From Cytobacillus oceanisediminis 2691 (GTDB lineage: Bacteria > Bacillota > Bacilli > Bacillales > Cytobacillaceae): a stretch of DNA of 64,000 bases. Positions within the stretch are counted from its first letter, which is position 1. Each line of letters begins with the position of its first letter. The stretch covers positions 254,541 to 318,540 of the forward strand of contig NZ_VEEP01000007.1 in assembly GCF_007678455.1 (NCBI RefSeq), read 5' to 3'. Below the pieces are notes generated by a model. The model did no database searches. It saw only the letters and a list, made by a program, of their open reading frames with translations, and was not told where the DNA came from. A program made the position numbers and the translations under genes. Of this stretch, positions 1-64,000 are shown piece after piece.

Positions 1-771
1 TTGAACCTTACTAAAGAAGTGGTCTATGAATTATCCTTCGATGCCCGTTCTACAAAGGATAGACAGGCTGAGGTAACGATTGAGAACGCTGAATATACTC
101 GGTTCTTGAGTAAATCGATCACACTTAATAACCAAATGCAGCAATTCACCTATGAATTCAAAATGCCCGCCGATGACATTGCGTCCTTCAAAATGCTGCT
201 TGGTAAAAACGCTCTTTCACCAGTCGGCGCACATGATGTATTTATCGATAACGTGGTGTTGAAGGTTAAAGACGCTCCGTCCGAGCAAGATCCCGGCTCC
301 ACTCCGGGAATTGATAACGGAACATTCAGCGCTGGAACGGAAAGCTGGTCCTCATGGTGGGGCGACCAGTGGAGCGGGTATGCTGCTGGAGAGATGACGG
401 CTGACAATGGAGAACTAAAGGTTGCGATTTCACAGATTGGCGGTGCATCGTATTCTCCTCAGGTATTTCAAAAGGATTTGCTTTTTGAAAATGGCAGCAG
501 CTATACAGTAGCTTTTGATGCAAGAGCAGATGTGCCAAGGAAAATGAATGTCAATATTGGCAGGGAATTGAGCACGGACCCTTGGTTCATAGCTTATATG
601 CCAACACACACAGTGGATTTAACGACAGATATGACCCATCACAGCATCACTTTTGTCATGACTGAAGAAACCTATGCAGATGGCAAAATCGTTTTCGAGC
701 TGGGCAATATTTTCGAAGGCAATGCGGCAACAAATGTCTATCTGGACAATGTAAGCATCATAAAAAAATAG
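1..771 (+). CDS. Secreted carbohydrate-binding protein, C-terminal part (two CBM4/9-like modules), 5' truncated
   Basis: The reading frame is open from the first base, so this is the 3' end of a longer gene. About 256 residues are visible and they form two beta-rich modules joined by a short P/G-rich linker near residues 93-106. The second module opens with the NGTFSAGTESW pattern and ends in VYLDNVSIIKK, and the first ends in VFIDNVVLKV. Both endings are typical of CBM4/9 carbohydrate-binding modules (PF02018 type), which bind beta-glucans or xylans at the C-terminus of secreted glycoside hydrolases. The catalytic part lies outside the window, so the substrate cannot be named. The ORF ends with TAG and is followed by a 41-bp repeat and a terminator, so it is the last gene of its unit. 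Confidence 0.7.
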   Translation: MNLTKEVVYELSFDARSTKDRQAEVTIENAEYTRFLSKSITLNNQMQQFTYEFKMPADDIASFKMLLGKNALSPVGAHDVFIDNVVLKVKDAPSEQDPGSTPGIDNGTFSAGTESWSSWWGDQWSGYAAGEMTADNGELKVAISQIGGASYSPQVFQKDLLFENGSSYTVAFDARADVPRKMNVNIGRELSTDPWFIAYMPTHTVDLTTDMTHHSITFVMTEETYADGKIVFELGNIFEGNAATNVYLDNVSIIKK

Positions 772-793
772 GTGAATTAGCGGATGTATTGAC

Positions 794-937
794 TTGGTCG
801 AAATAATTGGGAATGTGGTCGAATAATTTAAAAATTCGCCGAAAAAACTCAAAATGTGGTCGAATAAATTAGAAATTCGCCAATAAAACTCAAAATGTGG
901 TCGAATAATTTTAAAACTCGTCAATATAATTCAATAA
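794..937. repeat. 41-bp direct tandem repeat, about 3 copies plus a partial copy
   Basis: GTGGTCGAATAA starts at 815, 856 and 897, exactly 41 bp apart. A shorter variant (TTGGTCGAAATAATT) starts at 794. Each unit carries a short inverted repeat, CGAAT...ATTCG. The copies diverge gradually, the last one most. It lies between the stop codon of the first gene and its terminator. Confidence 0.85.
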
Positions 938-948
938 TAGTCGAAATC

Positions 949-985
949 AAGAGGCAGAACAGCAAGGCTTTTCTGCCTCTTTTCC
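949..985 (+). terminator. Rho-independent terminator
   Basis: AAGAGGCAGAA at 949-959 pairs with TTCTGCCTCTT at 971-981 and a T-rich tail follows. It closes the transcript of the carbohydrate-binding gene. Confidence 0.85.
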
Positions 986-1067
986 TTCAAATTCAGGAAA
1001 AGGAATATTGAAGAAGCGTGGCCAGAGTAATTTTATCAGAGGAAACTTTTAAAGGTGGAAATGCAAG

Positions 1068-1130
1068 ATGACTTTACAGAAAAACAGTCTTCCTAAACAG
1101 ATTGGCTTATTAGATCGCCTTTATCATTGA
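1068..1130 (+). CDS. Possible 20-residue peptide or gene remnant
   Basis: ATG at 1068 has AAAGGTGG about 9 nt upstream. The peptide begins MTLQKNSLPKQIG and stops at TGA 1128-1130. No family is recognised and it may be the N-terminal stub of a deleted gene. The rest of 986-1242 shows no other gene. Confidence 0.2.
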   Translation: MTLQKNSLPKQIGLLDRLYH

Positions 1131-1242
1131 TGAATGGTTCAGGGGAATCATCATGTACATAAGGTGGAAAAGCAGAGTATGGGAAAAGAAGGTACTGATT
1201 GATGCAAACGAACAGCCAGCATGACAGTAGAGGAGGAGGAAG

Positions 1243-2178
1243 ATGAATTACAGACAGCTTGGAAGTACAGGGATAAAAGTGTCGGAAGTTGGTTTCGGTG
1301 GCTGGCAGCTCGGCAATGCAAGGGACTGGGAAGGCATGGATGACAATCAGGCAATCATGCTGGTGCATGAAGCACTTGACCGGGGCTGCAATTTCTTTGA
1401 TACTGCTCCTAATTATGGAGGTGGCAAAAGTGAGTCATTGCTTGGAGAGGCTCTTTCCGGAAGAAGGAGCGAGGCAGTGATTAACAGCAAATTTGGCCAT
1501 CATCCAGATAACACCCTTGATTTTGATTCGCAGAAGATCCGCAGTTCGGTTGAAGGTAGTTTGCAGCGGCTTAAAACGGATTACCTGGATTCGATTTTAT
1601 TGCATAATCCCCCGCTTGAAATCCTGACCGGAAAAAGCGATCACTTTTACATATTGGAATCCCTCAAGCAGCAAGGGAAGATTCGGGCATACGGAGCTTC
1701 AGTCGATTCCGGGTATGAAATGGAGGAGCTCATGAAGTCTACTGGCAGTCAGATCATCGAAGTGATGTTCAATATTTTTCATCAGGAGCCTAGAAGCGCC
1801 TTCACTATGGCTGCAGAGAAGAATGTGGGACTGATTGTTAAAGTTCCGCTTGATTCTGGGTGGCTATCAGGCAAGTATGATGAAAATAGTGTTTTTACAG
1901 ATATCAGGAGCCGTTGGGATCAGAATCAACTCAGGAAAAGAGCCGAGCTGCTGCCTGTCCTCAAGGAAATGCTCGAACCAGGGGAATCGCTGGTCCAGTT
2001 GGCCTTAAGGTTTATACTTGATTATCAGGAGGTGTCTACCGTAATACCTGGAAACAAGAAACTTGAACAGCTGATTGAGAATTTATCTGCGTCAGATAAA
2101 AGGATTTCAACGGAAAAAGTAGAAAACCTAGAAGTATTATGGGAAAAGACGCTGCAAGCCAATCCATTGGGATGGTAG
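1243..2178 (+). CDS. Aldo/keto reductase family oxidoreductase
   Basis: A 311-residue (beta/alpha)8 NADPH-dependent aldo/keto reductase. The N-terminus MNYRQLGSTGIKVSEVGFGG is the standard AKR opening. The D..Y catalytic pair is in FFDTAPNYGGG (residues about 48-58), followed by NSKFGHH where many AKRs have the catalytic Lys, and the general His region is LLHNPP. The C-terminal VIPGNKKLEQLIENL is the usual cofactor-phosphate contact. The start is ATG preceded by GAGGAGGAAG. It lies 31 bp upstream of a second, distantly related AKR and the two are probably cotranscribed, perhaps in sugar or aldehyde metabolism. The exact substrate cannot be inferred. Confidence 0.9.
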   Translation: MNYRQLGSTGIKVSEVGFGGWQLGNARDWEGMDDNQAIMLVHEALDRGCNFFDTAPNYGGGKSESLLGEALSGRRSEAVINSKFGHHPDNTLDFDSQKIRSSVEGSLQRLKTDYLDSILLHNPPLEILTGKSDHFYILESLKQQGKIRAYGASVDSGYEMEELMKSTGSQIIEVMFNIFHQEPRSAFTMAAEKNVGLIVKVPLDSGWLSGKYDENSVFTDIRSRWDQNQLRKRAELLPVLKEMLEPGESLVQLALRFILDYQEVSTVIPGNKKLEQLIENLSASDKRISTEKVENLEVLWEKTLQANPLGW

Positions 2179-2209
2179 AAATGATTAGGAATATTTGGAG
2201 GTTAAAATT

Positions 2210-3199
2210 ATGGCATATCAACCAGACAGCAGTCGCTATGAAACGATGACTTATAACAGATGCGGTAAATCAGGGCTTAAATTGCCAGCCATTTCACTAG
2301 GGCTATGGCATAATTTCGGCGGCCAGGATACTTTTGAAAATGGGCGTTCGTTAATCAGGCGGGCTTTTGATCTGGGTATTACCCATTTCGATCTTGCGAA
2401 TAACTATGGACCGCCCCCGGGATCAGCAGAAGAAAACTTCGGCAGCATCCTCCGCAAGGATTTTTCAGGATACCGTGATGAAATGGTGATTTCGACCAAA
2501 GCTGGCTACGGCATGTGGCAGGGGCCCTATGGTGATTGGGGTTCAAGAAAATACCTGGTAACCAGCCTCGACCAGAGTCTAAAAAGGATGGAACTCGATT
2601 ATGTCGATATCTTTTATCATCACAGGCCGGATCCGGAAACTCCTCTAGAGGAAACGATGATGGCACTTGATCATGTCGTCAGGCAGGGGAAGGCTCTTTA
2701 TGTTGGTTTGTCCAATTATGGAGTAGAGGAAACAAAACAGGCTGTCGCGATTCTAAAAGAACTGGGAACACCGTTGTTGATCCATCAGCCTGCTTATTCA
2801 ATGTTCAACCGATGGGTAGAAGATGGACTGACAGATTTGCTGAAGGAAGAAGGAGTCGGATCGATTGCGTTTGTTCCACTTGCCCAAGGGTTGCTGACCA
2901 ATAGATACTTAAACGGAATCCCCGAAGATTCCAGAGCCCTGAAGCCAAACAGTTTCCTCAATGAAGGTGATGTATCTGAAGAAGTTCTTGCCAGGGTTAG
3001 AAAACTAAATGAAATTGCACAGGAACGGGGCCAGTCACTTGCCCAGATGGCACTGGCCTGGGTTCTTAGGGAACAGAAAATCACCTCAGCCCTTATAGGC
3101 GCAAGCAAAGTAAGCCAGATTGAAGAAAATGTCGCCGCCCTGAACCGTCTGGATTTCAGTGAGGCAGAATTGAACATGATTGATGATATTCTTAAATAG
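2210..3199 (+). CDS. Aldo/keto reductase, YghZ/YrpG-like
   Basis: A 329-residue aldo/keto reductase. I start it at ATG 2210, because GGAGGT at 2197-2202 has the right spacing to this ATG while the in-frame TTG at 2195 overlaps that site. Landmarks are the SGLKLPAISLGLWHNFGG opening, the catalytic region FDLANNYGPPPGSAEENFG, STKAGYGMWQGPYGDWGSRK, the YHHRPDPETPLEETM His region, and SALIGASKVSQIEENV near the C-terminus. The insert with GPYGDWGSRKYL and the NYGPPPG loop match the YghZ (L-glyceraldehyde-3-phosphate reductase)/voltage-channel-beta-subunit-like subgroup. The terminator at 3210 ends the two-gene unit. Confidence 0.9.
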   Translation: MAYQPDSSRYETMTYNRCGKSGLKLPAISLGLWHNFGGQDTFENGRSLIRRAFDLGITHFDLANNYGPPPGSAEENFGSILRKDFSGYRDEMVISTKAGYGMWQGPYGDWGSRKYLVTSLDQSLKRMELDYVDIFYHHRPDPETPLEETMMALDHVVRQGKALYVGLSNYGVEETKQAVAILKELGTPLLIHQPAYSMFNRWVEDGLTDLLKEEGVGSIAFVPLAQGLLTNRYLNGIPEDSRALKPNSFLNEGDVSEEVLARVRKLNEIAQERGQSLAQMALAWVLREQKITSALIGASKVSQIEENVAALNRLDFSEAELNMIDDILK

Positions 3200-3209
3200 T
3201 TACCTGAAC

Positions 3210-3247
3210 AAGCTGTAAAGCCAATTGGTTTTGCAGCTTTATTTTTT
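3210..3247 (+). terminator. Rho-independent terminator
   Basis: AAGCTGTAAAGCC pairs with GGTTTTGCAGCTT around the loop AATT, followed by TATTTTTT. It ends the aldo/keto reductase pair. Confidence 0.85.
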
Positions 3248-3375
3248 GCCGGAATAAATTTCTTGGTATCAGGGTAAAGGTAGATTAGCTTTCTTTTACC
3301 AAAAGACATAGGTTTTGGTAGTATTTAATTAGCAATATCCGGCTCTGCCTGTAACGAAAAATAAGAACTGATGAA

Positions 3376-3387
3376 AGTGTTAACACT
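3376..3387. promoter_or_regulatory. 12-bp perfect palindrome upstream of the ABC transporter
   Basis: AGTGTTAACACT lies 38 bp before the GTG start of the ATPase gene. It could be the operator of a transport regulator (GbsR-type or other). No regulator is adjacent. Confidence 0.35.
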
Positions 3388-3425
3388 AATAGTAAAATTA
3401 GACAAGAAAACTTAGGGGTGAAAAA

Positions 3426-4373
3426 GTGATCAGCTTTGAAAATGTCGCAAAGAAATATGACGATGGAACCTATGCGGTGAAGAATTTTAATTTACATATT
3501 AACGAAGGGGAATTGCTTGTCCTGATCGGTCCGAGCGGCTCCGGTAAGACGACGACTTTAAAAATGATCAATCGGCTGATTCCGCTTACGGCCGGCTACA
3601 TAAGGATCAAGGATAAGATGATCAGTGACTATGATATTCACGAGCTTCGCTGGGATATTGGGTATGTGCTTCAGCAGATTGCCTTGTTTCCGCATATGAC
3701 GATCGAAGAAAATATAGCGGTCGTCCCAGAGATGAAGAAATGGGATCAGAATAAAATCAGTCACCGGATCGATGAATTGTTGGATATGGTTGGACTTGAC
3801 CCGAAAACCTATCGTAAAAGGCTGCCCCATGAACTATCCGGAGGGCAGCAGCAAAGGATTGGCGTAGCCCGGGCGCTTGCTGCCAATCCGCCGATCATTT
3901 TAATGGACGAGCCATTCAGCGCATTGGACCCATTGAGCAGGGAAAAACTTCAGGATGACCTGATTCAATTGCAAAACAACATAAAGAAAACGATCGTATT
4001 CGTGACCCATGATATGAGCGAGGCATTGAAGCTTGGTGACCGGATTTGCCTGATGAGGAATGGGGAAGTTGTCCAGACAGGATCCCCGGAAGAACTGCTG
4101 CAACAGCCTGCGAATGACTTTGTCCGTGAGTTTGTCGGGATTGACCAATCTAAGGGGGAAATGGTGGATATCATTGAAGCTGTTCATCCTGCGAATCCTA
4201 TGGAGATGGAGCACCTTCCTGTCATTTCCCGCAAGGTGTCGATCAATGGAATCCTCGTGTTATTGAGTGAGCATGAACAGCTAGCGGTTGTTGATGGTGA
4301 TGAAAAAATCGGTACCATTGACCGACAGGGGATGATCCAGATTTTATCTGGCCGAATGGAGGCGATGAAATGA
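3426..4373 (+). CDS. ABC transporter ATPase, OpuCA/EgtV-like
   Basis: A 315-residue ATPase of the quaternary amine (OpuA/OpuC/ProV) group. Walker A is GPSGSGKTT (residues about 38-46), the Q-loop is in YVLQQIALFPHMT, the signature is LSGGQQQR, Walker B is IILMDEPFSALDP and the switch His is in VFVTHDMSEA. After residue 240 a short C-terminal regulatory tail follows that looks like a single degenerate CBS-type unit. The GTG start is preceded by AGGGGTG. The stop overlaps the next gene by 4 bp (ATGA), so the two subunits are translationally coupled. Glycine betaine, carnitine, choline or ergothioneine are the family's substrates. Confidence 0.92.
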   Translation: MISFENVAKKYDDGTYAVKNFNLHINEGELLVLIGPSGSGKTTTLKMINRLIPLTAGYIRIKDKMISDYDIHELRWDIGYVLQQIALFPHMTIEENIAVVPEMKKWDQNKISHRIDELLDMVGLDPKTYRKRLPHELSGGQQQRIGVARALAANPPIILMDEPFSALDPLSREKLQDDLIQLQNNIKKTIVFVTHDMSEALKLGDRICLMRNGEVVQTGSPEELLQQPANDFVREFVGIDQSKGEMVDIIEAVHPANPMEMEHLPVISRKVSINGILVLLSEHEQLAVVDGDEKIGTIDRQGMIQILSGRMEAMK

Positions 4374-5887
4374 ACGGCTGGACTTCCACTTTTGCAGAAA
4401 GAAAAGATGAACTTTTAAGTGCCCTGCTCGAACATATCCAGATTTCTTTCATTGCGCTATTCTTCGCAGTGTTAATCGCCATTCCGCTCGGTATTTTCCT
4501 GACAAGAAGGAAGCGGATATCAGAAGGAATCATAGGAGTAACTGCGGTGCTGCAAACAATTCCTTCACTTGCATTGCTCGGACTGTTGATTCCTCTGTTC
4601 GGAATTGGCAAAGTCCCGGCAATCATTGCCCTAGTGGCGTATGCACTTCTTCCGATTTTAAGGAATACATATACAGGAATCAATGAGGTAGATCCCGCGT
4701 TAATTGAAGCTGCCCGGGCCATGGGAATGAACAGCAAGCGGCGTTTGATGAAAGTGGAACTTCCATTGGCGATGCCGGTCATTATGGCTGGAATCCGGAC
4801 AGCGATGGTCTTGATCGTTGGAACAGCAACGATTGCAGCCCTGATTGGAGCCGGTGGGCTAGGTGACCTGATCCTCCTCGGAATCGATCGTAATAACACG
4901 GCATTAATCGTTCTTGGGGCCATACCCGCTGCCCTTCTTGCGATCCTGTTCGACCTCGTGCTTAGAAGGTTTGAAACGGTTTCTTTTAAAAAATCACTTG
5001 TAACAATTGGGGCCATTTCATTAGCCGTAATCCTCATGATGGCCATTCCATTCCTCGGCGGGAAAAATGAAGACGAACTTGTCATCGCCGGAAAGCTGGG
5101 ATCGGAACCGGAAATTCTGATCAATATGTACAAGCTCCTGATCGAAGAAGAAACGGACCATTCGGTACAGCTGAAGCCGGGACTGGGAAAAACATCTTTT
5201 GTTTTCACCGCATTGAAAAATGGAGATATTGATATTTATCCGGAATTTACCGGCACGGCCATCTCGGAATTTTTAAAAGAAACAGCCGAGAGTACAAGCC
5301 GCCAAGAAGTATATCAGCAGGCAAAAGAAGGGATGAAAAAAGAGTTCGACATGGATATGCTTCGGCCGATGGATTACAACAACACCTATGCTTTAGCCGT
5401 TCCGGAACAATTGGCAAAGGAAAAGGACTTGAAAACCATATCTGACTTGAAATCGATTGAAACATCATTAAAAGCTGGCTTCACGCTTGAGTTTTCAGAT
5501 CGGGAAGATGGCTACAAAGGAATCCAGAAGCTTTATAATCTGAATCTGCCAAGCTTGACCACTATGGAGCCAAAACTTAGGTACGGAGCGATAAAAAGCG
5601 GGGAAATCAACCTGGTGGATGCCTACTCCACCGACAGTGAGCTCCAGCGCTACAAGCTGGTCGTACTTGAAGATGATAAAAACTTATTCCCTCCATATCA
5701 GGGAGCCCCTCTCATGAGAGCTGAAACAGCAGAAAAATATCCCGAAATCGTCGAGGCACTTAACAAGCTCGAGGGTAAAATCACCGATGATGAAATGCGG
5801 AAAATGAATTATCAGGTGAATGTAGAAGGGAAGTCGGCTGAAGAGACAGCACGGAAGTATTTAAAAGAAGCCGGATTATTAGAATAA
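4370..5887 (+). CDS. ABC transporter permease fused to substrate-binding domain, OpuBB-BC / EgtU-like
   Basis: A 505-residue fusion. Residues 1-225 form a permease with about six membrane segments, including the EAA-like loop IEAARAMGMNSKRRLMKVELPLAMP. Residues about 235-505 form an OpuAC-type (PF04069) extracellular solute-binding domain, starting DELVIAGKLGSEPEILINMY and containing KTSFVFTALKNGDIDIYPEFTGT. No separate lipoprotein gene is present, as expected for a fusion. The architecture and length (about 505) match the permease-SBP fusions of Lactobacillales and Listeria, which include the ergothioneine importer EgtU and the carnitine/choline-type importers. Ligand identity is inference only. 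A perfect 32-nt palindrome follows the stop. Confidence 0.88.
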   Translation: MNGWTSTFAERKDELLSALLEHIQISFIALFFAVLIAIPLGIFLTRRKRISEGIIGVTAVLQTIPSLALLGLLIPLFGIGKVPAIIALVAYALLPILRNTYTGINEVDPALIEAARAMGMNSKRRLMKVELPLAMPVIMAGIRTAMVLIVGTATIAALIGAGGLGDLILLGIDRNNTALIVLGAIPAALLAILFDLVLRRFETVSFKKSLVTIGAISLAVILMMAIPFLGGKNEDELVIAGKLGSEPEILINMYKLLIEEETDHSVQLKPGLGKTSFVFTALKNGDIDIYPEFTGTAISEFLKETAESTSRQEVYQQAKEGMKKEFDMDMLRPMDYNNTYALAVPEQLAKEKDLKTISDLKSIETSLKAGFTLEFSDREDGYKGIQKLYNLNLPSLTTMEPKLRYGAIKSGEINLVDAYSTDSELQRYKLVVLEDDKNLFPPYQGAPLMRAETAEKYPEIVEALNKLEGKITDDEMRKMNYQVNVEGKSAEETARKYLKEAGLLE

Positions 5888-5914
5888 ATACATCATGAAC
5901 ATCAGTTAAGACAA

Positions 5915-5946
5915 GAGGCAGGAAAACCAATTGGTTTTCCTGCCTC
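5915..5946. terminator. Perfect inverted repeat, probable bidirectional terminator
   Basis: GAGGCAGGAAAACCAA at 5915-5930 and its exact complement at 5931-5946 form a 32-nt perfect palindrome between the transporter stop and the convergent small gene at 5972-6136. The T-run is poor. Confidence 0.7.
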
Positions 5947-5971
5947 ATGTCAGTGGTGAAATTAATACAGA

Positions 5972-6136
5972 CTAATTACTAATACTCGATAGAAAGCGAG
6001 TTTTTGCCTGTGCAAAAATGGCATTGATTTCGCCATAAATGGATTCTCTTTCATTTTTATTCGTCACATCCATAACCTTATATTTTAATTCTTTTACTAA
6101 ATTATGTTCTTCTGATGTCAAAATATCCTTAAATAT
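5972..6136 (-). CDS. Small hypothetical protein with an ATA codon in start position
   Basis: A 54-codon frame on the minus strand. It reads (M)FKDILTSEEHNLVKELKYK and ends ...FLSSISN before TAG. A strong GGAGG lies exactly 7 nt upstream of an ATA codon at 6136-6134 where an ATG is expected; no ATG, GTG or TTG has that spacing. Either ATA serves as a weak start, translation begins at the TTG five codons later (AAGGA is 5 nt before it), or the gene has lost its start by an ATG to ATA change. The peptide is charged and helical with no membrane segment. I do not recognise a characterised family. Confidence 0.55.
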   Translation of the reverse strand: MFKDILTSEEHNLVKELKYKVMDVTNKNERESIYGEINAIFAQAKTRFLSSISN

Positions 6137-6443
6137 ATGAAATCCTCCTGTTGAAATATTGATGTGTTAGGAAATTTAAAAATCCCATGAAGGAAAAAAC
6201 CTGGCAGGCTTTCATGATAGATGATTGTTTACCCTCTTTTGAAAACAAATAAACTGATTCTTAACTACTCTAAGAGGTTCGCCCGCCCCAGCATATTAAA
6301 GGGAGTGAATCGAGCTATAGTTTTTTCATGAAATGACAAATTACTGTTAAAAACCCTCGTCACAACAGCGGGGGTTTTTATTTGCGTAAATTTGAACCGC
6401 TCCTAAAAAAAGTTAAATTTCTAGTACTCCCAGGGGTTTGATA
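6137..6443. other. Intergenic stretch with one hairpin
   Basis: No gene is seen here. The only clear structure is the terminator-like hairpin at 6349-6381. CATGAA...TTCATG at about 6186-6215 is a weak inverted repeat. Confidence 0.5.
6349..6381 (+). terminator. Orphan terminator-like hairpin
   Basis: AAAAACCCTCG pairs with CGGGGGTTTTT and is followed by ATTT. No ORF precedes it on this strand, so it either ends an unseen short RNA or insulates the oxidase operon. Confidence 0.6.
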
Positions 6444-6493
6444 TGTGATTTGACTCACTACATTGATAATCATTCGCAATTAAGATGAAGGTA
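6444..6493 (+). promoter_or_regulatory. Fnr/Crp-type box with downstream -10 for the ba3 oxidase operon
   Basis: TGTGA-TTTGAC-TCACT at 6444-6459 matches the Fnr consensus TGTGA-N6-TCACA in 9 of 10 positions. TAAGAT at 6481-6486 is a good -10, giving a start near 6493. That places the box centre (6451.5) at about -41.5, the classic class II activator position. AAAGGAGG follows at 6501. Confidence 0.6.
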
Positions 6494-6516
6494 AGAAATC
6501 AAAGGAGGGGATTTGG

Positions 6517-6684
6517 TTGAAAGTTACAGACAGAAGTGGCCAGGAAGAAGTTCAGGGTGAAATCGTGGAGGTTACAAATCACGAGAAAACAAAGGTAGGG
6601 ACCTGGATATCGGTTGGCGTAGTGGGAGCAGTGATTCTTGCTACCTACTTTATTCTATTCGGACTTTATATGGCAAGAGTCTAG
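6517..6684 (+). CDS. ba3-type cytochrome c oxidase small subunit IIa
   Basis: A 55-residue protein starting at TTG 6517 with AAAGGAGGGG 6-8 nt upstream. It has a hydrophilic N-terminus (KVTDRSGQEEVQGEIVEVTN) and one transmembrane helix at about residues 31-52 (ISVGVVGAVILATYFILFGL). Size, topology and position directly before the CuA subunit match the subunit IIa that supplies the missing second helix of short subunit II in ba3 oxidases of Thermus type. It is 16 bp from the next gene and clearly part of the operon. Confidence 0.75.
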   Translation: MKVTDRSGQEEVQGEIVEVTNHEKTKVGTWISVGVVGAVILATYFILFGLYMARV

Positions 6685-6700
6685 AAGGGGGAGAGAAAAA

Positions 6701-7162
6701 ATGCATTTAGATGAAAAAATCTGGCTGTTTTTAAGTTTTGGAATGATCATGGGATTCATGATTTTTACTGGGTACCAGGCAGTGGCATTAGGAATGGGGC
6801 CGCCAAGCCATAAAGAAACGATTGATCCGCAAAAGGTCGATGAAACAGCTCCATTTGATGAGCCGGGAATAAAACAAATTGGTGAAAACGAGTACGAAGT
6901 TGTCATGACGCTTCAGGTATTTAGTTTTACACCAATGGAAATCGAAGTTCCTGCCGGTTCTACAGTCCATTTCACTTTAACGTCAAAAGATGTTGTCCAT
7001 GGTTTCCAGGTGGCAAATACGAATTTAAACGCAATGGTTATGCCGGGTCATATCCAAAAAATATCTCAGAAGTTTGATGAACCAGGTGAATATTTGGTGC
7101 TATGCAATGAATATTGCGGTGCCGGGCACCAGGCCATGAGCACGAAAATCATCGTTAAATAA
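6701..7162 (+). CDS. ba3-type cytochrome c oxidase subunit II (CuA)
   Basis: A 153-residue protein. I start it at ATG 6701, with GGGGGAGAG upstream. It has one N-terminal membrane anchor (residues about 8-30) and an extracellular cupredoxin domain. The binuclear CuA ligands are visible as the His in VVHGFQV and the CNEYCGAGHQAM stretch (C-x3-C-x3-H-x2-M). It receives electrons from cytochrome c and passes them to subunit I. The protein is short with a single TM, as in ba3 oxidases, unlike the two-TM CtaC of B. subtilis. It is 15 bp upstream of subunit I. Confidence 0.93.
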   Translation: MHLDEKIWLFLSFGMIMGFMIFTGYQAVALGMGPPSHKETIDPQKVDETAPFDEPGIKQIGENEYEVVMTLQVFSFTPMEIEVPAGSTVHFTLTSKDVVHGFQVANTNLNAMVMPGHIQKISQKFDEPGEYLVLCNEYCGAGHQAMSTKIIVK

Positions 7163-7177
7163 AAGGGGGGAAAAAAT

Positions 7178-8863
7178 ATGCAGTCTGCAGTAAACTCAAC
7201 TTCATTTAAACAAAAAACTAATCAAGTATTAGGAATTAGCCAGGAAGATGCAAGAATCTCGAAATCATACTTATCTATTGCGTTCATCGCATTGCTGCTT
7301 GGCGGTTTCCTGGGCTTGCTTCAAGGCCTGAATCGAGCGGGTGTCCTGCAATTGCCGCCATGGCTTAACTATTATCAGGTGCTTACGGCCCATGGAATCT
7401 TGTTAGTCGTTGTATTATCGGCATTCTTCACGATTGGGTATTTTTATGCCGGACTCTCTCACACGCTGGGAGGATTGCTGCCTAAAGTAAGGAAAATGGC
7501 ATGGATCGGTTTTTGGATGAAGATATTCGGATTTGTTTTGGTCGTCATTCCAATTTTAAAGAATGAAGCCTCGGTCATGTACACCTTCTATCCGCCAATG
7601 GCCGCATCACCAATGTTTTACTTTGGCCTGGTATTCATTGTCTTGGGCATCTGGATGCTAGCATTAGGAGCGTTTACACAGGTTGCGAACTGGAGAAGGA
7701 ATCACAAGGGACAACACCTCCCGATCCTCGCCTTCTTTGCAACAGGTGTCTTCGTCCTGTTAGTCGGCGCAACAGCTTTTGTTGCGGTGGAAGTCCTGTT
7801 CATGATCATTCCATGGACACTTGGCTGGACAGACGGCATAAACGTATTGCTGGCGCGTACACTTTTCTGGGCATTTGGCCATACTGCCGTTAACATTTGG
7901 TATCTGACAGCTGTCTCTGCATGGTATGTCATCGTACCAAAAATAATCGGCGGACACCGTTGGAATGATCTCTTAACACGTATGGTTGTCATTCCGTTAG
8001 TAATTATGAACATTACCGGCGGATTCCACCATCAGATCATTGACCCCGGTATTTCGGAGTCGATTAAATATATGCACGTGTTCATGAGCCTTGCAATCGG
8101 ATTTCCATCTTTAATGACCGCATACGCGATGTTCAGGGTTTTTGAACGTACTGCACGAGCGAAAGGCGGAAAGGGTTTAGTTGGCTGGTATAAAAAGATG
8201 CCATGGGGCGATGTACGATTCCTGTCGCCGTTTATCGCCATGGTAGCATTCATTCCCGCTGGAGCTGGCGGAATTGCACAAAGCACGAACCAATTGGACC
8301 AGGTTATACACAATACAATGTGGGTGGTAGGCCATTTCCACTTAACACTTGGAATGTCTGTCATCATGACCTTCTTCGGCATCAGTTACTGGCTCGTTCC
8401 ATATCTGTCAAAACGGGTGCTGACACCTGCCATTAATAGATTGGGAGTGATTCAAACCGTCATATGGACTATAGGTATGGTGATCATGTCGATTTCCATG
8501 CATGCTGCCGGGCTATTTGGCTCTCCAAGGAGAACATCCTTCACAACCTATGGGGACTTTGCAGAAAAACTTGGATGGAATCCTCTAATGGCAGCGGTGG
8601 GGATTGGAGCAAGCTTATTGCTGATTGCCGTCATCCTTCAAGTTTATGCGGTATTCAACCTCATGTTTTTCGCACCAAAGGGAGTAACAGAATTCCCAAT
8701 TGCCGAAGAGGAAGCAGGAGCGTCGAAAACGCCATACTGGACAGAGCGCTGGGGAATCTGGGTTGTGCTCATGCTATTGGTTGTTTCGATGGCTTATGTA
8801 TTGCCAATCGCAGACATGATCATGAATGCACCTCCAGGATCGCCGCCATTTAAGACTTGGTAA
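7178..8863 (+). CDS. ba3-type cytochrome c oxidase subunit I
   Basis: A 561-residue heme-copper oxidase catalytic subunit of about 13 membrane helices. Visible metal ligands are the low-spin heme His in VLTAHGILL (residue about 71), the CuB pair region HTAVNIWYLT with the downstream double His in GGFHHQII, and the proximal heme pair in VVGHFHLTLG. There is no glutamate-bearing D-channel pattern of A-family oxidases around HTAVNIWYL, which fits family B (ba3). It pumps protons while reducing oxygen and usually has high oxygen affinity, fitting the upstream Fnr-like site. A dispersed repeat and then a terminator follow the stop. Confidence 0.93.
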   Translation: MQSAVNSTSFKQKTNQVLGISQEDARISKSYLSIAFIALLLGGFLGLLQGLNRAGVLQLPPWLNYYQVLTAHGILLVVVLSAFFTIGYFYAGLSHTLGGLLPKVRKMAWIGFWMKIFGFVLVVIPILKNEASVMYTFYPPMAASPMFYFGLVFIVLGIWMLALGAFTQVANWRRNHKGQHLPILAFFATGVFVLLVGATAFVAVEVLFMIIPWTLGWTDGINVLLARTLFWAFGHTAVNIWYLTAVSAWYVIVPKIIGGHRWNDLLTRMVVIPLVIMNITGGFHHQIIDPGISESIKYMHVFMSLAIGFPSLMTAYAMFRVFERTARAKGGKGLVGWYKKMPWGDVRFLSPFIAMVAFIPAGAGGIAQSTNQLDQVIHNTMWVVGHFHLTLGMSVIMTFFGISYWLVPYLSKRVLTPAINRLGVIQTVIWTIGMVIMSISMHAAGLFGSPRRTSFTTYGDFAEKLGWNPLMAAVGIGASLLLIAVILQVYAVFNLMFFAPKGVTEFPIAEEEAGASKTPYWTERWGIWVVLMLLVVSMAYVLPIADMIMNAPPGSPPFKTW

Positions 8864-8866
8864 AAA

Positions 8867-9108
8867 GAAAAGCGAAAGCGCCTTGGTCAGTCCCGACAAG
8901 CGTTGGAGGGCCTGCCAGTGAAGTCGCTCTTTGACTTCATTGGCAGGACTGAAATTGAAAAGCGGAGGCGACTGCCCAACTCCGACAAGCGCTGGAGGGC
9001 CTGACAGTGAAGTTGCTCTTTGACTTCATTGGCAGGACTGAAGCGTCTCGAGGAGTTAGGAGCCGGAGCTAGAAAAACGACTCGAGGGGCTAGGCGCTGT
9101 AGCTGGAC
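8867..9108. repeat. Two adjacent copies of a palindromic intergenic repeat
   Basis: Copy 1 (about 8867-8952) and copy 2 (about 8957-9108) both read AAAAGCG..., CCGACAAGCG(T/C)TGGAGGGCCTG and then a strong hairpin. The hairpin arms in copy 1 are CTGCCAGTGAAGTC and GACTTCATTGGCAG. Copy 1 ends after GGACTGAA, while copy 2 continues with two variant tails (GCGTCTCGAGGAGTTAGGAG and GACTCGAGGGGCTAGGCGC). The G+C is higher than in the neighbouring spacer. The look is that of a REP/MITE-like element dispersed in Bacillaceae genomes. It has no coding capacity. Confidence 0.8.
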
Positions 9109-9153
9109 ACTAATCTAATTGCAAAAAACTTTTTACTTTCTTGTTATGTAAAC

Positions 9154-9190
9154 AAAGAGATAGCTCCTGAAATCAGGACTATCTCTTTCA
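9154..9190 (+). terminator. Rho-independent terminator of the oxidase operon
   Basis: AAAGAGATAG at 9154-9163 pairs with CTATCTCTTT at 9179-9188, with inner TCCTGA/TCAGGA pairing. Confidence 0.75.
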
Positions 9191-9248
9191 AGTCAGAATG
9201 TAATGTGAAAACAGGACCTATATAAGAATCACCACTGAAAAATGGGAT

Positions 9249-9890
9249 GTGATCAATTTGATCAAAAATCGGCAAACGGCCGTATCTTGTATAGTTATAT
9301 TGGTGTTTGGACTTCTTTTATTTTATACAGGAACAGACGGATTCACAGCTTATACAGCAGAGACAGCAAGAGTGACAAAACTGGTTGAAGAACAGCCCCA
9401 GTTTCCACAAGTAACCTTTGAGGATAGTGAGGATCGGACCTATTCTATTTCCGAATTTGAAGGAAAATATGTATTTATCACTTTTATCTATACAGGCTGC
9501 ACTACGATATGCATTAAGCTAGAAGAAAATATGTCGCAGGTGTACGAACTGCTTCCCAGTGAATATATAGGCAAGGATATCATCTTTTTAAGCATCAGCT
9601 TTGACCCGGGCAAAGATGATCCGGCTACGTTGAACAAGTATAAGGATTTATTCGGAAGTGATGGAGAGACATGGAGAATGGCCAGAATCCCTGACCAGGA
9701 ACAGTTGGATACCTTGCTGAAGAAGTTTGGCGTCATTGTGATTCCGGATGGAAATGGGAACTTCGCTCATAATTCTGCGTTTTATTTATTGGACCGTCAA
9801 GGCGCACTAGTGGATGTAATGGATTTTACACTGGTAAATGAGGCAGCAGATAGGCTGAAAGAGACTTTAGAAGCAGACAGGGGGAAATGA
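9249..9890 (+). CDS. SCO1/SenC family copper-binding assembly protein
   Basis: A membrane-anchored thioredoxin-fold protein of up to 213 residues. One N-terminal TM lies at about residues 12-30. The CxxxC copper motif is TGCTTIC and the distal copper-ligand His is in FAHNSAFYLLD. Sco proteins deliver copper to, or reduce, the CuA site of subunit II, which fits its place behind the ba3 oxidase. The start is either GTG 9249 or TTG 9258; TTG has GGGATG at a better distance. The stop overlaps the next frame (ATGA). It has its own short upstream region after the oxidase terminator. Confidence 0.9.
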   Translation: MINLIKNRQTAVSCIVILVFGLLLFYTGTDGFTAYTAETARVTKLVEEQPQFPQVTFEDSEDRTYSISEFEGKYVFITFIYTGCTTICIKLEENMSQVYELLPSEYIGKDIIFLSISFDPGKDDPATLNKYKDLFGSDGETWRMARIPDQEQLDTLLKKFGVIVIPDGNGNFAHNSAFYLLDRQGALVDVMDFTLVNEAADRLKETLEADRGK

Positions 9891-9892
9891 CG

Positions 9893-10450
9893 ATGAATCA
9901 GTTTTTGTTCGGGCTTGCCCTTTTAATCGGTTTAATGCTTCCTCCTGTTGCAAACTTAATGGAATCCGTCATGATCATCCACATGCATATGCAGATGCCG
10001 ATGCTGGTGATTGCCGGTTTTTTCATGGGACAGTTTTTCCAGCAGCGCTTTCCTCATTTCTTTTCCAAATATAATCAAGAGGGCATCCCAGGAATCCTTC
10101 TTTTTATCATCATCATGGGTTATTGGATGCTGCCGCGCACAATGGATGAAGCCTTGACTGCAAATAGTGTGGAATTTTTCAAATTCTTCAGTTTGCCTTT
10201 CCTCGCGGGAGTGCCTCTAAGAGACTCCTGGAAAAAACTCAAAAAGAATCGAAAAAATTTTACGATTGGATTTTTCACAGTGGTTTTTCTGGGAATGGGC
10301 TGGTTATATATTCAAGCAAACGACCAGCTATGCAATAATTACTTAGTAGTTGACCAGATGATCCTCGGGTGGGGATTTATCACAATGGCGATCTGTATGG
10401 TAATTTACCTGGCGTATACGGTATTAGTGGACCCTTCATTATATGAATAA
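9893..10450 (+). CDS. Met/His-rich integral membrane protein, putative oxidase assembly factor
   Basis: A protein of about 185 residues with roughly five membrane helices. The striking feature is HMHMQMPM near residues 28-35, placed at the end of helix 1, a plausible copper or heme coordination patch. Between TM segments lies a basic loop (RDSWKKLKKNRKNF). I prefer ATG 9893, because CAGGGGG is 8 nt away, while ATG 9887 overlaps the sco stop and is too close. It is coupled to sco and resembles CtaG-like/DUF1404-like assembly proteins only in general topology. Function in copper delivery to the ba3 oxidase is inferred from motif and neighbours. Confidence 0.6.
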   Translation: MNQFLFGLALLIGLMLPPVANLMESVMIIHMHMQMPMLVIAGFFMGQFFQQRFPHFFSKYNQEGIPGILLFIIIMGYWMLPRTMDEALTANSVEFFKFFSLPFLAGVPLRDSWKKLKKNRKNFTIGFFTVVFLGMGWLYIQANDQLCNNYLVVDQMILGWGFITMAICMVIYLAYTVLVDPSLYE

Positions 10451-10576
10451 GGAATTGATCCACTGTGCAGATTTCACAGCACGATGCTATAAAGTATAAT
10501 AAGTTAAAGGTAGTTTGTTAGAAATACTTGATATACAAACAGCCAAAAAGGCGAATCAGTGTAGAGGAGGACTAAA

Positions 10577-11257
10577 ATGAAAATAGCAATCTCATTCAGT
10601 GGCGGGAAGGACTCCACGCTGGCATTATACAAAATACAAAACAACCCTGTTTTTGAGGTTGATTCATTGCTCGTGACCCTGACAGAAGGATTCGGCCGGG
10701 TATCGATTCATGGGGTTCGCTATGAGCTGTTGAAGCTTCAATCTGAGTCATTGGGAATTCCATTAAGAGAGGTCTGGCTTCCGCAGGATTGTCCGGATGA
10801 AAAGTATCAAGAAATAATGGGTAAAGCGATAGCAGGGATGAGAAAAGACGGCGTTACCCATATTGCCTTTGGCGATATACATCTTCAGGATGTACGAGAG
10901 TATCGGGAGGAATTATTCTCTGAATCGGGAATAACCCCTGTTTTTCCGCTCTGGGGTATACCGGTAGAGGAAGTAAGCCATGATTTTGTTGATCTTGGTT
11001 TCAAAACGGTTTTAACATGTGTTGATTTAGAAAGGCTGGATCCGTCCTGCGCAGGCATAGTATATGATCGAAAATTCATCATGGAATACCCGAAAGAACA
11101 TGATATTTGCGGAGAGAATGGAGAATTCCATTCATTTGTATTTGATGGTCCAAACTTTGAATTTCCTATCAACTATGGATTAGGCGAGAAAAAAGTGACA
11201 AAGGATTATTTCACTAAAAAAGATCGATTCTTGTTCATAGATTTAATCCCATATTAA
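10577..11257 (+). CDS. PP-loop ATPase of the diphthine-ammonia ligase (Dph6/MJ0570) family
   Basis: A 226-residue ATP-pyrophosphatase. The PP-loop is FSGGKDSTLA at residues about 7-16. The family-specific block HIAFGDIHLQDVREYREEL (residues about 94-112) and the C-terminal ENGEFHSFVFDGP are the signature of the Dph6/MJ0570 family (PF01902). In archaea and eukaryotes it amidates diphthine on EF-2. Bacteria lack diphthamide, so this protein must adenylate and amidate another substrate. It has its own AGGAGG start. Its stop overlaps the end of a convergent micro-gene. Confidence 0.85.
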   Translation: MKIAISFSGGKDSTLALYKIQNNPVFEVDSLLVTLTEGFGRVSIHGVRYELLKLQSESLGIPLREVWLPQDCPDEKYQEIMGKAIAGMRKDGVTHIAFGDIHLQDVREYREELFSESGITPVFPLWGIPVEEVSHDFVDLGFKTVLTCVDLERLDPSCAGIVYDRKFIMEYPKEHDICGENGEFHSFVFDGPNFEFPINYGLGEKKVTKDYFTKKDRFLFIDLIPY

Positions 11258-11361
11258 AGCTTATAAACTTTTAAGTTCAAATAAATGGTCAATAAACTGC
11301 CAGCTAGAAAAATAATGACTCCGGAAATAGAGTTTGGAGAAAGATATTGTAAAAAATCCAT
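11254..11361 (-). CDS. 35-residue single-pass membrane peptide
   Basis: On the minus strand ATG at 11361-11359 follows AAAGGGGTG with 7-nt spacing. The peptide MDFLQYLSPNSISGVIIFLA continues as one hydrophobic helix and ends in a basic LKVYKL tail. It is transcribed away from the MarR gene, with the palindromic operator between them, so MarR may control both. Its 3' end overlaps the stop of the PP-loop gene by 3 bp. No family is recognised. Confidence 0.55.
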   Translation of the reverse strand: MDFLQYLSPNSISGVIIFLAGSLLTIYLNLKVYKL

Positions 11362-11386
11362 AAAAAGCACCCCTTTATTTAGATAT

Positions 11387-11436
11387 AAATATCGTATTAC
11401 GATATTTTGTATTTTAATTATATCGTGTTAAGATAT
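11387..11436. promoter_or_regulatory. MarR operator pair
   Basis: AAATATCGTA-T-TACGATATTT at 11387-11407 is a perfect 21-nt palindrome. A second, weaker site ATATCGT-GTT-AAGATAT lies at 11420-11436. They sit between the divergent membrane peptide and the MarR gene. TTGTAT-17-AAGATA over the second site could be the marR promoter, so autorepression is likely. Confidence 0.7.
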
Positions 11437-11466
11437 ATTTATCAATAAGAAAGTAAGGTGGAATTT

Positions 11467-11850
11467 TTGCTTAGTAAAGACGTATATGAGTACCTTGCTG
11501 AGTTTCGGTACCAATTGAGGAAGTTCCAGAAGTTCAGTGAAACAGCAGCTGAAAATATGGGCATAACCGCCCAGCAGCACCAACTGATGCTAGCCATAAA
11601 AGGATATCCGGAAAGGGAGTATGCTACACCGAGCGAGCTGGCAGAACGATTGCAAATCACCCATCATTCATGCGTCGGCCTGATCGATCGCTGCGAAAAG
11701 TCAGGACTGGTCTCTCGCAGGAAAAACCCGGAAGACGGCAGGAGTGTCTTTGTAGATGTAACCGCTAAAGGGATGGAGATCCTTGAGGGTCTGTCTGAAA
11801 TCCATCTGGAAGAGATCAAACGAATCGGATTGTTTAAGGAGAAGCTTTGA
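11467..11850 (+). CDS. MarR-family transcriptional regulator
   Basis: A 127-residue winged-helix regulator. Start TTG 11467 is chosen since AAGGTGG at 11455-11461 is its ribosome site; the upstream GTG is part of that site. The HTH is in YATPSELAERLQITHHSCVGLIDRCEKSGLVSR and the wing is RKNPEDGRSVFVDVTAKG, with the DxRS/R pattern typical of MarR. N-terminal and C-terminal helices form the dimer domain. It probably binds the palindromes just upstream and responds to a small phenolic or oxidant. The deacetylase gene starts 37 bp downstream and may be cotranscribed. Confidence 0.9.
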   Translation: MLSKDVYEYLAEFRYQLRKFQKFSETAAENMGITAQQHQLMLAIKGYPEREYATPSELAERLQITHHSCVGLIDRCEKSGLVSRRKNPEDGRSVFVDVTAKGMEILEGLSEIHLEEIKRIGLFKEKL

Positions 11851-11887
11851 TACATAACTGAATGACGGGAGAAATAAGAGGTAACTT

Positions 11888-12589
11888 ATGAAAAAGAGAA
11901 TTGTCTATCTTGGAATTATAATTACGATCGTATTCCTTTTTTTGCTTGGGACATATAAATTAATGAATTCCAGGACTTTTCAACTGTTTGGCGGTCTAAC
12001 ATCCCAGGTGGAAACCAAAGAAAAAGTAGTCGCATTAACCTTTGATGATGGTCCAACACAACAAGTGCCAGAAATTTTGCAAATACTAAAGAAGTACGAT
12101 GCTAAAGCAACATTCTTCCTGATTGGAAACGAAATCGAAAAAAATCCAGATGCAGCAGAAATGATAGCCAGGGCAGGTCATCAAATTGGGAATCACACAT
12201 ACTCCCATAACAGGATGGTGTTGAAATCCCCGACTTTTATCAAAAAGGAAATTACCCGAACAAATGAATTAATTGAAGCAGCAGGGTATAAAGGGGAGAT
12301 TGACTTTCGGCCTCCTAACGGGAAAAAACTAATAGGACTGCCCTATTACTTGCATCAGCAAAATATTGACACCATCACCTGGAATCTTGAACCAGATTCC
12401 TTCTATCATACATCTGCTGATAAAATAGAATACGTGATAGATAATGTAAAGCCTGGTTCCATTATTTTATTGCATCCGATGTACGATCAATCTGGAGATG
12501 AGCTTAAGACCATCGAAGGAATTTTGAAGGATTTAACAGTAGAAGGGTATAAATTCGTCACGGTAAATGAGCTTCAGGAAGTTAATTGA
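11888..12589 (+). CDS. Polysaccharide deacetylase (NodB domain), membrane-anchored
   Basis: A 233-residue protein with an N-terminal signal anchor (residues about 4-25) and a carbohydrate esterase 4 domain. Motif 1 is TFDDGPT with the catalytic base and metal Asp (D53/D54). Motif 2 is HTYSH, the zinc-binding His pair. Motif 3 is RPPNG, and LLHP near the end supplies the catalytic His. It removes N-acetyl groups from peptidoglycan or a related polymer outside the membrane. Start is ATG with AGAGGTAACTT upstream. In Bacillaceae such enzymes modify cell wall and alter lysozyme sensitivity. The exact substrate is unknown. Confidence 0.9.
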   Translation: MKKRIVYLGIIITIVFLFLLGTYKLMNSRTFQLFGGLTSQVETKEKVVALTFDDGPTQQVPEILQILKKYDAKATFFLIGNEIEKNPDAAEMIARAGHQIGNHTYSHNRMVLKSPTFIKKEITRTNELIEAAGYKGEIDFRPPNGKKLIGLPYYLHQQNIDTITWNLEPDSFYHTSADKIEYVIDNVKPGSIILLHPMYDQSGDELKTIEGILKDLTVEGYKFVTVNELQEVN

Positions 12590-12624
12590 TCTATAAATGT
12601 ATATGAGGCATTGTGAATCATGCA

Positions 12625-12643
12625 AACCATTGGTATTATGGTT
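12625..12643. promoter_or_regulatory. Inverted repeat upstream of the LacI-type gene
   Basis: AACCAT-TGGTATT-ATGGTT lies 28 bp before the start codon and may be an autoregulatory operator. It differs from the ATGAAATCGATTTCAT sites downstream. Confidence 0.35.
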
Positions 12644-12670
12644 CTGATAGCAAGTTAGGGAGATGTTTTG

Positions 12671-13666
12671 ATGTTGACCATTAAGGAAATTGCAGAGATG
12701 GCAAATGTATCAAGAGCAACAGTCTCGAGAGTTTTAAATGAATCGGGTTATGTAAGTGCAGCAGCTAAAAAGCGAGTGATGGAGGTAATTGAAAAAACAG
12801 GGTATGTGCCCAGCCAACATGCAAAATCACTTCGAACCAAACAAACAAAAGTAATTGGTGTTATCCTTCCGAAAATCAGTACCGAAACATCAAGTCGTGT
12901 AGTAGACGGTATGAATGATGTATTTAGCGAGCACGGTTATCAAATCCTGCTGACTACAACTAACCTTAATCCTGAAAAGGAAATCGAATATATCCGATTG
13001 TTAAAAAGCAGACAGGTTGATGGGATTGTATTAATTGCTACCAATATAAATAAGGAACTAATGGCAGAAATCGAGCAGCTTCAAATACCCTTTGTGGCTA
13101 TTGGACAAGATATTCCAGGTGTATGCAGTGTTACCTATGATGATTATGAAGCCTCGAAAACAATGGCGAAAGCGATTATCGAAAAAGGATATAAAAACAT
13201 CGCTTTCATTGGTGTCGATGAATCAGACCGTGCAGTGGGAATAAGGCGCAAAAAAGGATTCCTGGATTCAATGAAAGAACATAACCTTACAGTCAGAGAG
13301 GGATGGGTCAAAGAGACAAATTTCGGTATATTATCTGGTTACGAGGCGATGAAAGAAATAATGGAGCAATCTAAAAAAGATGACTACCCAGATGCTGTAT
13401 TCGCAGTAACGGACAGAATTGCTATTGGAGCCATGCAGTATTTGAAAGAAGCTGGTTATAAGATTCCCAATCAAATGGCTGTTTCAGGGATGGGTGCTGC
13501 TGATATTTCTCAATATGTCCAGCCGGCATTAACCACAATTGAATATGAAAATCAGAGGGCGGGCGAAGAAGCGGCTTTCATGCTCCTTGATCAAATTGTA
13601 AAGAATGAAAAGAATGATAAGAAGATGATTTTAGGTTATAGACTAATAGTTAGAGATAGTATATAA
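12671..13666 (+). CDS. LacI-family repressor of the sucrose operon
   Basis: A 331-residue regulator. The start is ATG 12671 with AGGGAG 8 nt upstream. The HTH and hinge are MLTIKEIAEMANVSRATVSR and LNESGYVSAAAKKRVMEVI, followed by the YVPSQHAKSLRTKQTKVIGV hinge into a periplasmic-binding-type effector domain. The core contains DGIVLIATN, VTYDDYEASKTMAKAI and VSGMGAADISQYVQPALTTI. It lies directly upstream of a sucrose-type PTS transporter and a sucrose-6-phosphate hydrolase, so it is almost surely their repressor (ScrR/SacR-type). The three palindromes that follow the gene are likely its operators. Confidence 0.9.
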   Translation: MLTIKEIAEMANVSRATVSRVLNESGYVSAAAKKRVMEVIEKTGYVPSQHAKSLRTKQTKVIGVILPKISTETSSRVVDGMNDVFSEHGYQILLTTTNLNPEKEIEYIRLLKSRQVDGIVLIATNINKELMAEIEQLQIPFVAIGQDIPGVCSVTYDDYEASKTMAKAIIEKGYKNIAFIGVDESDRAVGIRRKKGFLDSMKEHNLTVREGWVKETNFGILSGYEAMKEIMEQSKKDDYPDAVFAVTDRIAIGAMQYLKEAGYKIPNQMAVSGMGAADISQYVQPALTTIEYENQRAGEEAAFMLLDQIVKNEKNDKKMILGYRLIVRDSI

Positions 13667-13671
13667 TCGTT

Positions 13672-13687
13672 GTGTAATCGATTTCAT
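13672..13687. promoter_or_regulatory. LacI/CcpA-type operator 1
   Basis: GTGTAATCGATTTCAT differs at two positions from the perfect site at 13826. It lies 6 bp after the regulator's stop codon. Confidence 0.6.
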
Positions 13688-13694
13688 ATTACAG

Positions 13695-13750
13695 CCTAAG
13701 GATAAACATTGATGTAATTAATCAATGAATGTTTTTAGGATTTATTTTTA
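13695..13750 (+). terminator. Probable terminator after the LacI gene
   Basis: CCTAAGGATAAACATTGAT can pair with ATCAATGAATGTTTTTAGG around GTAATTA, followed by ATTTATTTTT. It separates the regulator from the PTS gene. Confidence 0.6.
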
Positions 13751-13757
13751 TAGAAAT

Positions 13758-13773
13758 ATGAAATCGATTCCAT
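13758..13773. promoter_or_regulatory. LacI/CcpA-type operator 2
   Basis: ATGAAATCGATTCCAT has one mismatch to the perfect palindrome, centred 68 bp upstream of it. Confidence 0.65.
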
Positions 13774-13825
13774 TTATTTTAATTTTTAATTTATTTTAAA
13801 GAAGTACATTTTTTTTTGGGTTTAT

Positions 13826-13841
13826 ATGAAATCGATTTCAT
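13826..13841. promoter_or_regulatory. LacI/CcpA-type operator 3, perfect palindrome
   Basis: ATGAAATCGATTTCAT is a perfect 16-bp palindrome that also fits the cre consensus TGNAANCGNTNNCA. It lies 55 bp before the PTS gene start, so both the local repressor and CcpA could act here. Confidence 0.75.
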
Positions 13842-13895
13842 GTTCGCAGGTGATTGGTTTCATTAAGAAATTTTTTAAAAAAGGAGTGTTTACTA

Positions 13896-15296
13896 ATGGC
13901 TGACAATCGTCAAATTGCAAAAGAAATTATTGATGCAGCAGGCGGACAAGAAAATATCTTATCAGCTGCCCATTGTGCTACCAGGCTAAGGATCATGGTA
14001 AAGGACAAAGAAAAAATAGACCAACAGAGAGTAGAAGAAATTGAGAAGGTAAAAGGTGCCTTTTTTAACTCTGGTCAGTATCAGGTAATCCTTGGAACGG
14101 GTACGGTCAATAAAATTTATGAAGAAGTAATAGGTCTGGGGATTGGCAGTTCCACAAAATCTGAGCAAGCCAAAGAGGCAGCTCAGAGCGGGACAGTTTT
14201 CCAGAGAGCGATTCGGTCTTTCGGGGATGTTTTTGTGCCCATCATTCCTGCTCTTGTCGCAACTGGATTATTCATGGGTCTGCGCGGTCTTGTTATGCAG
14301 GAACAAATCCTGGCTTTATTTGGTTTAACACCAGATGATATATCACAAAACTTTCTATTATTTACTCAAGTTTTGACTGATACTGCTTTTATCTTTTTGC
14401 CTGCACTTGTTGCCTGGTCTACTTTCAGGGTATTCGGCGGATCACCGATTATTGGTTTGGTCATGGGGCTCATGCTTGTTAGTCCGTCCTTGCCAAATGC
14501 TTGGAACGTAGCAGGCGGGAGCGCAGACCCAATCATGTTTCTTGGGTTTATTCCAGTGGTAGGTTATCAAGGATCTGTATTGCCAGCTTTTATTGCCGGT
14601 ATTGTTGGTGCCAAGCTCGAGCAGATGATTCGCAAACGTGTTCCTGATGCCTTTGATTTGATTGTAACGCCATTTTTAACTTTATTAATAATGATTAGCC
14701 TGGCATTATTTGTGATCGGCCCTGTCTTCCATACAGTTGAAAACTGGATTTTGGATGCAACAGTTACCGTTTTGGAGTGGCCATTTGGCATCAGCGGATT
14801 CCTGATTGGGTTCTTGAACCAAATCATCGTTGTAACAGGTGTTCATCATGTTTTCAATATGCTGGAAATATCTCTGCTTGAAAAATTGGGCAATAATCCA
14901 TACAACGCAATTGTTACCGCTGCCGTTGCTGCCCAGGGTGGCGCTACATTGGCAGTAGGTTTAAAGACTAAATCCAAAAAGTTGAGAGCGTTGGCACTGC
15001 CATCCTCCTTATCCGCTTTTCTGGGTATAACTGAACCTGCCATTTTCGGTGTGAATCTCCGGTATGGAAAACCGTTCCTGATGGGCCTTATTGGCGGTGG
15101 TGTTGGCGGCTTTTTCGCATCCATCTTTGGCTTAAAAGCAACGGGGATGGCGATTACAGTTATTCCAGGTACCTTGCTCTATTTGAATGGACAAATTTTA
15201 CTGTATTTATTTGTTAATATCATCGCAATTGCCATAGCTTTTGTTTTAACTTGGATGTTTGGTTTTTCCGATAAGCAGTTAAAGGAGAACCAGTAA
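13896..15296 (+). CDS. Sucrose-type PTS transporter, EIIBC
   Basis: A 466-residue PTS permease, started at ATG 13896 after AAAGGAGTG. The EIIB domain occupies residues 1-85 with the phosphorylated Cys in SAAHCATRLRI. The EIIC domain of about ten membrane segments follows from residue about 105, with the conserved GITEPAIFGVNLRYGKPF loop involved in sugar binding. No EIIA domain is attached, so it must use the EIIA of another PTS, as SacP of B. subtilis does. It phosphorylates incoming sucrose to sucrose-6-phosphate, the substrate of the next enzyme. Confidence 0.92.
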   Translation: MADNRQIAKEIIDAAGGQENILSAAHCATRLRIMVKDKEKIDQQRVEEIEKVKGAFFNSGQYQVILGTGTVNKIYEEVIGLGIGSSTKSEQAKEAAQSGTVFQRAIRSFGDVFVPIIPALVATGLFMGLRGLVMQEQILALFGLTPDDISQNFLLFTQVLTDTAFIFLPALVAWSTFRVFGGSPIIGLVMGLMLVSPSLPNAWNVAGGSADPIMFLGFIPVVGYQGSVLPAFIAGIVGAKLEQMIRKRVPDAFDLIVTPFLTLLIMISLALFVIGPVFHTVENWILDATVTVLEWPFGISGFLIGFLNQIIVVTGVHHVFNMLEISLLEKLGNNPYNAIVTAAVAAQGGATLAVGLKTKSKKLRALALPSSLSAFLGITEPAIFGVNLRYGKPFLMGLIGGGVGGFFASIFGLKATGMAITVIPGTLLYLNGQILLYLFVNIIAIAIAFVLTWMFGFSDKQLKENQ

Positions 15297-15340
15297 CTAG
15301 TTACTAAAGGGTAAAAGGCCAACTCAATAATAGTTCCAGG

Positions 15341-15362
15341 TGAGAGGAAGCGATTCCTCTCA
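15341..15362 (+). other. Intercistronic hairpin between PTS and hydrolase genes
   Basis: TGAGAGGAA pairs exactly with TTCCTCTCA around GCGA. No T-run follows, so it is more likely an mRNA stability or processing element than a terminator. Confidence 0.55.
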
Positions 15363-15388
15363 TCGCTATTTCAGCAGGAGGGAACAAC

Positions 15389-16879
15389 ATGGCAAGACAT
15401 ACTGAATTAAAATATCGAACGATTTTTGAAGCTAAAGAAAATGAATTAGAAGGGCTTAAAGCAATATCAGCTAATTCCAGATGGAAGCCTGCTTATCATA
15501 TTCATCCTCAATATGGCCTGATTAATGATCCGAACGGACTTGCCTATTTCAACGGCGAATACCATGTCTTTTTTCAATGGTTTCCGTTTGATGCGATTCA
15601 TGGAATGAAGCACTGGGGGCATGTGAAATCAACGGATTTGGTCAACTGGGAGCGTCTGCCAGTTGCCATTGTCCCTGTAAAGGATTATGAATCGCACGGA
15701 GCCTATTCCGGTGCTTCTCTAGAAGTAGATGGAAAGCTCTACATGTACTATACGGGGAATATTAAATATAGCGCAGTGGAAAGATCGGCTAATCAGTGTC
15801 TGGCCATCATGGATAAGGCTGGTACGATTACGAAATACGCAAACAATCCAATTATTGAAGGTGTGCCGGAAGGATATACCGGTCATGTCCGCGATCCCAA
15901 AGTTTTTGAAAGGAATGGCCGCTACTACATGCTCCTTGGTGCACAAAGAACGGATTTAACAGGAGCCATTATTGTCTATGATTCTGCCAATGCGATTGAC
16001 TGGTCCTTTAGAGGCGAATTAAAGATTGATCTGGAATTTCCTGATTCCGTCTATATGCTCGAATGTCCGGACTTTTTTGAATTGAATGGACAGGATGTGA
16101 TGATTTTTTCACCCCAGGGCTTGAAAGAGGAAGGTCATGATTATCACAATCTCTATAATGTCATCTATCTGCTGGGCAAACTGGATATCGAAAACCTTAC
16201 TTATCAAGTAGAGTGCTACCAGGAGCTGGAAAAAGGATTTGATTTTTATGCACCTCAGACCTTTGTGGGTAAAAACAAGGAGCGGCTGCTGTTTTCATGG
16301 GCTGGAATGGGGGAAGTGGAATATCCTTCTGACAGGGAGTCGTGGGCGCATTGCCTATCCGTTCCGCGAGAACTGGGAATTGTTAATGGAAAGTTGGTTC
16401 AAAAGCCTGCACAGGATTTAAAGCTGCTTAGACAAACATCAAACTCCGGTGAAATGACGATCTCGGAAACTGGCGGGGAAATCGGAAACCCATCAGACCA
16501 GTATGAAATAGATCTTAATTTTAATAGCATCCAAAGCAACAAATTCGGGCTTGAATTGTTTGTTTCTGAAACGGAAGGGCTTGTACTGGAGTTTGACCGT
16601 GAGCAGCAGATAGTGAGCTTGAATCGTGAGAATTTCGAAGCTGCGTTTGGCGGAGAATACGGTTATGTAAGAAGCGCTGAACTTGCATTAGGGGACAATG
16701 TGAAGGTCCAGGTTTTTGTTGACCACAGCATCGCAGAGATTTTTATCAATGATGGGGAAGTGGTATTTACTGCACGTGTATTCCCCAAAGCAGAGTCAAA
16801 GGGAATCAGGATGTTCAGCGATGGTAACATAAGCTGCAGTTATAGCAAATATGAGCTGGCGCAAGGAATTTCGATTTAA
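15389..16879 (+). CDS. Sucrose-6-phosphate hydrolase, GH32
   Basis: A 496-residue glycoside hydrolase family 32 enzyme. The five-bladed propeller carries the nucleophile Asp in LINDPNGL, the transition-state stabiliser in HVRDPKVFE and the acid/base Glu in LECPDFFELNG. A C-terminal beta-sandwich starts near residue 350. It cleaves sucrose-6-phosphate into glucose-6-phosphate and fructose in the cytoplasm. The start is ATG behind GCAGGAGGG. Position after the EIIBC gene gives the canonical scr/sac order regulator-transporter-hydrolase. No separate fructokinase gene is present in the window next to it. Confidence 0.94.
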   Translation: MARHTELKYRTIFEAKENELEGLKAISANSRWKPAYHIHPQYGLINDPNGLAYFNGEYHVFFQWFPFDAIHGMKHWGHVKSTDLVNWERLPVAIVPVKDYESHGAYSGASLEVDGKLYMYYTGNIKYSAVERSANQCLAIMDKAGTITKYANNPIIEGVPEGYTGHVRDPKVFERNGRYYMLLGAQRTDLTGAIIVYDSANAIDWSFRGELKIDLEFPDSVYMLECPDFFELNGQDVMIFSPQGLKEEGHDYHNLYNVIYLLGKLDIENLTYQVECYQELEKGFDFYAPQTFVGKNKERLLFSWAGMGEVEYPSDRESWAHCLSVPRELGIVNGKLVQKPAQDLKLLRQTSNSGEMTISETGGEIGNPSDQYEIDLNFNSIQSNKFGLELFVSETEGLVLEFDREQQIVSLNRENFEAAFGGEYGYVRSAELALGDNVKVQVFVDHSIAEIFINDGEVVFTARVFPKAESKGIRMFSDGNISCSYSKYELAQGISI

Positions 16880-17104
16880 GCGTAGGGTGATGACGAAACT
16901 GTATTCATTCCGAGAAGTCGATTTTATCAGACAGCAGAAGGGTTTCTTAATAATTATGGTGATTTAAAATCAATCATCAGTTTGTTGAAGCAGAAAAGAA
17001 GATACTTGAAAGTGTAATTAAGAGTATAAATCGCTTTGACTCTGAAAAGAAAATGTGACTCTATAATTCTGGCTTTATCGGAATGAATATGATATGGTCG
17101 TGGC
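16880..17104. other. Intergenic stretch with degraded coding traces
   Basis: No intact gene is seen. A short open frame ending at about 17058 (HQFVEAEKKILESVIKSINR) has no start and may be a fragment of a lost gene. Confidence 0.3.
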
Positions 17105-17159
17105 ATATGGCAGATCCTTCAAAAATTATGGGGTCTGCCATATATTTATATATTTTTTT
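17105..17159 (+). terminator. Rho-independent terminator
   Basis: ATATGGCAGATCC pairs with GGGTCTGCCATAT across a loop, followed by TTTATATATTTTTTT. Confidence 0.8.
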
Positions 17160-17173
17160 AGGAGGAATGGGAT

Positions 17174-17242
17174 ATGAAAGTGGAAATGAAGTTTTGCAAG
17201 GTGTTTAGTTGCAGCAAGGAGGCGAACTACTATGAGCCTTAG
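17174..17242 (+). CDS. 22-residue leader peptide overlapping the GreA/B-domain gene
   Basis: ATG at 17174 has a perfect AGGAGG 8 nt upstream. The peptide starts MKVEMKFCKVFSCSKEANYY and stops at TAG 17240-17242, 11 nt inside the next gene. The AAGGAGG of that gene lies within this frame. Translation of the leader would therefore run ribosomes through the next ribosome site, a layout suited to translational coupling. Confidence 0.45.
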   Translation: MKVEMKFCKVFSCSKEANYYEP

Positions 17243-17669
17243 CCAGATAGCACACATTGATTCTATAAGGGAAACGTTTCTAAAGCAGCTCGTCTTTATT
17301 GAAGAGAACTATAATGAATTAAATAACATGTACCTGTATTCAACCCCAATACAGGAAAGAGTCAAGAATTTTCTAAGTCTCTATATTAGTGAACTGGAAA
17401 GCTTTATAAAAGATGAAGACTGGAATGATCCTTTGTCAAAAGTGTTTATTGGCACAAAAGTAACTGTCCTGTTTCGAGATGAAAAGGAAACGGAAGACTA
17501 CTTTATAAGCCTGCCCGATCATTCAGACCCGGATGCTAACTGTATTTCATTTTTATCACCGGTTGGAAGGCAGCTTTTGTTAAAAAATGTGGGAGATGAG
17601 ATTTCTTTGGTTGTTCCCAATGGTACAGTTTCTTTATCAGTCAAAAGAATATCCTTTTCTGGAAATTGA
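17232..17669 (+). CDS. GreA/GreB C-terminal domain protein
   Basis: A 145-residue protein. The C-terminal half (residues about 65-145) carries the FKBP-like GreA/GreB C-domain (PF01272 type): KVFIGTKVTVLFRDEKETEDY, then ISFLSPVGRQLLLKNVGDEI and the end VSLSVKRISF. The N-terminal 60 residues are helical but too short and lack the acidic coiled-coil tip needed for transcript cleavage. Such proteins (Rnk-like) bind the RNA polymerase secondary channel region or act as anti-Gre factors. The partner is unknown here. It overlaps the stop of a 22-codon leader. Confidence 0.8.
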   Translation: MSLSQIAHIDSIRETFLKQLVFIEENYNELNNMYLYSTPIQERVKNFLSLYISELESFIKDEDWNDPLSKVFIGTKVTVLFRDEKETEDYFISLPDHSDPDANCISFLSPVGRQLLLKNVGDEISLVVPNGTVSLSVKRISFSGN

Positions 17670-17954
17670 ACATAGACTGGACCTGACTACAAGGGGGAGT
17701 GGCAAAAAGCTTTTTTTCTCGCTTAGTGTTGTCTTTAATCCTCTTAATAAGTCAGTTTCTTCCCAGATAAATGCAGGTACCTGCTTCGTTTAGTACGGCA
17801 GAAAGCAGGATGATGCATACTTCCAGCCACTGAAGCGATGTGACCATTTCTGATAAAATCAGCCTGGCTGAAAGGTGAAAACACAAAAATACCCTTGTTT
17901 TTTCATAGTTGGACCTTCTGGATGACAAAACTAGTAAGTTATAAAAATAAATTC

Positions 17955-17980
17955 AAGACGTGTGTATGCACGTCTTTTAT
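17955..17980. terminator. Short terminator hairpin
   Basis: AAGACGTG at 17955-17962 pairs with CACGTCTT at 17969-17976, followed by TTAT. It ends the Gre-domain transcript. The DNA between 17670 and 17954 shows no gene. Confidence 0.65.
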
Positions 17981-17994
17981 ATTATTGAAACCAA

Positions 17995-18294
17995 TTATTC
18001 TCTGACAGAAAAATAGGCAATGTTACCTGCTAAAATTCCCGCTGTCAGTTTTCCGGCAATCATCGGGACAATAGAGCTTTTATCAACGGGTCCTATAAAT
18101 CCGAGGTGACTGCCAAGAACAAAAGAGCCACTGACTGCAAAAGCGGTGTTAACGACTTTTACTCTGATGTTTTGATCATGGAACCTGGGATGATGTTTGC
18201 GCATAAGGTAATTGAAAACATGGAGGGATTCATAACCATAGACAGCTATATGTTTAAGGGCACTGAAATCAAAATTTCTCTCCCGTGTATTCAA
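17995..18294 (-). pseudogene. eutH: EutH (ethanolamine permease) C-terminal relic
   Basis: A 99-residue minus-strand frame. Its second half, VNTAFAVSGSFVLGSHLGFI followed by GPVDKSSIVPMIAGKLTAGI, matches the conserved last membrane segments of EutH ethanolamine transporters (family length about 360-410). About three quarters of the protein is missing. The remaining N-terminal part (ALKHIAVYGYESLHVFNYL) has no start context with a ribosome site. No other eut gene is in the window, so this is a deletion scar of a lost eut locus. It could in theory be expressed as a fragment, but function is unlikely. Confidence 0.6.
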
Positions 18295-18314
18295 AATTAA
18301 TATTTGTATAAAAG

Positions 18315-18357
18315 ACAGGTCTTCTCCCCATCTACAAGGGAAATAACCTGTTTTTTT
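18315..18357. terminator. Hairpin with T-tail upstream of narG
   Basis: ACAGGT...ACCTGT with inner CTCCCC/GGGGAA-type pairing, followed by TTTTTTT on the plus strand. The interval 18358-18614 before narG shows no clear Fnr box. Confidence 0.6.
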
Positions 18358-18614
18358 ATTTATATAATGTTCTTACATCTTTGAATGCAGAAGTAACTGT
18401 GAGAAAAATAATTCCATTAAGTAAGGTTCATTCCATTGTCCATTTTATTGTGATGATTATATGTCCTAGCGTTAAATAAATTTATGGTATTTTTCCAATA
18501 ATGTTTATTTTCTGACAACCAGGGTAATCGGCAAGCGAGGGGTCTTCCAAAAATGCCTGAAAAAGGATAATTTTTCATGGTTTTGAGAAGTATAAGAATA
18601 GTAGAAAGGAAGGG

Positions 18615-21600
18615 ATGAGAAAATTGAGTGAAAAGCTACCGCCATTCTTAAGGAAACTGAGCTATTTCGGGAGATCAGAAGACATTTCCGATCATGCCAC
18701 AATTGCACCTGATGATCGATCAACTGAAAAAGTTTACCGCCGGCGCTGGCAGCACGATAAGGTTGTCAGGACAACTCATGGCGTGAACTGTACGGGTTCC
18801 TGCAGTTGGAAGGTTCATGTAAAGGACGGAATCATCACCTGGGAGACGCAGCAGACAGACTATCCGACAACAGGACCCGATATGCCTGAATACGAACCGA
18901 GGGGCTGTCCACGAGGAGCAACATTTTCGTGGTATACATATAGCCCTGTAAGAATTAGATACCCCTATGTGAGAAGCGCGTTAATTGAATTGTGGAGAGA
19001 AGCATTCAACGAACATAAGGACCCGGTTCAGGCTTGGAAGAGTATTGTGAATGACCCAGCCAAATCCGAACGATACAAGTCTGCTAGGGGGAAGGGGGGC
19101 TTTGTCCGTTCTAGCTGGGATGAACTGAATACGCTTATCTCTGCCTCATTGATTCATACAATCCAGGAGTACGGACCAGACAGGATTTTTGGATTCTCCC
19201 CTATCCCCGCAATGTCGATGGTCAGTTATGCCGGGGGTTCAAGGTTCTTGAATTTAATCGGTGCACCTTTATTAAGCTTTTACGATTGGTATGCAGATTT
19301 GCCGCCAGCGTCACCGCAAATCTGGGGAGAGCAGACAGATGTCCCTGAAAGCTCTGATTGGTACAATTCCTCCTATTTAATTGTCTGGGGTTCGAACCTT
19401 CCGCAGACAAGGACACCTGACTCCCATTTCTATGTGGAGGCAAGATACAGAGGAGCAAAAGTAGTCGCAGTAAGTCCTGACTATGCTGAATTCGTCAAGT
19501 TTGCTGACAAATGGCTGCCTGTTCAGGCTGGTATGGATGGGGCTATTGCGATGGCAATGACTCATGTGATTCTAAAGGAATTCTATGTGGATCAACAGGT
19601 TGATTATTTTAATGACTATGTAAAAAAATATACGGATTTGCCATATCTGCTCCTTCTGAAAAAGAATGGTGATTTTTATCAAGGGGATAAGTTCCTAAGG
19701 GCTTCCGATATAGGCCGACAGACAGAAAACGGAGAATGGAAAACCGTTGTCCTTGATCAGACGTCAAATGACTTTGCTGTTCCTAATGGAAGCATCGGAC
19801 ATCGATGGGAAAATAACCAGAGCTGGAATCTCCACTTGAAAGACAGTGATAACCAGCTCGATGGTATTGATCCAGTCTTGACCCTGCAAGGAATAGAAGA
19901 TGAGATTGTCATGGCCGGCTTCCCATTTTTCGGGCCGGATAAAAAAGAAATTTTGAAAAGAGGAGTTCCAGTAAAGAAAATCATTAAAGGTGGGGAAGAG
20001 GTGTATGTGACGACCGTCTTCGATATGCTTCTTGCCAATTGTGGCGTGAATCGCGGATTGCCAGGTGATTATCCTGCTGATTATGACGATTTAAAGCCAT
20101 ATACTCCTGCCTGGCAAGAATCAATTTCAGGAGTCAGCAGACGAGATTGTGCGCAGATAGCCAGGGAGTTTGCCCAAAACGCCATCGATTCAAAAGGAAG
20201 ATCAATGATTATTATGGGCTCAGGAATCAATCACTGGTATCATTCCGATATGATTTATCGGGCAATCTTGAATCTTGTACTGTTGACAGGATGCCAGGGA
20301 GTGAACGGCGGCGGCTGGGCACATTATGTCGGGCAGGAAAAGGTACGCCCTCTTGAAGGATGGCAGACAGTGGCGATGGCAAGAGATTGGGGCGGACCGC
20401 CAAGATTGCAAAACGGGACGTCTTTCTTCTACTTTGCATCGGAGCAGTGGAGGTACGACAACCAAACATCGGATGAACTCATTTCACCATTGATTGACAA
20501 GCCTACTTACCAACATCCCGGCGACTATAATGTGCTGTCAGCAAGATTGGGTTGGCTGCCTTCTTACCCACAATTCAATGAGAATCCAATCAAGATGGCA
20601 GAAAGGACAGGTCAAACCGACAAAGATGCCATCATTCAAGAAGTGGTTAAGCAGCTGAAGGACGGCAAACTGAAATTCGCCATAGAAAATCCGGAAGATC
20701 CAAGGAATTTTCCAAAAGTCCTGTTTGTATGGCGCGCAAACCTGATTGGCAGTTCAGCTAAGGGACATGAATACTTCCTTAAGCATTTACTTGGCACCCA
20801 CCATGGCAATTTAAGTGAACAGAATGAAGAAGATCTGACAAAAGAAATCAGCTGGGTCCAGGATGTGCCAGAAGGCAAGCTCGATTTGATGCTTGACTAT
20901 GATTTCAGGATGTGTGGGACCGGTCTGTACTCTGATATTATTCTTCCATCGGCGACCTGGTATGAGAAGTACGATGTCTCAAGCACGGATATGCACCCAT
21001 TCATCCATCCATTCAATCCGGCAATCACACCGCCATGGGAAGCGAAATCAGATTGGGACGCATTCAAGAATCTTGCCAAGACGTTCTCTGAAATGGCTGG
21101 AAGATATTTTAATGAACCGGTGACTGACCTGGTTGCAACCCCTCTCTTGCATGATTCCAGAGATGAAATTTCCCAGCCATATGGGAAAATCCCGGACTGG
21201 AAAAATGGAGATGTCGAGCCGCAACCGGGCGTGAATATGCCGCGTCTCCATTTGGTCGAGCGTGATTTGACAAAGGTATATGACAAGTTCATCGCACTCG
21301 GTTCGAATGTAAAGGAATCCATTGGTTCAAAGGGGATTGGCTGGGAAGCGGCCAAGGAATATGAAAAGCTGAAGGCGATAAATGGTACTGCGTCACAAAC
21401 AAAGGAATACAAGGATTTGCCAAGCCTTTTTACCGATAGGAATGCTGCCGAGACAATTCTTACCCTATCAAGTACCACTAATGGTTCGCTTGCAATGAAA
21501 GCATGGGATGCGTTAGAAAAGAAAACGGGTCTTGAGTTAAAAGACCTGGCAGAAGAGCGGGCTGAAGAGCATATGTCATTTGCGGAAATTACTGCTCAGC

Positions 21601-22307
21601 CAAGGAAGGTGATTTCCTCACCAGTTTTCAGCGGGTCCGAAACAGGCAATCGTCGTTATAACCCTTTTACCACAAATGTTGAACGGCTTGTGCCATGGCG
21701 AACACTGACTGGACGACAGCATTTTTATATGGATCATGACCTGATGATTGAATTTGGGGAGGAGCTTCCTAACTTCAAGGCTCCGCTTCATAAGCTTGCT
21801 TTTTACAAAGGAGATCATGAACCTGATGCAAAAGGGAATGAAATTACACTCAGCTACCTGACGCCTCACTTTAAATGGTCCTATCACAGTACGTATGGAG
21901 ATACCCTGCCGATGTTGACGTTGTTCCGTGGAGGGCCACATGTATGGCTGAATAATGAGGATGCTGCTTCTGTCGGGATAGAAGATAATGATTGGATCGA
22001 AATGTATAACCGTAACGGGGTGGTGGTAGCGAGAGCGGTAGTCAGTCACAGAATGCCTAAAGGAATTGTCTTCATGTATCACGTACAGGAGCGGTATATC
22101 AACGTGCCAGGCTCTCCGATCACAAAACAGCGTGGCGGGACGTTCAACAGTCCAACCCGTATCCACATCAAACCGACGCAGATGATTGGTGGCTATGCGC
22201 AATTGAGCTACGGATTCAACTACTATGGACCGACCGGAAACCAGAGAGATGAGAAGGTAGTGATCCGGAAAATGAACAGGGATGAGGTGGATTGGCTTGA
22301 AGATTAA
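18615..22307 (+). CDS. narG: Respiratory nitrate reductase alpha subunit
   Basis: The 1230-residue molybdenum bis-MGD catalytic subunit. The FS0 [4Fe-4S] site is H55-x3-C59-x3-C63 in THGVNCTGSC plus the Cys in PRGCPRGA. The Mo-ligand Asp is in DVPESSDWYNS, the hallmark of membrane NarG. It reduces nitrate to nitrite on the cytoplasmic face using menaquinol electrons from NarI. There is no Tat leader beyond the short conserved N-terminus, as usual. ATG 18615 follows AAAGGA closely; TTG 18624 is a possible alternative start. It is the first gene of narGHJI. Confidence 0.97.
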   Translation: MRKLSEKLPPFLRKLSYFGRSEDISDHATIAPDDRSTEKVYRRRWQHDKVVRTTHGVNCTGSCSWKVHVKDGIITWETQQTDYPTTGPDMPEYEPRGCPRGATFSWYTYSPVRIRYPYVRSALIELWREAFNEHKDPVQAWKSIVNDPAKSERYKSARGKGGFVRSSWDELNTLISASLIHTIQEYGPDRIFGFSPIPAMSMVSYAGGSRFLNLIGAPLLSFYDWYADLPPASPQIWGEQTDVPESSDWYNSSYLIVWGSNLPQTRTPDSHFYVEARYRGAKVVAVSPDYAEFVKFADKWLPVQAGMDGAIAMAMTHVILKEFYVDQQVDYFNDYVKKYTDLPYLLLLKKNGDFYQGDKFLRASDIGRQTENGEWKTVVLDQTSNDFAVPNGSIGHRWENNQSWNLHLKDSDNQLDGIDPVLTLQGIEDEIVMAGFPFFGPDKKEILKRGVPVKKIIKGGEEVYVTTVFDMLLANCGVNRGLPGDYPADYDDLKPYTPAWQESISGVSRRDCAQIAREFAQNAIDSKGRSMIIMGSGINHWYHSDMIYRAILNLVLLTGCQGVNGGGWAHYVGQEKVRPLEGWQTVAMARDWGGPPRLQNGTSFFYFASEQWRYDNQTSDELISPLIDKPTYQHPGDYNVLSARLGWLPSYPQFNENPIKMAERTGQTDKDAIIQEVVKQLKDGKLKFAIENPEDPRNFPKVLFVWRANLIGSSAKGHEYFLKHLLGTHHGNLSEQNEEDLTKEISWVQDVPEGKLDLMLDYDFRMCGTGLYSDIILPSATWYEKYDVSSTDMHPFIHPFNPAITPPWEAKSDWDAFKNLAKTFSEMAGRYFNEPVTDLVATPLLHDSRDEISQPYGKIPDWKNGDVEPQPGVNMPRLHLVERDLTKVYDKFIALGSNVKESIGSKGIGWEAAKEYEKLKAINGTASQTKEYKDLPSLFTDRNAAETILTLSSTTNGSLAMKAWDALEKKTGLELKDLAEERAEEHMSFAEITAQPRKVISSPVFSGSETGNRRYNPFTTNVERLVPWRTLTGRQHFYMDHDLMIEFGEELPNFKAPLHKLAFYKGDHEPDAKGNEITLSYLTPHFKWSYHSTYGDTLPMLTLFRGGPHVWLNNEDAASVGIEDNDWIEMYNRNGVVVARAVVSHRMPKGIVFMYHVQERYINVPGSPITKQRGGTFNSPTRIHIKPTQMIGGYAQLSYGFNYYGPTGNQRDEKVVIRKMNRDEVDWLED

Positions 22308-23844
22308 GGCACAGTTCGGAATGGTCATGAATCTAGATAAGTGCATCGGCTGCCATACATGCAGTGTGACCTGCAAGAATACCTGGACAAACCGGCCTGG
22401 TGTGGAATATCAATGGTGGAACAATGTCGAAACAAAACCGGGAATTGGCTACCCGAAGGAATGGGAGAATCAGGAACTGCGAAAGGGCGGCTGGGCACTT
22501 AAAAACGGGAAACTGGAGCTTAAGGCTGGAGGCCGTGTCAATAAACTGCTGAATATCTTCTATAATCCAAACCTGGCAGATATGGATGATTATTATGAAC
22601 CATGGACATATGATTATGAGAATCTGATCCAAAGTCCGGAGAAAAAGCATCAACCGGTGGCGAGGCCTAAATCACAGGTTACCGGAGAATACATGGATAT
22701 CAAATGGGGACCAAACTGGGAGGATGATCTTGCGGGGGTGCATGTAACAGGGAAGAAGGATCCGAACATGGCTGGGCTTGATGAGCAAATCAAATTTGAA
22801 TTTGAACAGGCATTCATGATGTACCTGCCAAGAATTTGTGAGCATTGTATGAATCCTTCCTGTGTTTCATCCTGCCCTTCTGGTGCGATGTACAAAAGAG
22901 AAGAAGATGGAATCGTCCTTGTGGACCAGGAGGCCTGCCGCAGCTGGAGATTTTGCATGACAGGCTGTCCTTATAAAAAGGTTTATTTTAATTGGAAAAC
23001 ACATAAGGCTGAAAAATGTACTTTCTGCTACCCGCGTATTGAAGCGGGATTGCCAACAGTTTGTTCTGAAACATGTGTGGGCAGGCTGAGATATATCGGA
23101 ATTGTCCTCTATGATGCGGATAAAATCAAAGAGGCAGCATCAGTCAAGGACGACAAGGAACTACATGAGGCACAACTGGGGATGTTCCTTGATCCGCATG
23201 ACCCGGAAGTGATCAGGGAAGCGAAAAAAGAAGGCATCCCTGATGACTGGATTGAAGCAGCACAGAGATCACCGGTTTATAAAATGGCTGTTGAACAAAG
23301 GATTGCACTTCCGCTTCACCCGGAATACCGGACACTTCCAATGGTCTGGTATGTACCGCCTTTAAGCCCTTTCGTCAATGCTTTCGGCGGTCAAATTGAT
23401 GATCTTGATCCGAATATCATTTTTCCGACGATCAACCAGTTCCGTATCCCTATTGAATATCTGGCAAATCTTTTTACGGCTGGGGATACTGATGTGGTTA
23501 AAGCGGTCCTTCGGAAGCTGGTTGCAATGCGCATGTATATGCGCCAGGTAAACTTAGGTAAAGAACCCAATCTTGAGGTTCTAGAAGCGGCAGGTATGAC
23601 CGAACAAGTGGCAAGGGATATGTATGAGCTCTCGGCGATTGCCAAGTATTCAGAACGCTATGTCATTCCGCCTTCCCATAAGGAGCGATCAGGGGACATG
23701 CATTTTATGCAAGGAAACGCAGGCTTCGAAGACCTGGCTCAGGACTGTGAATCATGCAGTGTCGGTTCTGAACGTGATCCCCTCTATTATTATGGTGAAG
23801 ATTACTGGAGGAATTTAGATGAACAAAAGCCAAGTGGTTTATAA
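22297..23844 (+). CDS. narH: Respiratory nitrate reductase beta subunit
   Basis: A 515-residue iron-sulfur subunit. I choose TTG 22297 because family members begin (M)KIKAQ.GMVMNLDKC and GAGGTGG lies 7 nt upstream; a longer ATG start at 22282 would sit deeper in narG. Clusters are CIGCHTCSVTC, CEHCMNPSCVSSCPSG, CRSWRFCMTGCPYKK (Trp in place of one Cys, giving the [3Fe-4S] cluster) and CTFCYPRIEAGLPTVCSETC. It passes electrons from NarI heme to NarG. It overlaps narG by 11 bp. Confidence 0.97.
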   Translation: MKIKAQFGMVMNLDKCIGCHTCSVTCKNTWTNRPGVEYQWWNNVETKPGIGYPKEWENQELRKGGWALKNGKLELKAGGRVNKLLNIFYNPNLADMDDYYEPWTYDYENLIQSPEKKHQPVARPKSQVTGEYMDIKWGPNWEDDLAGVHVTGKKDPNMAGLDEQIKFEFEQAFMMYLPRICEHCMNPSCVSSCPSGAMYKREEDGIVLVDQEACRSWRFCMTGCPYKKVYFNWKTHKAEKCTFCYPRIEAGLPTVCSETCVGRLRYIGIVLYDADKIKEAASVKDDKELHEAQLGMFLDPHDPEVIREAKKEGIPDDWIEAAQRSPVYKMAVEQRIALPLHPEYRTLPMVWYVPPLSPFVNAFGGQIDDLDPNIIFPTINQFRIPIEYLANLFTAGDTDVVKAVLRKLVAMRMYMRQVNLGKEPNLEVLEAAGMTEQVARDMYELSAIAKYSERYVIPPSHKERSGDMHFMQGNAGFEDLAQDCESCSVGSERDPLYYYGEDYWRNLDEQKPSGL

Positions 23845-24376
23845 GCTGTCTTCCATTCTGCTGCATTATCCGGATAAGGAATGGAAGGAGTATCTTTCAC
23901 TGCTCTATGAAGAGGCGAGTTTGATTGATGATGCACAAGTACGTGGCATGATTGAAAATTTCCTGGACTACCTAGACAGGACCAGTATGGAAAAATTGTG
24001 CCAGAACTATGTGCTTACATTTGATTTTAATGACAGGAGTACGCTCTATCTTACCTATTCTGTCTTCAAGGATAACCGGGAAAGAGGCCCTGCACTAGTG
24101 AAGCTGAGGAATGAGTTCCTTCAGGCAGGAGCGGATCTGGAGAGTGATGAATTGCCTGATTACCTTCCATTGATCCTGGAGTTCGCTTCCATCACGGAAA
24201 CAGAGAAATCAGCAAAGATTCTTAAACTGCATTTCCGGGCAATCGAGCGGCTCTGTCTGGAACTAGAATCGATGAACAGTCCATACCATCATTTGCTTGG
24301 GGCATGTGTGTTATGCATCAAGCGGCTAAGGTCAAATGAGCAGGTCAGTAAATCAGGTGAAAGGAGAATCATATGA
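23819..24376 (+). CDS. narJ: Nitrate reductase molybdenum cofactor assembly chaperone
   Basis: A 185-residue all-helical TorD/NarJ-type chaperone. It keeps NarG open for cofactor insertion and is not part of the final enzyme. It carries the family block HYPDKEW near the N-terminus and YVLTFDFNDRSTLYLTYSVF, which resembles the conserved NarJ core. The ATG follows GGAGGAATTTAG and overlaps the narH end by 26 bp, while its stop overlaps narI by 4 bp (ATGA), so stoichiometry is set by coupling. Confidence 0.93.
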   Translation: MNKSQVVYKLSSILLHYPDKEWKEYLSLLYEEASLIDDAQVRGMIENFLDYLDRTSMEKLCQNYVLTFDFNDRSTLYLTYSVFKDNRERGPALVKLRNEFLQAGADLESDELPDYLPLILEFASITETEKSAKILKLHFRAIERLCLELESMNSPYHHLLGACVLCIKRLRSNEQVSKSGERRII

Positions 24377-25080
24377 GCAGCCTCGATCTCTTTTTATGGG
24401 TGGTCTTCCCTTATATTTGCCTGACGGTCTTTGTGCTGGGGCATATATACCGCTACAATACTGATCAGTTTGGCTGGTCAGCAAAATCCAGCCAGTTTCT
24501 TGAAAAAAAGAAACTTAAGTGGGGAAGCATCCTGTTCCATTGGGGGATTATCTTTGTATTCTTCGGTCATGTGGCAGGGGTGCTTATCCCCAAAATCATT
24601 TATGATAGCATCGGGGTAACAGATCATATGTATCACTTCGGCGCAGTTTGGTTCGGCGGAGCGGCAGGAGTCATCTGCGTCCTCGGAGGAGCGTTGCTTT
24701 TTATGAGAAGGGCATCTGTAAAACGGATCAGAGTGAACAGTAAATTCAAGGACTGGTTATCTCTTGTGTTACTGGGAATCGTGGTGATTGTTGGTTTTAC
24801 CAATACCGTTGGGTACACAGCCTCAGGCGGCGATTTCGACTATCGTACAACAATCGGTCCCTGGTTCAGGGGAATCCTTACCTTCAATCCGGAACCTGGT
24901 TATATGATTGGTGCACCGATTGGTTTCCAGGCGCATATCCTGTTGGCTTTTGCCTTATTTGCAGTATGGCCATTCACAAGGCTTGTGCATGTGTGGAGCC
25001 TGCCACTGGAATATCTGAAGAGGAAATACCTGGTCTACCGTAGGATGACACCTGCAAAGAATGTCACAAAGAGAAATTAA
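24373..25080 (+). CDS. narI: Respiratory nitrate reductase gamma subunit (cytochrome b)
   Basis: A 235-residue five-helix cytochrome b that oxidises menaquinol. Conserved His ligands are visible in LGHIYRY, FHWGIIFVFFGHVAG, and RLVHVWSLP, and ITDHMY-like GVTDHMYHFG. It ends KRN before the TAA. The terminator at 25090 closes the narGHJI transcript, though the downstream hemerythrin-like gene may be read through. Confidence 0.95.
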   Translation: MSSLDLFLWVVFPYICLTVFVLGHIYRYNTDQFGWSAKSSQFLEKKKLKWGSILFHWGIIFVFFGHVAGVLIPKIIYDSIGVTDHMYHFGAVWFGGAAGVICVLGGALLFMRRASVKRIRVNSKFKDWLSLVLLGIVVIVGFTNTVGYTASGGDFDYRTTIGPWFRGILTFNPEPGYMIGAPIGFQAHILLAFALFAVWPFTRLVHVWSLPLEYLKRKYLVYRRMTPAKNVTKRN

Positions 25081-25089
25081 TCATTAAAG

Positions 25090-25118
25090 AAAGAAAGGCT
25101 GAATTTCAGCCTTTCTTT
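25090..25118 (+). terminator. Terminator between narI and the hemerythrin-like gene
   Basis: AAAGAAAGGCTGA pairs with TCAGCCTTTCTTT over AATT-type loop. The tail is weak, so partial read-through is plausible. Confidence 0.7.
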
Positions 25119-25144
25119 ACGATTTTGTAAAGGAGGATACGTAT

Positions 25145-25618
25145 ATGTCAGGTCCCGCGTTAAAGAATCATTTTTCCCATCAATCAATCCATGATGGTTA
25201 TTATACAGAAGGACGTGATTTGACGGAATTGCTGGTTAAGCTATTCAGGGAAGAGCGTGAAGAGGATTGTGCAGTAGCTGCAGACGCGCTTGTGGAGCAC
25301 TGGGAAACAAGGACAATTGCTCATGCGGATTCTGAGGAAGAAGGCTTTTATATGGAGATCATGGAAAAAAAGCCTGAATTGAAGGAAGAAGTAATCAAGC
25401 TCATTAGAGACCATGATTTAATTCGAATGATAGTGGCCGACGTCAAAGGCAGACTGCCGAACGAAGGAGTAACAGAAGAAGTCATCGATCGCTTCAAAAC
25501 CATTCTTCATTTGGTGGATATTCATAATCATGAAGAAGAACGGATCCTATTCAGGCAGGACCATCATCATCTTGACCAAATCCGCGAACAAGATGAAAAA
25601 CCAGCCTCCGGACAATAG
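25145..25618 (+). CDS. Hemerythrin HHE-domain protein
   Basis: A 157-residue four-helix protein. Candidate di-iron ligands are H11 or H15 in HFSHQSIHDGYY, the His/Glu pair in HADSEEEGFYMEIME, HD in IRDHDLIRMI and HNHEEERILF with a C-terminal His cluster (HHHL). Such proteins bind O2 or NO, or repair iron-sulfur clusters damaged by NO, which fits its place right after narGHJI, where nitrite and NO form. The start is ATG behind AAGGAGG. Iron binding is inferred from motif only. Confidence 0.75.
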   Translation: MSGPALKNHFSHQSIHDGYYTEGRDLTELLVKLFREEREEDCAVAADALVEHWETRTIAHADSEEEGFYMEIMEKKPELKEEVIKLIRDHDLIRMIVADVKGRLPNEGVTEEVIDRFKTILHLVDIHNHEEERILFRQDHHHLDQIREQDEKPASGQ

Positions 25619-25667
25619 CCTAAGGTTGCTGTGTGCAGTTAGGATACGCAATTGGTGAAAACAGGAA

Positions 25668-25697
25668 GCAGAGAATCGGCTAAAAAGATTCTCTGCT
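25668..25697. terminator. Bidirectional terminator
   Basis: AGCAGAGAATC pairs with GATTCTCTGCT between the convergent hemerythrin-like and narK genes. Confidence 0.7.
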
Positions 25698-25701
25698 ATT
25701 T

Positions 25702-27195
25702 CTAATGAATTGAAAGATCACTGAACATCGCGACTAGCATTTTGGGCTCACCAGCATCATCCTTTATCGTACTAATTGTCAGCCATTCAGGAAAAACTTC
25801 TCCATTTTTCTTTTTATTCCAGATTTCTCCTTGCCAATAACCATCAGCTTTAATCTTTTCCCACATCTCTCTATAAAAATCCTTGTCGTGTTTACCTGAT
25901 TGCAGAAGGGCAGGTGTTTTTCCAATCGCTTCTTCTTCCATATAACCAGTCACTTTTGTAAAAGCAGGATTGACCTTCTTGATGATTCCATTCATGTCTG
26001 TAATCATCATCCCAGATTCTGTACTTTCAAGAACGGTGGAAGCGAGCTTGAGTTGGTCTTGATAATAAAGCCATACAACGAGTATCAGGCTGGCAAGTGC
26101 AAATTCAGACAGCGCCATGAATCCAATTGCGTAATGCCCTGTCCAATTGAACAAGGTGGTGAGGATCAATGGAGGGAAAAACCCTCCGAGTCCACCCATC
26201 GCAGCAACGATTCCATTCACAATCCCAGCCTGTTTTGAGAAATACATTGGAACTAGCTTAAAGATTGTCCCATTCCCAATCCCCGCACAAAACGCTACTC
26301 CCAAAACGCCGATTGTGTAAATCGGCAAGGATGGGGTGAAGGAAAGGAGAAATCCGCTAAACGTCAGCCCAGTAAAGACAAACATCAGGATGATGAACGA
26401 ATTGAATTTGTCGCCAAGCCATCCGCCAACTGGGCGAAGGAATGTGGCAATGGTAATGAAACCTGCTGTTCTAAGACCAGCATCCACTTTACTGAGATCA
26501 AAATGATTCACCAGGAAGTTTGGCAAATAGATGGTGAACGCCACAAACGACCCGAAGGTAATAAAGTAGAATAAGCTAAGCAGCCAAAGTTTAGGATTAT
26601 GATAGACACCTTTAATCTGATCACCCAGGGACACCTTAATCCTCTTCTCTTGTTTGTCCCCGAGCAGAAAATTTAGGACTGCAATGATGATCAATAAGAT
26701 CAGGTACATATTAACTGTTGCACGCCAACCAAATTCATTTGCAATCACTGGAGCTAAAAATGCAGTGAAGGCCGTACCGATATTTCCGGCACCGTAAATC
26801 CCATTTACAAAACCGTGTTTTTCCTTTGGATAATATTTAGGTAACGAGGTAACGCCGACAGAAAAAACAGCTCCCCCAATACCAAGCAACAGACCGCCTG
26901 TGATCAAAATTATGATTGAGTCAGCAGAACTTATGATGAAGACGGGGAGCAAGAGGATGATAAAACTAATGGTGAAAATCAAACGGGCCCCATACCTGTT
27001 TGTCCAATAGCCTATAGGAATTCTTAAAATTGAACCGAGAATAACTGGTACTGCGGTTACTAGAGTCATTTCACTTGCAGTCAAATCAATGTCTGCCGAG
27101 ATATAGGGCATAAGGGAGGAAAGGATGACCCACACCATGAAACCAATCACCAGACTTGAGGTCTGAAGAACGAGTTGAAAGCTTCCTTTTTGCAT
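25702..27195 (-). CDS. NarK/NasA-type nitrate/nitrite transporter fused to a PAS domain
   Basis: A 497-residue protein from ATG 27195, chosen because AAAGGAG is 8 nt upstream; the longer frame has no ribosome site. Residues 1-380 form a 12-TM MFS nitrate/nitrite porter with the NNP signatures GIGGAVFSVGVTSLPKYYP, FVNGIYGAGNIGTA and GIVNGIVAAMGGLGGFFPP. Residues about 382-497 are a PAS/PAC domain (MMITDMNGIIKKVNPAF, TGYMEEEAIGK, GEIWNKKKNGEVFPEW), without any kinase or GGDEF output. It is convergent with the nar cluster. The PAS may sense redox or ligand and gate transport, which is inference. Confidence 0.88.
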   Translation of the reverse strand: MQKGSFQLVLQTSSLVIGFMVWVILSSLMPYISADIDLTASEMTLVTAVPVILGSILRIPIGYWTNRYGARLIFTISFIILLLPVFIISSADSIIILITGGLLLGIGGAVFSVGVTSLPKYYPKEKHGFVNGIYGAGNIGTAFTAFLAPVIANEFGWRATVNMYLILLIIIAVLNFLLGDKQEKRIKVSLGDQIKGVYHNPKLWLLSLFYFITFGSFVAFTIYLPNFLVNHFDLSKVDAGLRTAGFITIATFLRPVGGWLGDKFNSFIILMFVFTGLTFSGFLLSFTPSLPIYTIGVLGVAFCAGIGNGTIFKLVPMYFSKQAGIVNGIVAAMGGLGGFFPPLILTTLFNWTGHYAIGFMALSEFALASLILVVWLYYQDQLKLASTVLESTESGMMITDMNGIIKKVNPAFTKVTGYMEEEAIGKTPALLQSGKHDKDFYREMWEKIKADGYWQGEIWNKKKNGEVFPEWLTISTIKDDAGEPKMLVAMFSDLSIH

Positions 27196-27254
27196 TGTAG
27201 AACTCCTTTCATTGATTAGCAAAGATAACGGCGTCAATACTTAAAATACCCATA

Positions 27255-27452
27255 TTGATGCCAGTAAACCGAATATTTTTACAGAAAAATGTCAACAACC
27301 TCTATAGTCATCTAAAAACTTGGATGAAACGGTTCCAGGGTGTTGCGACTAGGTATTTAGATAACTATCTTTATTGGTACGGGTGGTTAGAAATAGACAA
27401 GCATTTGTCCTTTGAAAAACAGGCAGAACAAATGCTTATTTCATCGTGCTAA
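27255..27452 (+). pseudogene. IS1595-family transposase C-terminal relic
   Basis: The 65-codon frame contains HLKTWMKRFQGVATRYLDNY followed by LYWYGWLE. This matches the conserved C-terminal end of IS1595-type transposases (H..LK.W...F.GVSTKYL.NYL.W). The DDE part is absent and no terminal repeats are evident. Confidence 0.55.
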
Positions 27453-27535
27453 AAATCGAATAAAACCACAGTGGAAATTTTAAGGGCAGTTTAAAAGGTC
27501 CATAAATTTATGGTCCTGATCCTCACCGAACTATC

Positions 27536-28177
27536 TCAGTATTTTTTAATCTCTAGAATTCTCCATTGTTCTTCCTTATCTAAATCGAATCCAATAGGCG
27601 AGGATTTATTTTCCTTCAATCCCGTTGCCTTGGTCATTACAAATTGATAAGCAGTATGTTCGTTTTGAACTGAAGTAAAAATGAGAATGATTTTCCCCTT
27701 TTCCGTTCTAAATTCACTAAGGTTTCCAACTACGTTAGGTTTCCATTCAAATCCTAGCCCGTCAAAATTGAAAAAACAAGGGCAATTACCTTCAAGGTCA
27801 AGATATGAGTAACTTACAGTACCATCAAAGGCTATATAGTTATTTGCTTGAAAAAATGTTTTCGCTGCCTTATAGGAGTTAACTGTGCTAATCGCATCAT
27901 TTAAATCTTGGTATTGAATGAACGTTTTTAATTCTTTAACTTCCTCTTTTAATTGAGAAATTTGCTCACCTAATTGTTTATTTTCGTTTTGCAACTGTTC
28001 CGTCTCGGTAGAACTCTTTTGATTTTGTTTCTCTAAGCGAGACACTTTTTCTATTAGTATATTTTTATCATTTTGAAGGTTATTTACCAATCGAGAAATG
28101 TCAAAGTAGTCTAAAACGAATATCGTACCAAGAACTAATAGGATGATAAAAGTGTAAGTTTTAAAACCTCTCTTCAT
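27536..28177 (-). CDS. Hypothetical membrane-anchored coiled-coil protein
   Basis: A 213-residue protein with one N-terminal TM (residues about 8-25), a long heptad coiled coil at residues about 30-88 (VSRLEKQNQ...EVKELK), and a C-terminal extracellular domain of about 120 residues. That domain holds a CPC motif in LEGNCPCFFNFDGLG. The ATG follows TGGAGG. No family is recognised. It is flanked by a transposase relic and an unrelated enzyme. Confidence 0.7.
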   Translation of the reverse strand: MKRGFKTYTFIILLVLGTIFVLDYFDISRLVNNLQNDKNILIEKVSRLEKQNQKSSTETEQLQNENKQLGEQISQLKEEVKELKTFIQYQDLNDAISTVNSYKAAKTFFQANNYIAFDGTVSYSYLDLEGNCPCFFNFDGLGFEWKPNVVGNLSEFRTEKGKIILIFTSVQNEHTAYQFVMTKATGLKENKSSPIGFDLDKEEQWRILEIKKY

Positions 28178-28397
28178 TTTAATACCTCCATTTCAAGTAA
28201 TCATCCATACGAAAATTAAACACAAAAGTTACAGAATAGTAAAAATTAGTTTCTTTTAAAAAAATCTAAAACAACAAACTTTACGAAACGAGCGTTACGA
28301 AACCAGGCTTTTTTAAAACTAGCCTTCAAAAAAGGGGATTTTTTTTACGTATAGAATTGATTAATAGATAAAGTTCAAAAGAAATGAGGCTAATTCA

Positions 28398-29471
28398 ATG
28401 CTGAAAAATGAAATGACTGAGCTTTTGAATATTGAATACCCGATCATACAGGCACCAATGGCCGGAGGCATTACGACTTCTCAACTGGTTTCAGCAGTCT
28501 CCAATTCAGGAGGCCTTGGAATGGTAGGGGCAGGCTATATGTCTCCTGATGCAATGCAGGAACAAATCAAGGAAATCAAACAGCTTACTACCGGAAATTT
28601 TGGTGTTAATCTTTTCGTGCCGAATGAATTTCATGTTACGCCGGATGAAATTGAATCTGCTGAAAATGCCCTGAAGCCTATACGCGAAAAATTGAAACTT
28701 GAGGACCAAAGACAGCTTGATCTTCCAGATTACAAGATGAATATCGAAATATTTGAAGAACTGATTCAGATTGTTATTAATGAAAACATCCGAGTTTGTT
28801 CCTTTACCTTTGGACTGCCTCCTAAGGAAATCGTAAGAGAACTTAAAACTCACAATATTATTTTATTGGGAACAGCCACGACAGTCAGGGAAGCAATTGA
28901 AGCTGAAAATAGCGGAATGGATGCCGTGATTGTGCAAGGCAGTGAAGCAGGAGGCCATCGGGGGAATTTTATCAGCGGAGATAAGGAAAGTCTCATAGGT
29001 CTAATATCGTTAATTCCTCAGGTTGCCGACCATGTGAAAATTCCTGTTATTGCTGCTGGCGGCATCATGGATGGAAGAGGGCTAATGGCATCCCTTTGCT
29101 TAGGTGCAAAGGCTGTTCAAATGGGCACAGCTTTTTTAACATGTACGGAAAGCGGAGCCCATCAACTTTATAAAAATGCTATATTGGATGCCTCCGAAGA
29201 TCAGATGGTGTTAACAAATGCCTTCTCCGGCAAATGGGCTAGAGGCATGAAAAATCGGTTTATAGAAGAAATGCAGGAGAAAGAGGTTCCATTCCCTCAA
29301 TTCCCAGTCCAAAATGCACTTACACAATCAATCAGAAAAGCTTCAGCAGCACAAAACAATCCGGAATTTATGTCACTATGGTCCGGCCAGAGTCCAAGAC
29401 TTGCTAAAACGCAATCGGCAGAAGACTTAATCAGAAGGATTGTAAATGATGCAAATAACATTCACCTATAA
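28398..29471 (+). CDS. Nitronate monooxygenase (FMN-dependent)
   Basis: A 357-residue TIM-barrel flavoenzyme of the 2-nitropropane dioxygenase family. Markers are the opening IEYPIIQAPMAGG, the GNFGVNLF block, the FMN-phosphate region QGSEAGGHRG (with the catalytic His in AGGHRG) and AAGGIMDGRG, and GAKAVQMGTAFL. It oxidises nitronates such as propionate-3-nitronate in the cytoplasm. The family's bacterial members are often detoxification enzymes. It stands alone with its own terminator at 29509. Confidence 0.93.
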   Translation: MLKNEMTELLNIEYPIIQAPMAGGITTSQLVSAVSNSGGLGMVGAGYMSPDAMQEQIKEIKQLTTGNFGVNLFVPNEFHVTPDEIESAENALKPIREKLKLEDQRQLDLPDYKMNIEIFEELIQIVINENIRVCSFTFGLPPKEIVRELKTHNIILLGTATTVREAIEAENSGMDAVIVQGSEAGGHRGNFISGDKESLIGLISLIPQVADHVKIPVIAAGGIMDGRGLMASLCLGAKAVQMGTAFLTCTESGAHQLYKNAILDASEDQMVLTNAFSGKWARGMKNRFIEEMQEKEVPFPQFPVQNALTQSIRKASAAQNNPEFMSLWSGQSPRLAKTQSAEDLIRRIVNDANNIHL

Positions 29472-29508
29472 GTTTCATCATGTGTAAAGAGAATGGATAT
29501 TTAGACTC

Positions 29509-29557
29509 AGGCTGCAGGCAGACTCGATTAAAACAGAGTCGGACTGCAGTCTTTTTT
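29509..29557 (+). terminator. Rho-independent terminator
   Basis: AGGCTGCAGGCAGACTC pairs with GAGTCGGACTGCAGTCT (two mismatches) and TTTTTT follows. Confidence 0.85.
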
Positions 29558-29735
29558 GAATCCTATGTATGAAAATTCAACAATGTTTAAATATAAATGA
29601 ATAGTACTTACTTTATAGGAATCTGAAGTGAAAAAGGGACATGTTTTATGTGTTAAAATAGGTTTTATCTAAAACATTAATAATTTTCCGTACGGACTGG
29701 CAAGATCATTCGTTAATTAGATAGTAGGTGAACAC

Positions 29736-32072
29736 ATGAATCAGCCGCTGACCGATTTTCAAATTTCTTTGAAGAAGATTCAATTTTTATCCCCAAAAGT
29801 GAACCAGGGTTTGAAATTCATTTTTGTGATTGACGGCGAATTAATGGTTGAGATTGATAGCCGGTATTATGTTTTAAAGGAACAGGATTTGCTTGTCATT
29901 AATCGAAATCAGCTTTTTCAGGTGAAAGGAAATGAAGCTAATAGGGTGTTAGTGCTGGATATATCGGACTCATTTATGGATCGATACTATCCAGAATACC
30001 GGAACAGCCGGTTTGAGGTCTTTTCTCAAGAAATAGAAATGGGAAGAGAAATCATGCTTGATAAAATGAGGAAATTACTTGTTGAATTAATGATTACCTA
30101 CAGCAGAAAAGATGAAAGCTATCAAATTGAGATGCAAGGATACATATGTGACATTTTGCTGATTCTGATTCGCAGGTTTAAGCAAAGAGGAACAGCCATC
30201 GAAAAAATCGATGCTAATGATATCCGGCTGACAAAAATGGTGGATTATTTGGAGAAAAATTATCATCAGGTAATTACATTAGAAGATATGGCACAAAAGT
30301 TCTATCTTTCAACAGGGTATTTATCCCGTTATTTTAAGCAGAAGATGGGCATGGGCTTCAATCGCTTTTTAATGGAAATCCGATTGAAACACAGTGTGAA
30401 AGATTTAGTGTATACAGATGATACGATTTCACAAATCGCAATGAAAAATGGTTTTGCGAATACAAAGTCATTTTCCAAGCTTTTTAAAGAAAAGTATGAA
30501 GTGACTCCTCATATTTACCGGGAGAATCATTCAGAAGCCCAAATCGATTCATTTCAAAGCCTGTCGATTGAAGATACTGATACCCTGGTCAATACTCCTG
30601 AAATTCTGGCCAAATTGGGAAGCGTACTGACCAAACATGACCAATCATATACCAACACCGAGACCCGGTTTGAAGAATTGCAGCTTGAAGTAACAGATAC
30701 AATCAATCAAAACCTGTCCCTCCCTGATCATGTACTGATTGTCCGGGAATTAAAGGAACTGCAAAAAGAAGATGTCAGGTCGCAAATACTAATGACAAAA
30801 GATGATATGCGTCTTAATTATATCGGAATCAGCCATTTGCTGAGCGGGGAGACGATTACGGCAGAAGTTGAAACAGATGAAGAAATTGCCACAAGTTCCC
30901 CTTATTTTAAATCAGATGTTGCCTTGAATTTCATGAAGAAAAATGGACTATCGCTTTTTGTAAGAATTGAATACCAGGAAATTACCAAGAATGAAGAATT
31001 CTATTTCCAAAAGCTCTATGGTTTTATGAAGCATTGTTTACAAGTATATGGGGCCTCCTATCTGAAAACATGGCATTTCTTATTTTATGAGTCCTATTTT
31101 ACTGGTGCTGAAGCTTTGGAATTGAAACGTGTCTATTTAAAAATGTACGATTTGCTGAAAGAACTGGTACCGGACATTCATGTGGGTGTTTTTTTGCCTT
31201 TCTCTTTTAAAGAAGAGAAAACGAAGGAACCCCATAAATGGATACTGACGGAAGGGAATCATATCGATTTCATTGCGTATCATTCAAATCAGAATGACAT
31301 GATCGATTTCAAGGAATTGAGTGATAACCGTTTTAATTTGACAAAGGATTATGTAAAGGAAAACACGGCGAAAATTAAATCTTATCTGAAAAAACATCAT
31401 CTTGAGAAACCGATGCACCTTATTTCATGGAACACACTTTCTGGAAACACCCGTTTTACGAATGGAACTTTTTTTCGTGCAGCCTTAGTGTTGAAAAGTG
31501 TATTGGATATAGCCAATGATGTTGAGTCCATCGGCTTTTGGATTAATACTGCATTGCATGAAGGCAGTGATAATGGACAGAGAATCCGTATTGAGGGATT
31601 GGAATTTTTCCACTATTTCAGCGGGAAAAGACCTGCATTTTTTGCCATGATGTTTGCTAATAAGCTCGATGGGACCATCATAGCCCGGGGGTCTGATTAT
31701 TTGATGACCAAAACAGACCGGGGCTATCAGTTGGTGTTGATGAATTGTAAAACGATAAATCCATATTACTCCATCGAGGAAGCATTTTTGCAAAAGCTGA
31801 ATAAAGAGATCCAGGTCAAGATTGCTGGGCTTGAAGCAGGGGAATATCAAATTCGGAAATATATTTTTGATAAAGATCACGGAGCTTTATATACGAAATG
31901 GTGGAATCTTAACAGCAGACATGGAATTGATCTGGAGATTATCGATTACATCAATAGGACAAGCCATCCAGATATTGAGCTTTATGATGAAACCATCACA
32001 GGAGAATGGTCATTTTATTCCTATTTAACAGTTAATGCTATTCATTTTTTTGAAATAAGAAAAGCGATGTAA
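29736..32072 (+). CDS. AraC-type regulator with C-terminal GH39-like domain lacking catalytic residues
   Basis: A 778-residue protein. Residues 1-90 look like a cupin sensor. Residues about 165-262 are an AraC double HTH (NYHQVITLEDMAQKFYLSTG, SQIAMKNGFANTKSFSKLFK). Residues about 330-770 resemble a GH39 beta-xylosidase-like barrel, including KTWHFLFYESYF, HVGVFLPF, DFIAYHSN and HLISWNT. Where GH39 enzymes have W-N-E-P (acid/base), it reads WHFLFYES (W446-S453), and the nucleophile position of TEWNT is S564. It is thus probably a sugar-sensing pseudoenzyme. Rsp/Rbf of staphylococci share the general size and plan. The next gene is an MFS exporter on the same strand. Confidence 0.75.
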   Translation: MNQPLTDFQISLKKIQFLSPKVNQGLKFIFVIDGELMVEIDSRYYVLKEQDLLVINRNQLFQVKGNEANRVLVLDISDSFMDRYYPEYRNSRFEVFSQEIEMGREIMLDKMRKLLVELMITYSRKDESYQIEMQGYICDILLILIRRFKQRGTAIEKIDANDIRLTKMVDYLEKNYHQVITLEDMAQKFYLSTGYLSRYFKQKMGMGFNRFLMEIRLKHSVKDLVYTDDTISQIAMKNGFANTKSFSKLFKEKYEVTPHIYRENHSEAQIDSFQSLSIEDTDTLVNTPEILAKLGSVLTKHDQSYTNTETRFEELQLEVTDTINQNLSLPDHVLIVRELKELQKEDVRSQILMTKDDMRLNYIGISHLLSGETITAEVETDEEIATSSPYFKSDVALNFMKKNGLSLFVRIEYQEITKNEEFYFQKLYGFMKHCLQVYGASYLKTWHFLFYESYFTGAEALELKRVYLKMYDLLKELVPDIHVGVFLPFSFKEEKTKEPHKWILTEGNHIDFIAYHSNQNDMIDFKELSDNRFNLTKDYVKENTAKIKSYLKKHHLEKPMHLISWNTLSGNTRFTNGTFFRAALVLKSVLDIANDVESIGFWINTALHEGSDNGQRIRIEGLEFFHYFSGKRPAFFAMMFANKLDGTIIARGSDYLMTKTDRGYQLVLMNCKTINPYYSIEEAFLQKLNKEIQVKIAGLEAGEYQIRKYIFDKDHGALYTKWWNLNSRHGIDLEIIDYINRTSHPDIELYDETITGEWSFYSYLTVNAIHFFEIRKAM

Positions 32073-32077
32073 AACAG

Positions 32078-32107
32078 AAAGTCATTGCCGTATCGGCAAT
32101 GGCTTTT
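32078..32107 (+). terminator. Rho-independent terminator 1
   Basis: AAAGTCATTGCCG pairs with CGGCAATGGCTTTT around TAT, followed by TTGTTTT. Confidence 0.85.
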
Positions 32108-32140
32108 TGTTTTACATCTTAAGAATCCAGGATTTCGCAT

Positions 32141-32170
32141 AGGGAAGTCAAATTTTGACCTCCCTTTTTT
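32141..32170 (+). terminator. Second tandem terminator
   Basis: AGGGAAGTCAAA pairs with TTTGACCTCCCT, followed by TTTTTT. With the hairpin at 32078 this makes a double stop behind the AraC-type gene. No gene is seen in 32171-32397. Confidence 0.7.
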
Positions 32171-32397
32171 CACCCTTATTAGTGGTGGTGAAATATTTTA
32201 CATTTTACGAAAAGGAATACAGCAAATAATGACTCTCTAATCTGCAGGATTTGGACTACAATTTTCTTGTAGGAACAAAGAGAAGATGTTCATTCCAGGA
32301 GGAAGGTGAACGTTAGGCAGAACAAAAACTGACTTAATTAATTTCAATTTGGGACAATACTATTATTGCCATTTATGTGAATTAGGAGGTTATATTC

Positions 32398-33819
32398 ATG
32401 GAGACAAGTTATAAAGGTACAAATAAAATGATCACAGGCATAGTGTTTGGTGTTATTACCTTCTGGCTGTTTGCCCAGGCGATTGTCAATGTCGTTCCAG
32501 CAGTCCAGCAGGATTTGGGCATATCAATTGGAACGGTAAACATCGCAATTAGTTTAACGGCTTTGTTTTCCGGAATGTTCATTGTTGCTGCCGGAGGCCT
32601 TGCCGATAAAATTGGCAGGAAAAAGATTGCGTACATTGGCTTTATATTAAGTATTATCGGTTCACTTTTCCTTGTTTTAGCCCAGGGTTCAGCAATGCTG
32701 ATTATTGGACGTATTATTCAAGGGATTTCAGCTGCATTTATTATGCCATCAACCATTGCATTGATGAAAGCCTATTTTGAAGGAAAAGAGCGGCAGCGTG
32801 CATTAAGTTTTTGGTCCATTGGATCATGGGGCGGTTCTGGGATTGCTTCATTTGCAGGCGGCGCCATCGCTACCTCAATGGGCTGGAGATGGATCTTCAT
32901 TTTTTCTATCATCTTTGCTTTGATTGGAATGTTCCTGCTGAAGGATACTCCAGAAAGTAAACAAGAATCTGTGGGCGGTTTTAAATTCGATTACACAGGT
33001 TTATCGATTTTTATCATCACAATGATTGCTCTGAATGTCTTTATCAACTACGGAGCTGATTTAGGGTGGGCCAGCCCGCTTACATTAGGTCTTCTGGCAG
33101 TTACAATCATTGGTTTCATTGTGTTCATCAAAGTGGAAAGAAGTAAAGAGGTCGTACTGATTGATTTCGATGTCTTTAAAAATAAACCATATACAGGCGC
33201 GACGATTTCGAATTTCTTGCTTAATGCTATCGCAGGTACACTAGTTGTCGCCAATACGTATGTACAAGTAGGGCGGGGATTTAATTCCTTCCAGTCCGGT
33301 ATGCTATCACTCGGTTATCTAGTCGCAGTGCTTGCCATGATTCGTGTAGGTGAAAAAATCCTGCAGAAGGTTGGAGCTAAATTACCGATGATTTGGGGAG
33401 CCTTCATTACAACAGTCGGCGTGGCGATGATGGGACTGACATTCTTGCCAGACCTTGCTTATACCATTACCGTTTTCATTGGATTTGCCCTATTTGGTCT
33501 TGGACTTGGAATTTATGCAACTCCATCAACAGATACTTCAGTTTCCAATGCTCCCGCAGACAAGGTCGGTGAAGCAGCAGGGGTTTACAAAATGGCTAGC
33601 TCACTTGGAAGTGCCTTCGGCGTTGCTATATCTGCAGCCGTCTACGGTGCAATCGCAGGAAACGGAAATCTAGAAACAGCAGCTTCAATTGGGATTATCG
33701 TAAACGTCATTTTCGGGATACTTTCGATTTTATCAATCATCTTCCTCGTACCGGGAGATGCCGGCAAGACTGCTCCTGCCAAAGGATCTCGGACCAGCCG
33801 AAAGCCAGTTGCAGAATAA
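32398..33819 (+). CDS. MFS transporter, multidrug/metabolite exporter type
   Basis: A 473-residue major facilitator with about 12-14 membrane segments. Motif A is GGLADKIGRKK (residues about 67-77), and motif C-like GSWGGSGIASFAGG lies at the end of helix 5, both typical of drug/H+ antiporters. LIIGRIIQGISAAFIMPS is the usual segment 4. It lies 60 bp upstream of an M20 amidohydrolase with no terminator between, so they may form an export/hydrolysis pair. Substrate is unknown. Confidence 0.88.
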   Translation: METSYKGTNKMITGIVFGVITFWLFAQAIVNVVPAVQQDLGISIGTVNIAISLTALFSGMFIVAAGGLADKIGRKKIAYIGFILSIIGSLFLVLAQGSAMLIIGRIIQGISAAFIMPSTIALMKAYFEGKERQRALSFWSIGSWGGSGIASFAGGAIATSMGWRWIFIFSIIFALIGMFLLKDTPESKQESVGGFKFDYTGLSIFIITMIALNVFINYGADLGWASPLTLGLLAVTIIGFIVFIKVERSKEVVLIDFDVFKNKPYTGATISNFLLNAIAGTLVVANTYVQVGRGFNSFQSGMLSLGYLVAVLAMIRVGEKILQKVGAKLPMIWGAFITTVGVAMMGLTFLPDLAYTITVFIGFALFGLGLGIYATPSTDTSVSNAPADKVGEAAGVYKMASSLGSAFGVAISAAVYGAIAGNGNLETAASIGIIVNVIFGILSILSIIFLVPGDAGKTAPAKGSRTSRKPVAE

Positions 33820-33879
33820 TGCTTGGTAAACGAAGCTTTTTGTTGAGTTTTAAAAAGTTAAAGAAGGGATGATAGGATC

Positions 33880-35067
33880 ATGAGACAAAAATTAATGGAA
33901 ATGCTTGAATCGCGTAAGGATGAAATCATTGAAATACGCAGGCATCTTCACGAATATCCTGAACTTTCTTTTCAAGAAGAAAAAACAGCTCAATATATTT
34001 TAGATTTTTATAAAGGAAAAGATGTCGAGGTACAATCGAATGTCGGAAACGGACACGGGATCATCGTCACGATAAAAGGCGGGAAATCAGGTAAAAACAT
34101 TGGTTTGCGAGCTGATTTTGATGCCCTCCCAATCGTCGAGGAAACAGATGTACCATTTAAATCGAAAAATGAGGGTGTCATGCATGCATGCGGCCATGAT
34201 GGACATACAGCTTATTTGATGGTTTTGGCGGATTGTCTTATTCAATTAAAAGAGGAAATACCAGGCACAATCAAAATCATCCATCAGCATGCGGAAGAAG
34301 TACCGCCAGGCGGAGCTAAAAGCATTGTTGATTCCGGTGTACTTGATGATTTAGATAATATCTTCGGCATCCATCTGCTGCCGATGGGTCCAGCTGGGGT
34401 TGTCGGATATCACTCTGGATATTCTTTTAACGGCAGGGCTTACATGAAATTAAAGATCAATGGAAGAGGCGGACATGGTTCTTCGCCGCATTTGGCGAAC
34501 GATGCTATCGTCGCTGGGGCCCATTTTGTAACAGCCGTTCAGACAATCATCAGCCGCAGGTTAAGTCCCTTTGATATCGGGGTGATCACGATTGGATCCT
34601 TTGATGGAAAAGGAACCTTCAATGTCATTAAAGACAGCATTGAACTTGAAGGTGATATCAGGTATATGACTGTTGAAACGAAAGCTACTATTGAAAAAGA
34701 AGTAAAACGTCTTGTGAAAGGAATCGAAGAAGAATTTGGTGTAAGCTGTGAACTGACTTATTTAAATGATTATCCGCCATTATATAATGATCCAGCCGTA
34801 ACAGCACAGGTTGCAGAGATTCTTAAGAGTGCAAACGATAAAGATATAAAAGAAGTGAAGGAATTCCCAGCAATGGCTCCATCCGAAGACTTTGCATACT
34901 ATGCTGAAAAATTCCCTTCCTGCTTCTTTTACATCGCCTGCACACCTAAAGGAGTAGAGGATCCGTACTTCAACCATAATCCGAAGTTCGATATCGATGA
35001 AGATGCCCTGCTTGTCGCAGCTAAAGCGGTAGGACATGTTGTTTGCGGTTATTATGAATTAGATTAG
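33880..35067 (+). CDS. M20 family metallo-amidohydrolase
   Basis: A 395-residue amidohydrolase. Metal and catalytic motifs are LRADFDALPI, MHACGHDGHTA (Cys and His metal ligands), HQHAEEVPPGGAK with the catalytic Glu, and NHNPKFDIDEDALL at the C-terminus. The dimerisation or lid domain is at about residues 185-295. The family (N-acyl-amino acid or hippurate hydrolase, IAA-amino acid hydrolase type) removes acyl groups from amino acids. It uses ATG 33880 after AAGAAGGGATG. A UPF0126 gene follows at 54 bp. Confidence 0.92.
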   Translation: MRQKLMEMLESRKDEIIEIRRHLHEYPELSFQEEKTAQYILDFYKGKDVEVQSNVGNGHGIIVTIKGGKSGKNIGLRADFDALPIVEETDVPFKSKNEGVMHACGHDGHTAYLMVLADCLIQLKEEIPGTIKIIHQHAEEVPPGGAKSIVDSGVLDDLDNIFGIHLLPMGPAGVVGYHSGYSFNGRAYMKLKINGRGGHGSSPHLANDAIVAGAHFVTAVQTIISRRLSPFDIGVITIGSFDGKGTFNVIKDSIELEGDIRYMTVETKATIEKEVKRLVKGIEEEFGVSCELTYLNDYPPLYNDPAVTAQVAEILKSANDKDIKEVKEFPAMAPSEDFAYYAEKFPSCFFYIACTPKGVEDPYFNHNPKFDIDEDALLVAAKAVGHVVCGYYELD

Positions 35068-35121
35068 GAGATATAGTAAGGTCTATCTTAAAAATTGAAC
35101 CAGAGATTGGAGTGGGTGCTC

Positions 35122-35745
35122 ATGACGTGGGAATTCCTTAACATCATTGGCACCCTAGCCTTTGCTATAAGTGGCGCAATGGTCGCAAGGGAAGAAGAAT
35201 ATGATTTAATAGGAATTTATGTATTAGGATTCACTACTGCCTTTGGTGGCGGCATTATTCGTAATCTGTTAATTGGACTGCCTATTGAACATATTTGGAA
35301 GCAGGATTATTTATTCGAATTTGCCTTTTTGGCTATGACCATCGTTTTTATCCTCCATAATAAATGGATCAATCGTTTTAAAAAATGGGTAATATTTTTC
35401 GATGCGATTGGTTTAGCGTCATTTGCCATACAAGGAGCAAAATATGCAGTCTCCATTGACGCACCTCTAATAGCGGTCATTATTGCAGCTGTAATGACAG
35501 GAACCGGAGGCGGGATGATACGGGATGTTTTTGCACGGCGGAAGCCAATGATTTTCCACTCAGAAATTTATGCTTTATGGGCAGCAATCGCGGGAATCAC
35601 CATTGGATTAGGTTTGATACGGGGACCGTATGCCACGACTCTGCTCTTAATTGCCATCGTTCTGTTTCGAATCATATCAGTTTACTTTAGATGGAATCTG
35701 CCACAGAGCATCCAAAATAGTAAAAGGAGTTTGGATAAATCATAA
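35122..35745 (+). CDS. TRIC-type cation channel protein (UPF0126)
   Basis: A 207-residue membrane protein with seven helices made of two repeats of the UPF0126/TRIC unit. The conserved GGGIIRNLLIG and GGGMIRDVFARRKP loops are the two repeat hallmarks. Start is ATG 35122, since GGAGTGGG lies upstream; the earlier in-frame ATG at 35095 lacks a ribosome site. Bacterial members form homotrimeric monovalent cation channels. Confidence 0.88.
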   Translation: MTWEFLNIIGTLAFAISGAMVAREEEYDLIGIYVLGFTTAFGGGIIRNLLIGLPIEHIWKQDYLFEFAFLAMTIVFILHNKWINRFKKWVIFFDAIGLASFAIQGAKYAVSIDAPLIAVIIAAVMTGTGGGMIRDVFARRKPMIFHSEIYALWAAIAGITIGLGLIRGPYATTLLLIAIVLFRIISVYFRWNLPQSIQNSKRSLDKS

Positions 35746-35786
35746 GTTTGGATTCAAAAATATTGCTTTTATATACAGACACTCAG

Positions 35787-35814
35787 AAAGCTCATGTATA
35801 CATGGGCTTTTTTT
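35787..35814 (+). terminator. Rho-independent terminator
   Basis: AAAGCTCATGTA pairs with TACATGGGCTTT, followed by TTTT. Confidence 0.85.
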
Positions 35815-35917
35815 GTGTCTAAGAGGATGTTCTTCCACGTGCAGTAACTACTATTCATGTATGATTTGCCAACTGACGATACAAAATAAACTATCATCAA
35901 CTAGGTGGGAATATCAC

Positions 35918-37450
35918 ATGGTATTTTTTCGGAAGTATAACGCATCAGAGGGTTCTGAATCCAGATATGGAACAAATCAGGGACGGATAAGTGCAAAATT
36001 AGAGGAGAATACTGCTGAAATTCAAGCCATTTTTTGTGATACACCTGATCTAGTCGTGAGGGAGTTAGTCATAAGGCAAACCAGTAATAAGGCTGCGCTT
36101 GTGTATTTAAGTGGAATCACCGATAGTAAGGTTGTTTTTGATCATATATTGGACCCGCTTTTATTCCAGGGAGAGAAAGAAAAGAAGGAGGGAGATATAA
36201 AGGTCTCTCTTGGTCATATCAAAGAGGCTGCCACATGGAAGCAAGTGGAAAGTGCAATATTAAGTGGCGAGTGCGTCTTATTTTTGGATAACCATAAAGA
36301 GGCGTACATATATGACACGCCGGCATTTCCAAAGAGATCTCTGGAGGACTCCCCTATTGAAACTTATTTATCTGGGGCACATGTGGGGTTTACGGAAACT
36401 GGCGGCGATAATATTGCATTAATCCGTCAGCAAATTCCTAATCGAGAACTGAAAATAAAGGAAATGACAGTTGGAGAAAGAGGGAAGACGAAGCTCTCCA
36501 TATTATATCTGGCGGATGTAGCGGATCAGGAAATATTGAAAGAGCTTGTGGACCGGATACAGAGGGTGAATGTCGACAGCGTCATCAATGCGGGGGTACT
36601 TTCACAATACATAGAAGACCATTCATACTCTCCCTTTCCTCAATTTTTATTAACAGAACGACCTGACTTCGCAGCAACAGAAATTTTACAGGGCAGATTC
36701 GTAACCGTGGTCGATCGCTCTCCAAGTGTGATCGTCGGACCTGCGTCTTTTAATAATTTTTTCACAACAGTAGATGACTATAGTAACCGGTGGATGGTAG
36801 CATCTTTTGTTCGACTGCTTAGATATATTGGCTTTTTCATTGCGATCTTCCTTCCTGCAATTTATATTGCTACTATTTCATTTCATTTTGAAGTCATTCC
36901 ACTGAAGCTGTTATTTTCTATCGGAGAATCGAGAGAACGGATTCCTTTTCCGCCTTTTATTGAGGCTTTTATTATGGAGCTGACTCTTGAAATGCTCAGG
37001 GAAGCGGGAATTCGGCTTCCTGCCAAAATTGGGCAAACAGTAGGCATTGTTGGGGGTATTGTCATTGGCCAGGCAGCCGTAGAAGCTGGGATTGTCAGCA
37101 ATATTATGGTGATCGTTGTTGCTTTGACAGCAATCGCTTCTTTCATCATACCTAATTATGAAATGGGTTCAGCTATTCGGATTGTCCGGTTCCCGATGAT
37201 GATTCTTGCTTCATTGTTTGGTTTCGTCGGAATCATAGTAGGACTGATGATCTTACTTTCCCATTTTATCGGTCTCGAATCACTGGGAATGCCTTATGGC
37301 AGTCCGGTTGCTCCTTTACGTTTTCCTGACTGGAAGGATCTATTTATTCGCTTCCCTCAGTGGTCGCTCGAAAAGCGCCCTTTCAGTACAAATGCGATTC
37401 AAATGAAAAGAGCTAATCCCCGCCAGCCAAAGGGTGACGAAGAGCAATGA
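35918..37450 (+). CDS. Spore germination receptor A subunit (GerA family)
   Basis: A 510-residue protein, started at ATG 35918 behind AGGTGGG. The N-terminal 290 residues are a soluble domain (MVFFRKYN...FSTVDDYSNRW region) and the C-terminal half has about five membrane segments with the GerA family core KIGQTVGIVGGIVIGQAAVE and SSNIMVIVV-like VSNIMVIVVALTAIASFIIP. It sits in the inner membrane of the spore and forms the ring that senses nutrient germinants with the B and C subunits. It overlaps the next gene by 4 bp. Confidence 0.95.
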   Translation: MVFFRKYNASEGSESRYGTNQGRISAKLEENTAEIQAIFCDTPDLVVRELVIRQTSNKAALVYLSGITDSKVVFDHILDPLLFQGEKEKKEGDIKVSLGHIKEAATWKQVESAILSGECVLFLDNHKEAYIYDTPAFPKRSLEDSPIETYLSGAHVGFTETGGDNIALIRQQIPNRELKIKEMTVGERGKTKLSILYLADVADQEILKELVDRIQRVNVDSVINAGVLSQYIEDHSYSPFPQFLLTERPDFAATEILQGRFVTVVDRSPSVIVGPASFNNFFTTVDDYSNRWMVASFVRLLRYIGFFIAIFLPAIYIATISFHFEVIPLKLLFSIGESRERIPFPPFIEAFIMELTLEMLREAGIRLPAKIGQTVGIVGGIVIGQAAVEAGIVSNIMVIVVALTAIASFIIPNYEMGSAIRIVRFPMMILASLFGFVGIIVGLMILLSHFIGLESLGMPYGSPVAPLRFPDWKDLFIRFPQWSLEKRPFSTNAIQMKRANPRQPKGDEEQ

Positions 37451-38541
37451 ATAATATGAAAAATCGGATAACCTTAATGCAATATATCTTTTTAATACAT
37501 GGCGTGCAAATGGGTGTTGGGGTACTGACTTTGCCACGTGAACTAGCGGAGATAGCAGGAACCGATGGCTGGATTGCGATCTTCATTTCCTGGTCGATTT
37601 CAACTCTTGCTAGTTTATTGATCATACAAATCATGAAGAAACACCCGAATGGAACGCTTCTTGATTTATTAACCCATTATTTTGGCAAATGGGTCGGGAA
37701 AGCAGGAACGATCTTGTTTGGGTTATATTTTGCTTTATTAGCTCATGTGATATTTATTAGGGAAGCACTTTTTATCCAGGCATGGATTTTACCTTATACT
37801 GAGGTGTATGTAACGATTTTGTTGTTATCAATACCCAGCTATCTTATAGCCAGAAAGAACATCAACATTTTAGGAAGGTATTCAGAACTCGTCTTTTTCA
37901 TGACCTTGTGGACGGTGGCCATTTATTTAATTCCTTTGAAGAATGCCGAGTGGCTTAATCTGCTTCCCGTAATAAAGGAAGGATGGCTCCCAATCTTTAA
38001 AGCTGCAAAAACGGCTATCTTTTCATTCGTTGGTTTTGAAATTGCCTTTTTTCTTTATCCCTTTTTGCACAAGAAAGAAAAAGCATCATTGGGGATTGTG
38101 ATTGCCAATAGCTTGTCGCTTCTCGCATTCTTGACGATCACAATAGGAGCCTTTGCTTTTTTCAGTCCCGATGAAATTACGGCATATAATGAACCGACTA
38201 TTGCCAAATTGAAAGTCCTTGAATTCAAGTTTATTGAAAGATTGGAAATTGTCTTTTTTTCCTTTTATTTGTTTGTTATGTCTACTACCGTACTGCCACT
38301 CATGTATTTAACGGTTTTTTGCACAACTCGGCTGACAGGAAATCAAAATAACAATAGGCATTTATTCTTGCTTTTGCTGATTGAAGGGATTTACGTGATT
38401 TTGTTTCCTCCCACTCTCGATCAAAATACCTTTCTTCAGCAAATAACGGAACAGTTTAGTTTGCTTCTAGCATTTGCTTTTCCTCTTTGTTTGTGGGGGG
38501 GGTTAAAGATACGAGGGCTTTTTAAAAGGAGGGCATCTTAA
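37447..38541 (+). CDS. Spore germination receptor B subunit (endospore permease family)
   Basis: A 364-residue protein with ten membrane helices. It begins MNNMKNRITLMQYIFLIHGV and has QMGVGVLTLPRELAEIAGTD, the GerB/APC-type helix 1 break that binds the germinant amino acid. It partners with the A and C subunits. Its start overlaps the A stop (ATGA) and its stop overlaps the C start (TAATG). Confidence 0.94.
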   Translation: MNNMKNRITLMQYIFLIHGVQMGVGVLTLPRELAEIAGTDGWIAIFISWSISTLASLLIIQIMKKHPNGTLLDLLTHYFGKWVGKAGTILFGLYFALLAHVIFIREALFIQAWILPYTEVYVTILLLSIPSYLIARKNINILGRYSELVFFMTLWTVAIYLIPLKNAEWLNLLPVIKEGWLPIFKAAKTAIFSFVGFEIAFFLYPFLHKKEKASLGIVIANSLSLLAFLTITIGAFAFFSPDEITAYNEPTIAKLKVLEFKFIERLEIVFFSFYLFVMSTTVLPLMYLTVFCTTRLTGNQNNNRHLFLLLLIEGIYVILFPPTLDQNTFLQQITEQFSLLLAFAFPLCLWGGLKIRGLFKRRAS

Positions 38542-39656
38542 TGAAACGCCTGTTTCTAACCTTACCTTTGTTGATTCTTGTTGCCTTGCTTTCAAGTTGC
38601 GGAGGAAATGTCCCGCTGGAAGACTTAACGATTTCATTGATTCTAGGCATTGATCTGGATGATGAAAACAACCTGATTATTTCTGAATCAAGTCCAGTAT
38701 TCAATAAAGAGAGCAAAAAAAATACAGAAACCTATCAGGTAAAGGCTAAATCAATCAGGGAATCCCGGAAATATTTTGATGTGAAAGCCACAGGTGAAGT
38801 CACTGCGGCGAAAATTCAAATTTTACTGATTGGAAAACGCGTACTTAAACATGAAGGCTGGTTTTCTCTTCTGGATACAGTATATCGGAATCCCACCTTT
38901 TCCCTGAATACAAGGGTAATCGTGGTGGATGGCCCTGTCTCGGATGTTATTTATTTTGAACCCGATAATAAACCGCAATTACCTTTATATTTGAAAGAAG
39001 TGATTGATAAAAACAGTGATCGTACGCAGACTGTAATGACCACACTCCAGGTGCTGCATCGGCAAATGTACGAAAAGGGAATGACGCCGTCTATATCGGA
39101 AATAAAAAAAGAAAAAGACCTTGAACTTGTCGGGGTATCATTGTTGGATAAGAAGGGAAAGATTGTAGACACGCTCAGTATTCAAGAATCTGCTCTCCTC
39201 ATAGTCCTCCAGGATCAAAAGAAGAAGGAATTGACCTATTCCCTGGAACTCCCCGCGCTGGAGGATGAAATGGAGGTTTTTAATACTAAAGAAGTAAGCA
39301 TAGATGTAAGGCGAGTTCAATCTAACGTAAAGACCAAATATGCCCAGGGGAAATTCCATTTTCATTATAAGATTAATTTGGGTGTTAATATTGTAGAGCG
39401 CTTATTTCCTAAAGACAGTGTAAAAGATGAAGAGTTAGAGAAAATGATTGAGAAAGAATTGAAATCAAAGTTCGAAGAAGTCATTAAAAAAGTCCAGGAC
39501 CACAAAATTGACCCCATCGGGCTTGGAATCTATGCAAGAGCCTATGAATATGAACATTACAAAAAAGTGCAGGATGATTGGGGCAAAGCTCTTTCGGAAG
39601 CAAATATTGATATGGACTTAAATATAGAAATAAAATCGATGGGGGCGACAAAGTAA
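38541..39656 (+). CDS. Spore germination receptor C subunit lipoprotein (GerC family)
   Basis: A 371-residue lipoprotein. The signal peptide is MKRLFLTLPLLILVALLSSC with lipobox LSSC at residues 17-20, and the family block EDLTISLILGIDLDDENN follows. Domains 1-3 of GerC fill the rest, with the Ger(x)C C-terminal IDPIGLGIYARAYEYEHYKK. It is anchored to the spore inner membrane and needed for receptor assembly. It ends the operon, and terminators follow. Confidence 0.94.
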   Translation: MKRLFLTLPLLILVALLSSCGGNVPLEDLTISLILGIDLDDENNLIISESSPVFNKESKKNTETYQVKAKSIRESRKYFDVKATGEVTAAKIQILLIGKRVLKHEGWFSLLDTVYRNPTFSLNTRVIVVDGPVSDVIYFEPDNKPQLPLYLKEVIDKNSDRTQTVMTTLQVLHRQMYEKGMTPSISEIKKEKDLELVGVSLLDKKGKIVDTLSIQESALLIVLQDQKKKELTYSLELPALEDEMEVFNTKEVSIDVRRVQSNVKTKYAQGKFHFHYKINLGVNIVERLFPKDSVKDEELEKMIEKELKSKFEEVIKKVQDHKIDPIGLGIYARAYEYEHYKKVQDDWGKALSEANIDMDLNIEIKSMGATK

Positions 39657-39745
39657 TAAAAAAATGTTAGAGAGCTTTTTAAGCCTGCTGATTGTTCTAT
39701 TTTTTTCTGCAAATTGAAAGCGTCAAAAACAGTTTACCAAGGGAG

Positions 39746-39790
39746 GGGTGACCCAGAAAAAAGTCGTTCATACAACTTTTTGAGTCACCC
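39746..39790. terminator. Bidirectional terminator between the ger operon and the convergent kinase gene
   Basis: GGGTGAC and AAAAAGT pair with ACTTTTT and GTCACCC. It has A- and T-rich inner parts suitable for either strand. Confidence 0.65.
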
Positions 39791-39800
39791 ATATTTGAAT

Positions 39801-39827
39801 AGGTGAAGGGATATTGTTGCTTCACCT
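39801..39827 (-). terminator. Hairpin behind the minus-strand kinase gene
   Basis: AGGTGAA at 39801-39807 pairs with TTCACCT at 39821-39827, just downstream of the stop at 39842. U-run is weak. Confidence 0.45.
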
Positions 39828-39841
39828 GTTATTTCTTGCTC

Positions 39842-40936
39842 TTACTCAGAAAACATCTTTATGATTTCATGAAGTTTTTCAGGCTTCAAAACTGGGGATA
39901 TTGATTCCTCAGTTTGAAGGGTAAGCGCAGCACCAGCAAGGCCTAATTGACACGAGCCGATTAACGATTCTTTCATCATCATCCCATAGATGGCACATGA
40001 AGCAAATGCGTCATCTGCTCCAGTGACATCAATAATGTCAGTTGTAAATGGCGGCAAATGCCCGGATTCATCAGATGACGAGTAAAAAACACCTTCATTC
40101 CCAAGTGTTACAATGATTTGTTTAACCCCACGCTGCCTAATTTTTTCACAGGCTAACTGGCAGTCCGTGATAGATTCTATTCTCATATCTGACAGGACTT
40201 CGGCTTCTTCCCGGGTCGGGAGCAGTAATTCTACTCCGTCAAGGCGAACAGGCAATCTTTGTGCTTTCGTTGAAGATACTGGATCAATATATAAAGGAAT
40301 GCTTTCATCTCTGCAGCGTTTAATTAAATATCGTATACTGTCCTCAGGAATATTCGTATCCAGAAAAACAGCCTGTGAAGCAGCGATATGGGACCATTTT
40401 TCTTCAAACATGGAGGTTGTGATTTTTTCATATATAGTCATGTCAGCCATCGCAACAATACTTTCACCATCAACATCTAACAATGCTGTGTAATTGCCTG
40501 TCCGTTCCATTGGCAATACCCATACCTGACTAATATCGACACCAACACTTTTCGTCTCCTTCAATAACCAGTTTCCTTCTTTGTCCTCTCCGACACATGC
40601 AATTAGAGATGTGCTGACGCCGAGCCTGCTTAAATTTTCGGCAAAATTGCGAGCCACCCCGCCACATGTTTCGGTAATTCTTACTGGATTTGAAGAATAT
40701 AAGCGTACCTTCTGATTCGTCCGTGCTTTACGGTCTGTGTTTGCCCCGCCAATACACACGATTGACGATTCTTCTCCAAGTATATAACCGCGCCCTTTGA
40801 TCTCTCCGCGTCTTGTCAGGTTGGCAATATAGTTAGCAACAGCAGGTCGGGATAACCCTACCTTGCTTGATAATTCCTGTTGTGAAATGAAAGGATTCAT
40901 TCTTATATGGTGTAAAATTTGCTTCTCTTTATCCAT
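39842..40936 (-). CDS. PfkB-family kinase with N-terminal winged HTH, probable regulator/kinase of pseudouridine use
   Basis: A 364-residue protein. Residues 1-52 are a winged HTH (QILHHIRMNPFISQQELSSK followed by VGLSRPAVANYIANL). Residues 58-364 are a ribokinase-fold domain: IVCIGGANTDRKA, GGVARNFAENLSRLG and the nucleotide site DVTGADDAF. The usual motif is TGAGD, so here the third position is Asp, while the catalytic Asp remains. It is divergent from psuK and psuG, which suggests it senses pseudouridine and regulates them, perhaps through phosphorylation or ligand binding. Pseudouridine kinases with an HTH are known in this family. Confidence 0.85.
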   Translation of the reverse strand: MDKEKQILHHIRMNPFISQQELSSKVGLSRPAVANYIANLTRRGEIKGRGYILGEESSIVCIGGANTDRKARTNQKVRLYSSNPVRITETCGGVARNFAENLSRLGVSTSLIACVGEDKEGNWLLKETKSVGVDISQVWVLPMERTGNYTALLDVDGESIVAMADMTIYEKITTSMFEEKWSHIAASQAVFLDTNIPEDSIRYLIKRCRDESIPLYIDPVSSTKAQRLPVRLDGVELLLPTREEAEVLSDMRIESITDCQLACEKIRQRGVKQIIVTLGNEGVFYSSSDESGHLPPFTTDIIDVTGADDAFASCAIYGMMMKESLIGSCQLGLAGAALTLQTEESISPVLKPEKLHEIIKMFSE

Positions 40937-41177
40937 GAGACAACCTCACTTCCCGAAAAACCATAGTTTTTCAACTCAACGTGAATAGATTTTCAAATTT
41001 AATTTCATCTCGTTAAGCTTTTGCAGAATCAACTGATTGTTTTTTTTGATAGTTGTTTTAATCAATCCATTATAACCAAAAAAACAACGGCAAAAAAGCC
41101 CCTGTAAAATGGGACGATTAAAATGCATTTTCCAGTAATTGATGTTCAATCTAGAGACTACTATTCTTTTAAACTCA
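40937..41177. other. Divergent intergenic region, no gene
   Basis: It holds the ribosome site of the minus-strand kinase (GAGG before 40936) and a TATAAT-like box on the minus strand near 41066-41072. No other signal is seen until the promoter at 41178. Confidence 0.45.
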
Positions 41178-41229
41178 TTGACAAATAAAAAAGAAAGCGT
41201 ATACTAAACTTATGTTTATTAAATAAACA
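41178..41229 (+). promoter_or_regulatory. Sigma-A promoter and 17-bp palindromic operator of psuKG
   Basis: TTGACA at 41178-41183, a 16-bp spacer and TATACT at 41200-41205. Immediately downstream, TGTTTATT-A-AATAAACA at 41213-41229 is a perfect palindrome spanning the likely start of transcription, an ideal repressor site for the HTH-kinase. Confidence 0.75.
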
Positions 41230-41259
41230 AATGTTTTGAACTTGGGAAGGGGGGATAAA

Positions 41260-42237
41260 ATGACGAAGGAAATGGCCGAAGCATTCAAGGAAACAAATCC
41301 TATCATTTGCATTGGCGGAGCCAATCTTGATCGAAAATTTTATGCGAAGTTTGACATAACTAGCGAAACTTCCAATCCTGTCAAATCTTCTACATCGGTT
41401 GGCGGAGTAGCCAGAAATATTGCCGAAAACCTGGGCAGATTAGGGGAAGAAGTCATCCTTTTAACAGCAAGAGGAAACGATGCTGAATGGATTGGAATCT
41501 ATGATTCATCATCCCCGTTCATGAATCTGGAGTATGTCACGCTATTTAAAGATTCTTCAACGGGAACTTATACGGCCGTTTTGGACCGAAATGGCCATTT
41601 ATCAGTCGCGTTAGCGGATATGGATATTTACGAAAAAATCACTCCTGAACTGTTAATCAGTAATATCCACATTCTCAAAAGAGCTAAATGTATCGTTGCT
41701 GATTTGAATTGTCCAAGTGAAACGATTGATTATCTATGTTCTTTCACTTCTCAGCATCAAATTCCATTTGTGATCATCCCTGTTTCATCCCCAAAAATGA
41801 ATAGGCTTACAAAATCGCTGCATGGTGTCAGCTGGCTGATCGTAAACAAGGATGAAACCGAAACATTCATGAACATGAATATCCTGGATGTTCAAGACTG
41901 GGAAAATGCTGTAAAGAAATGGTTAGAATTAGGTGTGAAAAATGTGATTGTCACTAATGGCTCAAAAGGTGTGATGGCGGGAGTCGAAAATGGAGAGCTA
42001 TCTTACTTTCCGGCAATCGAAACACCAAAGGTTGTAGATGTAACAGGTGCAGGAGATTCCTTTTGCTCAGGAGTCATTTATTCCTGGTTACAAAATAAAG
42101 AAATGGACTACATTATCAAGTCAGGTTTGATCAATGCCCATAAAACGATCATGTCAAAATATACAGTTAGACAAGAGTTAACGCAAAAACAATTTATCTT
42201 AGATATGGAGGAATTAAAAAATGAAACAATATATTGA
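41260..42237 (+). CDS. psuK: Pseudouridine kinase, PfkB family
   Basis: A 325-residue ribokinase-fold kinase without an HTH. ATG 41260 follows AAGGGGGG; the upstream TTG lacks a site. Motifs are IICIGGANLDRKFYAK, SVGGVARNIAENLGRLG, and the ATP/catalytic site DVTGAGDSFCSGV. It phosphorylates pseudouridine to pseudouridine 5'-phosphate, the substrate of the following glycosidase. The 17-bp overlap with psuG and the shared promoter make the pathway assignment strong. Confidence 0.88.
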   Translation: MTKEMAEAFKETNPIICIGGANLDRKFYAKFDITSETSNPVKSSTSVGGVARNIAENLGRLGEEVILLTARGNDAEWIGIYDSSSPFMNLEYVTLFKDSSTGTYTAVLDRNGHLSVALADMDIYEKITPELLISNIHILKRAKCIVADLNCPSETIDYLCSFTSQHQIPFVIIPVSSPKMNRLTKSLHGVSWLIVNKDETETFMNMNILDVQDWENAVKKWLELGVKNVIVTNGSKGVMAGVENGELSYFPAIETPKVVDVTGAGDSFCSGVIYSWLQNKEMDYIIKSGLINAHKTIMSKYTVRQELTQKQFILDMEELKNETIY

Positions 42238-43138
42238 ATTATCAGCAGAGGTACAACAAGCAAAAAAGGAAGGGAAAGCTATCGTTGCATTGGAATCCAC
42301 GATTATTTCCCATGGTATGCCGTATCCGCAAAACGTTAAAATGGCCCGTGAGGTTGAACAAATTGTTCGGGATAACGGTGCTGTCCCAGCAACAATTGCC
42401 ATCATTGATGGGAAAATCAAAATTGGTTTAACAGATGATGAATTAGAATTGTTTGGAAAAAGTTCTGGTGTTGCAAAGGTATCAAGGCGTGATCTTGCGC
42501 AAATCGTTGCCACAAAACAACTAGGCGCGACCACTGTTGCATCCACCATGATTTGTGCTGACTTAGCGGATATCAAAATCTTCGTGACAGGCGGTATTGG
42601 CGGGGTTCATAAAGGAGCAGAAAGAACCATGGATATCTCGGCTGACCTCGAAGAGCTTGCTCAAACGGATGTAGCAGTCATCTGTGCAGGTGCTAAATCA
42701 ATTCTTGACCTGGCGCTTACTATGGAATACCTCGAAACAAAAGGAGTACCGGTAATTGGTTATGAAACAGAGTACCTTCCAGCATTCTATACGAGAAGCA
42801 GCGAACATAAATTAAACTTCTCCACAGATTCTGTCGACGTTATTGCCGAGACATTAAAAACAAAATGGGAACTAAACCTTAAAGGCGGAGCAGTGATTGC
42901 AAACCCGATCCCGGAAGAATTTGCTATGGATGAAGACTATATCAATTCCATTATTGATCAAGCAGTGAAAGAAGCAGAAGAACAACATATCATCGGGAAA
43001 GACAGCACGCCATTCCTGCTCGGAAAAATCAAAGAATTAACAAACGGTAAAAGCCTTGATGCGAATATCGAATTAGTAAAACACAATGCTAAAGTAGGAA
43101 CGCAAATTGCTGTCAGCTTTAACAGCCAAACGAAGTAA
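42221..43138 (+). CDS. psuG: Pseudouridine-5'-phosphate glycosidase
   Basis: A 305-residue enzyme that splits pseudouridine 5'-phosphate to uracil and ribose 5-phosphate. The family opening is ALESTIISHGMPYPQN, followed by TDDELELFGKS, VSRRDLAQIVA, FVTGGIGGVHKGAERTMDIS and the active-site Lys region in VICAGAKSILD. It forms the standard psuK-psuG pair with the kinase upstream, giving salvage of uracil from RNA turnover. A terminator at 43162 follows. Confidence 0.96.
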   Translation: MKQYIELSAEVQQAKKEGKAIVALESTIISHGMPYPQNVKMAREVEQIVRDNGAVPATIAIIDGKIKIGLTDDELELFGKSSGVAKVSRRDLAQIVATKQLGATTVASTMICADLADIKIFVTGGIGGVHKGAERTMDISADLEELAQTDVAVICAGAKSILDLALTMEYLETKGVPVIGYETEYLPAFYTRSSEHKLNFSTDSVDVIAETLKTKWELNLKGGAVIANPIPEEFAMDEDYINSIIDQAVKEAEEQHIIGKDSTPFLLGKIKELTNGKSLDANIELVKHNAKVGTQIAVSFNSQTK

Positions 43139-43161
43139 AATGAATTCTTAATAAACCAAAC

Positions 43162-43219
43162 ACAACTTCAATAGAGCGAAATCTATCAATCTTGGTTTCT
43201 GCTTTATTGAAGTTGTTTA
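43162..43219 (+). terminator. Terminator of psuKG
   Basis: ACAACTTCAATAGAGC pairs with GCTTTATTGAAGTTGT, with a T-rich end. Confidence 0.7.
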
Positions 43220-43359
43220 TAATATGCTTTTTAGTTATTGATGGTCAGCAAAATACCGATCAGATAAATGCAGTGGTCGGCATACTAAGGCAAAAAATCT
43301 AAACAAGCGTATTAATATAGGAAAATACTTTTAATTCGAGACTCTTTAATTGAAAGTAA

Positions 43360-43381
43360 TTAATAATAGGATTATTATTAA
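43360..43381. promoter_or_regulatory. AT-rich inverted repeat upstream of the SDR gene
   Basis: TTAATAAT-AGGATT-ATTATTAA at 43360-43381 may be an operator. Random occurrence in AT-rich DNA is possible. Confidence 0.35.
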
Positions 43382-43450
43382 ATTGTTCATTAAAGCAAAT
43401 AATACAAATTGTATATGAAGTTGTTTTTAAAATCGAAAGGAGAATTTATA

Positions 43451-44194
43451 ATGGGTAAATTAGATGGGAAAGTAGCAATCATTACAGGGGCAGCACAAGG
43501 TATGGGTGCTATGCATGCTCGTAAATTTGTGGCAGAAGGCGCAAAAGTAGCGATTACGGATCTTAATTTTGAAGGTGCACAAAAACTGGCCGATGAATTA
43601 GGAGACCATGCAATTGCGCTTAAATTAGATGTATCCAGTGAAGAGAACTGGGTAGAAGTTGTAGCAAAAACCGAAGAGGCATTTGGACCAATCAACGTCC
43701 TGGTAAACAATGCAGGAATTGGTATCTTCAAAACATTAGAAGAACTAACTGTAAAAGACTTCGAATTAACATTTAAAGTAGACGAGCTGGGTGTATTCTT
43801 AGGGATGCAAAAAGTACTTCCTTCAATGAAAAAAGCTGGCGTTGGTTCTATTGTTAACATTTCATCCGTAGATGGTTTGGTAAGTGCTCCAACCGCTATT
43901 GCTTATAGTGCTTCAAAGCATGCTGTAACCGGTATGACTAAAGGTGCTGCAACCGAACTAGGGCAATATAACATCCGTGTGAATTCTGTCCATCCAGGAA
44001 TTATCAAAACACCTATGGCTGACCAGCCAGATGTTGAAGAATATCTAAAACAACTTGAAAAAGATATTCCCCTAAGAAGAAGGGCAGAAGTTGAAGAAGT
44101 GTCTAATTTAGTTGTATACCTTGCTTCTGATGATTCTAGTTACTCCACTGGAGCACAATTCGTTGTTGATGGCGGAATGATTTCAGATTTGTAA
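43451..44194 (+). CDS. Short-chain dehydrogenase/reductase (SDR)
   Basis: A 247-residue classical SDR started at ATG 43451 after GAAAGGAG. NAD(P) motif is TGAAQGMG (residues 12-19), then DVSSEENW, NNAG at about 84-87, catalytic Ser in NISSVDG, Tyr-x3-Lys in YSASK, and the GAQFVVDGGM end. The acidic residue after the second strand (TDLN) suggests NAD preference. The closest functional neighbours by pattern are 3-alpha/20-beta-hydroxysteroid or acetoin-type dehydrogenases, but substrate is unknown. It has a terminator at 44293 and stands alone. Confidence 0.92.
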   Translation: MGKLDGKVAIITGAAQGMGAMHARKFVAEGAKVAITDLNFEGAQKLADELGDHAIALKLDVSSEENWVEVVAKTEEAFGPINVLVNNAGIGIFKTLEELTVKDFELTFKVDELGVFLGMQKVLPSMKKAGVGSIVNISSVDGLVSAPTAIAYSASKHAVTGMTKGAATELGQYNIRVNSVHPGIIKTPMADQPDVEEYLKQLEKDIPLRRRAEVEEVSNLVVYLASDDSSYSTGAQFVVDGGMISDL

Positions 44195-44292
44195 TTGTAC
44201 CAAACTTATTGGCATATAATCCAATCTAGTTCAATTAAATAAATTAAGTCTGTGCACGTGCACTATTTTAAGAGCATGTGGTAAAAAAAGGT

Positions 44293-44323
44293 CAGTTAAG
44301 TTAAAACTTAACTGGCTTTTTTT
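44293..44323 (+). terminator. Rho-independent terminator
   Basis: CAGTTAAGTT pairs exactly with AACTTAACTG across AA, followed by GGCTTTTTTT. Confidence 0.85.
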
Positions 44324-44365
44324 ATGAAGGGATATAATTCATATATGCTACACGTAGGTTTCCAG

Positions 44366-44495
44366 ATGAATAAAGAGAGCTTAGGTACTCAGTTAAGATC
44401 AGAACGACTTAAAAGGAATATGTCTCAAAATCAATATGACAACCAGGACTCTAGGCCATATAGAAAATGACAAAGAAAACACAGAGGACAACTAG
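44366..44495 (+). pseudogene. XRE-type HTH regulator relic, frameshifted
   Basis: ATG 44366 starts NKESLGTQLRSERLKRNMSQ, the usual first helices of an XRE regulator. The frame ends at TGA 44470. The rest of the HTH (TLGHIENDKENTEDN) continues in another frame until TAG at 44493-44495. Helix 2-3 residues between are missing, so it carries a small deletion and frameshift. Confidence 0.55.
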
Positions 44496-44624
44496 ATTTC
44501 TAAGAGATAAATCCTGAAAAAAGAAAATACCTCTCCCCTATTGTTAGTTATAAGTTTGACTTGTTTAAAGTAAATCGTTTTTATTCCGATATACACTGTA
44601 GCCACAAACAAGGAGATGGATACA

Positions 44625-44984
44625 TTGAGTTTAGAATCACTTACAGCAAAGATAAACAAAAACGTAGAAGAAATGGAACTTGCTATCGCAAGGGTTTATA
44701 TTGAAGAAAACATTGAAATCTTAAATGAACATAGAAATATGTTAAATAAAAATGCAAGGGAGTTATTGGACTTCCTCTTGCAAATGCAGGTTCATGATGG
44801 GCAGCCATTGACAAGAAAGGATATGGCTATCATAAATACAATTAATACATACGCCAATAAGTTCGACGTAAGAGGAATAAAAATGATTGTAAAGGACCAT
44901 CCCAACTTACTGATTAGAAAAGATACACCAGCATATCTAAACGCAGATGCAAAAATTATCCTAGAAGGCATGAAAGCAATCTAA
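44625..44984 (+). CDS. Hypothetical cytoplasmic protein
   Basis: A 119-residue helical protein. TTG 44625 is preferred since AAGGAG lies 9 nt upstream, while ATG 44616 directly abuts that site. It contains a highly charged helical first half (NKNVEEMELAIARVYIEENI) and a conserved-looking block NTYANKFDVRGIKMIVKDHP. No family is recognised. The terminator at 45008 follows. The context is AT-rich accessory DNA. Confidence 0.65.
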   Translation: MSLESLTAKINKNVEEMELAIARVYIEENIEILNEHRNMLNKNARELLDFLLQMQVHDGQPLTRKDMAIINTINTYANKFDVRGIKMIVKDHPNLLIRKDTPAYLNADAKIILEGMKAI

Positions 44985-45007
44985 AAAAATCAATATACCT
45001 TACAAAG

Positions 45008-45031
45008 CCCTTCGTCTGAGAAGGGTTTTTT
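45008..45031 (+). terminator. Rho-independent terminator
   Basis: CCCTTC pairs with GAAGGG around GTCTGA or similar, followed by TTTTTT. The remaining DNA to 45325 (about 290 bp) shows nothing recognisable. Confidence 0.8.
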
Positions 45032-45325
45032 CATTTCTGTCAGAACGGGCTAATGGTGTTTAAACAATTTTTAATGGGAATTCAAAACTGGCTTCATATT
45101 TTATGAGGGTTTTTCTGGTTAAGCCAATGGAGATTATTTACTTGTAATTAAGTATTTTAGAGGGGACACAAAGTTAATGAACTAGCAAAGCAAGATAGTT
45201 ATAACGATATTCGGCTTAGCAAGCCAGATTAATGGCGGAGGTTGTTCAACTAATTATTTCTAAGTATTTACATATATGAGATTTAAAGGTTAAATTAAAT
45301 GGAATTAGATTTTTAGGAGTTTAAT

Positions 45326-45889
45326 ATGACAACTATTCTTGGAATATTGATTGTGTTTGGTTTAATAATTTTAGCAGTTAGCATTTGGAAGAAAAGTAGG
45401 TTTTTATCAATTTGTCTAACAGTTCCAGTTTTTTTTGTTTTATTCATTATTGGATACGTAGTCTTTAACTCTTGGTATCATACAACTTCTGAATCCCTGG
45501 AGATTAGTGTGGAAAGAGAAAAGCAACGATATTCTCTTTCAGGTGTTTGGGTGAAACCCATGGATAACTACAGATTCGTCACCGATTATATTGTATTTTA
45601 CGTTCCGGATAATATAAAGTTGTCCAATGTGAAACGTAACAGATACAAAGACTATAACGAGATGGATTATAAGGGATTAGAGGCAGCAGTTCACAAAAGC
45701 TTAAAAGAAATAGATGCACCTAAATTGCAACCTCAACTTTTTGATATTGAGACAACTAAGGAGTTTCGCATTTCTTTTGCTTTCCCAGAAAACATAAACC
45801 CCAGCGATATTAAAGTCTATTATGTCCATATTAGAGAAGAACCAATGGATTCGTTGGAGTTTTGGTTTAAGGAAATTGATTTAAAATAG
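45326..45889 (+). CDS. Hypothetical membrane protein
   Basis: A 187-residue protein with two N-terminal membrane segments (residues about 4-21 and 28-49) and a hydrophilic C-terminal domain of about 135 residues on the outside (SLEISVEREKQRYSLSGVWV, ending EFWFKEIDLK). ATG 45326 follows TTTAGGAG. No family is recognised. Confidence 0.7.
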   Translation: MTTILGILIVFGLIILAVSIWKKSRFLSICLTVPVFFVLFIIGYVVFNSWYHTTSESLEISVEREKQRYSLSGVWVKPMDNYRFVTDYIVFYVPDNIKLSNVKRNRYKDYNEMDYKGLEAAVHKSLKEIDAPKLQPQLFDIETTKEFRISFAFPENINPSDIKVYYVHIREEPMDSLEFWFKEIDLK

Positions 45890-46003
45890 GGTGACTTTCT
45901 ATTCAACACCGATTCTGGAAGTGCTGCCATTATGGGATCTCATATTTTTAGCTATTAAGAGGCTCTTAGTACTAGGAAGATATATTAATTAAAGAGGGAT
46001 ATA

Positions 46004-46573
46004 ATGAAAACTTATATATATTTGCTGAGGCACGGTGATTCCCCAAAAGTTGGAGATGAAAGAACAAGAGAACTAACTGAAAAAGGAGTCTCAGACTCTA
46101 AACGAATTGCTCAACTTTTAAAAAGTGAGTGCATTGATGCTGTTATCTCGAGTCCTTACAAACGTTCCATCCAAACTGTTCAACAGTTAGCAATAGAATT
46201 AGGACAGGAAATTTTAGTAATTGAAGAACTTAAAGAAAGAGTCTTTTCTGCTGAAAATTCTCGAATACCTAACAAGGCATTATACCCTTTATTAGAAAGG
46301 TCATTTGCTGATTCAAAATATGCTTTAAAGGGAGGAGAATCTAATGCTGATTGTCAGAAACGAGCAATAAAGGCTTTAAAAGAAATATTGAATACCTATA
46401 GAGGACAAAAAGTACTTTTAGGTACTCACGGGGCTATTATGACATTAATGTTAAGGTATTATGACAATAAGTACGATTTGAACTTCTTATTAAATACATC
46501 AAAACCAGATATATACAAGATGGAATTCATCGGACAGGAATTAGTAGATATTCAAAGGTTATGGACTAGTTAA
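46004..46573 (+). CDS. Histidine phosphatase family protein
   Basis: A 189-residue phosphoglycerate-mutase-like phosphatase. The phospho-accepting His is in LRHGDSPK (RHG, residues 9-11), SSPYKRSIQT provides the second Arg, EELKERVF the acid/base Glu and GTHGAI the second catalytic His. Such proteins dephosphorylate small metabolites or sugar phosphates, and the specific substrate is unknown. The start is ATG behind AGAGGGA. Confidence 0.88.
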   Translation: MKTYIYLLRHGDSPKVGDERTRELTEKGVSDSKRIAQLLKSECIDAVISSPYKRSIQTVQQLAIELGQEILVIEELKERVFSAENSRIPNKALYPLLERSFADSKYALKGGESNADCQKRAIKALKEILNTYRGQKVLLGTHGAIMTLMLRYYDNKYDLNFLLNTSKPDIYKMEFIGQELVDIQRLWTS

Positions 46574-46768
46574 AAGTTGTTAACTAACAATAGGACGATA
46601 ATATTTTGTCAGTGTTGTGTTAAATAAAGAGTTGCTGCAGCATCTCTTTTTCTTGCTCCACTAACGATTGCAGAAGAGTTAAATACGAACTTATAAATAG
46701 CTGCAACGATAAAGAATGCTTTTACTCTAATAAATTAACATTTTCGAAGTCAAAATTTCGAGGAAATA

Positions 46769-47140
46769 ATGAAACAAACCATTAAAGTCGTCGCATTTAC
46801 TTTTGGAACACTTTTAGGAATTGTAGGCGGAACCATTTACGTGCTATTTTTAATATTTTCACCTGATGAATTCAACCAAGAGAAATGGTTTAATAAGCCT
46901 TCGGAAAGAGTCGATATGATAGATAGTATGTTCTCGGAAGTGGAGTTAAAAGGAAAGACTAAAACTGAAATTATTAAACTTCTGGGCGAGGAAGAAGAAA
47001 AGGCTTATTTTAAGGAACCAAACAATCTGGTTTATTATCTAGGTGACGAGCGTGGTCTTGTGAGTATAGATAGTGAATGGCTGCTCCTTTGGTTTGATGA
47101 TAAAGACATAGTAACAGATTATGAAATTAAAACAGATTAA
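46769..47140 (+). CDS. Small membrane-anchored protein, BamE/SmpA-like fold suspected
   Basis: A 123-residue protein with one N-terminal TM (residues about 7-32). The soluble part has MIDSMFSEVELKGKTKTEII, LLGEEEEKAYF, NLVYYLGDERGLVSIDSEWL and DKDIVTDYEI. The L.GKTK.EII.LLGEP pattern followed by a Y-L-G beta hairpin resembles the BamE/SmpA-like two-helix, three-strand fold common in Bacillus lipoproteins and unknown proteins. Function unknown. Confidence 0.7.
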   Translation: MKQTIKVVAFTFGTLLGIVGGTIYVLFLIFSPDEFNQEKWFNKPSERVDMIDSMFSEVELKGKTKTEIIKLLGEEEEKAYFKEPNNLVYYLGDERGLVSIDSEWLLLWFDDKDIVTDYEIKTD

Positions 47141-47251
47141 TAAGTAATAGTGGTATTAGGCTAATCATGTTTGAATTGTTTAAACATACGGGTGCAAACT
47201 TATAACAAGAAAACAACAAAAAAGCAGTAACAAAAATGAGGAGGTATTGCA

Positions 47252-47701
47252 GTGAGCCAACACCAAATCATCATTACTCAGTATAATCCAAAGTACGCTG
47301 AACAAACAGTTAAAATGTGGCGCGATAGTAAGGAGCAGGCAATTGGTCAGAAAGAAATTCATAGCTTTGAAAATCACGTTTATTTTTTAAATACTATATT
47401 ACCTAAACAGTTTCAAATAAATTTAGCGTTAATTGACGATAAAGTAGTAGGAATGATTGCTTTTAATGAAACGGAAATAAGCCAACTTTATATTCATACA
47501 GATTATCAAGGAATGGGTATAGGTCAATCATTACTAGATAAAGTAAAAGTAATATCAAGTGGGAGATTAACATTATATACATTTGAAGTAAATGAAAATG
47601 CACAACGATTTTATGAAAAGAATGGATTTAAAATCATTGGTAGAGGACACGAAAATGAAGAAAATTTACCTGATATTCAATATGAATGGATTTCAAAATA
47701 A
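47252..47701 (+). CDS. GNAT family N-acetyltransferase
   Basis: A 149-residue acetyltransferase starting at GTG 47252 with GAGGAGG upstream. The acetyl-CoA pyrophosphate loop is YQGMGIGQSLLD (Q/R-x2-G-x-G/A), preceded by the beta-4 strand ISQLYIHTD and followed by LYTFEVNENAQRFYEKNGF, the standard end of a GNAT. Substrate unknown. Confidence 0.9.
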   Translation: MSQHQIIITQYNPKYAEQTVKMWRDSKEQAIGQKEIHSFENHVYFLNTILPKQFQINLALIDDKVVGMIAFNETEISQLYIHTDYQGMGIGQSLLDKVKVISSGRLTLYTFEVNENAQRFYEKNGFKIIGRGHENEENLPDIQYEWISK

Positions 47702-48077
47702 ACAAAAGTTAACGGAGGCTAAAGGTATCAGGCATAAAAAGCTATAGTAAAAGCAATGACTTGGTAAATGTCGGTTCTTTTTTGTGTTGGTCGAAACAAT
47801 AGCCAGGGATTGTAAATAAATACTGAAACATAAGGGTGCAATAGCAGAATAAAGCTGTCACGTCTTCCACTATTGGAAGTTTAGCAGATCAAGGAAAAGA
47901 TTCAATGTAATAAAAATCCAATTTGATTTAGCATATGAACCATGCAATTCCAAAGTTACAGGTGCTTTCCCTATCGGCTTACTACTGAAGTTATAATTAC
48001 CAGTTTCTTTTAAAAAGTCCTATTAATCTACAATAAAACATAAAATATAATAAAAATTATTAGGAAGTGATGTACAT
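47702..48077. other. Intergenic stretch with no recognised gene
   Basis: 376 bp of AT-rich sequence. I see no intact ORF with a ribosome site, no tRNA and no clear terminator, only AGGTATCAGG-like fragments of the local repeat style. Confidence 0.4.
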
Positions 48078-48734
48078 ATGAAAAAATTTGTATTACCTCT
48101 TCTAATCTTATTGATGAGTGGCCTTTATATCTTTTTTATCCCCGAAGATCCTGCATCTCTTAAAATCACTTTTAAGCTCATTCCCATGGTATTAATACTT
48201 ATTTATGCATACCTACATTGCAATACTAATCCTAAACCTGCTCAATGGATTATAATAACTGGATTGTTTATATGTATGTTGGGAGATGGCTTAATTGCAG
48301 GTTCTTTTATCTTTGGATTAGCAGCATTTTTAACAGGGCATCTATTTTACTTATTCGGATTCATTAGAACATGGAAGTTTTCTAAAACACGTTTCGCAAT
48401 GATCATTCTTATATTTGTTTACTCTTTCTTAATTAGTAACGAACTTGTAAAAGCTTTGATGGACAATGGAAACAGTAATCTCATTATTCCTGTTATTGCA
48501 TATGTTTTTGTGATTTCACTTATGGCATGGTCAGCCATTATGACAGGTAATAAATGGGCAATTGCAGGAAGTTTTTTATTTGTCCTATCCGATTCTATAT
48601 TATCTTGGAATCTGTTTGTATCTGATGTTCCACAATCAAGTTTACTCATCATGTCTACATATTACACAGCTCAGTTTTTAATTGCCCATAGCCTCGGTAG
48701 CTTATTAACCAAATCTAGAAAAGAAGGATTGTAA
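48078..48734 (+). CDS. Lysoplasmalogenase (YhhN/TMEM86 family)
   Basis: A 218-residue protein with about eight membrane helices. The family features are a short first helix ending KLIPMVLILIYAYLH, the acidic FICMLGDGLIAG (conserved LGD) and the ALFLVLSDSILSWN-like FVLSDSILSWN (conserved SD). It probably cleaves lysoplasmalogen vinyl ether bonds or related lipids in the membrane. ATG follows GGAAGTG. Confidence 0.85.
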   Translation: MKKFVLPLLILLMSGLYIFFIPEDPASLKITFKLIPMVLILIYAYLHCNTNPKPAQWIIITGLFICMLGDGLIAGSFIFGLAAFLTGHLFYLFGFIRTWKFSKTRFAMIILIFVYSFLISNELVKALMDNGNSNLIIPVIAYVFVISLMAWSAIMTGNKWAIAGSFLFVLSDSILSWNLFVSDVPQSSLLIMSTYYTAQFLIAHSLGSLLTKSRKEGL

Positions 48735-48820
48735 AGTATTCTTTCAAAAAGTTTAATAATAGGAGCTGTAAGGTTTAGAACTTTTGTGAAAGGTTGGAGT
48801 TTGTAAGTGCACCTTTAGTA

Positions 48821-48840
48821 TTTATTGAACTCTAACGGGT
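48821..48840. repeat. Short recurring motif, copy 1
   Basis: TTTATTGAACTCTAACGGGT, a variant of CTTATTNNANNAACGGG, seen also at 49489, 51915, 51975 and 52956. It is AT-flanked and outside genes. Confidence 0.5.
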
Positions 48841-48948
48841 CAGGTTTGTTGAAGAAGGTATTTGTAATCGGAAATTGAATAATTAGTTACATATACAAAA
48901 AGGTAAAACTATTAGATTAGAGTTAATCAATAAAAAGGAGAAATTAAA

Positions 48949-49449
48949 TTGAGCGAATTTAAACTAATTAAGACTTACAAAAACGAGCTACAAGATTACT
49001 CCTTGGAACAGCTAAGATATAAATCTGATGAAGAGGTTTGGTCGATTGGGCAAATGTATGACCATTTAATCCTTGTTGCTCATGAGTATCTAGACAATAT
49101 AGAAAAATGTTCCACTTTAAGTGATGAACAGCCCCTTGGGAAAACGGAGTTTGGTCAGCATTTATATAAGATTGGAGGGTTTCCACCAATAAAAATTAAA
49201 TTACCGGATGAACTAAATACTCCACCTAATAATTCAGATGGCAAGGACGATCTTATCCGCAGAATGGATGAAGTGATTCTAAGGTTAAGTCAATGGAATT
49301 CGAAAGTGGATAAGATAAACCCAAATTATAAAGTCGAGCATGGAGGGTTAGGATGGCTGAATGCAAGGGAATGGTATGATTTGGTTGGTATGCATTTTCG
49401 TCATCACTTGCGTCAAAAAGATGAGTTAGAACAAAGGCTTGATATGTGA
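48949..49449 (+). CDS. DinB/YfiT-like putative metal-dependent protein
   Basis: A 166-residue four-helix bundle protein. WSIGQMYDHLILVAHEYLDN carries the first conserved His and MHFRHHLRQKDEL the terminal HxxHH-type pair, the usual metal site of the DinB superfamily. TTG 48949 is used since AAAAGGAG precedes it. Members often act as thiol or bacillithiol transferases, with the substrate here unknown. Confidence 0.85.
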   Translation: MSEFKLIKTYKNELQDYSLEQLRYKSDEEVWSIGQMYDHLILVAHEYLDNIEKCSTLSDEQPLGKTEFGQHLYKIGGFPPIKIKLPDELNTPPNNSDGKDDLIRRMDEVILRLSQWNSKVDKINPNYKVEHGGLGWLNAREWYDLVGMHFRHHLRQKDELEQRLDM

Positions 49450-49488
49450 CGGGTGAGTTGAGGATAGTTGTTTTGGCGAACCTGTTTT

Positions 49489-49508
49489 CTTATTCAAGTA
49501 ACAGGTGC
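49489..49508. repeat. Short recurring motif, copy 2
   Basis: CTTATTCAAGTAACAGGTGC at 49489-49508, a one-off variant of the motif at 48821. Confidence 0.45.
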
Positions 49509-49631
49509 GATGATCAAGAGGGTTATCCACTTTTTTCTGGAATCCCGTATTGAGCTATAGAGGAAGTTTAGTAAAAGAGTACCTTTCATTTTCCGAGTAT
49601 TTAATGTAAAGTAAAAATGAACTGGAAAATT

Positions 49632-49712
49632 GTAGCTAGGGTACCGCTATTTAGATAGGTCAGTGACCAAGGGCTACATCTTTTACAATATGTAAAAGGC
49701 ACCTATTGACAT
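49632..49712 (+). promoter_or_regulatory. Riboswitch-like leader, ykkC class 2 resemblance, before a Nudix gene
   Basis: A 6-bp stem (TGTAGC 49631-49636 with GCTACA 49673-49678) encloses CTAGGGTACCG, a hairpin CTAT/ATAG and GGTCAGTGACCAAGGG. This resembles the CTAGGGTTCCG...GGTCCNAGAG core of ykkC-type RNAs. A 7-bp hairpin TTTTACA/TGTAAAA follows at 49681-49697, then GGCACC. ACCTAT at 49701-49706 could pair with ATAGGT at 49655-49660. The strong terminator at 49713 lies between this element and the Nudix start, the usual layout of transcriptional riboswitches. Confidence 0.45.
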
Positions 49713-49780
49713 AAAAGGTCCGAGGGGAAAGGTTCAGCGTATTTGTTATGCGTTGAAATCTTTCTCTTCGGACCTTTTTT
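49713..49780 (+). terminator. Long attenuator-like terminator upstream of the Nudix gene
   Basis: AAAAGGTCCGA at 49713-49723 pairs with TCGGACCTTTT at 49768-49778 and the helix continues inward for about 25 bp with few mismatches. TTTTTT follows immediately. It lies 25 bp before the Nudix start codon. Confidence 0.85.
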
Positions 49781-49804
49781 ATTACTTTAAGGGAGATTTA
49801 TTGT

Positions 49805-50245
49805 ATGAAAAGAATTGATGACTTAAAAGCCGGGGTTGCAGTTATTATTATGAATGAGGAAAAACAAGTTTTGTTACAGAAAAGGTCAGATGTAGGACTT
49901 TGGGGTATTCCTTCAGGACATATAGAAATAGGAGAAACAGTTTCTGAGGCAGCAATCAGAGAAGTAAAAGAGGAAACTAATTTGGATATAAGGATTAAAA
50001 AGCTTATTGGAGTGTACTCTGACCCTAATTCACAGGTGTTTGCCTATCCAAATGGTAAGATAGTACATTTTATAACAACTTGTTTTCTTGCTGAAATTAC
50101 TGGTGGTGAACTACGATGTAATTCTTCCGAGTCGCTAGAAATTAAGTTTTTTAAACAACAAAACCTACCGCAAGACTTATTGAAAATGCATCCTCGATGG
50201 TTAAAAGATGCGCTGGCTAATAAAGAATTGGCGTTTATTCGTTAG
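49805..50245 (+). CDS. Nudix hydrolase
   Basis: A 146-residue Nudix protein. The Nudix box GHIEIGETVSEAAIREVKEE carries the G-x5-E-x7-REV-x-EE pattern (residues about 39-58), followed by TNLDI. It hydrolyses a nucleoside diphosphate linked compound. ATG 49805 follows AAGGGAG. The upstream leader and attenuator suggest ligand-controlled expression. Substrate cannot be read from the sequence. Confidence 0.9.
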   Translation: MKRIDDLKAGVAVIIMNEEKQVLLQKRSDVGLWGIPSGHIEIGETVSEAAIREVKEETNLDIRIKKLIGVYSDPNSQVFAYPNGKIVHFITTCFLAEITGGELRCNSSESLEIKFFKQQNLPQDLLKMHPRWLKDALANKELAFIR

Positions 50246-50505
50246 TGATATTATTGTTGAGTTAGCGGTTAGCTATAGCAGAACAGGGCTGTCGCTTGTT
50301 CAACTAGGGGGCGGCATTTCTGTAATAAAGAAAAGTTTGTGAAGAAATGAACTTAAACTATAGGCTGCGATAGTTGAAGATCAACAGGTGCTTCGTCGGT
50401 TTTTTTCTTATTCAACTTAAAAGAAAAATCTATAAATGTGTTATAAAGCTACATGCATTGATTGCAAAGGAAGATGTAGTAAAACTGATGATTTATAAAA
50501 AATAA
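50246..50505. other. Intergenic stretch with no recognised gene
   Basis: AT-rich spacer. Fragments of the local intergenic motif are seen (TTGTTGAGTTAGCGG, GAAGATCAACAGGTGC). No ORF or RNA is supported. Confidence 0.4.
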
Positions 50506-50540
50506 GATTAAGGTAACTCCGAAAGGGAATTACCTTAATC
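50506..50540. terminator. Bidirectional terminator
   Basis: GATTAAGGTAACTCC pairs with GGGAATTACCTTAATC around GAAA. It ends the minus-strand nitroreductase. Confidence 0.75.
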
Positions 50541-50564
50541 TTTAGCTATCTTTTATATTAGTAT

Positions 50565-51233
50565 TTATACAAATTCTATAATTTCATCTAAATTTCTTCT
50601 GGTTTTAGGACGTTTTGGATCTTCCTTTCTATAGCCAAAAGCTACCATTACCGATGGCTTCCAGTTTTCTCCTTTTAATAAATTTTCTTCTTTTAGGATA
50701 TTTTCCACTTCATCATAATTAAAGCCTTCCATTGGACAGGAATCTATTCCAATAAGAGCAGCAGATGTCATCATGTTAGCCATAGCAATATAACTTTGTT
50801 TTGAAGACCAATCGTATAATGCTCGTTCGTTATTTATCGTTTCACGGGCTTCTTGCGTATCTTTTAGAGCATTAGATACAAACTCCATAACTTCATCTGG
50901 CATCTTTTGAACGTTTTTCATATGGTCAAAAATATATTCAGAGTCATATCTAACATCAGTGCGACTTAGTATGATTATAAAATGACTTGCGGTATCAAGT
51001 TGACTTACTGCACCCATAGAAACTTCTTTTAGTCGTTCCCTTAATTCAGGATTTTGCACAATTAAAAATTTCCAAGGTTCAAAACCTAATGAGCTTGGAG
51101 ATAATCTTCCCGCTTCAAGTATAAAGTTAAAATTCTCTTTTGAAATTTTCTTGCTGGTATCGAAATTTTTAGTTGCATGTCTAAACTGTAAAGCATTAAT
51201 TACTTGTTCTTTTACTTGAAAATCTGTATTCAT
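50565..51233 (-). CDS. Nitroreductase family FMN oxidoreductase
   Basis: A 222-residue flavoprotein started at ATG 51233, since GGAG lies 9 nt upstream; the farther ATG overlaps it. FMN motifs are FRHATKNFD (FRxSxRxF family), SPSSLGFEPWKF at residues about 45-56, and IGIDSCPMEGF. The protein resembles NfsB/YdgI-type NAD(P)H nitroreductases acting on nitroaromatics and quinones. It lies 40 bp downstream of an Rrf2-type regulator on the same strand, and they probably form one operon. Confidence 0.9.
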   Translation of the reverse strand: MNTDFQVKEQVINALQFRHATKNFDTSKKISKENFNFILEAGRLSPSSLGFEPWKFLIVQNPELRERLKEVSMGAVSQLDTASHFIIILSRTDVRYDSEYIFDHMKNVQKMPDEVMEFVSNALKDTQEARETINNERALYDWSSKQSYIAMANMMTSAALIGIDSCPMEGFNYDEVENILKEENLLKGENWKPSVMVAFGYRKEDPKRPKTRRNLDEIIEFV

Positions 51234-51273
51234 GATTATTTTCTCCATTCTATGGTTAATTCTGGTTGTTGGT

Positions 51274-51735
51274 TTATTGAACTGAATTTTGATTTACCCA
51301 ATCTTGCAGTTCTTTTTCTTTATGCAACTCTGTAAATAGAGAGGAAATAGTCTCGCTTTTTAAGACTGTTATCCAAGAAGTTTCCGCTCTTTCCATTAAG
51401 TCACTTAGCACACATGCTTCTTTGTCCTTTTTATGAACCATCTCTCCTAAAACATTATTGGAGTAGTACAATGCTTGCTGTCCCTCGATTGCTAGAAAAA
51501 TATCATATATCCTTATTTCACTAGGGGTCTTTTTTAGTTTAAATCCCCCTTTTTTACCAGGAACTGAAGTAATCAGATCAGAATCTGCAAGCTTCCTTAA
51601 TATTTTTTGAAAATAAGTCGGTGAAGCTCCTATTTGGTTACTTATTGCTTCGCCTGGTAGTACGGACTTAGCAGGTAACATACTAAGTAAACAAATGGCA
51701 TATACACTTTGTTCGAATCCATTTTTAATTTGCAT
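51274..51735 (-). CDS. Rrf2-family transcriptional regulator, without a [Fe-S] cysteine cluster
   Basis: A 153-residue winged-helix protein from ATG 51735 with AAGGGGTG at proper spacing. HTH block is PGEAISNQIGASPTYFQKIL and RKLADSDLITSVPGKKGGF. The usual IscR/NsrR three-Cys cluster in the KEACVLSDLM region is reduced to one Cys (plus one near the N-terminus, AICLLS). So it probably senses by thiol oxidation (as in HypR or YwnA-like proteins) rather than by an Fe-S cluster. The nitroreductase gene follows it, making it the likely regulator. Confidence 0.85.
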   Translation of the reverse strand: MQIKNGFEQSVYAICLLSMLPAKSVLPGEAISNQIGASPTYFQKILRKLADSDLITSVPGKKGGFKLKKTPSEIRIYDIFLAIEGQQALYYSNNVLGEMVHKKDKEACVLSDLMERAETSWITVLKSETISSLFTELHKEKELQDWVNQNSVQ

Positions 51736-51767
51736 AATAATCACCCCTTTTCTATAAAGAATTAAAT

Positions 51768-51793
51768 AAGATTAACTGGATAATAGTTATCTT
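51768..51793. promoter_or_regulatory. Inverted repeat upstream of the Rrf2 gene
   Basis: AAGATTAACT...TAGTTATCTT overlaps the likely promoter of the Rrf2-nitroreductase operon and is a candidate operator. Confidence 0.5.
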
Positions 51794-51914
51794 GTTTATC
51801 TGATTTTATAAAACGAAAATTAAAAAGTAAAGAAAAAAACACGGAAATAAAAAAAAGAATTGGCTTTTTTACAAATGATATCGTTATTGAACCTGTCTTT
51901 TATGACTCGAAATT

Positions 51915-51994
51915 CTTATTAAATGAACGGGAGTGTTGATCCAGGAAGGATTAACCACCCTTTTTGTTGAAATCCTTATTAAGCAAACGGGGGA
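51915..51994. repeat. Two copies of the CTTATTNNANNAACGGG motif
   Basis: CTTATTAAATGAACGGGAGT at 51915-51934 and CTTATTAAGCAAACGGGGGA at 51975-51994, 60 bp apart. No gene is seen in 51794-52138. Confidence 0.6.
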
Positions 51995-52138
51995 GCATTA
52001 CAGAATATAGTGAAGGATTTTTTGAGGATGAGTAGAATATTTCATTTAGGATTAGCAATCCATAAGAAATGGCCTAACCTGAAATGTCCTATAATATAGT
52101 TTAGGTAGATATCCCTCATAAACAAAGGAGAACTGAAA

Positions 52139-52714
52139 ATGAGAAAACTCGTTTTATTTCTGCACGCATCGCTTGACGGTTTTGTAGAAGGGCCGAATGG
52201 TGAAATGGACATTGGCTGGGTTTCCTACGATGCTGATTTGGAAAAACACGCGAAAGAAATTCTGAGTACTGCCGACACTGTCATTTGGGGACGTGGGACT
52301 TATCAGATGATGCACAGTTACTGGCCATCTGTGCATTCGAACCCATCAGCTTCGCAGCATGAACGGAATCATGCCGAGTGGATCGAAAAGACAGCCAAAA
52401 TCGTTTTTTCCACGACGCTGGAGAAAGTCGAATGGAACAATTCCAGACTGGTGAAAGAGAATGTCGAGGAAGAGATCAAGAACCTCAAACAGCAGCCAGG
52501 CAAGGATATGGTCATCCTCGGCAGTCCTAGGTTCGCACACTACCTTATGCAGCTTGATTTAATAGATGAGTTTAAAATTACGGTTTCTCCCGTCCTGATT
52601 GGCAGCGGGTTGCCGTTATTCCATGGTCTACAGGAGAAGATCAATCTTAAACTTATCGAAAACAAGACATTTGATTCTGGAGCCATAGGTCTCATTTACC
52701 AGAAGATAAAATGA
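52139..52714 (+). CDS. Dihydrofolate reductase-like protein (RibD C-terminal domain)
   Basis: A 191-residue protein of the YyaP type. The opening MRKLVLFLHASLDGFVEGPN, the NADP-binding VIWGRGTYQMM, and the VILGSPRFAHYLMQLDLIDEF segment are the RibD_C/DHFR-like hallmarks. It is not true DHFR and the natural substrate is unknown. ATG follows AAAGGAGAACTG. A terminator at 52762 ends it. Confidence 0.9.
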   Translation: MRKLVLFLHASLDGFVEGPNGEMDIGWVSYDADLEKHAKEILSTADTVIWGRGTYQMMHSYWPSVHSNPSASQHERNHAEWIEKTAKIVFSTTLEKVEWNNSRLVKENVEEEIKNLKQQPGKDMVILGSPRFAHYLMQLDLIDEFKITVSPVLIGSGLPLFHGLQEKINLKLIENKTFDSGAIGLIYQKIK

Positions 52715-52761
52715 CCCTTTCATCCAAAGTAGATTACTCTAGCGGGAACGATAGCTCAATA

Positions 52762-52788
52762 AACCGCCTTTTATCAAGGCGGTTTTCT
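52762..52788 (+). terminator. Rho-independent terminator
   Basis: AACCGCCTT pairs exactly with AAGGCGGTT around TTATC, followed by TTCTT. Confidence 0.85.
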
Positions 52789-52955
52789 TATCGCCAAAAA
52801 ACAACATTTTTATATAGATTAATCGAATTTATGGGTTCTATTTCGTTTTCAAATTTTGGTTAAGCTACTAGTTTATCTATAAGGGATTTACGGTAGAACC
52901 TTATTAAATAGAAGGATTCGATGTTCCAGAGAGGACTTCAGCCCCTTCTTGAATT

Positions 52956-52975
52956 CCTTATTGGACAAACGGAAG
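52956..52975. repeat. Recurring motif, last copy
   Basis: CCTTATTGGACAAACGGAAG. The rest of 52789-53046 shows no gene. Confidence 0.5.
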
Positions 52976-53046
52976 TTATGGAAGGGTGGTACTTGTTACC
53001 ATGGACTATAGTTTGAAATATACTTTATGTTTTAGGCTCTTCTTGC

Positions 53047-53072
53047 TATACTAATACTACGCCTGTAAAAGT
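53047..53072 (+). promoter_or_regulatory. blaI promoter -10 and BlaI operator
   Basis: TATACT at 53047-53052 is a -10 candidate. ATACTAC-GCC-TGTAAAAGT at 53054-53072 is a half-conserved BlaI operator (consensus TACTACANNTGTAGTA). The same variant with TGTAAAAGT appears upstream of the blaI relic at 59566, so it is the autoregulatory form. Confidence 0.6.
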
Positions 53073-53084
53073 TGGGGGTTTATC

Positions 53085-53474
53085 ATGAAGGAAATTCCAC
53101 AAATATCAGAAGCAGAATATGAAGTGATGAAGGTTATATGGAAATATGAGCCGATTTCTACTCCTAAGGTAGTGGAGAAATTTTCGAATAAGAGCGATTG
53201 GAAGCCAAATACCATTCACACGATGCTGGCACGCCTAGTTAAGAAAAAGGCTTTGCATGCAACAAAAGATGGCCGAGTGTTTATATATACATCATTGGTT
53301 GAAAAACACCAATATGTTGAGCAAAAAAGTAAATCCTTCCTGCAACAGTTTTTTGGCGGTACATTAAATTCAATGATACTAAATTTTATTGAAAATGATC
53401 AATTATCAAAAGAGGAAATATCCGAATTAAAGGAAATATTGTCTATGAGGGATAAGAAAGAAGGGGAAAAATAA
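53085..53474 (+). CDS. blaI: BlaI/MecI-family repressor
   Basis: A 129-residue winged-helix repressor. The HTH has ISEAEYEVMKVIWK and STPKVVEKFSNKSDWKPNTI, HTMLARLVKKKALHATKDGR. The C-terminal half is a helical dimer domain (SKSFLQQFFGGTLNSMILNF) where BlaR1-triggered cleavage occurs in related systems. It blocks the bla and PBP operators until beta-lactam is sensed. It overlaps the sensor gene (TAATGG), the usual blaI-blaR1 order. A decayed copy lies at 59597. Confidence 0.93.
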   Translation: MKEIPQISEAEYEVMKVIWKYEPISTPKVVEKFSNKSDWKPNTIHTMLARLVKKKALHATKDGRVFIYTSLVEKHQYVEQKSKSFLQQFFGGTLNSMILNFIENDQLSKEEISELKEILSMRDKKEGEK

Positions 53475-55270
53475 TGGATACCATGCTACTGCGGCTTTTA
53501 GTAAGTGCAATCGTGGTATCACTCCTTATTTTCATCATTCTATTAATCAAAAAGCTATTAAACAATCATATGACTGTGAAAGCACATTATCATATCTGGT
53601 TTTTTCTATGCATTCCAATCTTTACTGCATTTTTACCTTGGAATTATTTTCGTTTTGGTGAAGAAATCCGTTATTTAAAAAGCTTTCTTTTTTTTCATAG
53701 AGAAGCGCCATTGAGCAGTGAAAGGATTAATGGAGTGGGTGCCTCTCCGGCGCCAAACAGCGATATAATACATGATTTCACGGTATCGGTAAACAAGGAA
53801 GCGCCCGAATTTGTCTACCAGACAATTTTTACAGTCTGGGTGATTGGAGTGGTTCTTTCTATTGGGGCTGCTGTATATTCAAACTATCAAATCAATCAAA
53901 TCAAAAAGTCGGCTGTGGCTGTTCATAACCAAAAGCTAAATAAACTATTAGAAGAATGTAAAGAGATAGTTGGGGTGAAAAGAAACATAAAGTTGCGGGA
54001 GACCGCTCTTATTTCCTCACCGATCACGTTCGGGATTTTTCAAGCCTTTATTTTTTTACCAAGCAAAACGACAGAAACTTTTTCGTTAAATGAATTAAAA
54101 CACGTGTTTTTGCACGAACTGTACCATCAAAAAAGCAAAGATCTATTCGTGAATTATGTCATGTGGTTATTCCATATTATATATTGGTTTAACCCAGTAA
54201 TCTGGTATGCTTTAAAAAGGATTCGAATGGATCGGGAATTGGCCTGTGATGCATCCGTTTTAAACCTCTTGGATGAGAGCGGATATATTGAATATGGGTA
54301 TACCATCATTCGCTTTGCAGATAAAAAACATGATCGGCCCCTTGATCAGTTTGCTCCAGGGATAGGCGGAACAAAAAAAGAAATCAAACAAAGAATCCAG
54401 TGCATTGCAAGCTACTCTGGAGATTCTCTATTATTGAAATGGAAAAGTATGGCCATCTGTGCTGTTTTAGGAATGGTTGTGCTATTTCTTGCTCCCATCA
54501 CCACCGTGATTGCCAGCAAGGATGATGTGTATCATTTTACCGGTAAGAATGTAGTCAATGAAGATCTAAGCTCTTATTTTAAGGGTTATAAGGGCAGCTT
54601 TGTTTTATACAATCCCTCTAAAAACCAATATCTAATATATAATAGGGAGTTAAGTGAACAAAGGATTTCTCCTAATAGTACCTATAAAATATATTCTGCC
54701 TTATTTGCAATGGAATCCAATGTGATCTCTCAAAATAACAATTCAAAGGTTTGGGATGGAAAAATTAATCCCTTCCCGGAATGGAATCAAAATCAAAACT
54801 TAGCGACTGCCTTAAGTCATTCCGTAAATTGGTATTTCCAGAAAACCGATCGAGAGGTAGGGAGAAAGCAGCTGCAAAATTATTTTCAAAAGATAAAATA
54901 CGGGAATGAGGATCTTTCAGGGGATTTGGATAGTTACTGGATGGAATCTTCCCTGAAAATATCACCCATCGAACAAGCACAATTATTATATCAATTTGAT
55001 GAAAATCAATGGGGTTTTAATGTAGAAAATATCAATGCAGTAAAAAAGGCTATTTTAATAGATGGGCAAAAGAATGGGAAGTTGTATGGCAAGACGGGAA
55101 CCGGCAAGATTAATGGAAAAGATGTAAATGGCTGGTTTATTGGTTTTGTCGAAAAAGGTGATGAGCGTTATTATTTTGCCGTCAATATTCAAAATAAGAA
55201 TGGGCAGGCTCAAGGAAGTAAGGCAGCGGAGATTGCCAGACAGATCCTGCATGATGAAAAGATCTATTAA
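53474..55270 (+). CDS. blaR1: BlaR1/MecR1-family beta-lactam sensor-transducer
   Basis: A 598-residue membrane protein. Residues 1-340 contain four membrane segments and an M56 metalloprotease domain with HELYH (H214-H218) and a downstream zinc Glu in RELACDAS. Residues about 355-598 are an extracellular penicillin-binding sensor: S402-T-Y-K405, SHSVNWYF (SxN) and YGKTGTGK (KTG), where Ser402 is acylated by beta-lactams. Acylation activates the protease and leads to loss of BlaI. It is immediately after blaI and followed by a terminator at 55278. Confidence 0.95.
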   Translation: MDTMLLRLLVSAIVVSLLIFIILLIKKLLNNHMTVKAHYHIWFFLCIPIFTAFLPWNYFRFGEEIRYLKSFLFFHREAPLSSERINGVGASPAPNSDIIHDFTVSVNKEAPEFVYQTIFTVWVIGVVLSIGAAVYSNYQINQIKKSAVAVHNQKLNKLLEECKEIVGVKRNIKLRETALISSPITFGIFQAFIFLPSKTTETFSLNELKHVFLHELYHQKSKDLFVNYVMWLFHIIYWFNPVIWYALKRIRMDRELACDASVLNLLDESGYIEYGYTIIRFADKKHDRPLDQFAPGIGGTKKEIKQRIQCIASYSGDSLLLKWKSMAICAVLGMVVLFLAPITTVIASKDDVYHFTGKNVVNEDLSSYFKGYKGSFVLYNPSKNQYLIYNRELSEQRISPNSTYKIYSALFAMESNVISQNNNSKVWDGKINPFPEWNQNQNLATALSHSVNWYFQKTDREVGRKQLQNYFQKIKYGNEDLSGDLDSYWMESSLKISPIEQAQLLYQFDENQWGFNVENINAVKKAILIDGQKNGKLYGKTGTGKINGKDVNGWFIGFVEKGDERYYFAVNIQNKNGQAQGSKAAEIARQILHDEKIY

Positions 55271-55277
55271 TCATTAA

Positions 55278-55307
55278 CCCCAGAAAGGATTACATTCCTT
55301 TCTGGGG
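55278..55307 (+). terminator. Terminator of blaI-blaR1
   Basis: CCCCAGAAAGG pairs exactly with CCTTTCTGGGG. A related hairpin CCCCAGAAAGG/CCTTTTTGGG occurs at 60204 after the relic, showing shared ancestry. Confidence 0.8.
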
Positions 55308-55321
55308 ATTTATTGATACTA

Positions 55322-55341
55322 AATACCACATTTGTAGTATT
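55322..55341. promoter_or_regulatory. BlaI operator upstream of the PBP relic
   Basis: AATACCACATTTGTAGTATT has two mismatches to the perfect palindrome at 60244. It lies 45 bp before the PBP relic, the same place as in the intact copy. Confidence 0.75.
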
Positions 55342-55385
55342 TAAAGTTGTTTACAAACTTTCCAGTTAGAAAGGGCTAGTTTGTT

Positions 55386-55960
55386 TTGAAGCAGAAAAAG
55401 CAGAAAGAAAATATATTTAGAAACCGAATTCGATAGAGAATGTATAGCCTCCTTTTCAATCACAAGTAGAAAAAATTATGCCGGAAGAGTTAATGAGTGC
55501 AATCCAAAATCCGTATACGCTTGACACTGCATTTGTTGTGGAGATGGAACTGAAAACTGCCGCATTCTTGCGATGTCAGGAAAAGTGTTTGACAGTAAGA
55601 CCAGGGAGTTTAGCGATTTTACACCAGGAACCTTTACTTATGCATTTGAACAGGGGTCCATTGTAAAAGGGGGCACCGTATTAAAAACTGGTTACCCATG
55701 GTTCCAAAGGAACTGCGAGAGGATATTTTAAAGGCGATCCCTACAATGCCGCAGGTGAAAGCGGGACCTCGGAACCCTATAAAAATGGGGTGAAGACTTG
55801 GAATCTTTCTTTTGCTGGTTATGCTCCATTCAATAATCCTGAATCCTGAGATAGCAATTGCCGTAATTGTACCGAATGCTTACCGAGATGGTTATGCTCA
55901 GCCGCACAGTGCAACTAATATCATCAGTGAGCCATTTTTAAGGTATATTTTTACCTTAAT
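55386..55960 (+). pseudogene. Relic of the class B PBP gene, two large internal deletions
   Basis: The sequence aligns along its whole length with the intact PBP at 60297-62345: TTGAAGCAGAAAAAGCAG matches the start, and later blocks match the penicillin-binding domain. About 0.9 kb is missing after the first 60 bp and about 0.55 kb is missing between positions equivalent to 61498 and 62060. The SxxK block survives (GSIVK), but the KTG box reads ESG and several frameshifts follow. It is a decayed tandem duplicate. Confidence 0.85.
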
Positions 55961-55988
55961 GGAAATCACGGCAAACTACAAAATGAGT

Positions 55989-56051
55989 TTGACAACTATT
56001 TATTACGAGTGTAGTATTAAGTTTGTAATTATTATACTACATATGTAGTAT
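55989..56051 (+). promoter_or_regulatory. Beta-lactamase promoter with two BlaI operators
   Basis: TTGACA at 55989-55994, 17-bp spacer, TAGTAT at 56012-56017. The -10 overlaps a half-conserved operator at 56001-56018 (GTAGTATT half). A perfect palindrome ATACTACATATGTAGTAT lies at 56034-56051, just downstream of the start of transcription. The layout is classic BlaI control. Confidence 0.8.
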
Positions 56052-56288
56052 TTATATTACACAAGTAATCAATTTTGGAGAAAGGAGGATAATCAACTCC
56101 GTCATTTAGGAGCAGCATCAGGTATGAAAAATAGATATTAAACATGGTCAATTTAATTTCAAACGGAAAGAATTTTCCATTGCAAACATAGTTAAATTGA
56201 ATTCGAACCGTAATACACGACTTTTAGAATCAGCTGGTTAACAGCCGATTGATGTTAATAAAAATATAGAAAAGAGGTTAGTATCTCG
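56052..56288. other. Long 5' leader of the beta-lactamase gene
   Basis: About 240 bp separate the operators from the bla start. No gene or structure is clear. ACAAGTAATCAATTTTGGAG at about 56060 has a diverged partner at 62430-62450. Confidence 0.4.
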
Positions 56289-57218
56289 ATGAAAAAACAT
56301 AATATTTTCAGAATGCATCATTTAATAGTTGCCCTGCTTGTGCTAGTGGTTGCCATTGTACCCCTCGCAGGGTGGTCGATGACCACCGATAACTTTTCCG
56401 ACAAGCATGGAAAGGCAGTGGAGAAAACACCAACACCACAACTACACCGTAAGTTTGCTGAACTCGAGAACAAATATGATGCCCGGCTTGGAGTCTACGC
56501 CATCGATACAGGTACAAATCGGAAAGTCTCTTATCGACCTCAAGAGCGGTTCGCATACGCATCTACTTACAAAGCTCTAGCAGCAGGTGCATTGCTGCAT
56601 CAATACTCAATTGATCAACTTGACGAGTTAGTCACATACAATAGCGAAGACATCGTTTCATACTCACCCGTTACACAACTTCACATTGATACCGGGATGA
56701 CTCTTCGGGAAGTTACTGAGGCTGCTGTGCGATATAGCGACAACACCGCTGGGAACCTTTTATTAGAGAAACTGGGAGGACCTAAAGGATTTGAAACAGC
56801 ACTAAGGAAGATTGGCGATAATATTACCCAAGTTGATCGCTACGAGACGGAATTGAACTCAGCTGTTCCTGGAGATGCACGTGACACAAGCACAGCAAAA
56901 GCACTTGCTACCAGCCTACAGGCTTTTGCAGTAAGCGACTTGATTCCAACAGAAAAACGTACTATCCTGACAGATTGGATGCGGGGTAACGCCACCGGGG
57001 ATGCATTAATTCGTGCTGGTGCACCAACTGGCTGGGAAGTTGCTGACAAGAGCGGGGCAGGAAGCTATGGAACGCGGAATGACATTGCGGTTGTTTGGCC
57101 GCCGAATAGAGCTCCCATCGTTATTGCAGTTCTATCCAGCCGCGAAACACAGAATGCGACCTATGACAATGCGCTGATCGCTGAAGCTGCCAAAGTCGCA
57201 CTTAACTCTTTGAAGTGA
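56289..57218 (+). CDS. Class A beta-lactamase
   Basis: A 309-residue secreted serine beta-lactamase. Signal peptide is at residues 1-31. Active-site motifs are S92-T-Y-K95 (SxxK), S150-D-N152 (SDN), E186-T-E-L-N190 (the deacylating Glu of the omega loop) and KSG in DKSGAGSYG. KSG replaces the commonest KTG, which is also seen in some Bacillus and actinobacterial class A enzymes. It hydrolyses penicillins. No lipobox is present. The upstream BlaI operators and nearby blaI-blaR1 indicate inducible expression. G+C looks somewhat higher than in its neighbours. Confidence 0.95.
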   Translation: MKKHNIFRMHHLIVALLVLVVAIVPLAGWSMTTDNFSDKHGKAVEKTPTPQLHRKFAELENKYDARLGVYAIDTGTNRKVSYRPQERFAYASTYKALAAGALLHQYSIDQLDELVTYNSEDIVSYSPVTQLHIDTGMTLREVTEAAVRYSDNTAGNLLLEKLGGPKGFETALRKIGDNITQVDRYETELNSAVPGDARDTSTAKALATSLQAFAVSDLIPTEKRTILTDWMRGNATGDALIRAGAPTGWEVADKSGAGSYGTRNDIAVVWPPNRAPIVIAVLSSRETQNATYDNALIAEAAKVALNSLK

Positions 57219-57352
57219 ACGGATATTTAAATTTACCTATCATAATTCTCAATTACATCATTGCCTAGGCTTAACAGTCATCCTGTGCAATGAATAGTAA
57301 GCTTAGCATGTAAAGACTTATATTTTTTCTATAGGCTAAAATCAACAATATA

Positions 57353-57372
57353 GGTCTCCCGAATGGGAGGCC
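57353..57372 (+). terminator. Terminator after the beta-lactamase gene
   Basis: GGTCTCCC pairs with GGGAGGCC around GAAT, followed by ATTTATTTAT. It separates bla from the following transpeptidase gene. Confidence 0.65.
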
Positions 57373-57441
57373 ATTTATTTATACAGCATTAACAAGACTC
57401 TTTACTGGAGGACCAAATGTATAGTAAAGGAGAGCTATAGA

Positions 57442-59478
57442 ATGAATAGTAGAGTCGAAAGAAAAAAGAGGAAAATCAATCCTTATTACCTCTTAATATT
57501 CCTCATTTTAGCTGGGATTGGGGGATTTAGTTTATTCCAAATCATGGACAAAAAAGGTCACAATGAAGTTCAGGAAGTAGCTAATACTTTTATTCAACTA
57601 TTAGAAGACAAAGAATATGAAAAATTAGGGGATGTACTTGAAAAACAATCCTACACTTCTTTGGATTATACTTTGGAAGAAGTCATAGATAAATATGATC
57701 GTATATTTAACGGAATCAATATTAAGAATATACATGCTTCCAAAGTTGAATTAGAGAAAGTCAAAAACCACGGGTATGAGTTATCTTATAAATTAAGCTT
57801 TACAACTCCTTTAGGAACAGTAGAGAATTTGAACTATCATACAAAAATAGAAAAAACAGAGGACCATTATAGGGTGAAGTGGGGTCCTCACTTGATATTT
57901 CCTGGAATGGAAGGAAAAGATAAAGTGGCTTTTAACTCTCTAGAAGCAGAACGAGGAGAGATCAAAGATCATTTAGGGAACGGATTGGCGGTAAACGAAG
58001 AGTTTAAATGGGCAGGGGTAGTACCGAAAGAATTAAATCAAGGCGATGACAAAGACGATACGCTACAAAGGATTAGCCAACAGTTCGGTATGCCAATAGA
58101 GGAAATTCATCAAAAACTAAATCAAAGCTGGGTAAAAGAGGATCTATTTGTTCCCTTAAAAATAATTGAAGTAGATAAAGAAGAAGTCATACCTGGAGTG
58201 GTCTATCAAAATACAAAACTTCGTTATTACCCGCTTAAGGAAGCTGCTGCTCATTTAATTGGTTACATTGGAAAAGTGACAAAGGAAGATTTGGATAAAC
58301 ATCCAACTTTAGCAGAAGGAGAGATGATTGGAAGAGCTGGATTAGAAAAGGCCTTTGATCAACGACTGCGGGGGAAAGATGGAGGAGAAATCCTGATTGT
58401 TGATGAACAGGGGAATAAAAAGCAAGAAATTCTAAAGGTAGAAAAGTTGGACGGTAAAGATATTCAGTTGACCATTGATTCTTATATCCAATTGGAGGCC
58501 TTTACACATCTAAACGGAAAAGCTGGTTCTACTGTCGTTATGGACCCTAAAAAGGGAGGGCTTTATGCCGTTGTAAGTTCTCCTTCCTATGATCCTAATA
58601 AAATGGTTCAAGGTATATCTCAGCAGGAATATGATCAGTATGCAAAGGATGATAACAAACCCTTTATTTCAAGATTTGCAGTTGGGTATGCGCCTGGCTC
58701 TACCTTTAAAACGATTACCGCTAGCATTGGTCTTGATGCCAAAGTGACCTACCCAGATAAGCTACGAAACATAAAGGAATTAAGCTGGAAGAAGGATGGA
58801 ACCTGGGGAGGTTATTCCGTCACCCGAGTATCCGATGTGCAAAATGTGGATATGAGAAAAGCGTTAATTTATTCCGATAATATTTATTTTGCACAAGAGG
58901 CCCTGGAAATAGGAGAAAAAGTGTATAGAAATGGGTTGAATAAGTTTATTTTTGGGGAAGATTTAGAGCTGCCAATCGTCATGAACGCAGCCCAAATCTC
59001 TAAGCAAAATGCATTTGATTCGGAAATCCTGTTGGCAGATACTGCATACGGACAAGGAGAATTATTGATTACACCCATTCAACAGGCCGTCATGTATTCG
59101 GTTTTTCAAAACGAGGGAAACTTGGTTTATCCGAGATTGCTAGATGATAAAAGTGAACCAAAAACCAAATCAGCGATCACCAGTTCAACGGCAAATGAAA
59201 TGAAAAACAGTTTAACAACGGTGGTAAGTGACCCAAAAGGGACGGCCCACCTTCTATACAACCCAAAATATAAGCTGGCAGCCAAGACCGGAACTGCCGA
59301 GCTAAAAATGAAACAAGGTGAAAAGGGGAATGAAAATAGTTTTTTACTTGCTTTTGAAGCAGAACAGAATTCTTTTCTTCTTCTTTCACTCGTCGAACAT
59401 TATACACCAGGTAGTTCAGCCACCCAGCTGAACCGATCATTTATAGAGCAACTATATTCATATTTACAAATGAGGTGA
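57442..59478 (+). CDS. PBP2a/PbpC-like low-affinity penicillin-binding protein
   Basis: A 678-residue class B transpeptidase with one N-terminal TM. An NTF2-like MecA_N domain spans residues about 38-150 (EVQEVANTFIQLLEDKEY), then the dimerisation domain and the catalytic domain from residue about 330. Active-site motifs are S420-T-F-K423, S478-D-N480 and K615-T-G617. This domain order is that of MecA of staphylococci and PbpC (PBP3) of B. subtilis. In B. subtilis PbpC is low-affinity and not BlaI-controlled. No canonical BlaI operator is seen just upstream; a TTTACT/AGTAAA pair at 57401-57428 may matter. Confidence 0.93.
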   Translation: MNSRVERKKRKINPYYLLIFLILAGIGGFSLFQIMDKKGHNEVQEVANTFIQLLEDKEYEKLGDVLEKQSYTSLDYTLEEVIDKYDRIFNGINIKNIHASKVELEKVKNHGYELSYKLSFTTPLGTVENLNYHTKIEKTEDHYRVKWGPHLIFPGMEGKDKVAFNSLEAERGEIKDHLGNGLAVNEEFKWAGVVPKELNQGDDKDDTLQRISQQFGMPIEEIHQKLNQSWVKEDLFVPLKIIEVDKEEVIPGVVYQNTKLRYYPLKEAAAHLIGYIGKVTKEDLDKHPTLAEGEMIGRAGLEKAFDQRLRGKDGGEILIVDEQGNKKQEILKVEKLDGKDIQLTIDSYIQLEAFTHLNGKAGSTVVMDPKKGGLYAVVSSPSYDPNKMVQGISQQEYDQYAKDDNKPFISRFAVGYAPGSTFKTITASIGLDAKVTYPDKLRNIKELSWKKDGTWGGYSVTRVSDVQNVDMRKALIYSDNIYFAQEALEIGEKVYRNGLNKFIFGEDLELPIVMNAAQISKQNAFDSEILLADTAYGQGELLITPIQQAVMYSVFQNEGNLVYPRLLDDKSEPKTKSAITSSTANEMKNSLTTVVSDPKGTAHLLYNPKYKLAAKTGTAELKMKQGEKGNENSFLLAFEAEQNSFLLLSLVEHYTPGSSATQLNRSFIEQLYSYLQMR

Positions 59479-59565
59479 TTGGTATATACCTCATCATGCG
59501 GGAACTCTTACAATAGGTAAAAGTACTCTTAAAACTTCGAGTAATGCGATCTTCTCGCTAAAAAA

Positions 59566-59584
59566 ATACTACAGATGTAAAAGT
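59566..59584. promoter_or_regulatory. BlaI operator upstream of the blaI-blaR1 relic
   Basis: ATACTAC-AGA-TGTAAAAGT matches the variant in front of intact blaI at 53054. Confidence 0.65.
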
Positions 59585-59596
59585 AGGAGGGTCATA

Positions 59597-60195
59597 ATGA
59601 GAGAGATTCCACAATTATCAAAATCAGAATATGGAGTGATGAAAGTTGTATGGAAATATGAGCCCATCTCGACTCCTGAGGTACTTTGCTCCAATCACTA
59701 CCGTTGAAGATCTAAGCTCTTTTTTTAAAGGGCTACTAGGGAAGATTGGTTTATATAATTCCTCTAACAAACAATATCAAATTTATAATCGAGAGATGAG
59801 TGAACAGAGGATATCTCCTAATAGCACCTTTAAAATATTTTCTGCCTTATTTGCATTGGGATCTAATGTAATTTCCACGTATAACAATGAACAGGTTTGG
59901 GATTGATTAAATTAATCCCTATTCAGAATGGCATCAAAATTTAGCGACTGTCTTGAGCCGTTCCATTAATTGGTATTTCCAAAATAACGATCAGGAGGTA
60001 GCGAGAAAGCAGCTACAAGATTATTTTCACAAAATAAAATACGGGAATGCGGATCTTTCAGGGAATTTGGATAGTTACTGGATAGAATCTTCTTTAAAAA
60101 TATCACCAATTGAGCAAGTCCAATTATTATAACAATTAGAAGAAAAAAGGCAGCCGAGATTGCCAAGCAGATCCTGCATCATAAAAAGATTTATA
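59597..60195 (+). pseudogene. Relic of blaI-blaR1, fused by deletion
   Basis: From ATG 59597 the first 28 codons are a diverged blaI N-terminus (MREIPQLSKSEYGVMKVVWK). The sequence then jumps to the end of the BlaR1 membrane part and its sensor domain, losing about 1.3 kb. A second gap of about 55 bp removes the linker before VEDLSSFF, and a third of about 0.2 kb removes the region before the C-terminus. The frame ends early (TGA at 59705-59707 in the blaI frame). The sensor Ser-Thr-Phe-Lys is still recognisable (NSTFKIFSALF). It is dead as a gene. Confidence 0.85.
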
Positions 60196-60203
60196 ATAAT
60201 CAA

Positions 60204-60238
60204 CCCCAGAAAGGAATTACCTTTTTGGGACTTTTTTT
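60204..60238 (+). terminator. Terminator behind the relic
   Basis: CCCCAGAAAGG pairs with CCTTTTTGGG and TTTTTTT follows. It is the diverged twin of the hairpin at 55278. Confidence 0.75.
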
Positions 60239-60243
60239 ACAAT

Positions 60244-60263
60244 AATACTACAATTGTAGTATT
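60244..60263. promoter_or_regulatory. Perfect BlaI operator upstream of the PBP gene
   Basis: AATACTACAATTGTAGTATT is a perfect 20-bp palindrome with the BlaI/MecI core ACTACA/TGTAGT. TAGTAT at 60258-60263 can serve as the -10, so binding would block transcription of the PBP 34 bp downstream. Confidence 0.85.
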
Positions 60264-60296
60264 TAATTCTTTCCAGAATGAAAGGACTGATACTTT

Positions 60297-62345
60297 TTGA
60301 AGCAGAAAAGGCAGAAAGAAAATATAGTGAAAAACCTAATCCAATTGAGACTGAATGGTCTCTTTTTCATGGTCTTTGTTCTGTTTTCTATCTTGATTCT
60401 CCGCCTTGGCTTTATCCAAATTATTAAAGGGGAAGCCTATTCGGCTCAAGCAAAGGAGACAGATGTGACAACAGTCAGCTATTCAGTTCCGCGTGGAAGA
60501 ATATATGATACGAATAATAAGTTAGTAGTCTACAATATTCCGGAAAAGGCAATTGTCTATACACCGCCGAAATATCCACAGCCGGGCGAATTGCTTGAAC
60601 TGGCCAAAAAGTTAACTACCTTTCTGGTCATGACTGATAGAGAGATCAATAAAGTAACCGATCGGGATTTGAAAGATATATGGCTGTTGGCACATAACAA
60701 TGGGACGGATTTAATCACAAAGAAGGAGGAGAAATTAAATGAACAGAAAAAGCTGAATGACAAGGATTTATACCAATTAAAATTAAACCGCATTACAGAA
60801 AGCGATCTCCAGGCAATGGACAAAAACCTTGCAGCCATCTACCGGAAACTTTCTTCCGCCATCGCTTTAACTCCAACGATGATTAAAAATGAAAATGTAA
60901 CAGAGGAAGAATATGCGAAGGTCAGTGAAAATCTGGAAGATTTGCCGGGTGTGGATGTCTCGACCGATTGGAAGAGGGGCCGTACCTACGGGGAAACGTT
61001 TTGGAATATGCTTGGGGAAGTAACGAGTGAAGATGAAGGCCTTCCGGCTGATAAGGTAGAATACTATACGTCTAAAGGTTACGAACTGAATGATCGCGTC
61101 GGGAAAAGCTATATCGAAGAACTTTATGATAGTGTGTTGCAAGGCCAAAAGGAAAAAGTGGAAACGGTGACAGATACTAATGGAAATGTGGTGAGTACAG
61201 AGACTGTATCAGAAGGGAAGAGCGGCAAGGATATTGTTCTGACCATTGATATTGATTTCCAAGCTCAAGTGGAAAAAATTATCCAGGAAGAGTTAATCAG
61301 TGCAATACAAAAGCCGCATACGGATACGCTTGATACTGCATTTGTTGTGGCGATTGAACCGAAAACTGGCCGCATACTTGCAATGTCAGGAAATGTGTTT
61401 GACAGGCAGTCCAGGGAGTTTACTGATTTTACACCGGGAACCTTCACTTATGCATTTGAACAGGGGTCCGTTGTAAAAGGGGCCACCGTATTAACCGGCT
61501 ACCAAACGGGTATCAGGGATTTCGGGGAAATCGAGCTGGATGAAGTCATGCGATTTAAAGGTTCTCCTAAAACCTTTTCCTCATACCTAGTGATGAACAG
61601 AATTAATGATTTAGAGGCATTAGAGCGTTCATCAAACGTTTATATGTGGAAAACAGCGATAGAAATTATGGGTGGCAAGTATATCCCAAATGGCACATTG
61701 AATATCAATCCGCAAAAAATTGAAACCATCCGCTATTATTTCAACCAATTTGGTTTGGGCATTCCGACCAAAATTGGTTTTGATAATGAAACGGCTGGAA
61801 TTAAAGGAACCAATACAAGCACCTACTTTCAAATTGCCATCGGACAACTAGATACCTATACACCCATGCAAGTTGCCCAGTATATTACAACGATTGCTAA
61901 TGGAGGATACCGGATGAAGCCTCAATTGGTGAAGGAGATTCGTGAACCCAATAAGAATGGCGATGAACCGGGCAACCTCATCGATGAAATCGAACCAATG
62001 GTGCTGAATCAGGTGGATATGAGTGAGGAGATGCTAAAGCGGGTTCAACAAGGTTTTTGGCTGGTTACCCATGGTCCCAAAGGAACCGCGAGAGGATATT
62101 TTAAAGGCGAACCCTACAATGCCGCAGGTAAAACCGGGACCTCTGAATCCTATAAAAATGGGGTGAAGACGTGGAATCTTTCTTTTGCTGGTTATGCTCC
62201 ATTCAATAATCCTGAGATAGCAATTGCCGTAATTGTACCCAATGCTTACCGAGATGGTTATGCCCAGCCGCACAGTGCAGCTAATATCATCAGTCAGCGG
62301 GTTTTTCGGGCATATTTTGACCTTAAAGAAAAGGACAACAAATGA
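60297..62345 (+). CDS. Class B penicillin-binding protein under BlaI-type control
   Basis: A 682-residue transpeptidase with one TM (residues about 18-40), a dimerisation domain starting VSYSVPRGRIYDTNNKLVVY and the penicillin-binding domain from residue about 330. Motifs are S391-V-V-K394, S445-S-N447 and K612-T-G614. It resembles PbpH/PbpA/PBP2B-type elongation or division enzymes of Bacillus, of normal length (about 680-720). TTG 60297 is the start with AAAGGA 10 nt upstream. The BlaI palindrome just upstream marks it as beta-lactam-induced, so it is likely a low-affinity replacement PBP. A decayed copy lies at 55386-55960. Confidence 0.92.
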   Translation: MKQKRQKENIVKNLIQLRLNGLFFMVFVLFSILILRLGFIQIIKGEAYSAQAKETDVTTVSYSVPRGRIYDTNNKLVVYNIPEKAIVYTPPKYPQPGELLELAKKLTTFLVMTDREINKVTDRDLKDIWLLAHNNGTDLITKKEEKLNEQKKLNDKDLYQLKLNRITESDLQAMDKNLAAIYRKLSSAIALTPTMIKNENVTEEEYAKVSENLEDLPGVDVSTDWKRGRTYGETFWNMLGEVTSEDEGLPADKVEYYTSKGYELNDRVGKSYIEELYDSVLQGQKEKVETVTDTNGNVVSTETVSEGKSGKDIVLTIDIDFQAQVEKIIQEELISAIQKPHTDTLDTAFVVAIEPKTGRILAMSGNVFDRQSREFTDFTPGTFTYAFEQGSVVKGATVLTGYQTGIRDFGEIELDEVMRFKGSPKTFSSYLVMNRINDLEALERSSNVYMWKTAIEIMGGKYIPNGTLNINPQKIETIRYYFNQFGLGIPTKIGFDNETAGIKGTNTSTYFQIAIGQLDTYTPMQVAQYITTIANGGYRMKPQLVKEIREPNKNGDEPGNLIDEIEPMVLNQVDMSEEMLKRVQQGFWLVTHGPKGTARGYFKGEPYNAAGKTGTSESYKNGVKTWNLSFAGYAPFNNPEIAIAVIVPNAYRDGYAQPHSAANIISQRVFRAYFDLKEKDNK

Positions 62346-62349
62346 AGTG

Positions 62350-62386
62350 ACCTCCAAAGGTTAGATTTCACTCTAACTTTTGGGGT
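62350..62386 (+). terminator. Hairpin after the PBP gene
   Basis: ACCTCCAAAGGTTAGA pairs with TCTAACTTTTGGGGT with small mismatches. The T-run is absent, so it is a weak terminator at best. Confidence 0.5.
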
Positions 62387-62454
62387 GCAGTACAAAACCA
62401 CAAAATGATATTGATATCTTTTTATCGCACATGTAATCAAATTAGAGAAAAGAG

Positions 62455-63840
62455 AAAAATCCCCCTTGCATTTCGGGGTGAATGACGATAGCAGCATAGT
62501 ACCAATGAAGTTGGGTAATGCCGATGGAGGGAAGGATAGCTACCAGTTATCACCCTTACTAGGACACATTTACTACACACAGAGGTAGGAATAATAAATG
62601 GAAACAAAACTACTAAGGATAGCAGAATTAGCAAAATTTGAGCCTAAAATGATGTTTACATCTCTTGCACATTTATTGAATGAGCAATCTGTAACTCAGT
62701 GTCATCATGAATTGCCTAATAAAAAGGCCACTGGTATCAACGGAACGACAAAAGAACAATACAATGACAACCTGGAAGAAAACATAGAGGATTAAGTAAG
62801 TAGGCTTAAAAGCAAAAGATACCGTCCTGTTCCAGTAAGACGAATGTACATCCCAAAGCTCAACTCAAACAAGATGAGACCACTGGGAATACCGGAACAT
62901 GAAGATAAAATTGTTCAAAAGGGCAATACGAAAATACTAAATGCCATCTATGAAAATGACTTTCTAGACTGCTCATTTTGGTTCCGTCCAAATAGAAACT
63001 GTCACGATGCCCTGAAAATACTGAATCAATATATTGAGAAGAGAGCAGTAAGCTATGTAGTGGATGTAGATATTAAAGGATTCTTTGATAACGTTGACCA
63101 CAAATGGATGATGGAATTCTTGAAACTCCGAATCACTGACCCTAACCTACTGAGAATAATTAGCAGGTTTCTTAAAGGTGGATACATGGAGGAAGGTAAG
63201 AAATACAAGACAGACAATGGCACATCGCAAGGTGGAGTGATATCTCCGATATTAGCAGATGTCTAACTCCATTAGGTTCTTGATCTATGGTTTGAAAAAG
63301 TGGTTAGGAAGCAATGTAAAGGCCAGGCATTTATAGTAAGGTACACAGATGATTTTGTTGTTGTTTTCAGAGTAAAAGTGAAGCCCAGCAATTCTTCCAT
63401 TCATTAAAAGCGAGATTAAGAAGTTTAACCTGGAAATAGCCGAGGATAAAACGAAAATTATTCCTTTCGGCCGGTTTGCGGAAAAGAATGCAAAACGTGA
63501 CGGGACTGGCAAACCAGATACTTTTGATTTCCTCGAGTTTACCCATAATTGTGGCATAAGTAAACAAGGTAATTTCCGAGTAAAGCGGAAAACCAGCAGG
63601 AGGAAAGTTCAAGGTAAACTTAAAGAAACGAAAGAATGGCTGAAGAATAATAGGAATAAAGATATTCATATGATTTTGGATAGATTTAAACGCTCACTAA
63701 TAGGTTATTACAACTATTATTGAATCACTGATAACACTCAAACTGTTAACAACTTTAAAGAGAAAATCCAGAGCTTACTATTTAAATGGCTAAACAGAAG
63801 AAGTCAAAGGAAATCATTTACTTGAGATAAATTCAGGCTC
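62455..63840 (+). mobile_element. Decayed group II intron, 5' truncated
   Basis: GTGAATGACGATAGCAGCAT at about 62479 is typical of the late domain I/IV leader of bacterial group II introns, followed by CACACAGAGGTAGG before the RT start codon. The 5' end (GTGCG...) is not seen upstream of 62455, and a domain V sequence is not evident after the RT, so both ends are incomplete. The internal RT gene is broken. It lies in a flank that matches the sequence upstream of bla at 56060. Confidence 0.6.
62598..63826 (+). pseudogene. Group II intron reverse transcriptase/maturase, multiply interrupted
   Basis: Starts METKLLRIAELAKFEPKMMF. RT blocks are recognisable across stops: RPLGIPEHEDKIVQ (RT-1/2), FWFRPNRNCHDAL, VVDVDIKGFFDNVDHKWM (RT-3), NGTSQGGVISPILADV (RT-4), and IVRYTDDFVVVF (the YxDD catalytic box). 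In-frame stops are at 62793-62795 and at 63264-63266, with another two codons later, and a frameshift follows near 63390. The C-terminal maturase part (EIAEDKTKIIPFGRFA, RKTSRRKVQGKLKE) is in a different frame with more stops. It is not functional. Confidence 0.85.
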
Positions 63841-63927
63841 TTTCTTAATAAAAAATCCACAATAGGGATCCTCAGTAAGTTATGAGTAAGACACGACTCA
63901 AACTCAACCTTAGGAGGAACCCTTACT

Positions 63928-64000
63928 ATGAAATTTAAAATGCAGGACAAACAAAATTAACTAATAGAAAGAATTGCTGATAAACATCTCGTGGTTGGTA
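63928..64000 (+). pseudogene. IS110-type transposase N-terminus with a nonsense codon, cut by the window end
   Basis: ATG 63928 follows TAGGAGGA. The codons read MKFKMQDKQN, then TAA at 63958-63960, then LIERIADKHLVVG in the same frame. This is the start of a common Firmicutes IS110-family transposase (DEDD) where the stop is normally a Gln codon (CAA to TAA). The element is thus probably inactive. The rest lies beyond the window. Confidence 0.5.

Follow-up and report, generated by a model that had tools for sequence, protein, structure and literature searches.

The textbook wall enzyme under BlaI/MecI control is PBP2a, and the locus described here raises the question of whether an elongation-type penicillin-binding protein (PBP) can stand in the same place. 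The window, a 64,000-nucleotide stretch of the Cytobacillus oceanisediminis 2691 genome (contig NZ_VEEP01000007.1, positions 254,541 to 318,540), carries an intact PBP gene that we call pbpX (60297-62345); this name and pbp5L (57442-59478), for a second PBP gene upstream, were coined in the present analysis. We consider it probable that pbpX encodes an accessory class B PBP of the elongation type (PbpA/PbpH/PBP2b class) and belongs to a BlaI-BlaR1 regulon, in a beta-lactam response island that varies among strains. Support at the sequence level consists of an intact gene, an exact operator, a hairpin, recurrence in relatives, purifying selection and the presence of two housekeeping PbpA/PbpH-like genes besides. 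The features of the island are as follows.

53055-53070, no strand: operator-like site before blaI, 3 mismatches
53085-53474, + strand: blaI, repressor; no other blaI match in the genome is strong
53474-55270, + strand: blaR1, sensor/protease (NF000326, 715 bits, cut-off 400)
55278-55307, + strand: intrinsic terminator-like hairpin separating blaR1 from the dead pbpX copy
55324-55339, no strand: operator before the dead pbpX copy, 1 mismatch
55386-55963, + strand: dead pbpX copy, large parts missing
55989-56017, + strand: bla promoter TTGACA-17-TAGTAT, its -10 inside an operator
56001-56016 (2 mismatches) and 56035-56050 (exact), no strand: operator pair before bla
56289-57218, + strand: class A beta-lactamase, bla (NF012167, 453 bits, cut-off 427)
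57353-57372, + strand: terminator-like hairpin between bla and pbp5L
57442-59478, + strand: pbp5L, MecA_N PBP of the Enterococcus PBP4(5) family (NF051842, 953.6 bits, cut-off 700)
59567-59582, no strand: operator before the dead blaI copy, 2 mismatches
59597-60190, + strand: dead blaI-blaR1 copy, 81-82% nucleotide identity to the live genes
60205-60229, + strand: terminator-like hairpin preceding the pbpX operator, conserved for the most part across an alignment of 27 upstream regions
60244-60263, no strand: pbpX operator AATACTACAATTGTAGTATT, a perfect palindromic 20-mer of BlaI/MecI type
60297-62345, + strand: pbpX, intact elongation-type class B PBP, 682 aa, TTG start

A BlaI/MecI-type operator in front of pbpX

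The first-pass annotation of this DNA had reported a perfect BlaI operator before the PBP gene, overlapping a TAGTAT that lies 34 bp from a TTG start, and all three observations were confirmed. The palindrome ends 33 nt 5' of the pbpX TTG, while TAGTAT occupies 60257-60262, leaving 34 nt between it and the TTG at 60297. Counted by eye, the operator (60245-60262) agrees with the mec/bla consensus RNATTACAWNTGTARKNT (PMC5341023) at 14 of its 15 fixed positions. Its exact 16-mer core, TACTACAATTGTAGTA, is present in one copy in the 4.9-Mb genome.

Sites of this kind are concentrated in the window, where the pattern TACTACANNTGTAGTA with up to 3 mismatches occurs 9 times versus 1.8 expected, a count reached in 0 of 100 shuffles. 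Six of these nine sites are intergenic and fall between 53055 and 60261 (7.2 kb), a seventh (61334, 3 mismatches) is inside pbpX, and the remaining two are elsewhere in the window. Across the whole genome, allowing up to 2 mismatches gives no enrichment (17 sites versus 65 for the reversed control pattern), and only exact matches stand out (2 versus 0 for the control); since the pattern at 2 mismatches is rarer than its reversed control, we place weight only on near-exact sites. No site with up to 2 mismatches was found upstream of any of the 12 other transpeptidase genes that the genome has outside the island, the single one near them being at L008, on the downstream side.

At pbpX a mec/bla operator thus overlies the promoter region, although the promoter itself is only putative. 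The -10-like reading of TAGTAT survives in part: the overlap with the operator is real and a -10 is plausible, but no conserved -35 was found 17 nt before it in the pbpX upstream regions. Because TAGTAT lies within the palindrome, it is not independent evidence of a promoter. A candidate -35, TTTACA, was picked out by eye 15 nt from TAGTAT, and a weak alternative promoter, TTGGGA-18-TACAAT (60225-60254), shares sequence with the terminator stem; this region has no excess of promoter-like matches (29 versus 30.8 in shuffles). Given the terminator-like hairpin between the regulator genes and pbpX, the latter is probably its own transcription unit. The operator at pbpX is no worse than that at bla, where the promoter is clear: the geometry TTGAC(A/T)-17-TAGTAT with the -10 in an operator was found at 17 of 17 loci examined, a comparison that left out L066, where the operators are more than 500 bp from bla.

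PbpX is an additional PBP of the elongation type

PbpX has the PBP_dimer and Transpeptidase domains, both above their Pfam cut-offs, and the active-site motifs SVVK, SSN and KTG, all ordinary-looking. Its TTG start is backed by relatives, which have a similar Shine-Dalgarno sequence and, in most cases, a start at the same codon position (ATG or GTG in L074-L076). The nearest solved chains are named 'Penicillin-binding protein 3' (3vsk, 436 bits; 8c5b, 425 bits) and 'Penicillin-binding protein 2B' (2waf, 362 bits), which we take to be the staphylococcal and pneumococcal proteins, respectively. With SxxK, SxN and KTG intact, and with this closest kin, PbpX can be assigned to the elongation-type class B enzymes (PbpA/PbpH/PBP2b), and from its family would be predicted to act with RodA in building the side wall. 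An initial label of 'PbpH/PBP2B-like' accordingly needs narrowing: it is apt for the elongation type (PbpA/PbpH-like, PBP2b, staphylococcal PBP3) but not in the sense of the division PBP2B of Bacillus subtilis. The NCBIfam model strep_PBP2B, made for streptococci, scores 497 bits, below its cut-off of 975. Membership of the mecA family was rejected, as PbpX has no MecA_N domain and the five matching Mec models reach 27-35 bits versus cut-offs of 750-1525.

The genome has two further intact PbpA/PbpH-like genes (L004, L008), and pbpX is an extra one. In a tree of 51 proteins, computed under LG+G4 with no mixture model and carrying a long-branch warning, the 18 pbpX rows included (of 31; L161 was removed, being the pbpX already present as L075) form a single clade with a support of 100/100. 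It falls within a larger clade of 27 proteins (100/100), the others being elongation-type PBPs from a different family, f22, and lies apart from the genome's own two PbpA/PbpH-like proteins. The simplest reading of the tree is an origin of pbpX in family f22, followed by transfer. Six f22 stretches examined contain no blaI or blaR1, and one of them, L131, has a single 2-mismatch operator site 4.7 kb upstream. Another of the six, L127, found in an other-family search that kept only matches at E <= 1e-180 and not among the tree rows, carries a stop-broken copy 69% identical to pbpX, with no regulator or operator beside it.

Compared with 10 relatives, the window pbpX gives dN/dS values of 0.107-0.178 (the pair L078-L079 was unused, its dS being saturated), ratios that indicate purifying selection. 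Seven positions (278, 321, 364, 379, 407, 511 and 526) consistently separate the 31 pbpX proteins from 31 comparison PBPs, and most pbpX rows shown, L078 excepted, have KTGTS instead of KTGTA; with respect to affinity these differences are leads only. No low-affinity signature was recognised in the active-site motifs of PbpX against the same 31 comparison PBPs. AlphaFold, run on PbpX with 14 close homologues, gave a mean pLDDT of 40.6; the structure alignment left out L096, whose stretch does not translate openly, as well as L093 and L097.

These ordinary motifs, together with the finding that only seven positions differ from the comparison PBPs at the thresholds used, lend themselves to another explanation, which we regard as possible but less likely than not. 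PbpX would be controlled by BlaI and have a normal beta-lactam affinity, being made fresh to replace acylated enzyme or to match wall repair while the beta-lactamase clears the drug. It is less easy to see, on that account, why a diverged subgroup was used rather than induction of a resident gene. The gene content of the islands also bears on this explanation.

The operator, the regulators and pbpX recur together

A protein search of 193 family genomes yielded, among the matches listed, 31 near-full-length pbpX copies in 30 genomes (66-100% identity), separated by a gap from the next best match at 52%. Two of the 31 are incomplete, L070 ending at residue 616 and L073 being frame-broken near residue 68. 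All 31 have blaR1 within 6.5 kb, which in the window means a dead copy adjacent and a live one 5 kb off. Upstream of pbpX the operator is present with 0 mismatches in 25 copies, 1 mismatch in two and 2 mismatches in two; in the last two (L079, L080, order bla>pbpX>pbp5L) a 1-mismatch operator stands before bla. The core of a 0-1-mismatch operator ends 35-70 nt before the pbpX start in 27 of the 31. Summed over the 193 genomes, exact sites number 54 versus 6 for the reversed control.

Of the 30 genomes with pbpX, 25 have an exact operator, versus 9 of the 163 lacking a near-full-length copy (Fisher p 3e-19, a value that is overstated in that the genomes are related and not independent). From each of these nine one site was fetched, plus a second in G125. 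Three belong to blaI>blaR1>pbpX>bla islands with a decayed pbpX (L108, L109, L114), L111 has blaI-blaR1 and bla with no pbpX, L113 (in G125) is a lone bla at an exact operator, and L117 is a frame-broken pbpX in the order pbp5L>blaI>blaR1>pbpX. At L110 and L112 (exact operator at about 4010), none of the five island genes lies within the 9 kb fetched, and these sites are either chance occurrences or other BlaI targets. Such sites are what can be said for a palindrome that merely happens to precede an ordinary PBP gene, an explanation to which we give almost no credence: the enrichment in the window, the fact that 27 of 31 orthologues retain the site at a distance of 35-70 nt from their start and the Fisher p of 3e-19 led us to reject it. 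The claim made at first pass, that BlaI drives the PBP gene, is well supported by comparison, inasmuch as operator, neighbourhood and regulators all recur, and BlaI control of pbpX is likely.

The other two sites fetched, L115 and L116 (G166 and G167, genus g20), show an elongation-type PBP distinct from pbpX (44-45% identity) that is flanked by two operators and adjoins pbp5L-blaI-blaR1, which would be a second recruitment under the BlaI switch.

Three layouts account for most of the loci. In the commonest (T1), found at 17 of 31 loci, two of which are truncated by the end of the contig ahead of blaI, the order is blaI>blaR1>pbpX>bla. The second (T2; L067, L071-L076) reads pbp5L>blaI>blaR1>pbpX, and in the third (T3; L077-L080, genus g22) blaI-blaR1 is divergent from (bla>)pbpX>pbp5L, with distant versions of blaI, blaR1 and pbp5L, the last at 36-38%. 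Two BlaI-BlaR1 lineages thus accompany pbpX, the one in L077-L080 being 35-42% identical. Several operator-like sites form a close array in L077 and L078. At L069 the island is limited to blaI>blaR1>pbpX, and at L070 a truncated pbpX is accompanied by pieces of pbp5L and bla.

The position of bla directly after pbpX in the 17 loci of the first layout would suit a PbpX of normal affinity sheltered by the beta-lactamase, as would the loss of pbpX from several islands that retain bla. Six loci (L067, L071, L072, L074-L076) argue the other way, having pbpX and a pbp5L (70-84% to the window's) with no bla in the stretch fetched. Altogether, pbpX is dead or missing although blaI, blaR1 and bla survive in L108, L109, L111, L114, L128 and the first copy of the window, and must therefore be dispensable.

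Neobacillus records with pbpX include novalis, bataviensis (two copies), mesonae, rhizophilus, citreus, niacini, kokaensis and vireti. Another copy (71.7%) is on pMEGANia, a 1.44-Mb plasmid of Niallia taxi, and that of Peribacillus cavernae (L096) is broken into pieces.

A probable composite of two related islands

The first-pass annotation mentioned neither the dead gene copies nor the five further operator-like sites, and did not mention the apparent composite nature of the region. The order in the window is blaI-blaR1-(dead pbpX)-bla, then pbp5L-(dead blaI-blaR1)-pbpX, leaving one live copy of each island gene, and it looks like the product of two related islands, one of layout T1 followed by one of layout T2, that merged and were reciprocally pruned. 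The dead blaI-blaR1 copy consists of the first ~30 codons of blaI followed by broken pieces of the blaR1 sensor, and the two pieces of the dead pbpX are 79% and 86% identical in nucleotides to 62061-62476 and 61256-61494, respectively. Dead and live copies in the window share 76-86% DNA identity, a figure that says little by itself since dead genes drift faster. The dead blaR1 piece is 88% identical to L051 versus 82% to the window's live blaR1, and the 3' piece of the dead pbpX is 86% identical to L063 versus 79% to the live pbpX (the stretches compared differ in extent). Because the dead blaR1 is nearer to L051 than to the live gene beside it, and the live pbpX is itself 92% identical to L051, the sequences favour two acquisitions over a local duplication. 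A simple tandem duplication was also considered and is not favoured, as the dead pieces are nearer to other genomes and the gene orders of the two halves fit two known layouts.

The island is absent from G075, a genome of the same species, which aligns piecewise with the window across 37162-48764 and then once more from 64409 on, with ~18 kb of other DNA between its two matching regions. Among the matches listed for 20 other genomes of the genus examined, pbpX appears only in G070.

The genome encodes what appears to be a functional cognate pair of regulators. BlaR1 has the motifs HELYH (214), STYK (402) and KTG (540), and N100-F101 of BlaI aligns with the LNF of MecI, so that BlaR1 retains the motifs of sensor and protease, and BlaI the Asn-Phe position. 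The only other blaI-type match in the genome scores 25.1 bits, barely above the cut-off of 22.6. Before blaI, most relatives have TACTACAGTTGTAAAA or TACTACAGATGTAAAA (2 mismatches), and the window's site is poorer, at 3. As the blaI-blaR1 adjacent to pbpX is dead, and the live pair 5 kb off is the genome's only strong BlaI match, it follows that any control of pbpX would act in trans.

The second PBP, pbp5L, passes the curated cut-off of NF051842 and belongs to the Enterococcus PBP4(5) family; the solved chains closest to it carry the names PBP4 and (low affinity) PBP5. It has no operator in the window, and its orthologues in L067, L071 and L072 keep theirs upstream. Given this operator loss (57218-57442) and the position behind a terminator-like hairpin, pbp5L may be constitutive or silent in this genome. 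As pbp5L would be expected to be the leading low-affinity partner of PbpX, this weighs against our reading of the island.

A similar fate could be proposed for pbpX, namely that it is effectively unregulated or silent in this strain, with the operator a relic and the gene on its way out. The lack of a conserved -35, the dead regulators just upstream, the lost operator of neighbouring pbp5L and the decay of pbpX elsewhere would all agree with that, but it sits badly with a dN/dS of 0.11-0.18, an exact palindrome and a live blaI-blaR1 pair 5 kb away, and we judge it unlikely.

Directly after the island, a broken reverse-transcriptase gene (RVT_1) occupies 62598-63266 and onward, presumably of the group II intron type, and a stretch 91% identical to that region is found in L059, near another pbpX island. 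Rfam gave no match at gathering score within the window. A role in anti-phage defence was set aside, PADLOC giving no match for four proteins.

Proposed mechanism and relation to known systems

By analogy with BlaI/MecI systems, a BlaI dimer (53085-53474) bound at 60244-60263 would block transcription when no drug is present. A beta-lactam would then acylate BlaR1 (53474-55270) and lead to the inactivation of BlaI, upon which pbpX and bla, and in relatives pbp5L too, would be expressed. PbpX could in that case supply transpeptidation for elongation at a time when the drug has acylated the housekeeping enzymes, the benefit being either a lower affinity, as suggested at first pass, or simply fresh, extra enzyme behind the beta-lactamase. 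The company that pbpX keeps, a PBP4(5)-type PBP in layout T2 (a distant relative of it in T3) and a beta-lactamase in T1, points to a role in protection, and the repeated decay of the gene implies that this role is conditional. More tentatively, and with more doubt than confidence, one may picture a complete spare wall kit run by BlaI-BlaR1, in which PbpX is a drug-tolerant stand-in for elongation, pbp5L (PBP4(5)/PBP3 type) a stand-in for division, and the beta-lactamase the third component. It would be a mec-like arrangement of environmental Bacillaceae, its elongation PBP drawn from another family, with recruitment of such a PBP under one and the same operator at least twice (pbpX and the PBP of L115/L116).

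The proteins whose solved chains are nearest to PbpX, staphylococcal PBP3 and pneumococcal PBP2b, are to our knowledge not BlaI targets. Among the matches listed for the open-access literature (subscription papers lying outside this search), no report was found of an elongation-type PBP as a direct BlaI target. Relative to the known BlaI/MecI-controlled PBP systems, the novelty suggested by these sequences is an elongation PBP in the place of PBP2a.

A close parallel is the Macrococcus mecB complex, blaZm-mecB-mecR1m-mecIm, which unites PBP, beta-lactamase and sensor/repressor in one unit (PMC5341023), as does blaI-blaR1-pbpX-bla. There are two differences: the regulated PBP of mecB is a PBP2a, homologous to mecA, whereas pbpX encodes an elongation PBP with no MecA_N, and in the commonest pbpX layout, unlike the mecB complex, all genes point one way. 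In the blaP-blaI-blaR1 divergon of Bacillus licheniformis, BlaI has several operators and BlaR1 is the sensor, and binding of a beta-lactam by BlaR1 leads to the loss of BlaI from its operators; the targets given in the sections of this paper at hand are only the beta-lactamase and the regulators, with no PBP, in contrast to the pbpX island (PMC3305447).

Inducible class B PBPs are known from Bacillus thuringiensis, where, according to PMC8791391, the sigma-P regulon includes pbpM, pbpN, dacC and four bla genes, and deletion of pbpM sensitises the cells. It resembles the pbpX island in bringing class B PBPs, there beta-lactam-inducible, together with beta-lactamases, but sigma-P is an ECF sigma factor with the sensor PbpP, unlike BlaI-BlaR1. 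The first-pass view that control of such a PBP is not described in this group hence needs qualifying, as no counter-example turned up among the matches listed for the open-access literature but sigma-P does induce class B PBPs in B. thuringiensis. PBP3 (pbpC) of B. subtilis, a MecA_N class B enzyme with poor oxacillin binding that is able to take over the catalytic role of division PBP2B, is of the same broad type as pbp5L and not of the class of pbpX, and the part of PMC5656894 available to us makes no link to BlaI. In Listeria, drugs that target PBPs induce extra RodA and FtsW genes (PMC6686043).

If PbpX is inducible and drug-tolerant, protection of side-wall growth would be a second solution to the same problem, in environmental genera (Neobacillus, Niallia and kin). 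The islands display the assembly, merger and loss of a beta-lactamase, a PBP4(5)-type PBP and an elongation PBP around one sensor, and the kept and decayed copies of pbpX form a natural series for testing the value of inducible PBPs.

Two other records deserve mention. On a Peribacillus asahii plasmid (L148, 3998-9776), a PBP2 stands beside a MurE-like ligase, a rod shape-determining protein and a two-component system, an arrangement suggestive of a further set of spare wall genes that is controlled differently. The 22-kb record NZ_CP013227.1, filed as a Staphylococcus aureus plasmid, contains in two pieces a PBP 39.8% identical to pbpX, and is possibly a chromosomal piece carrying its own PBP3.
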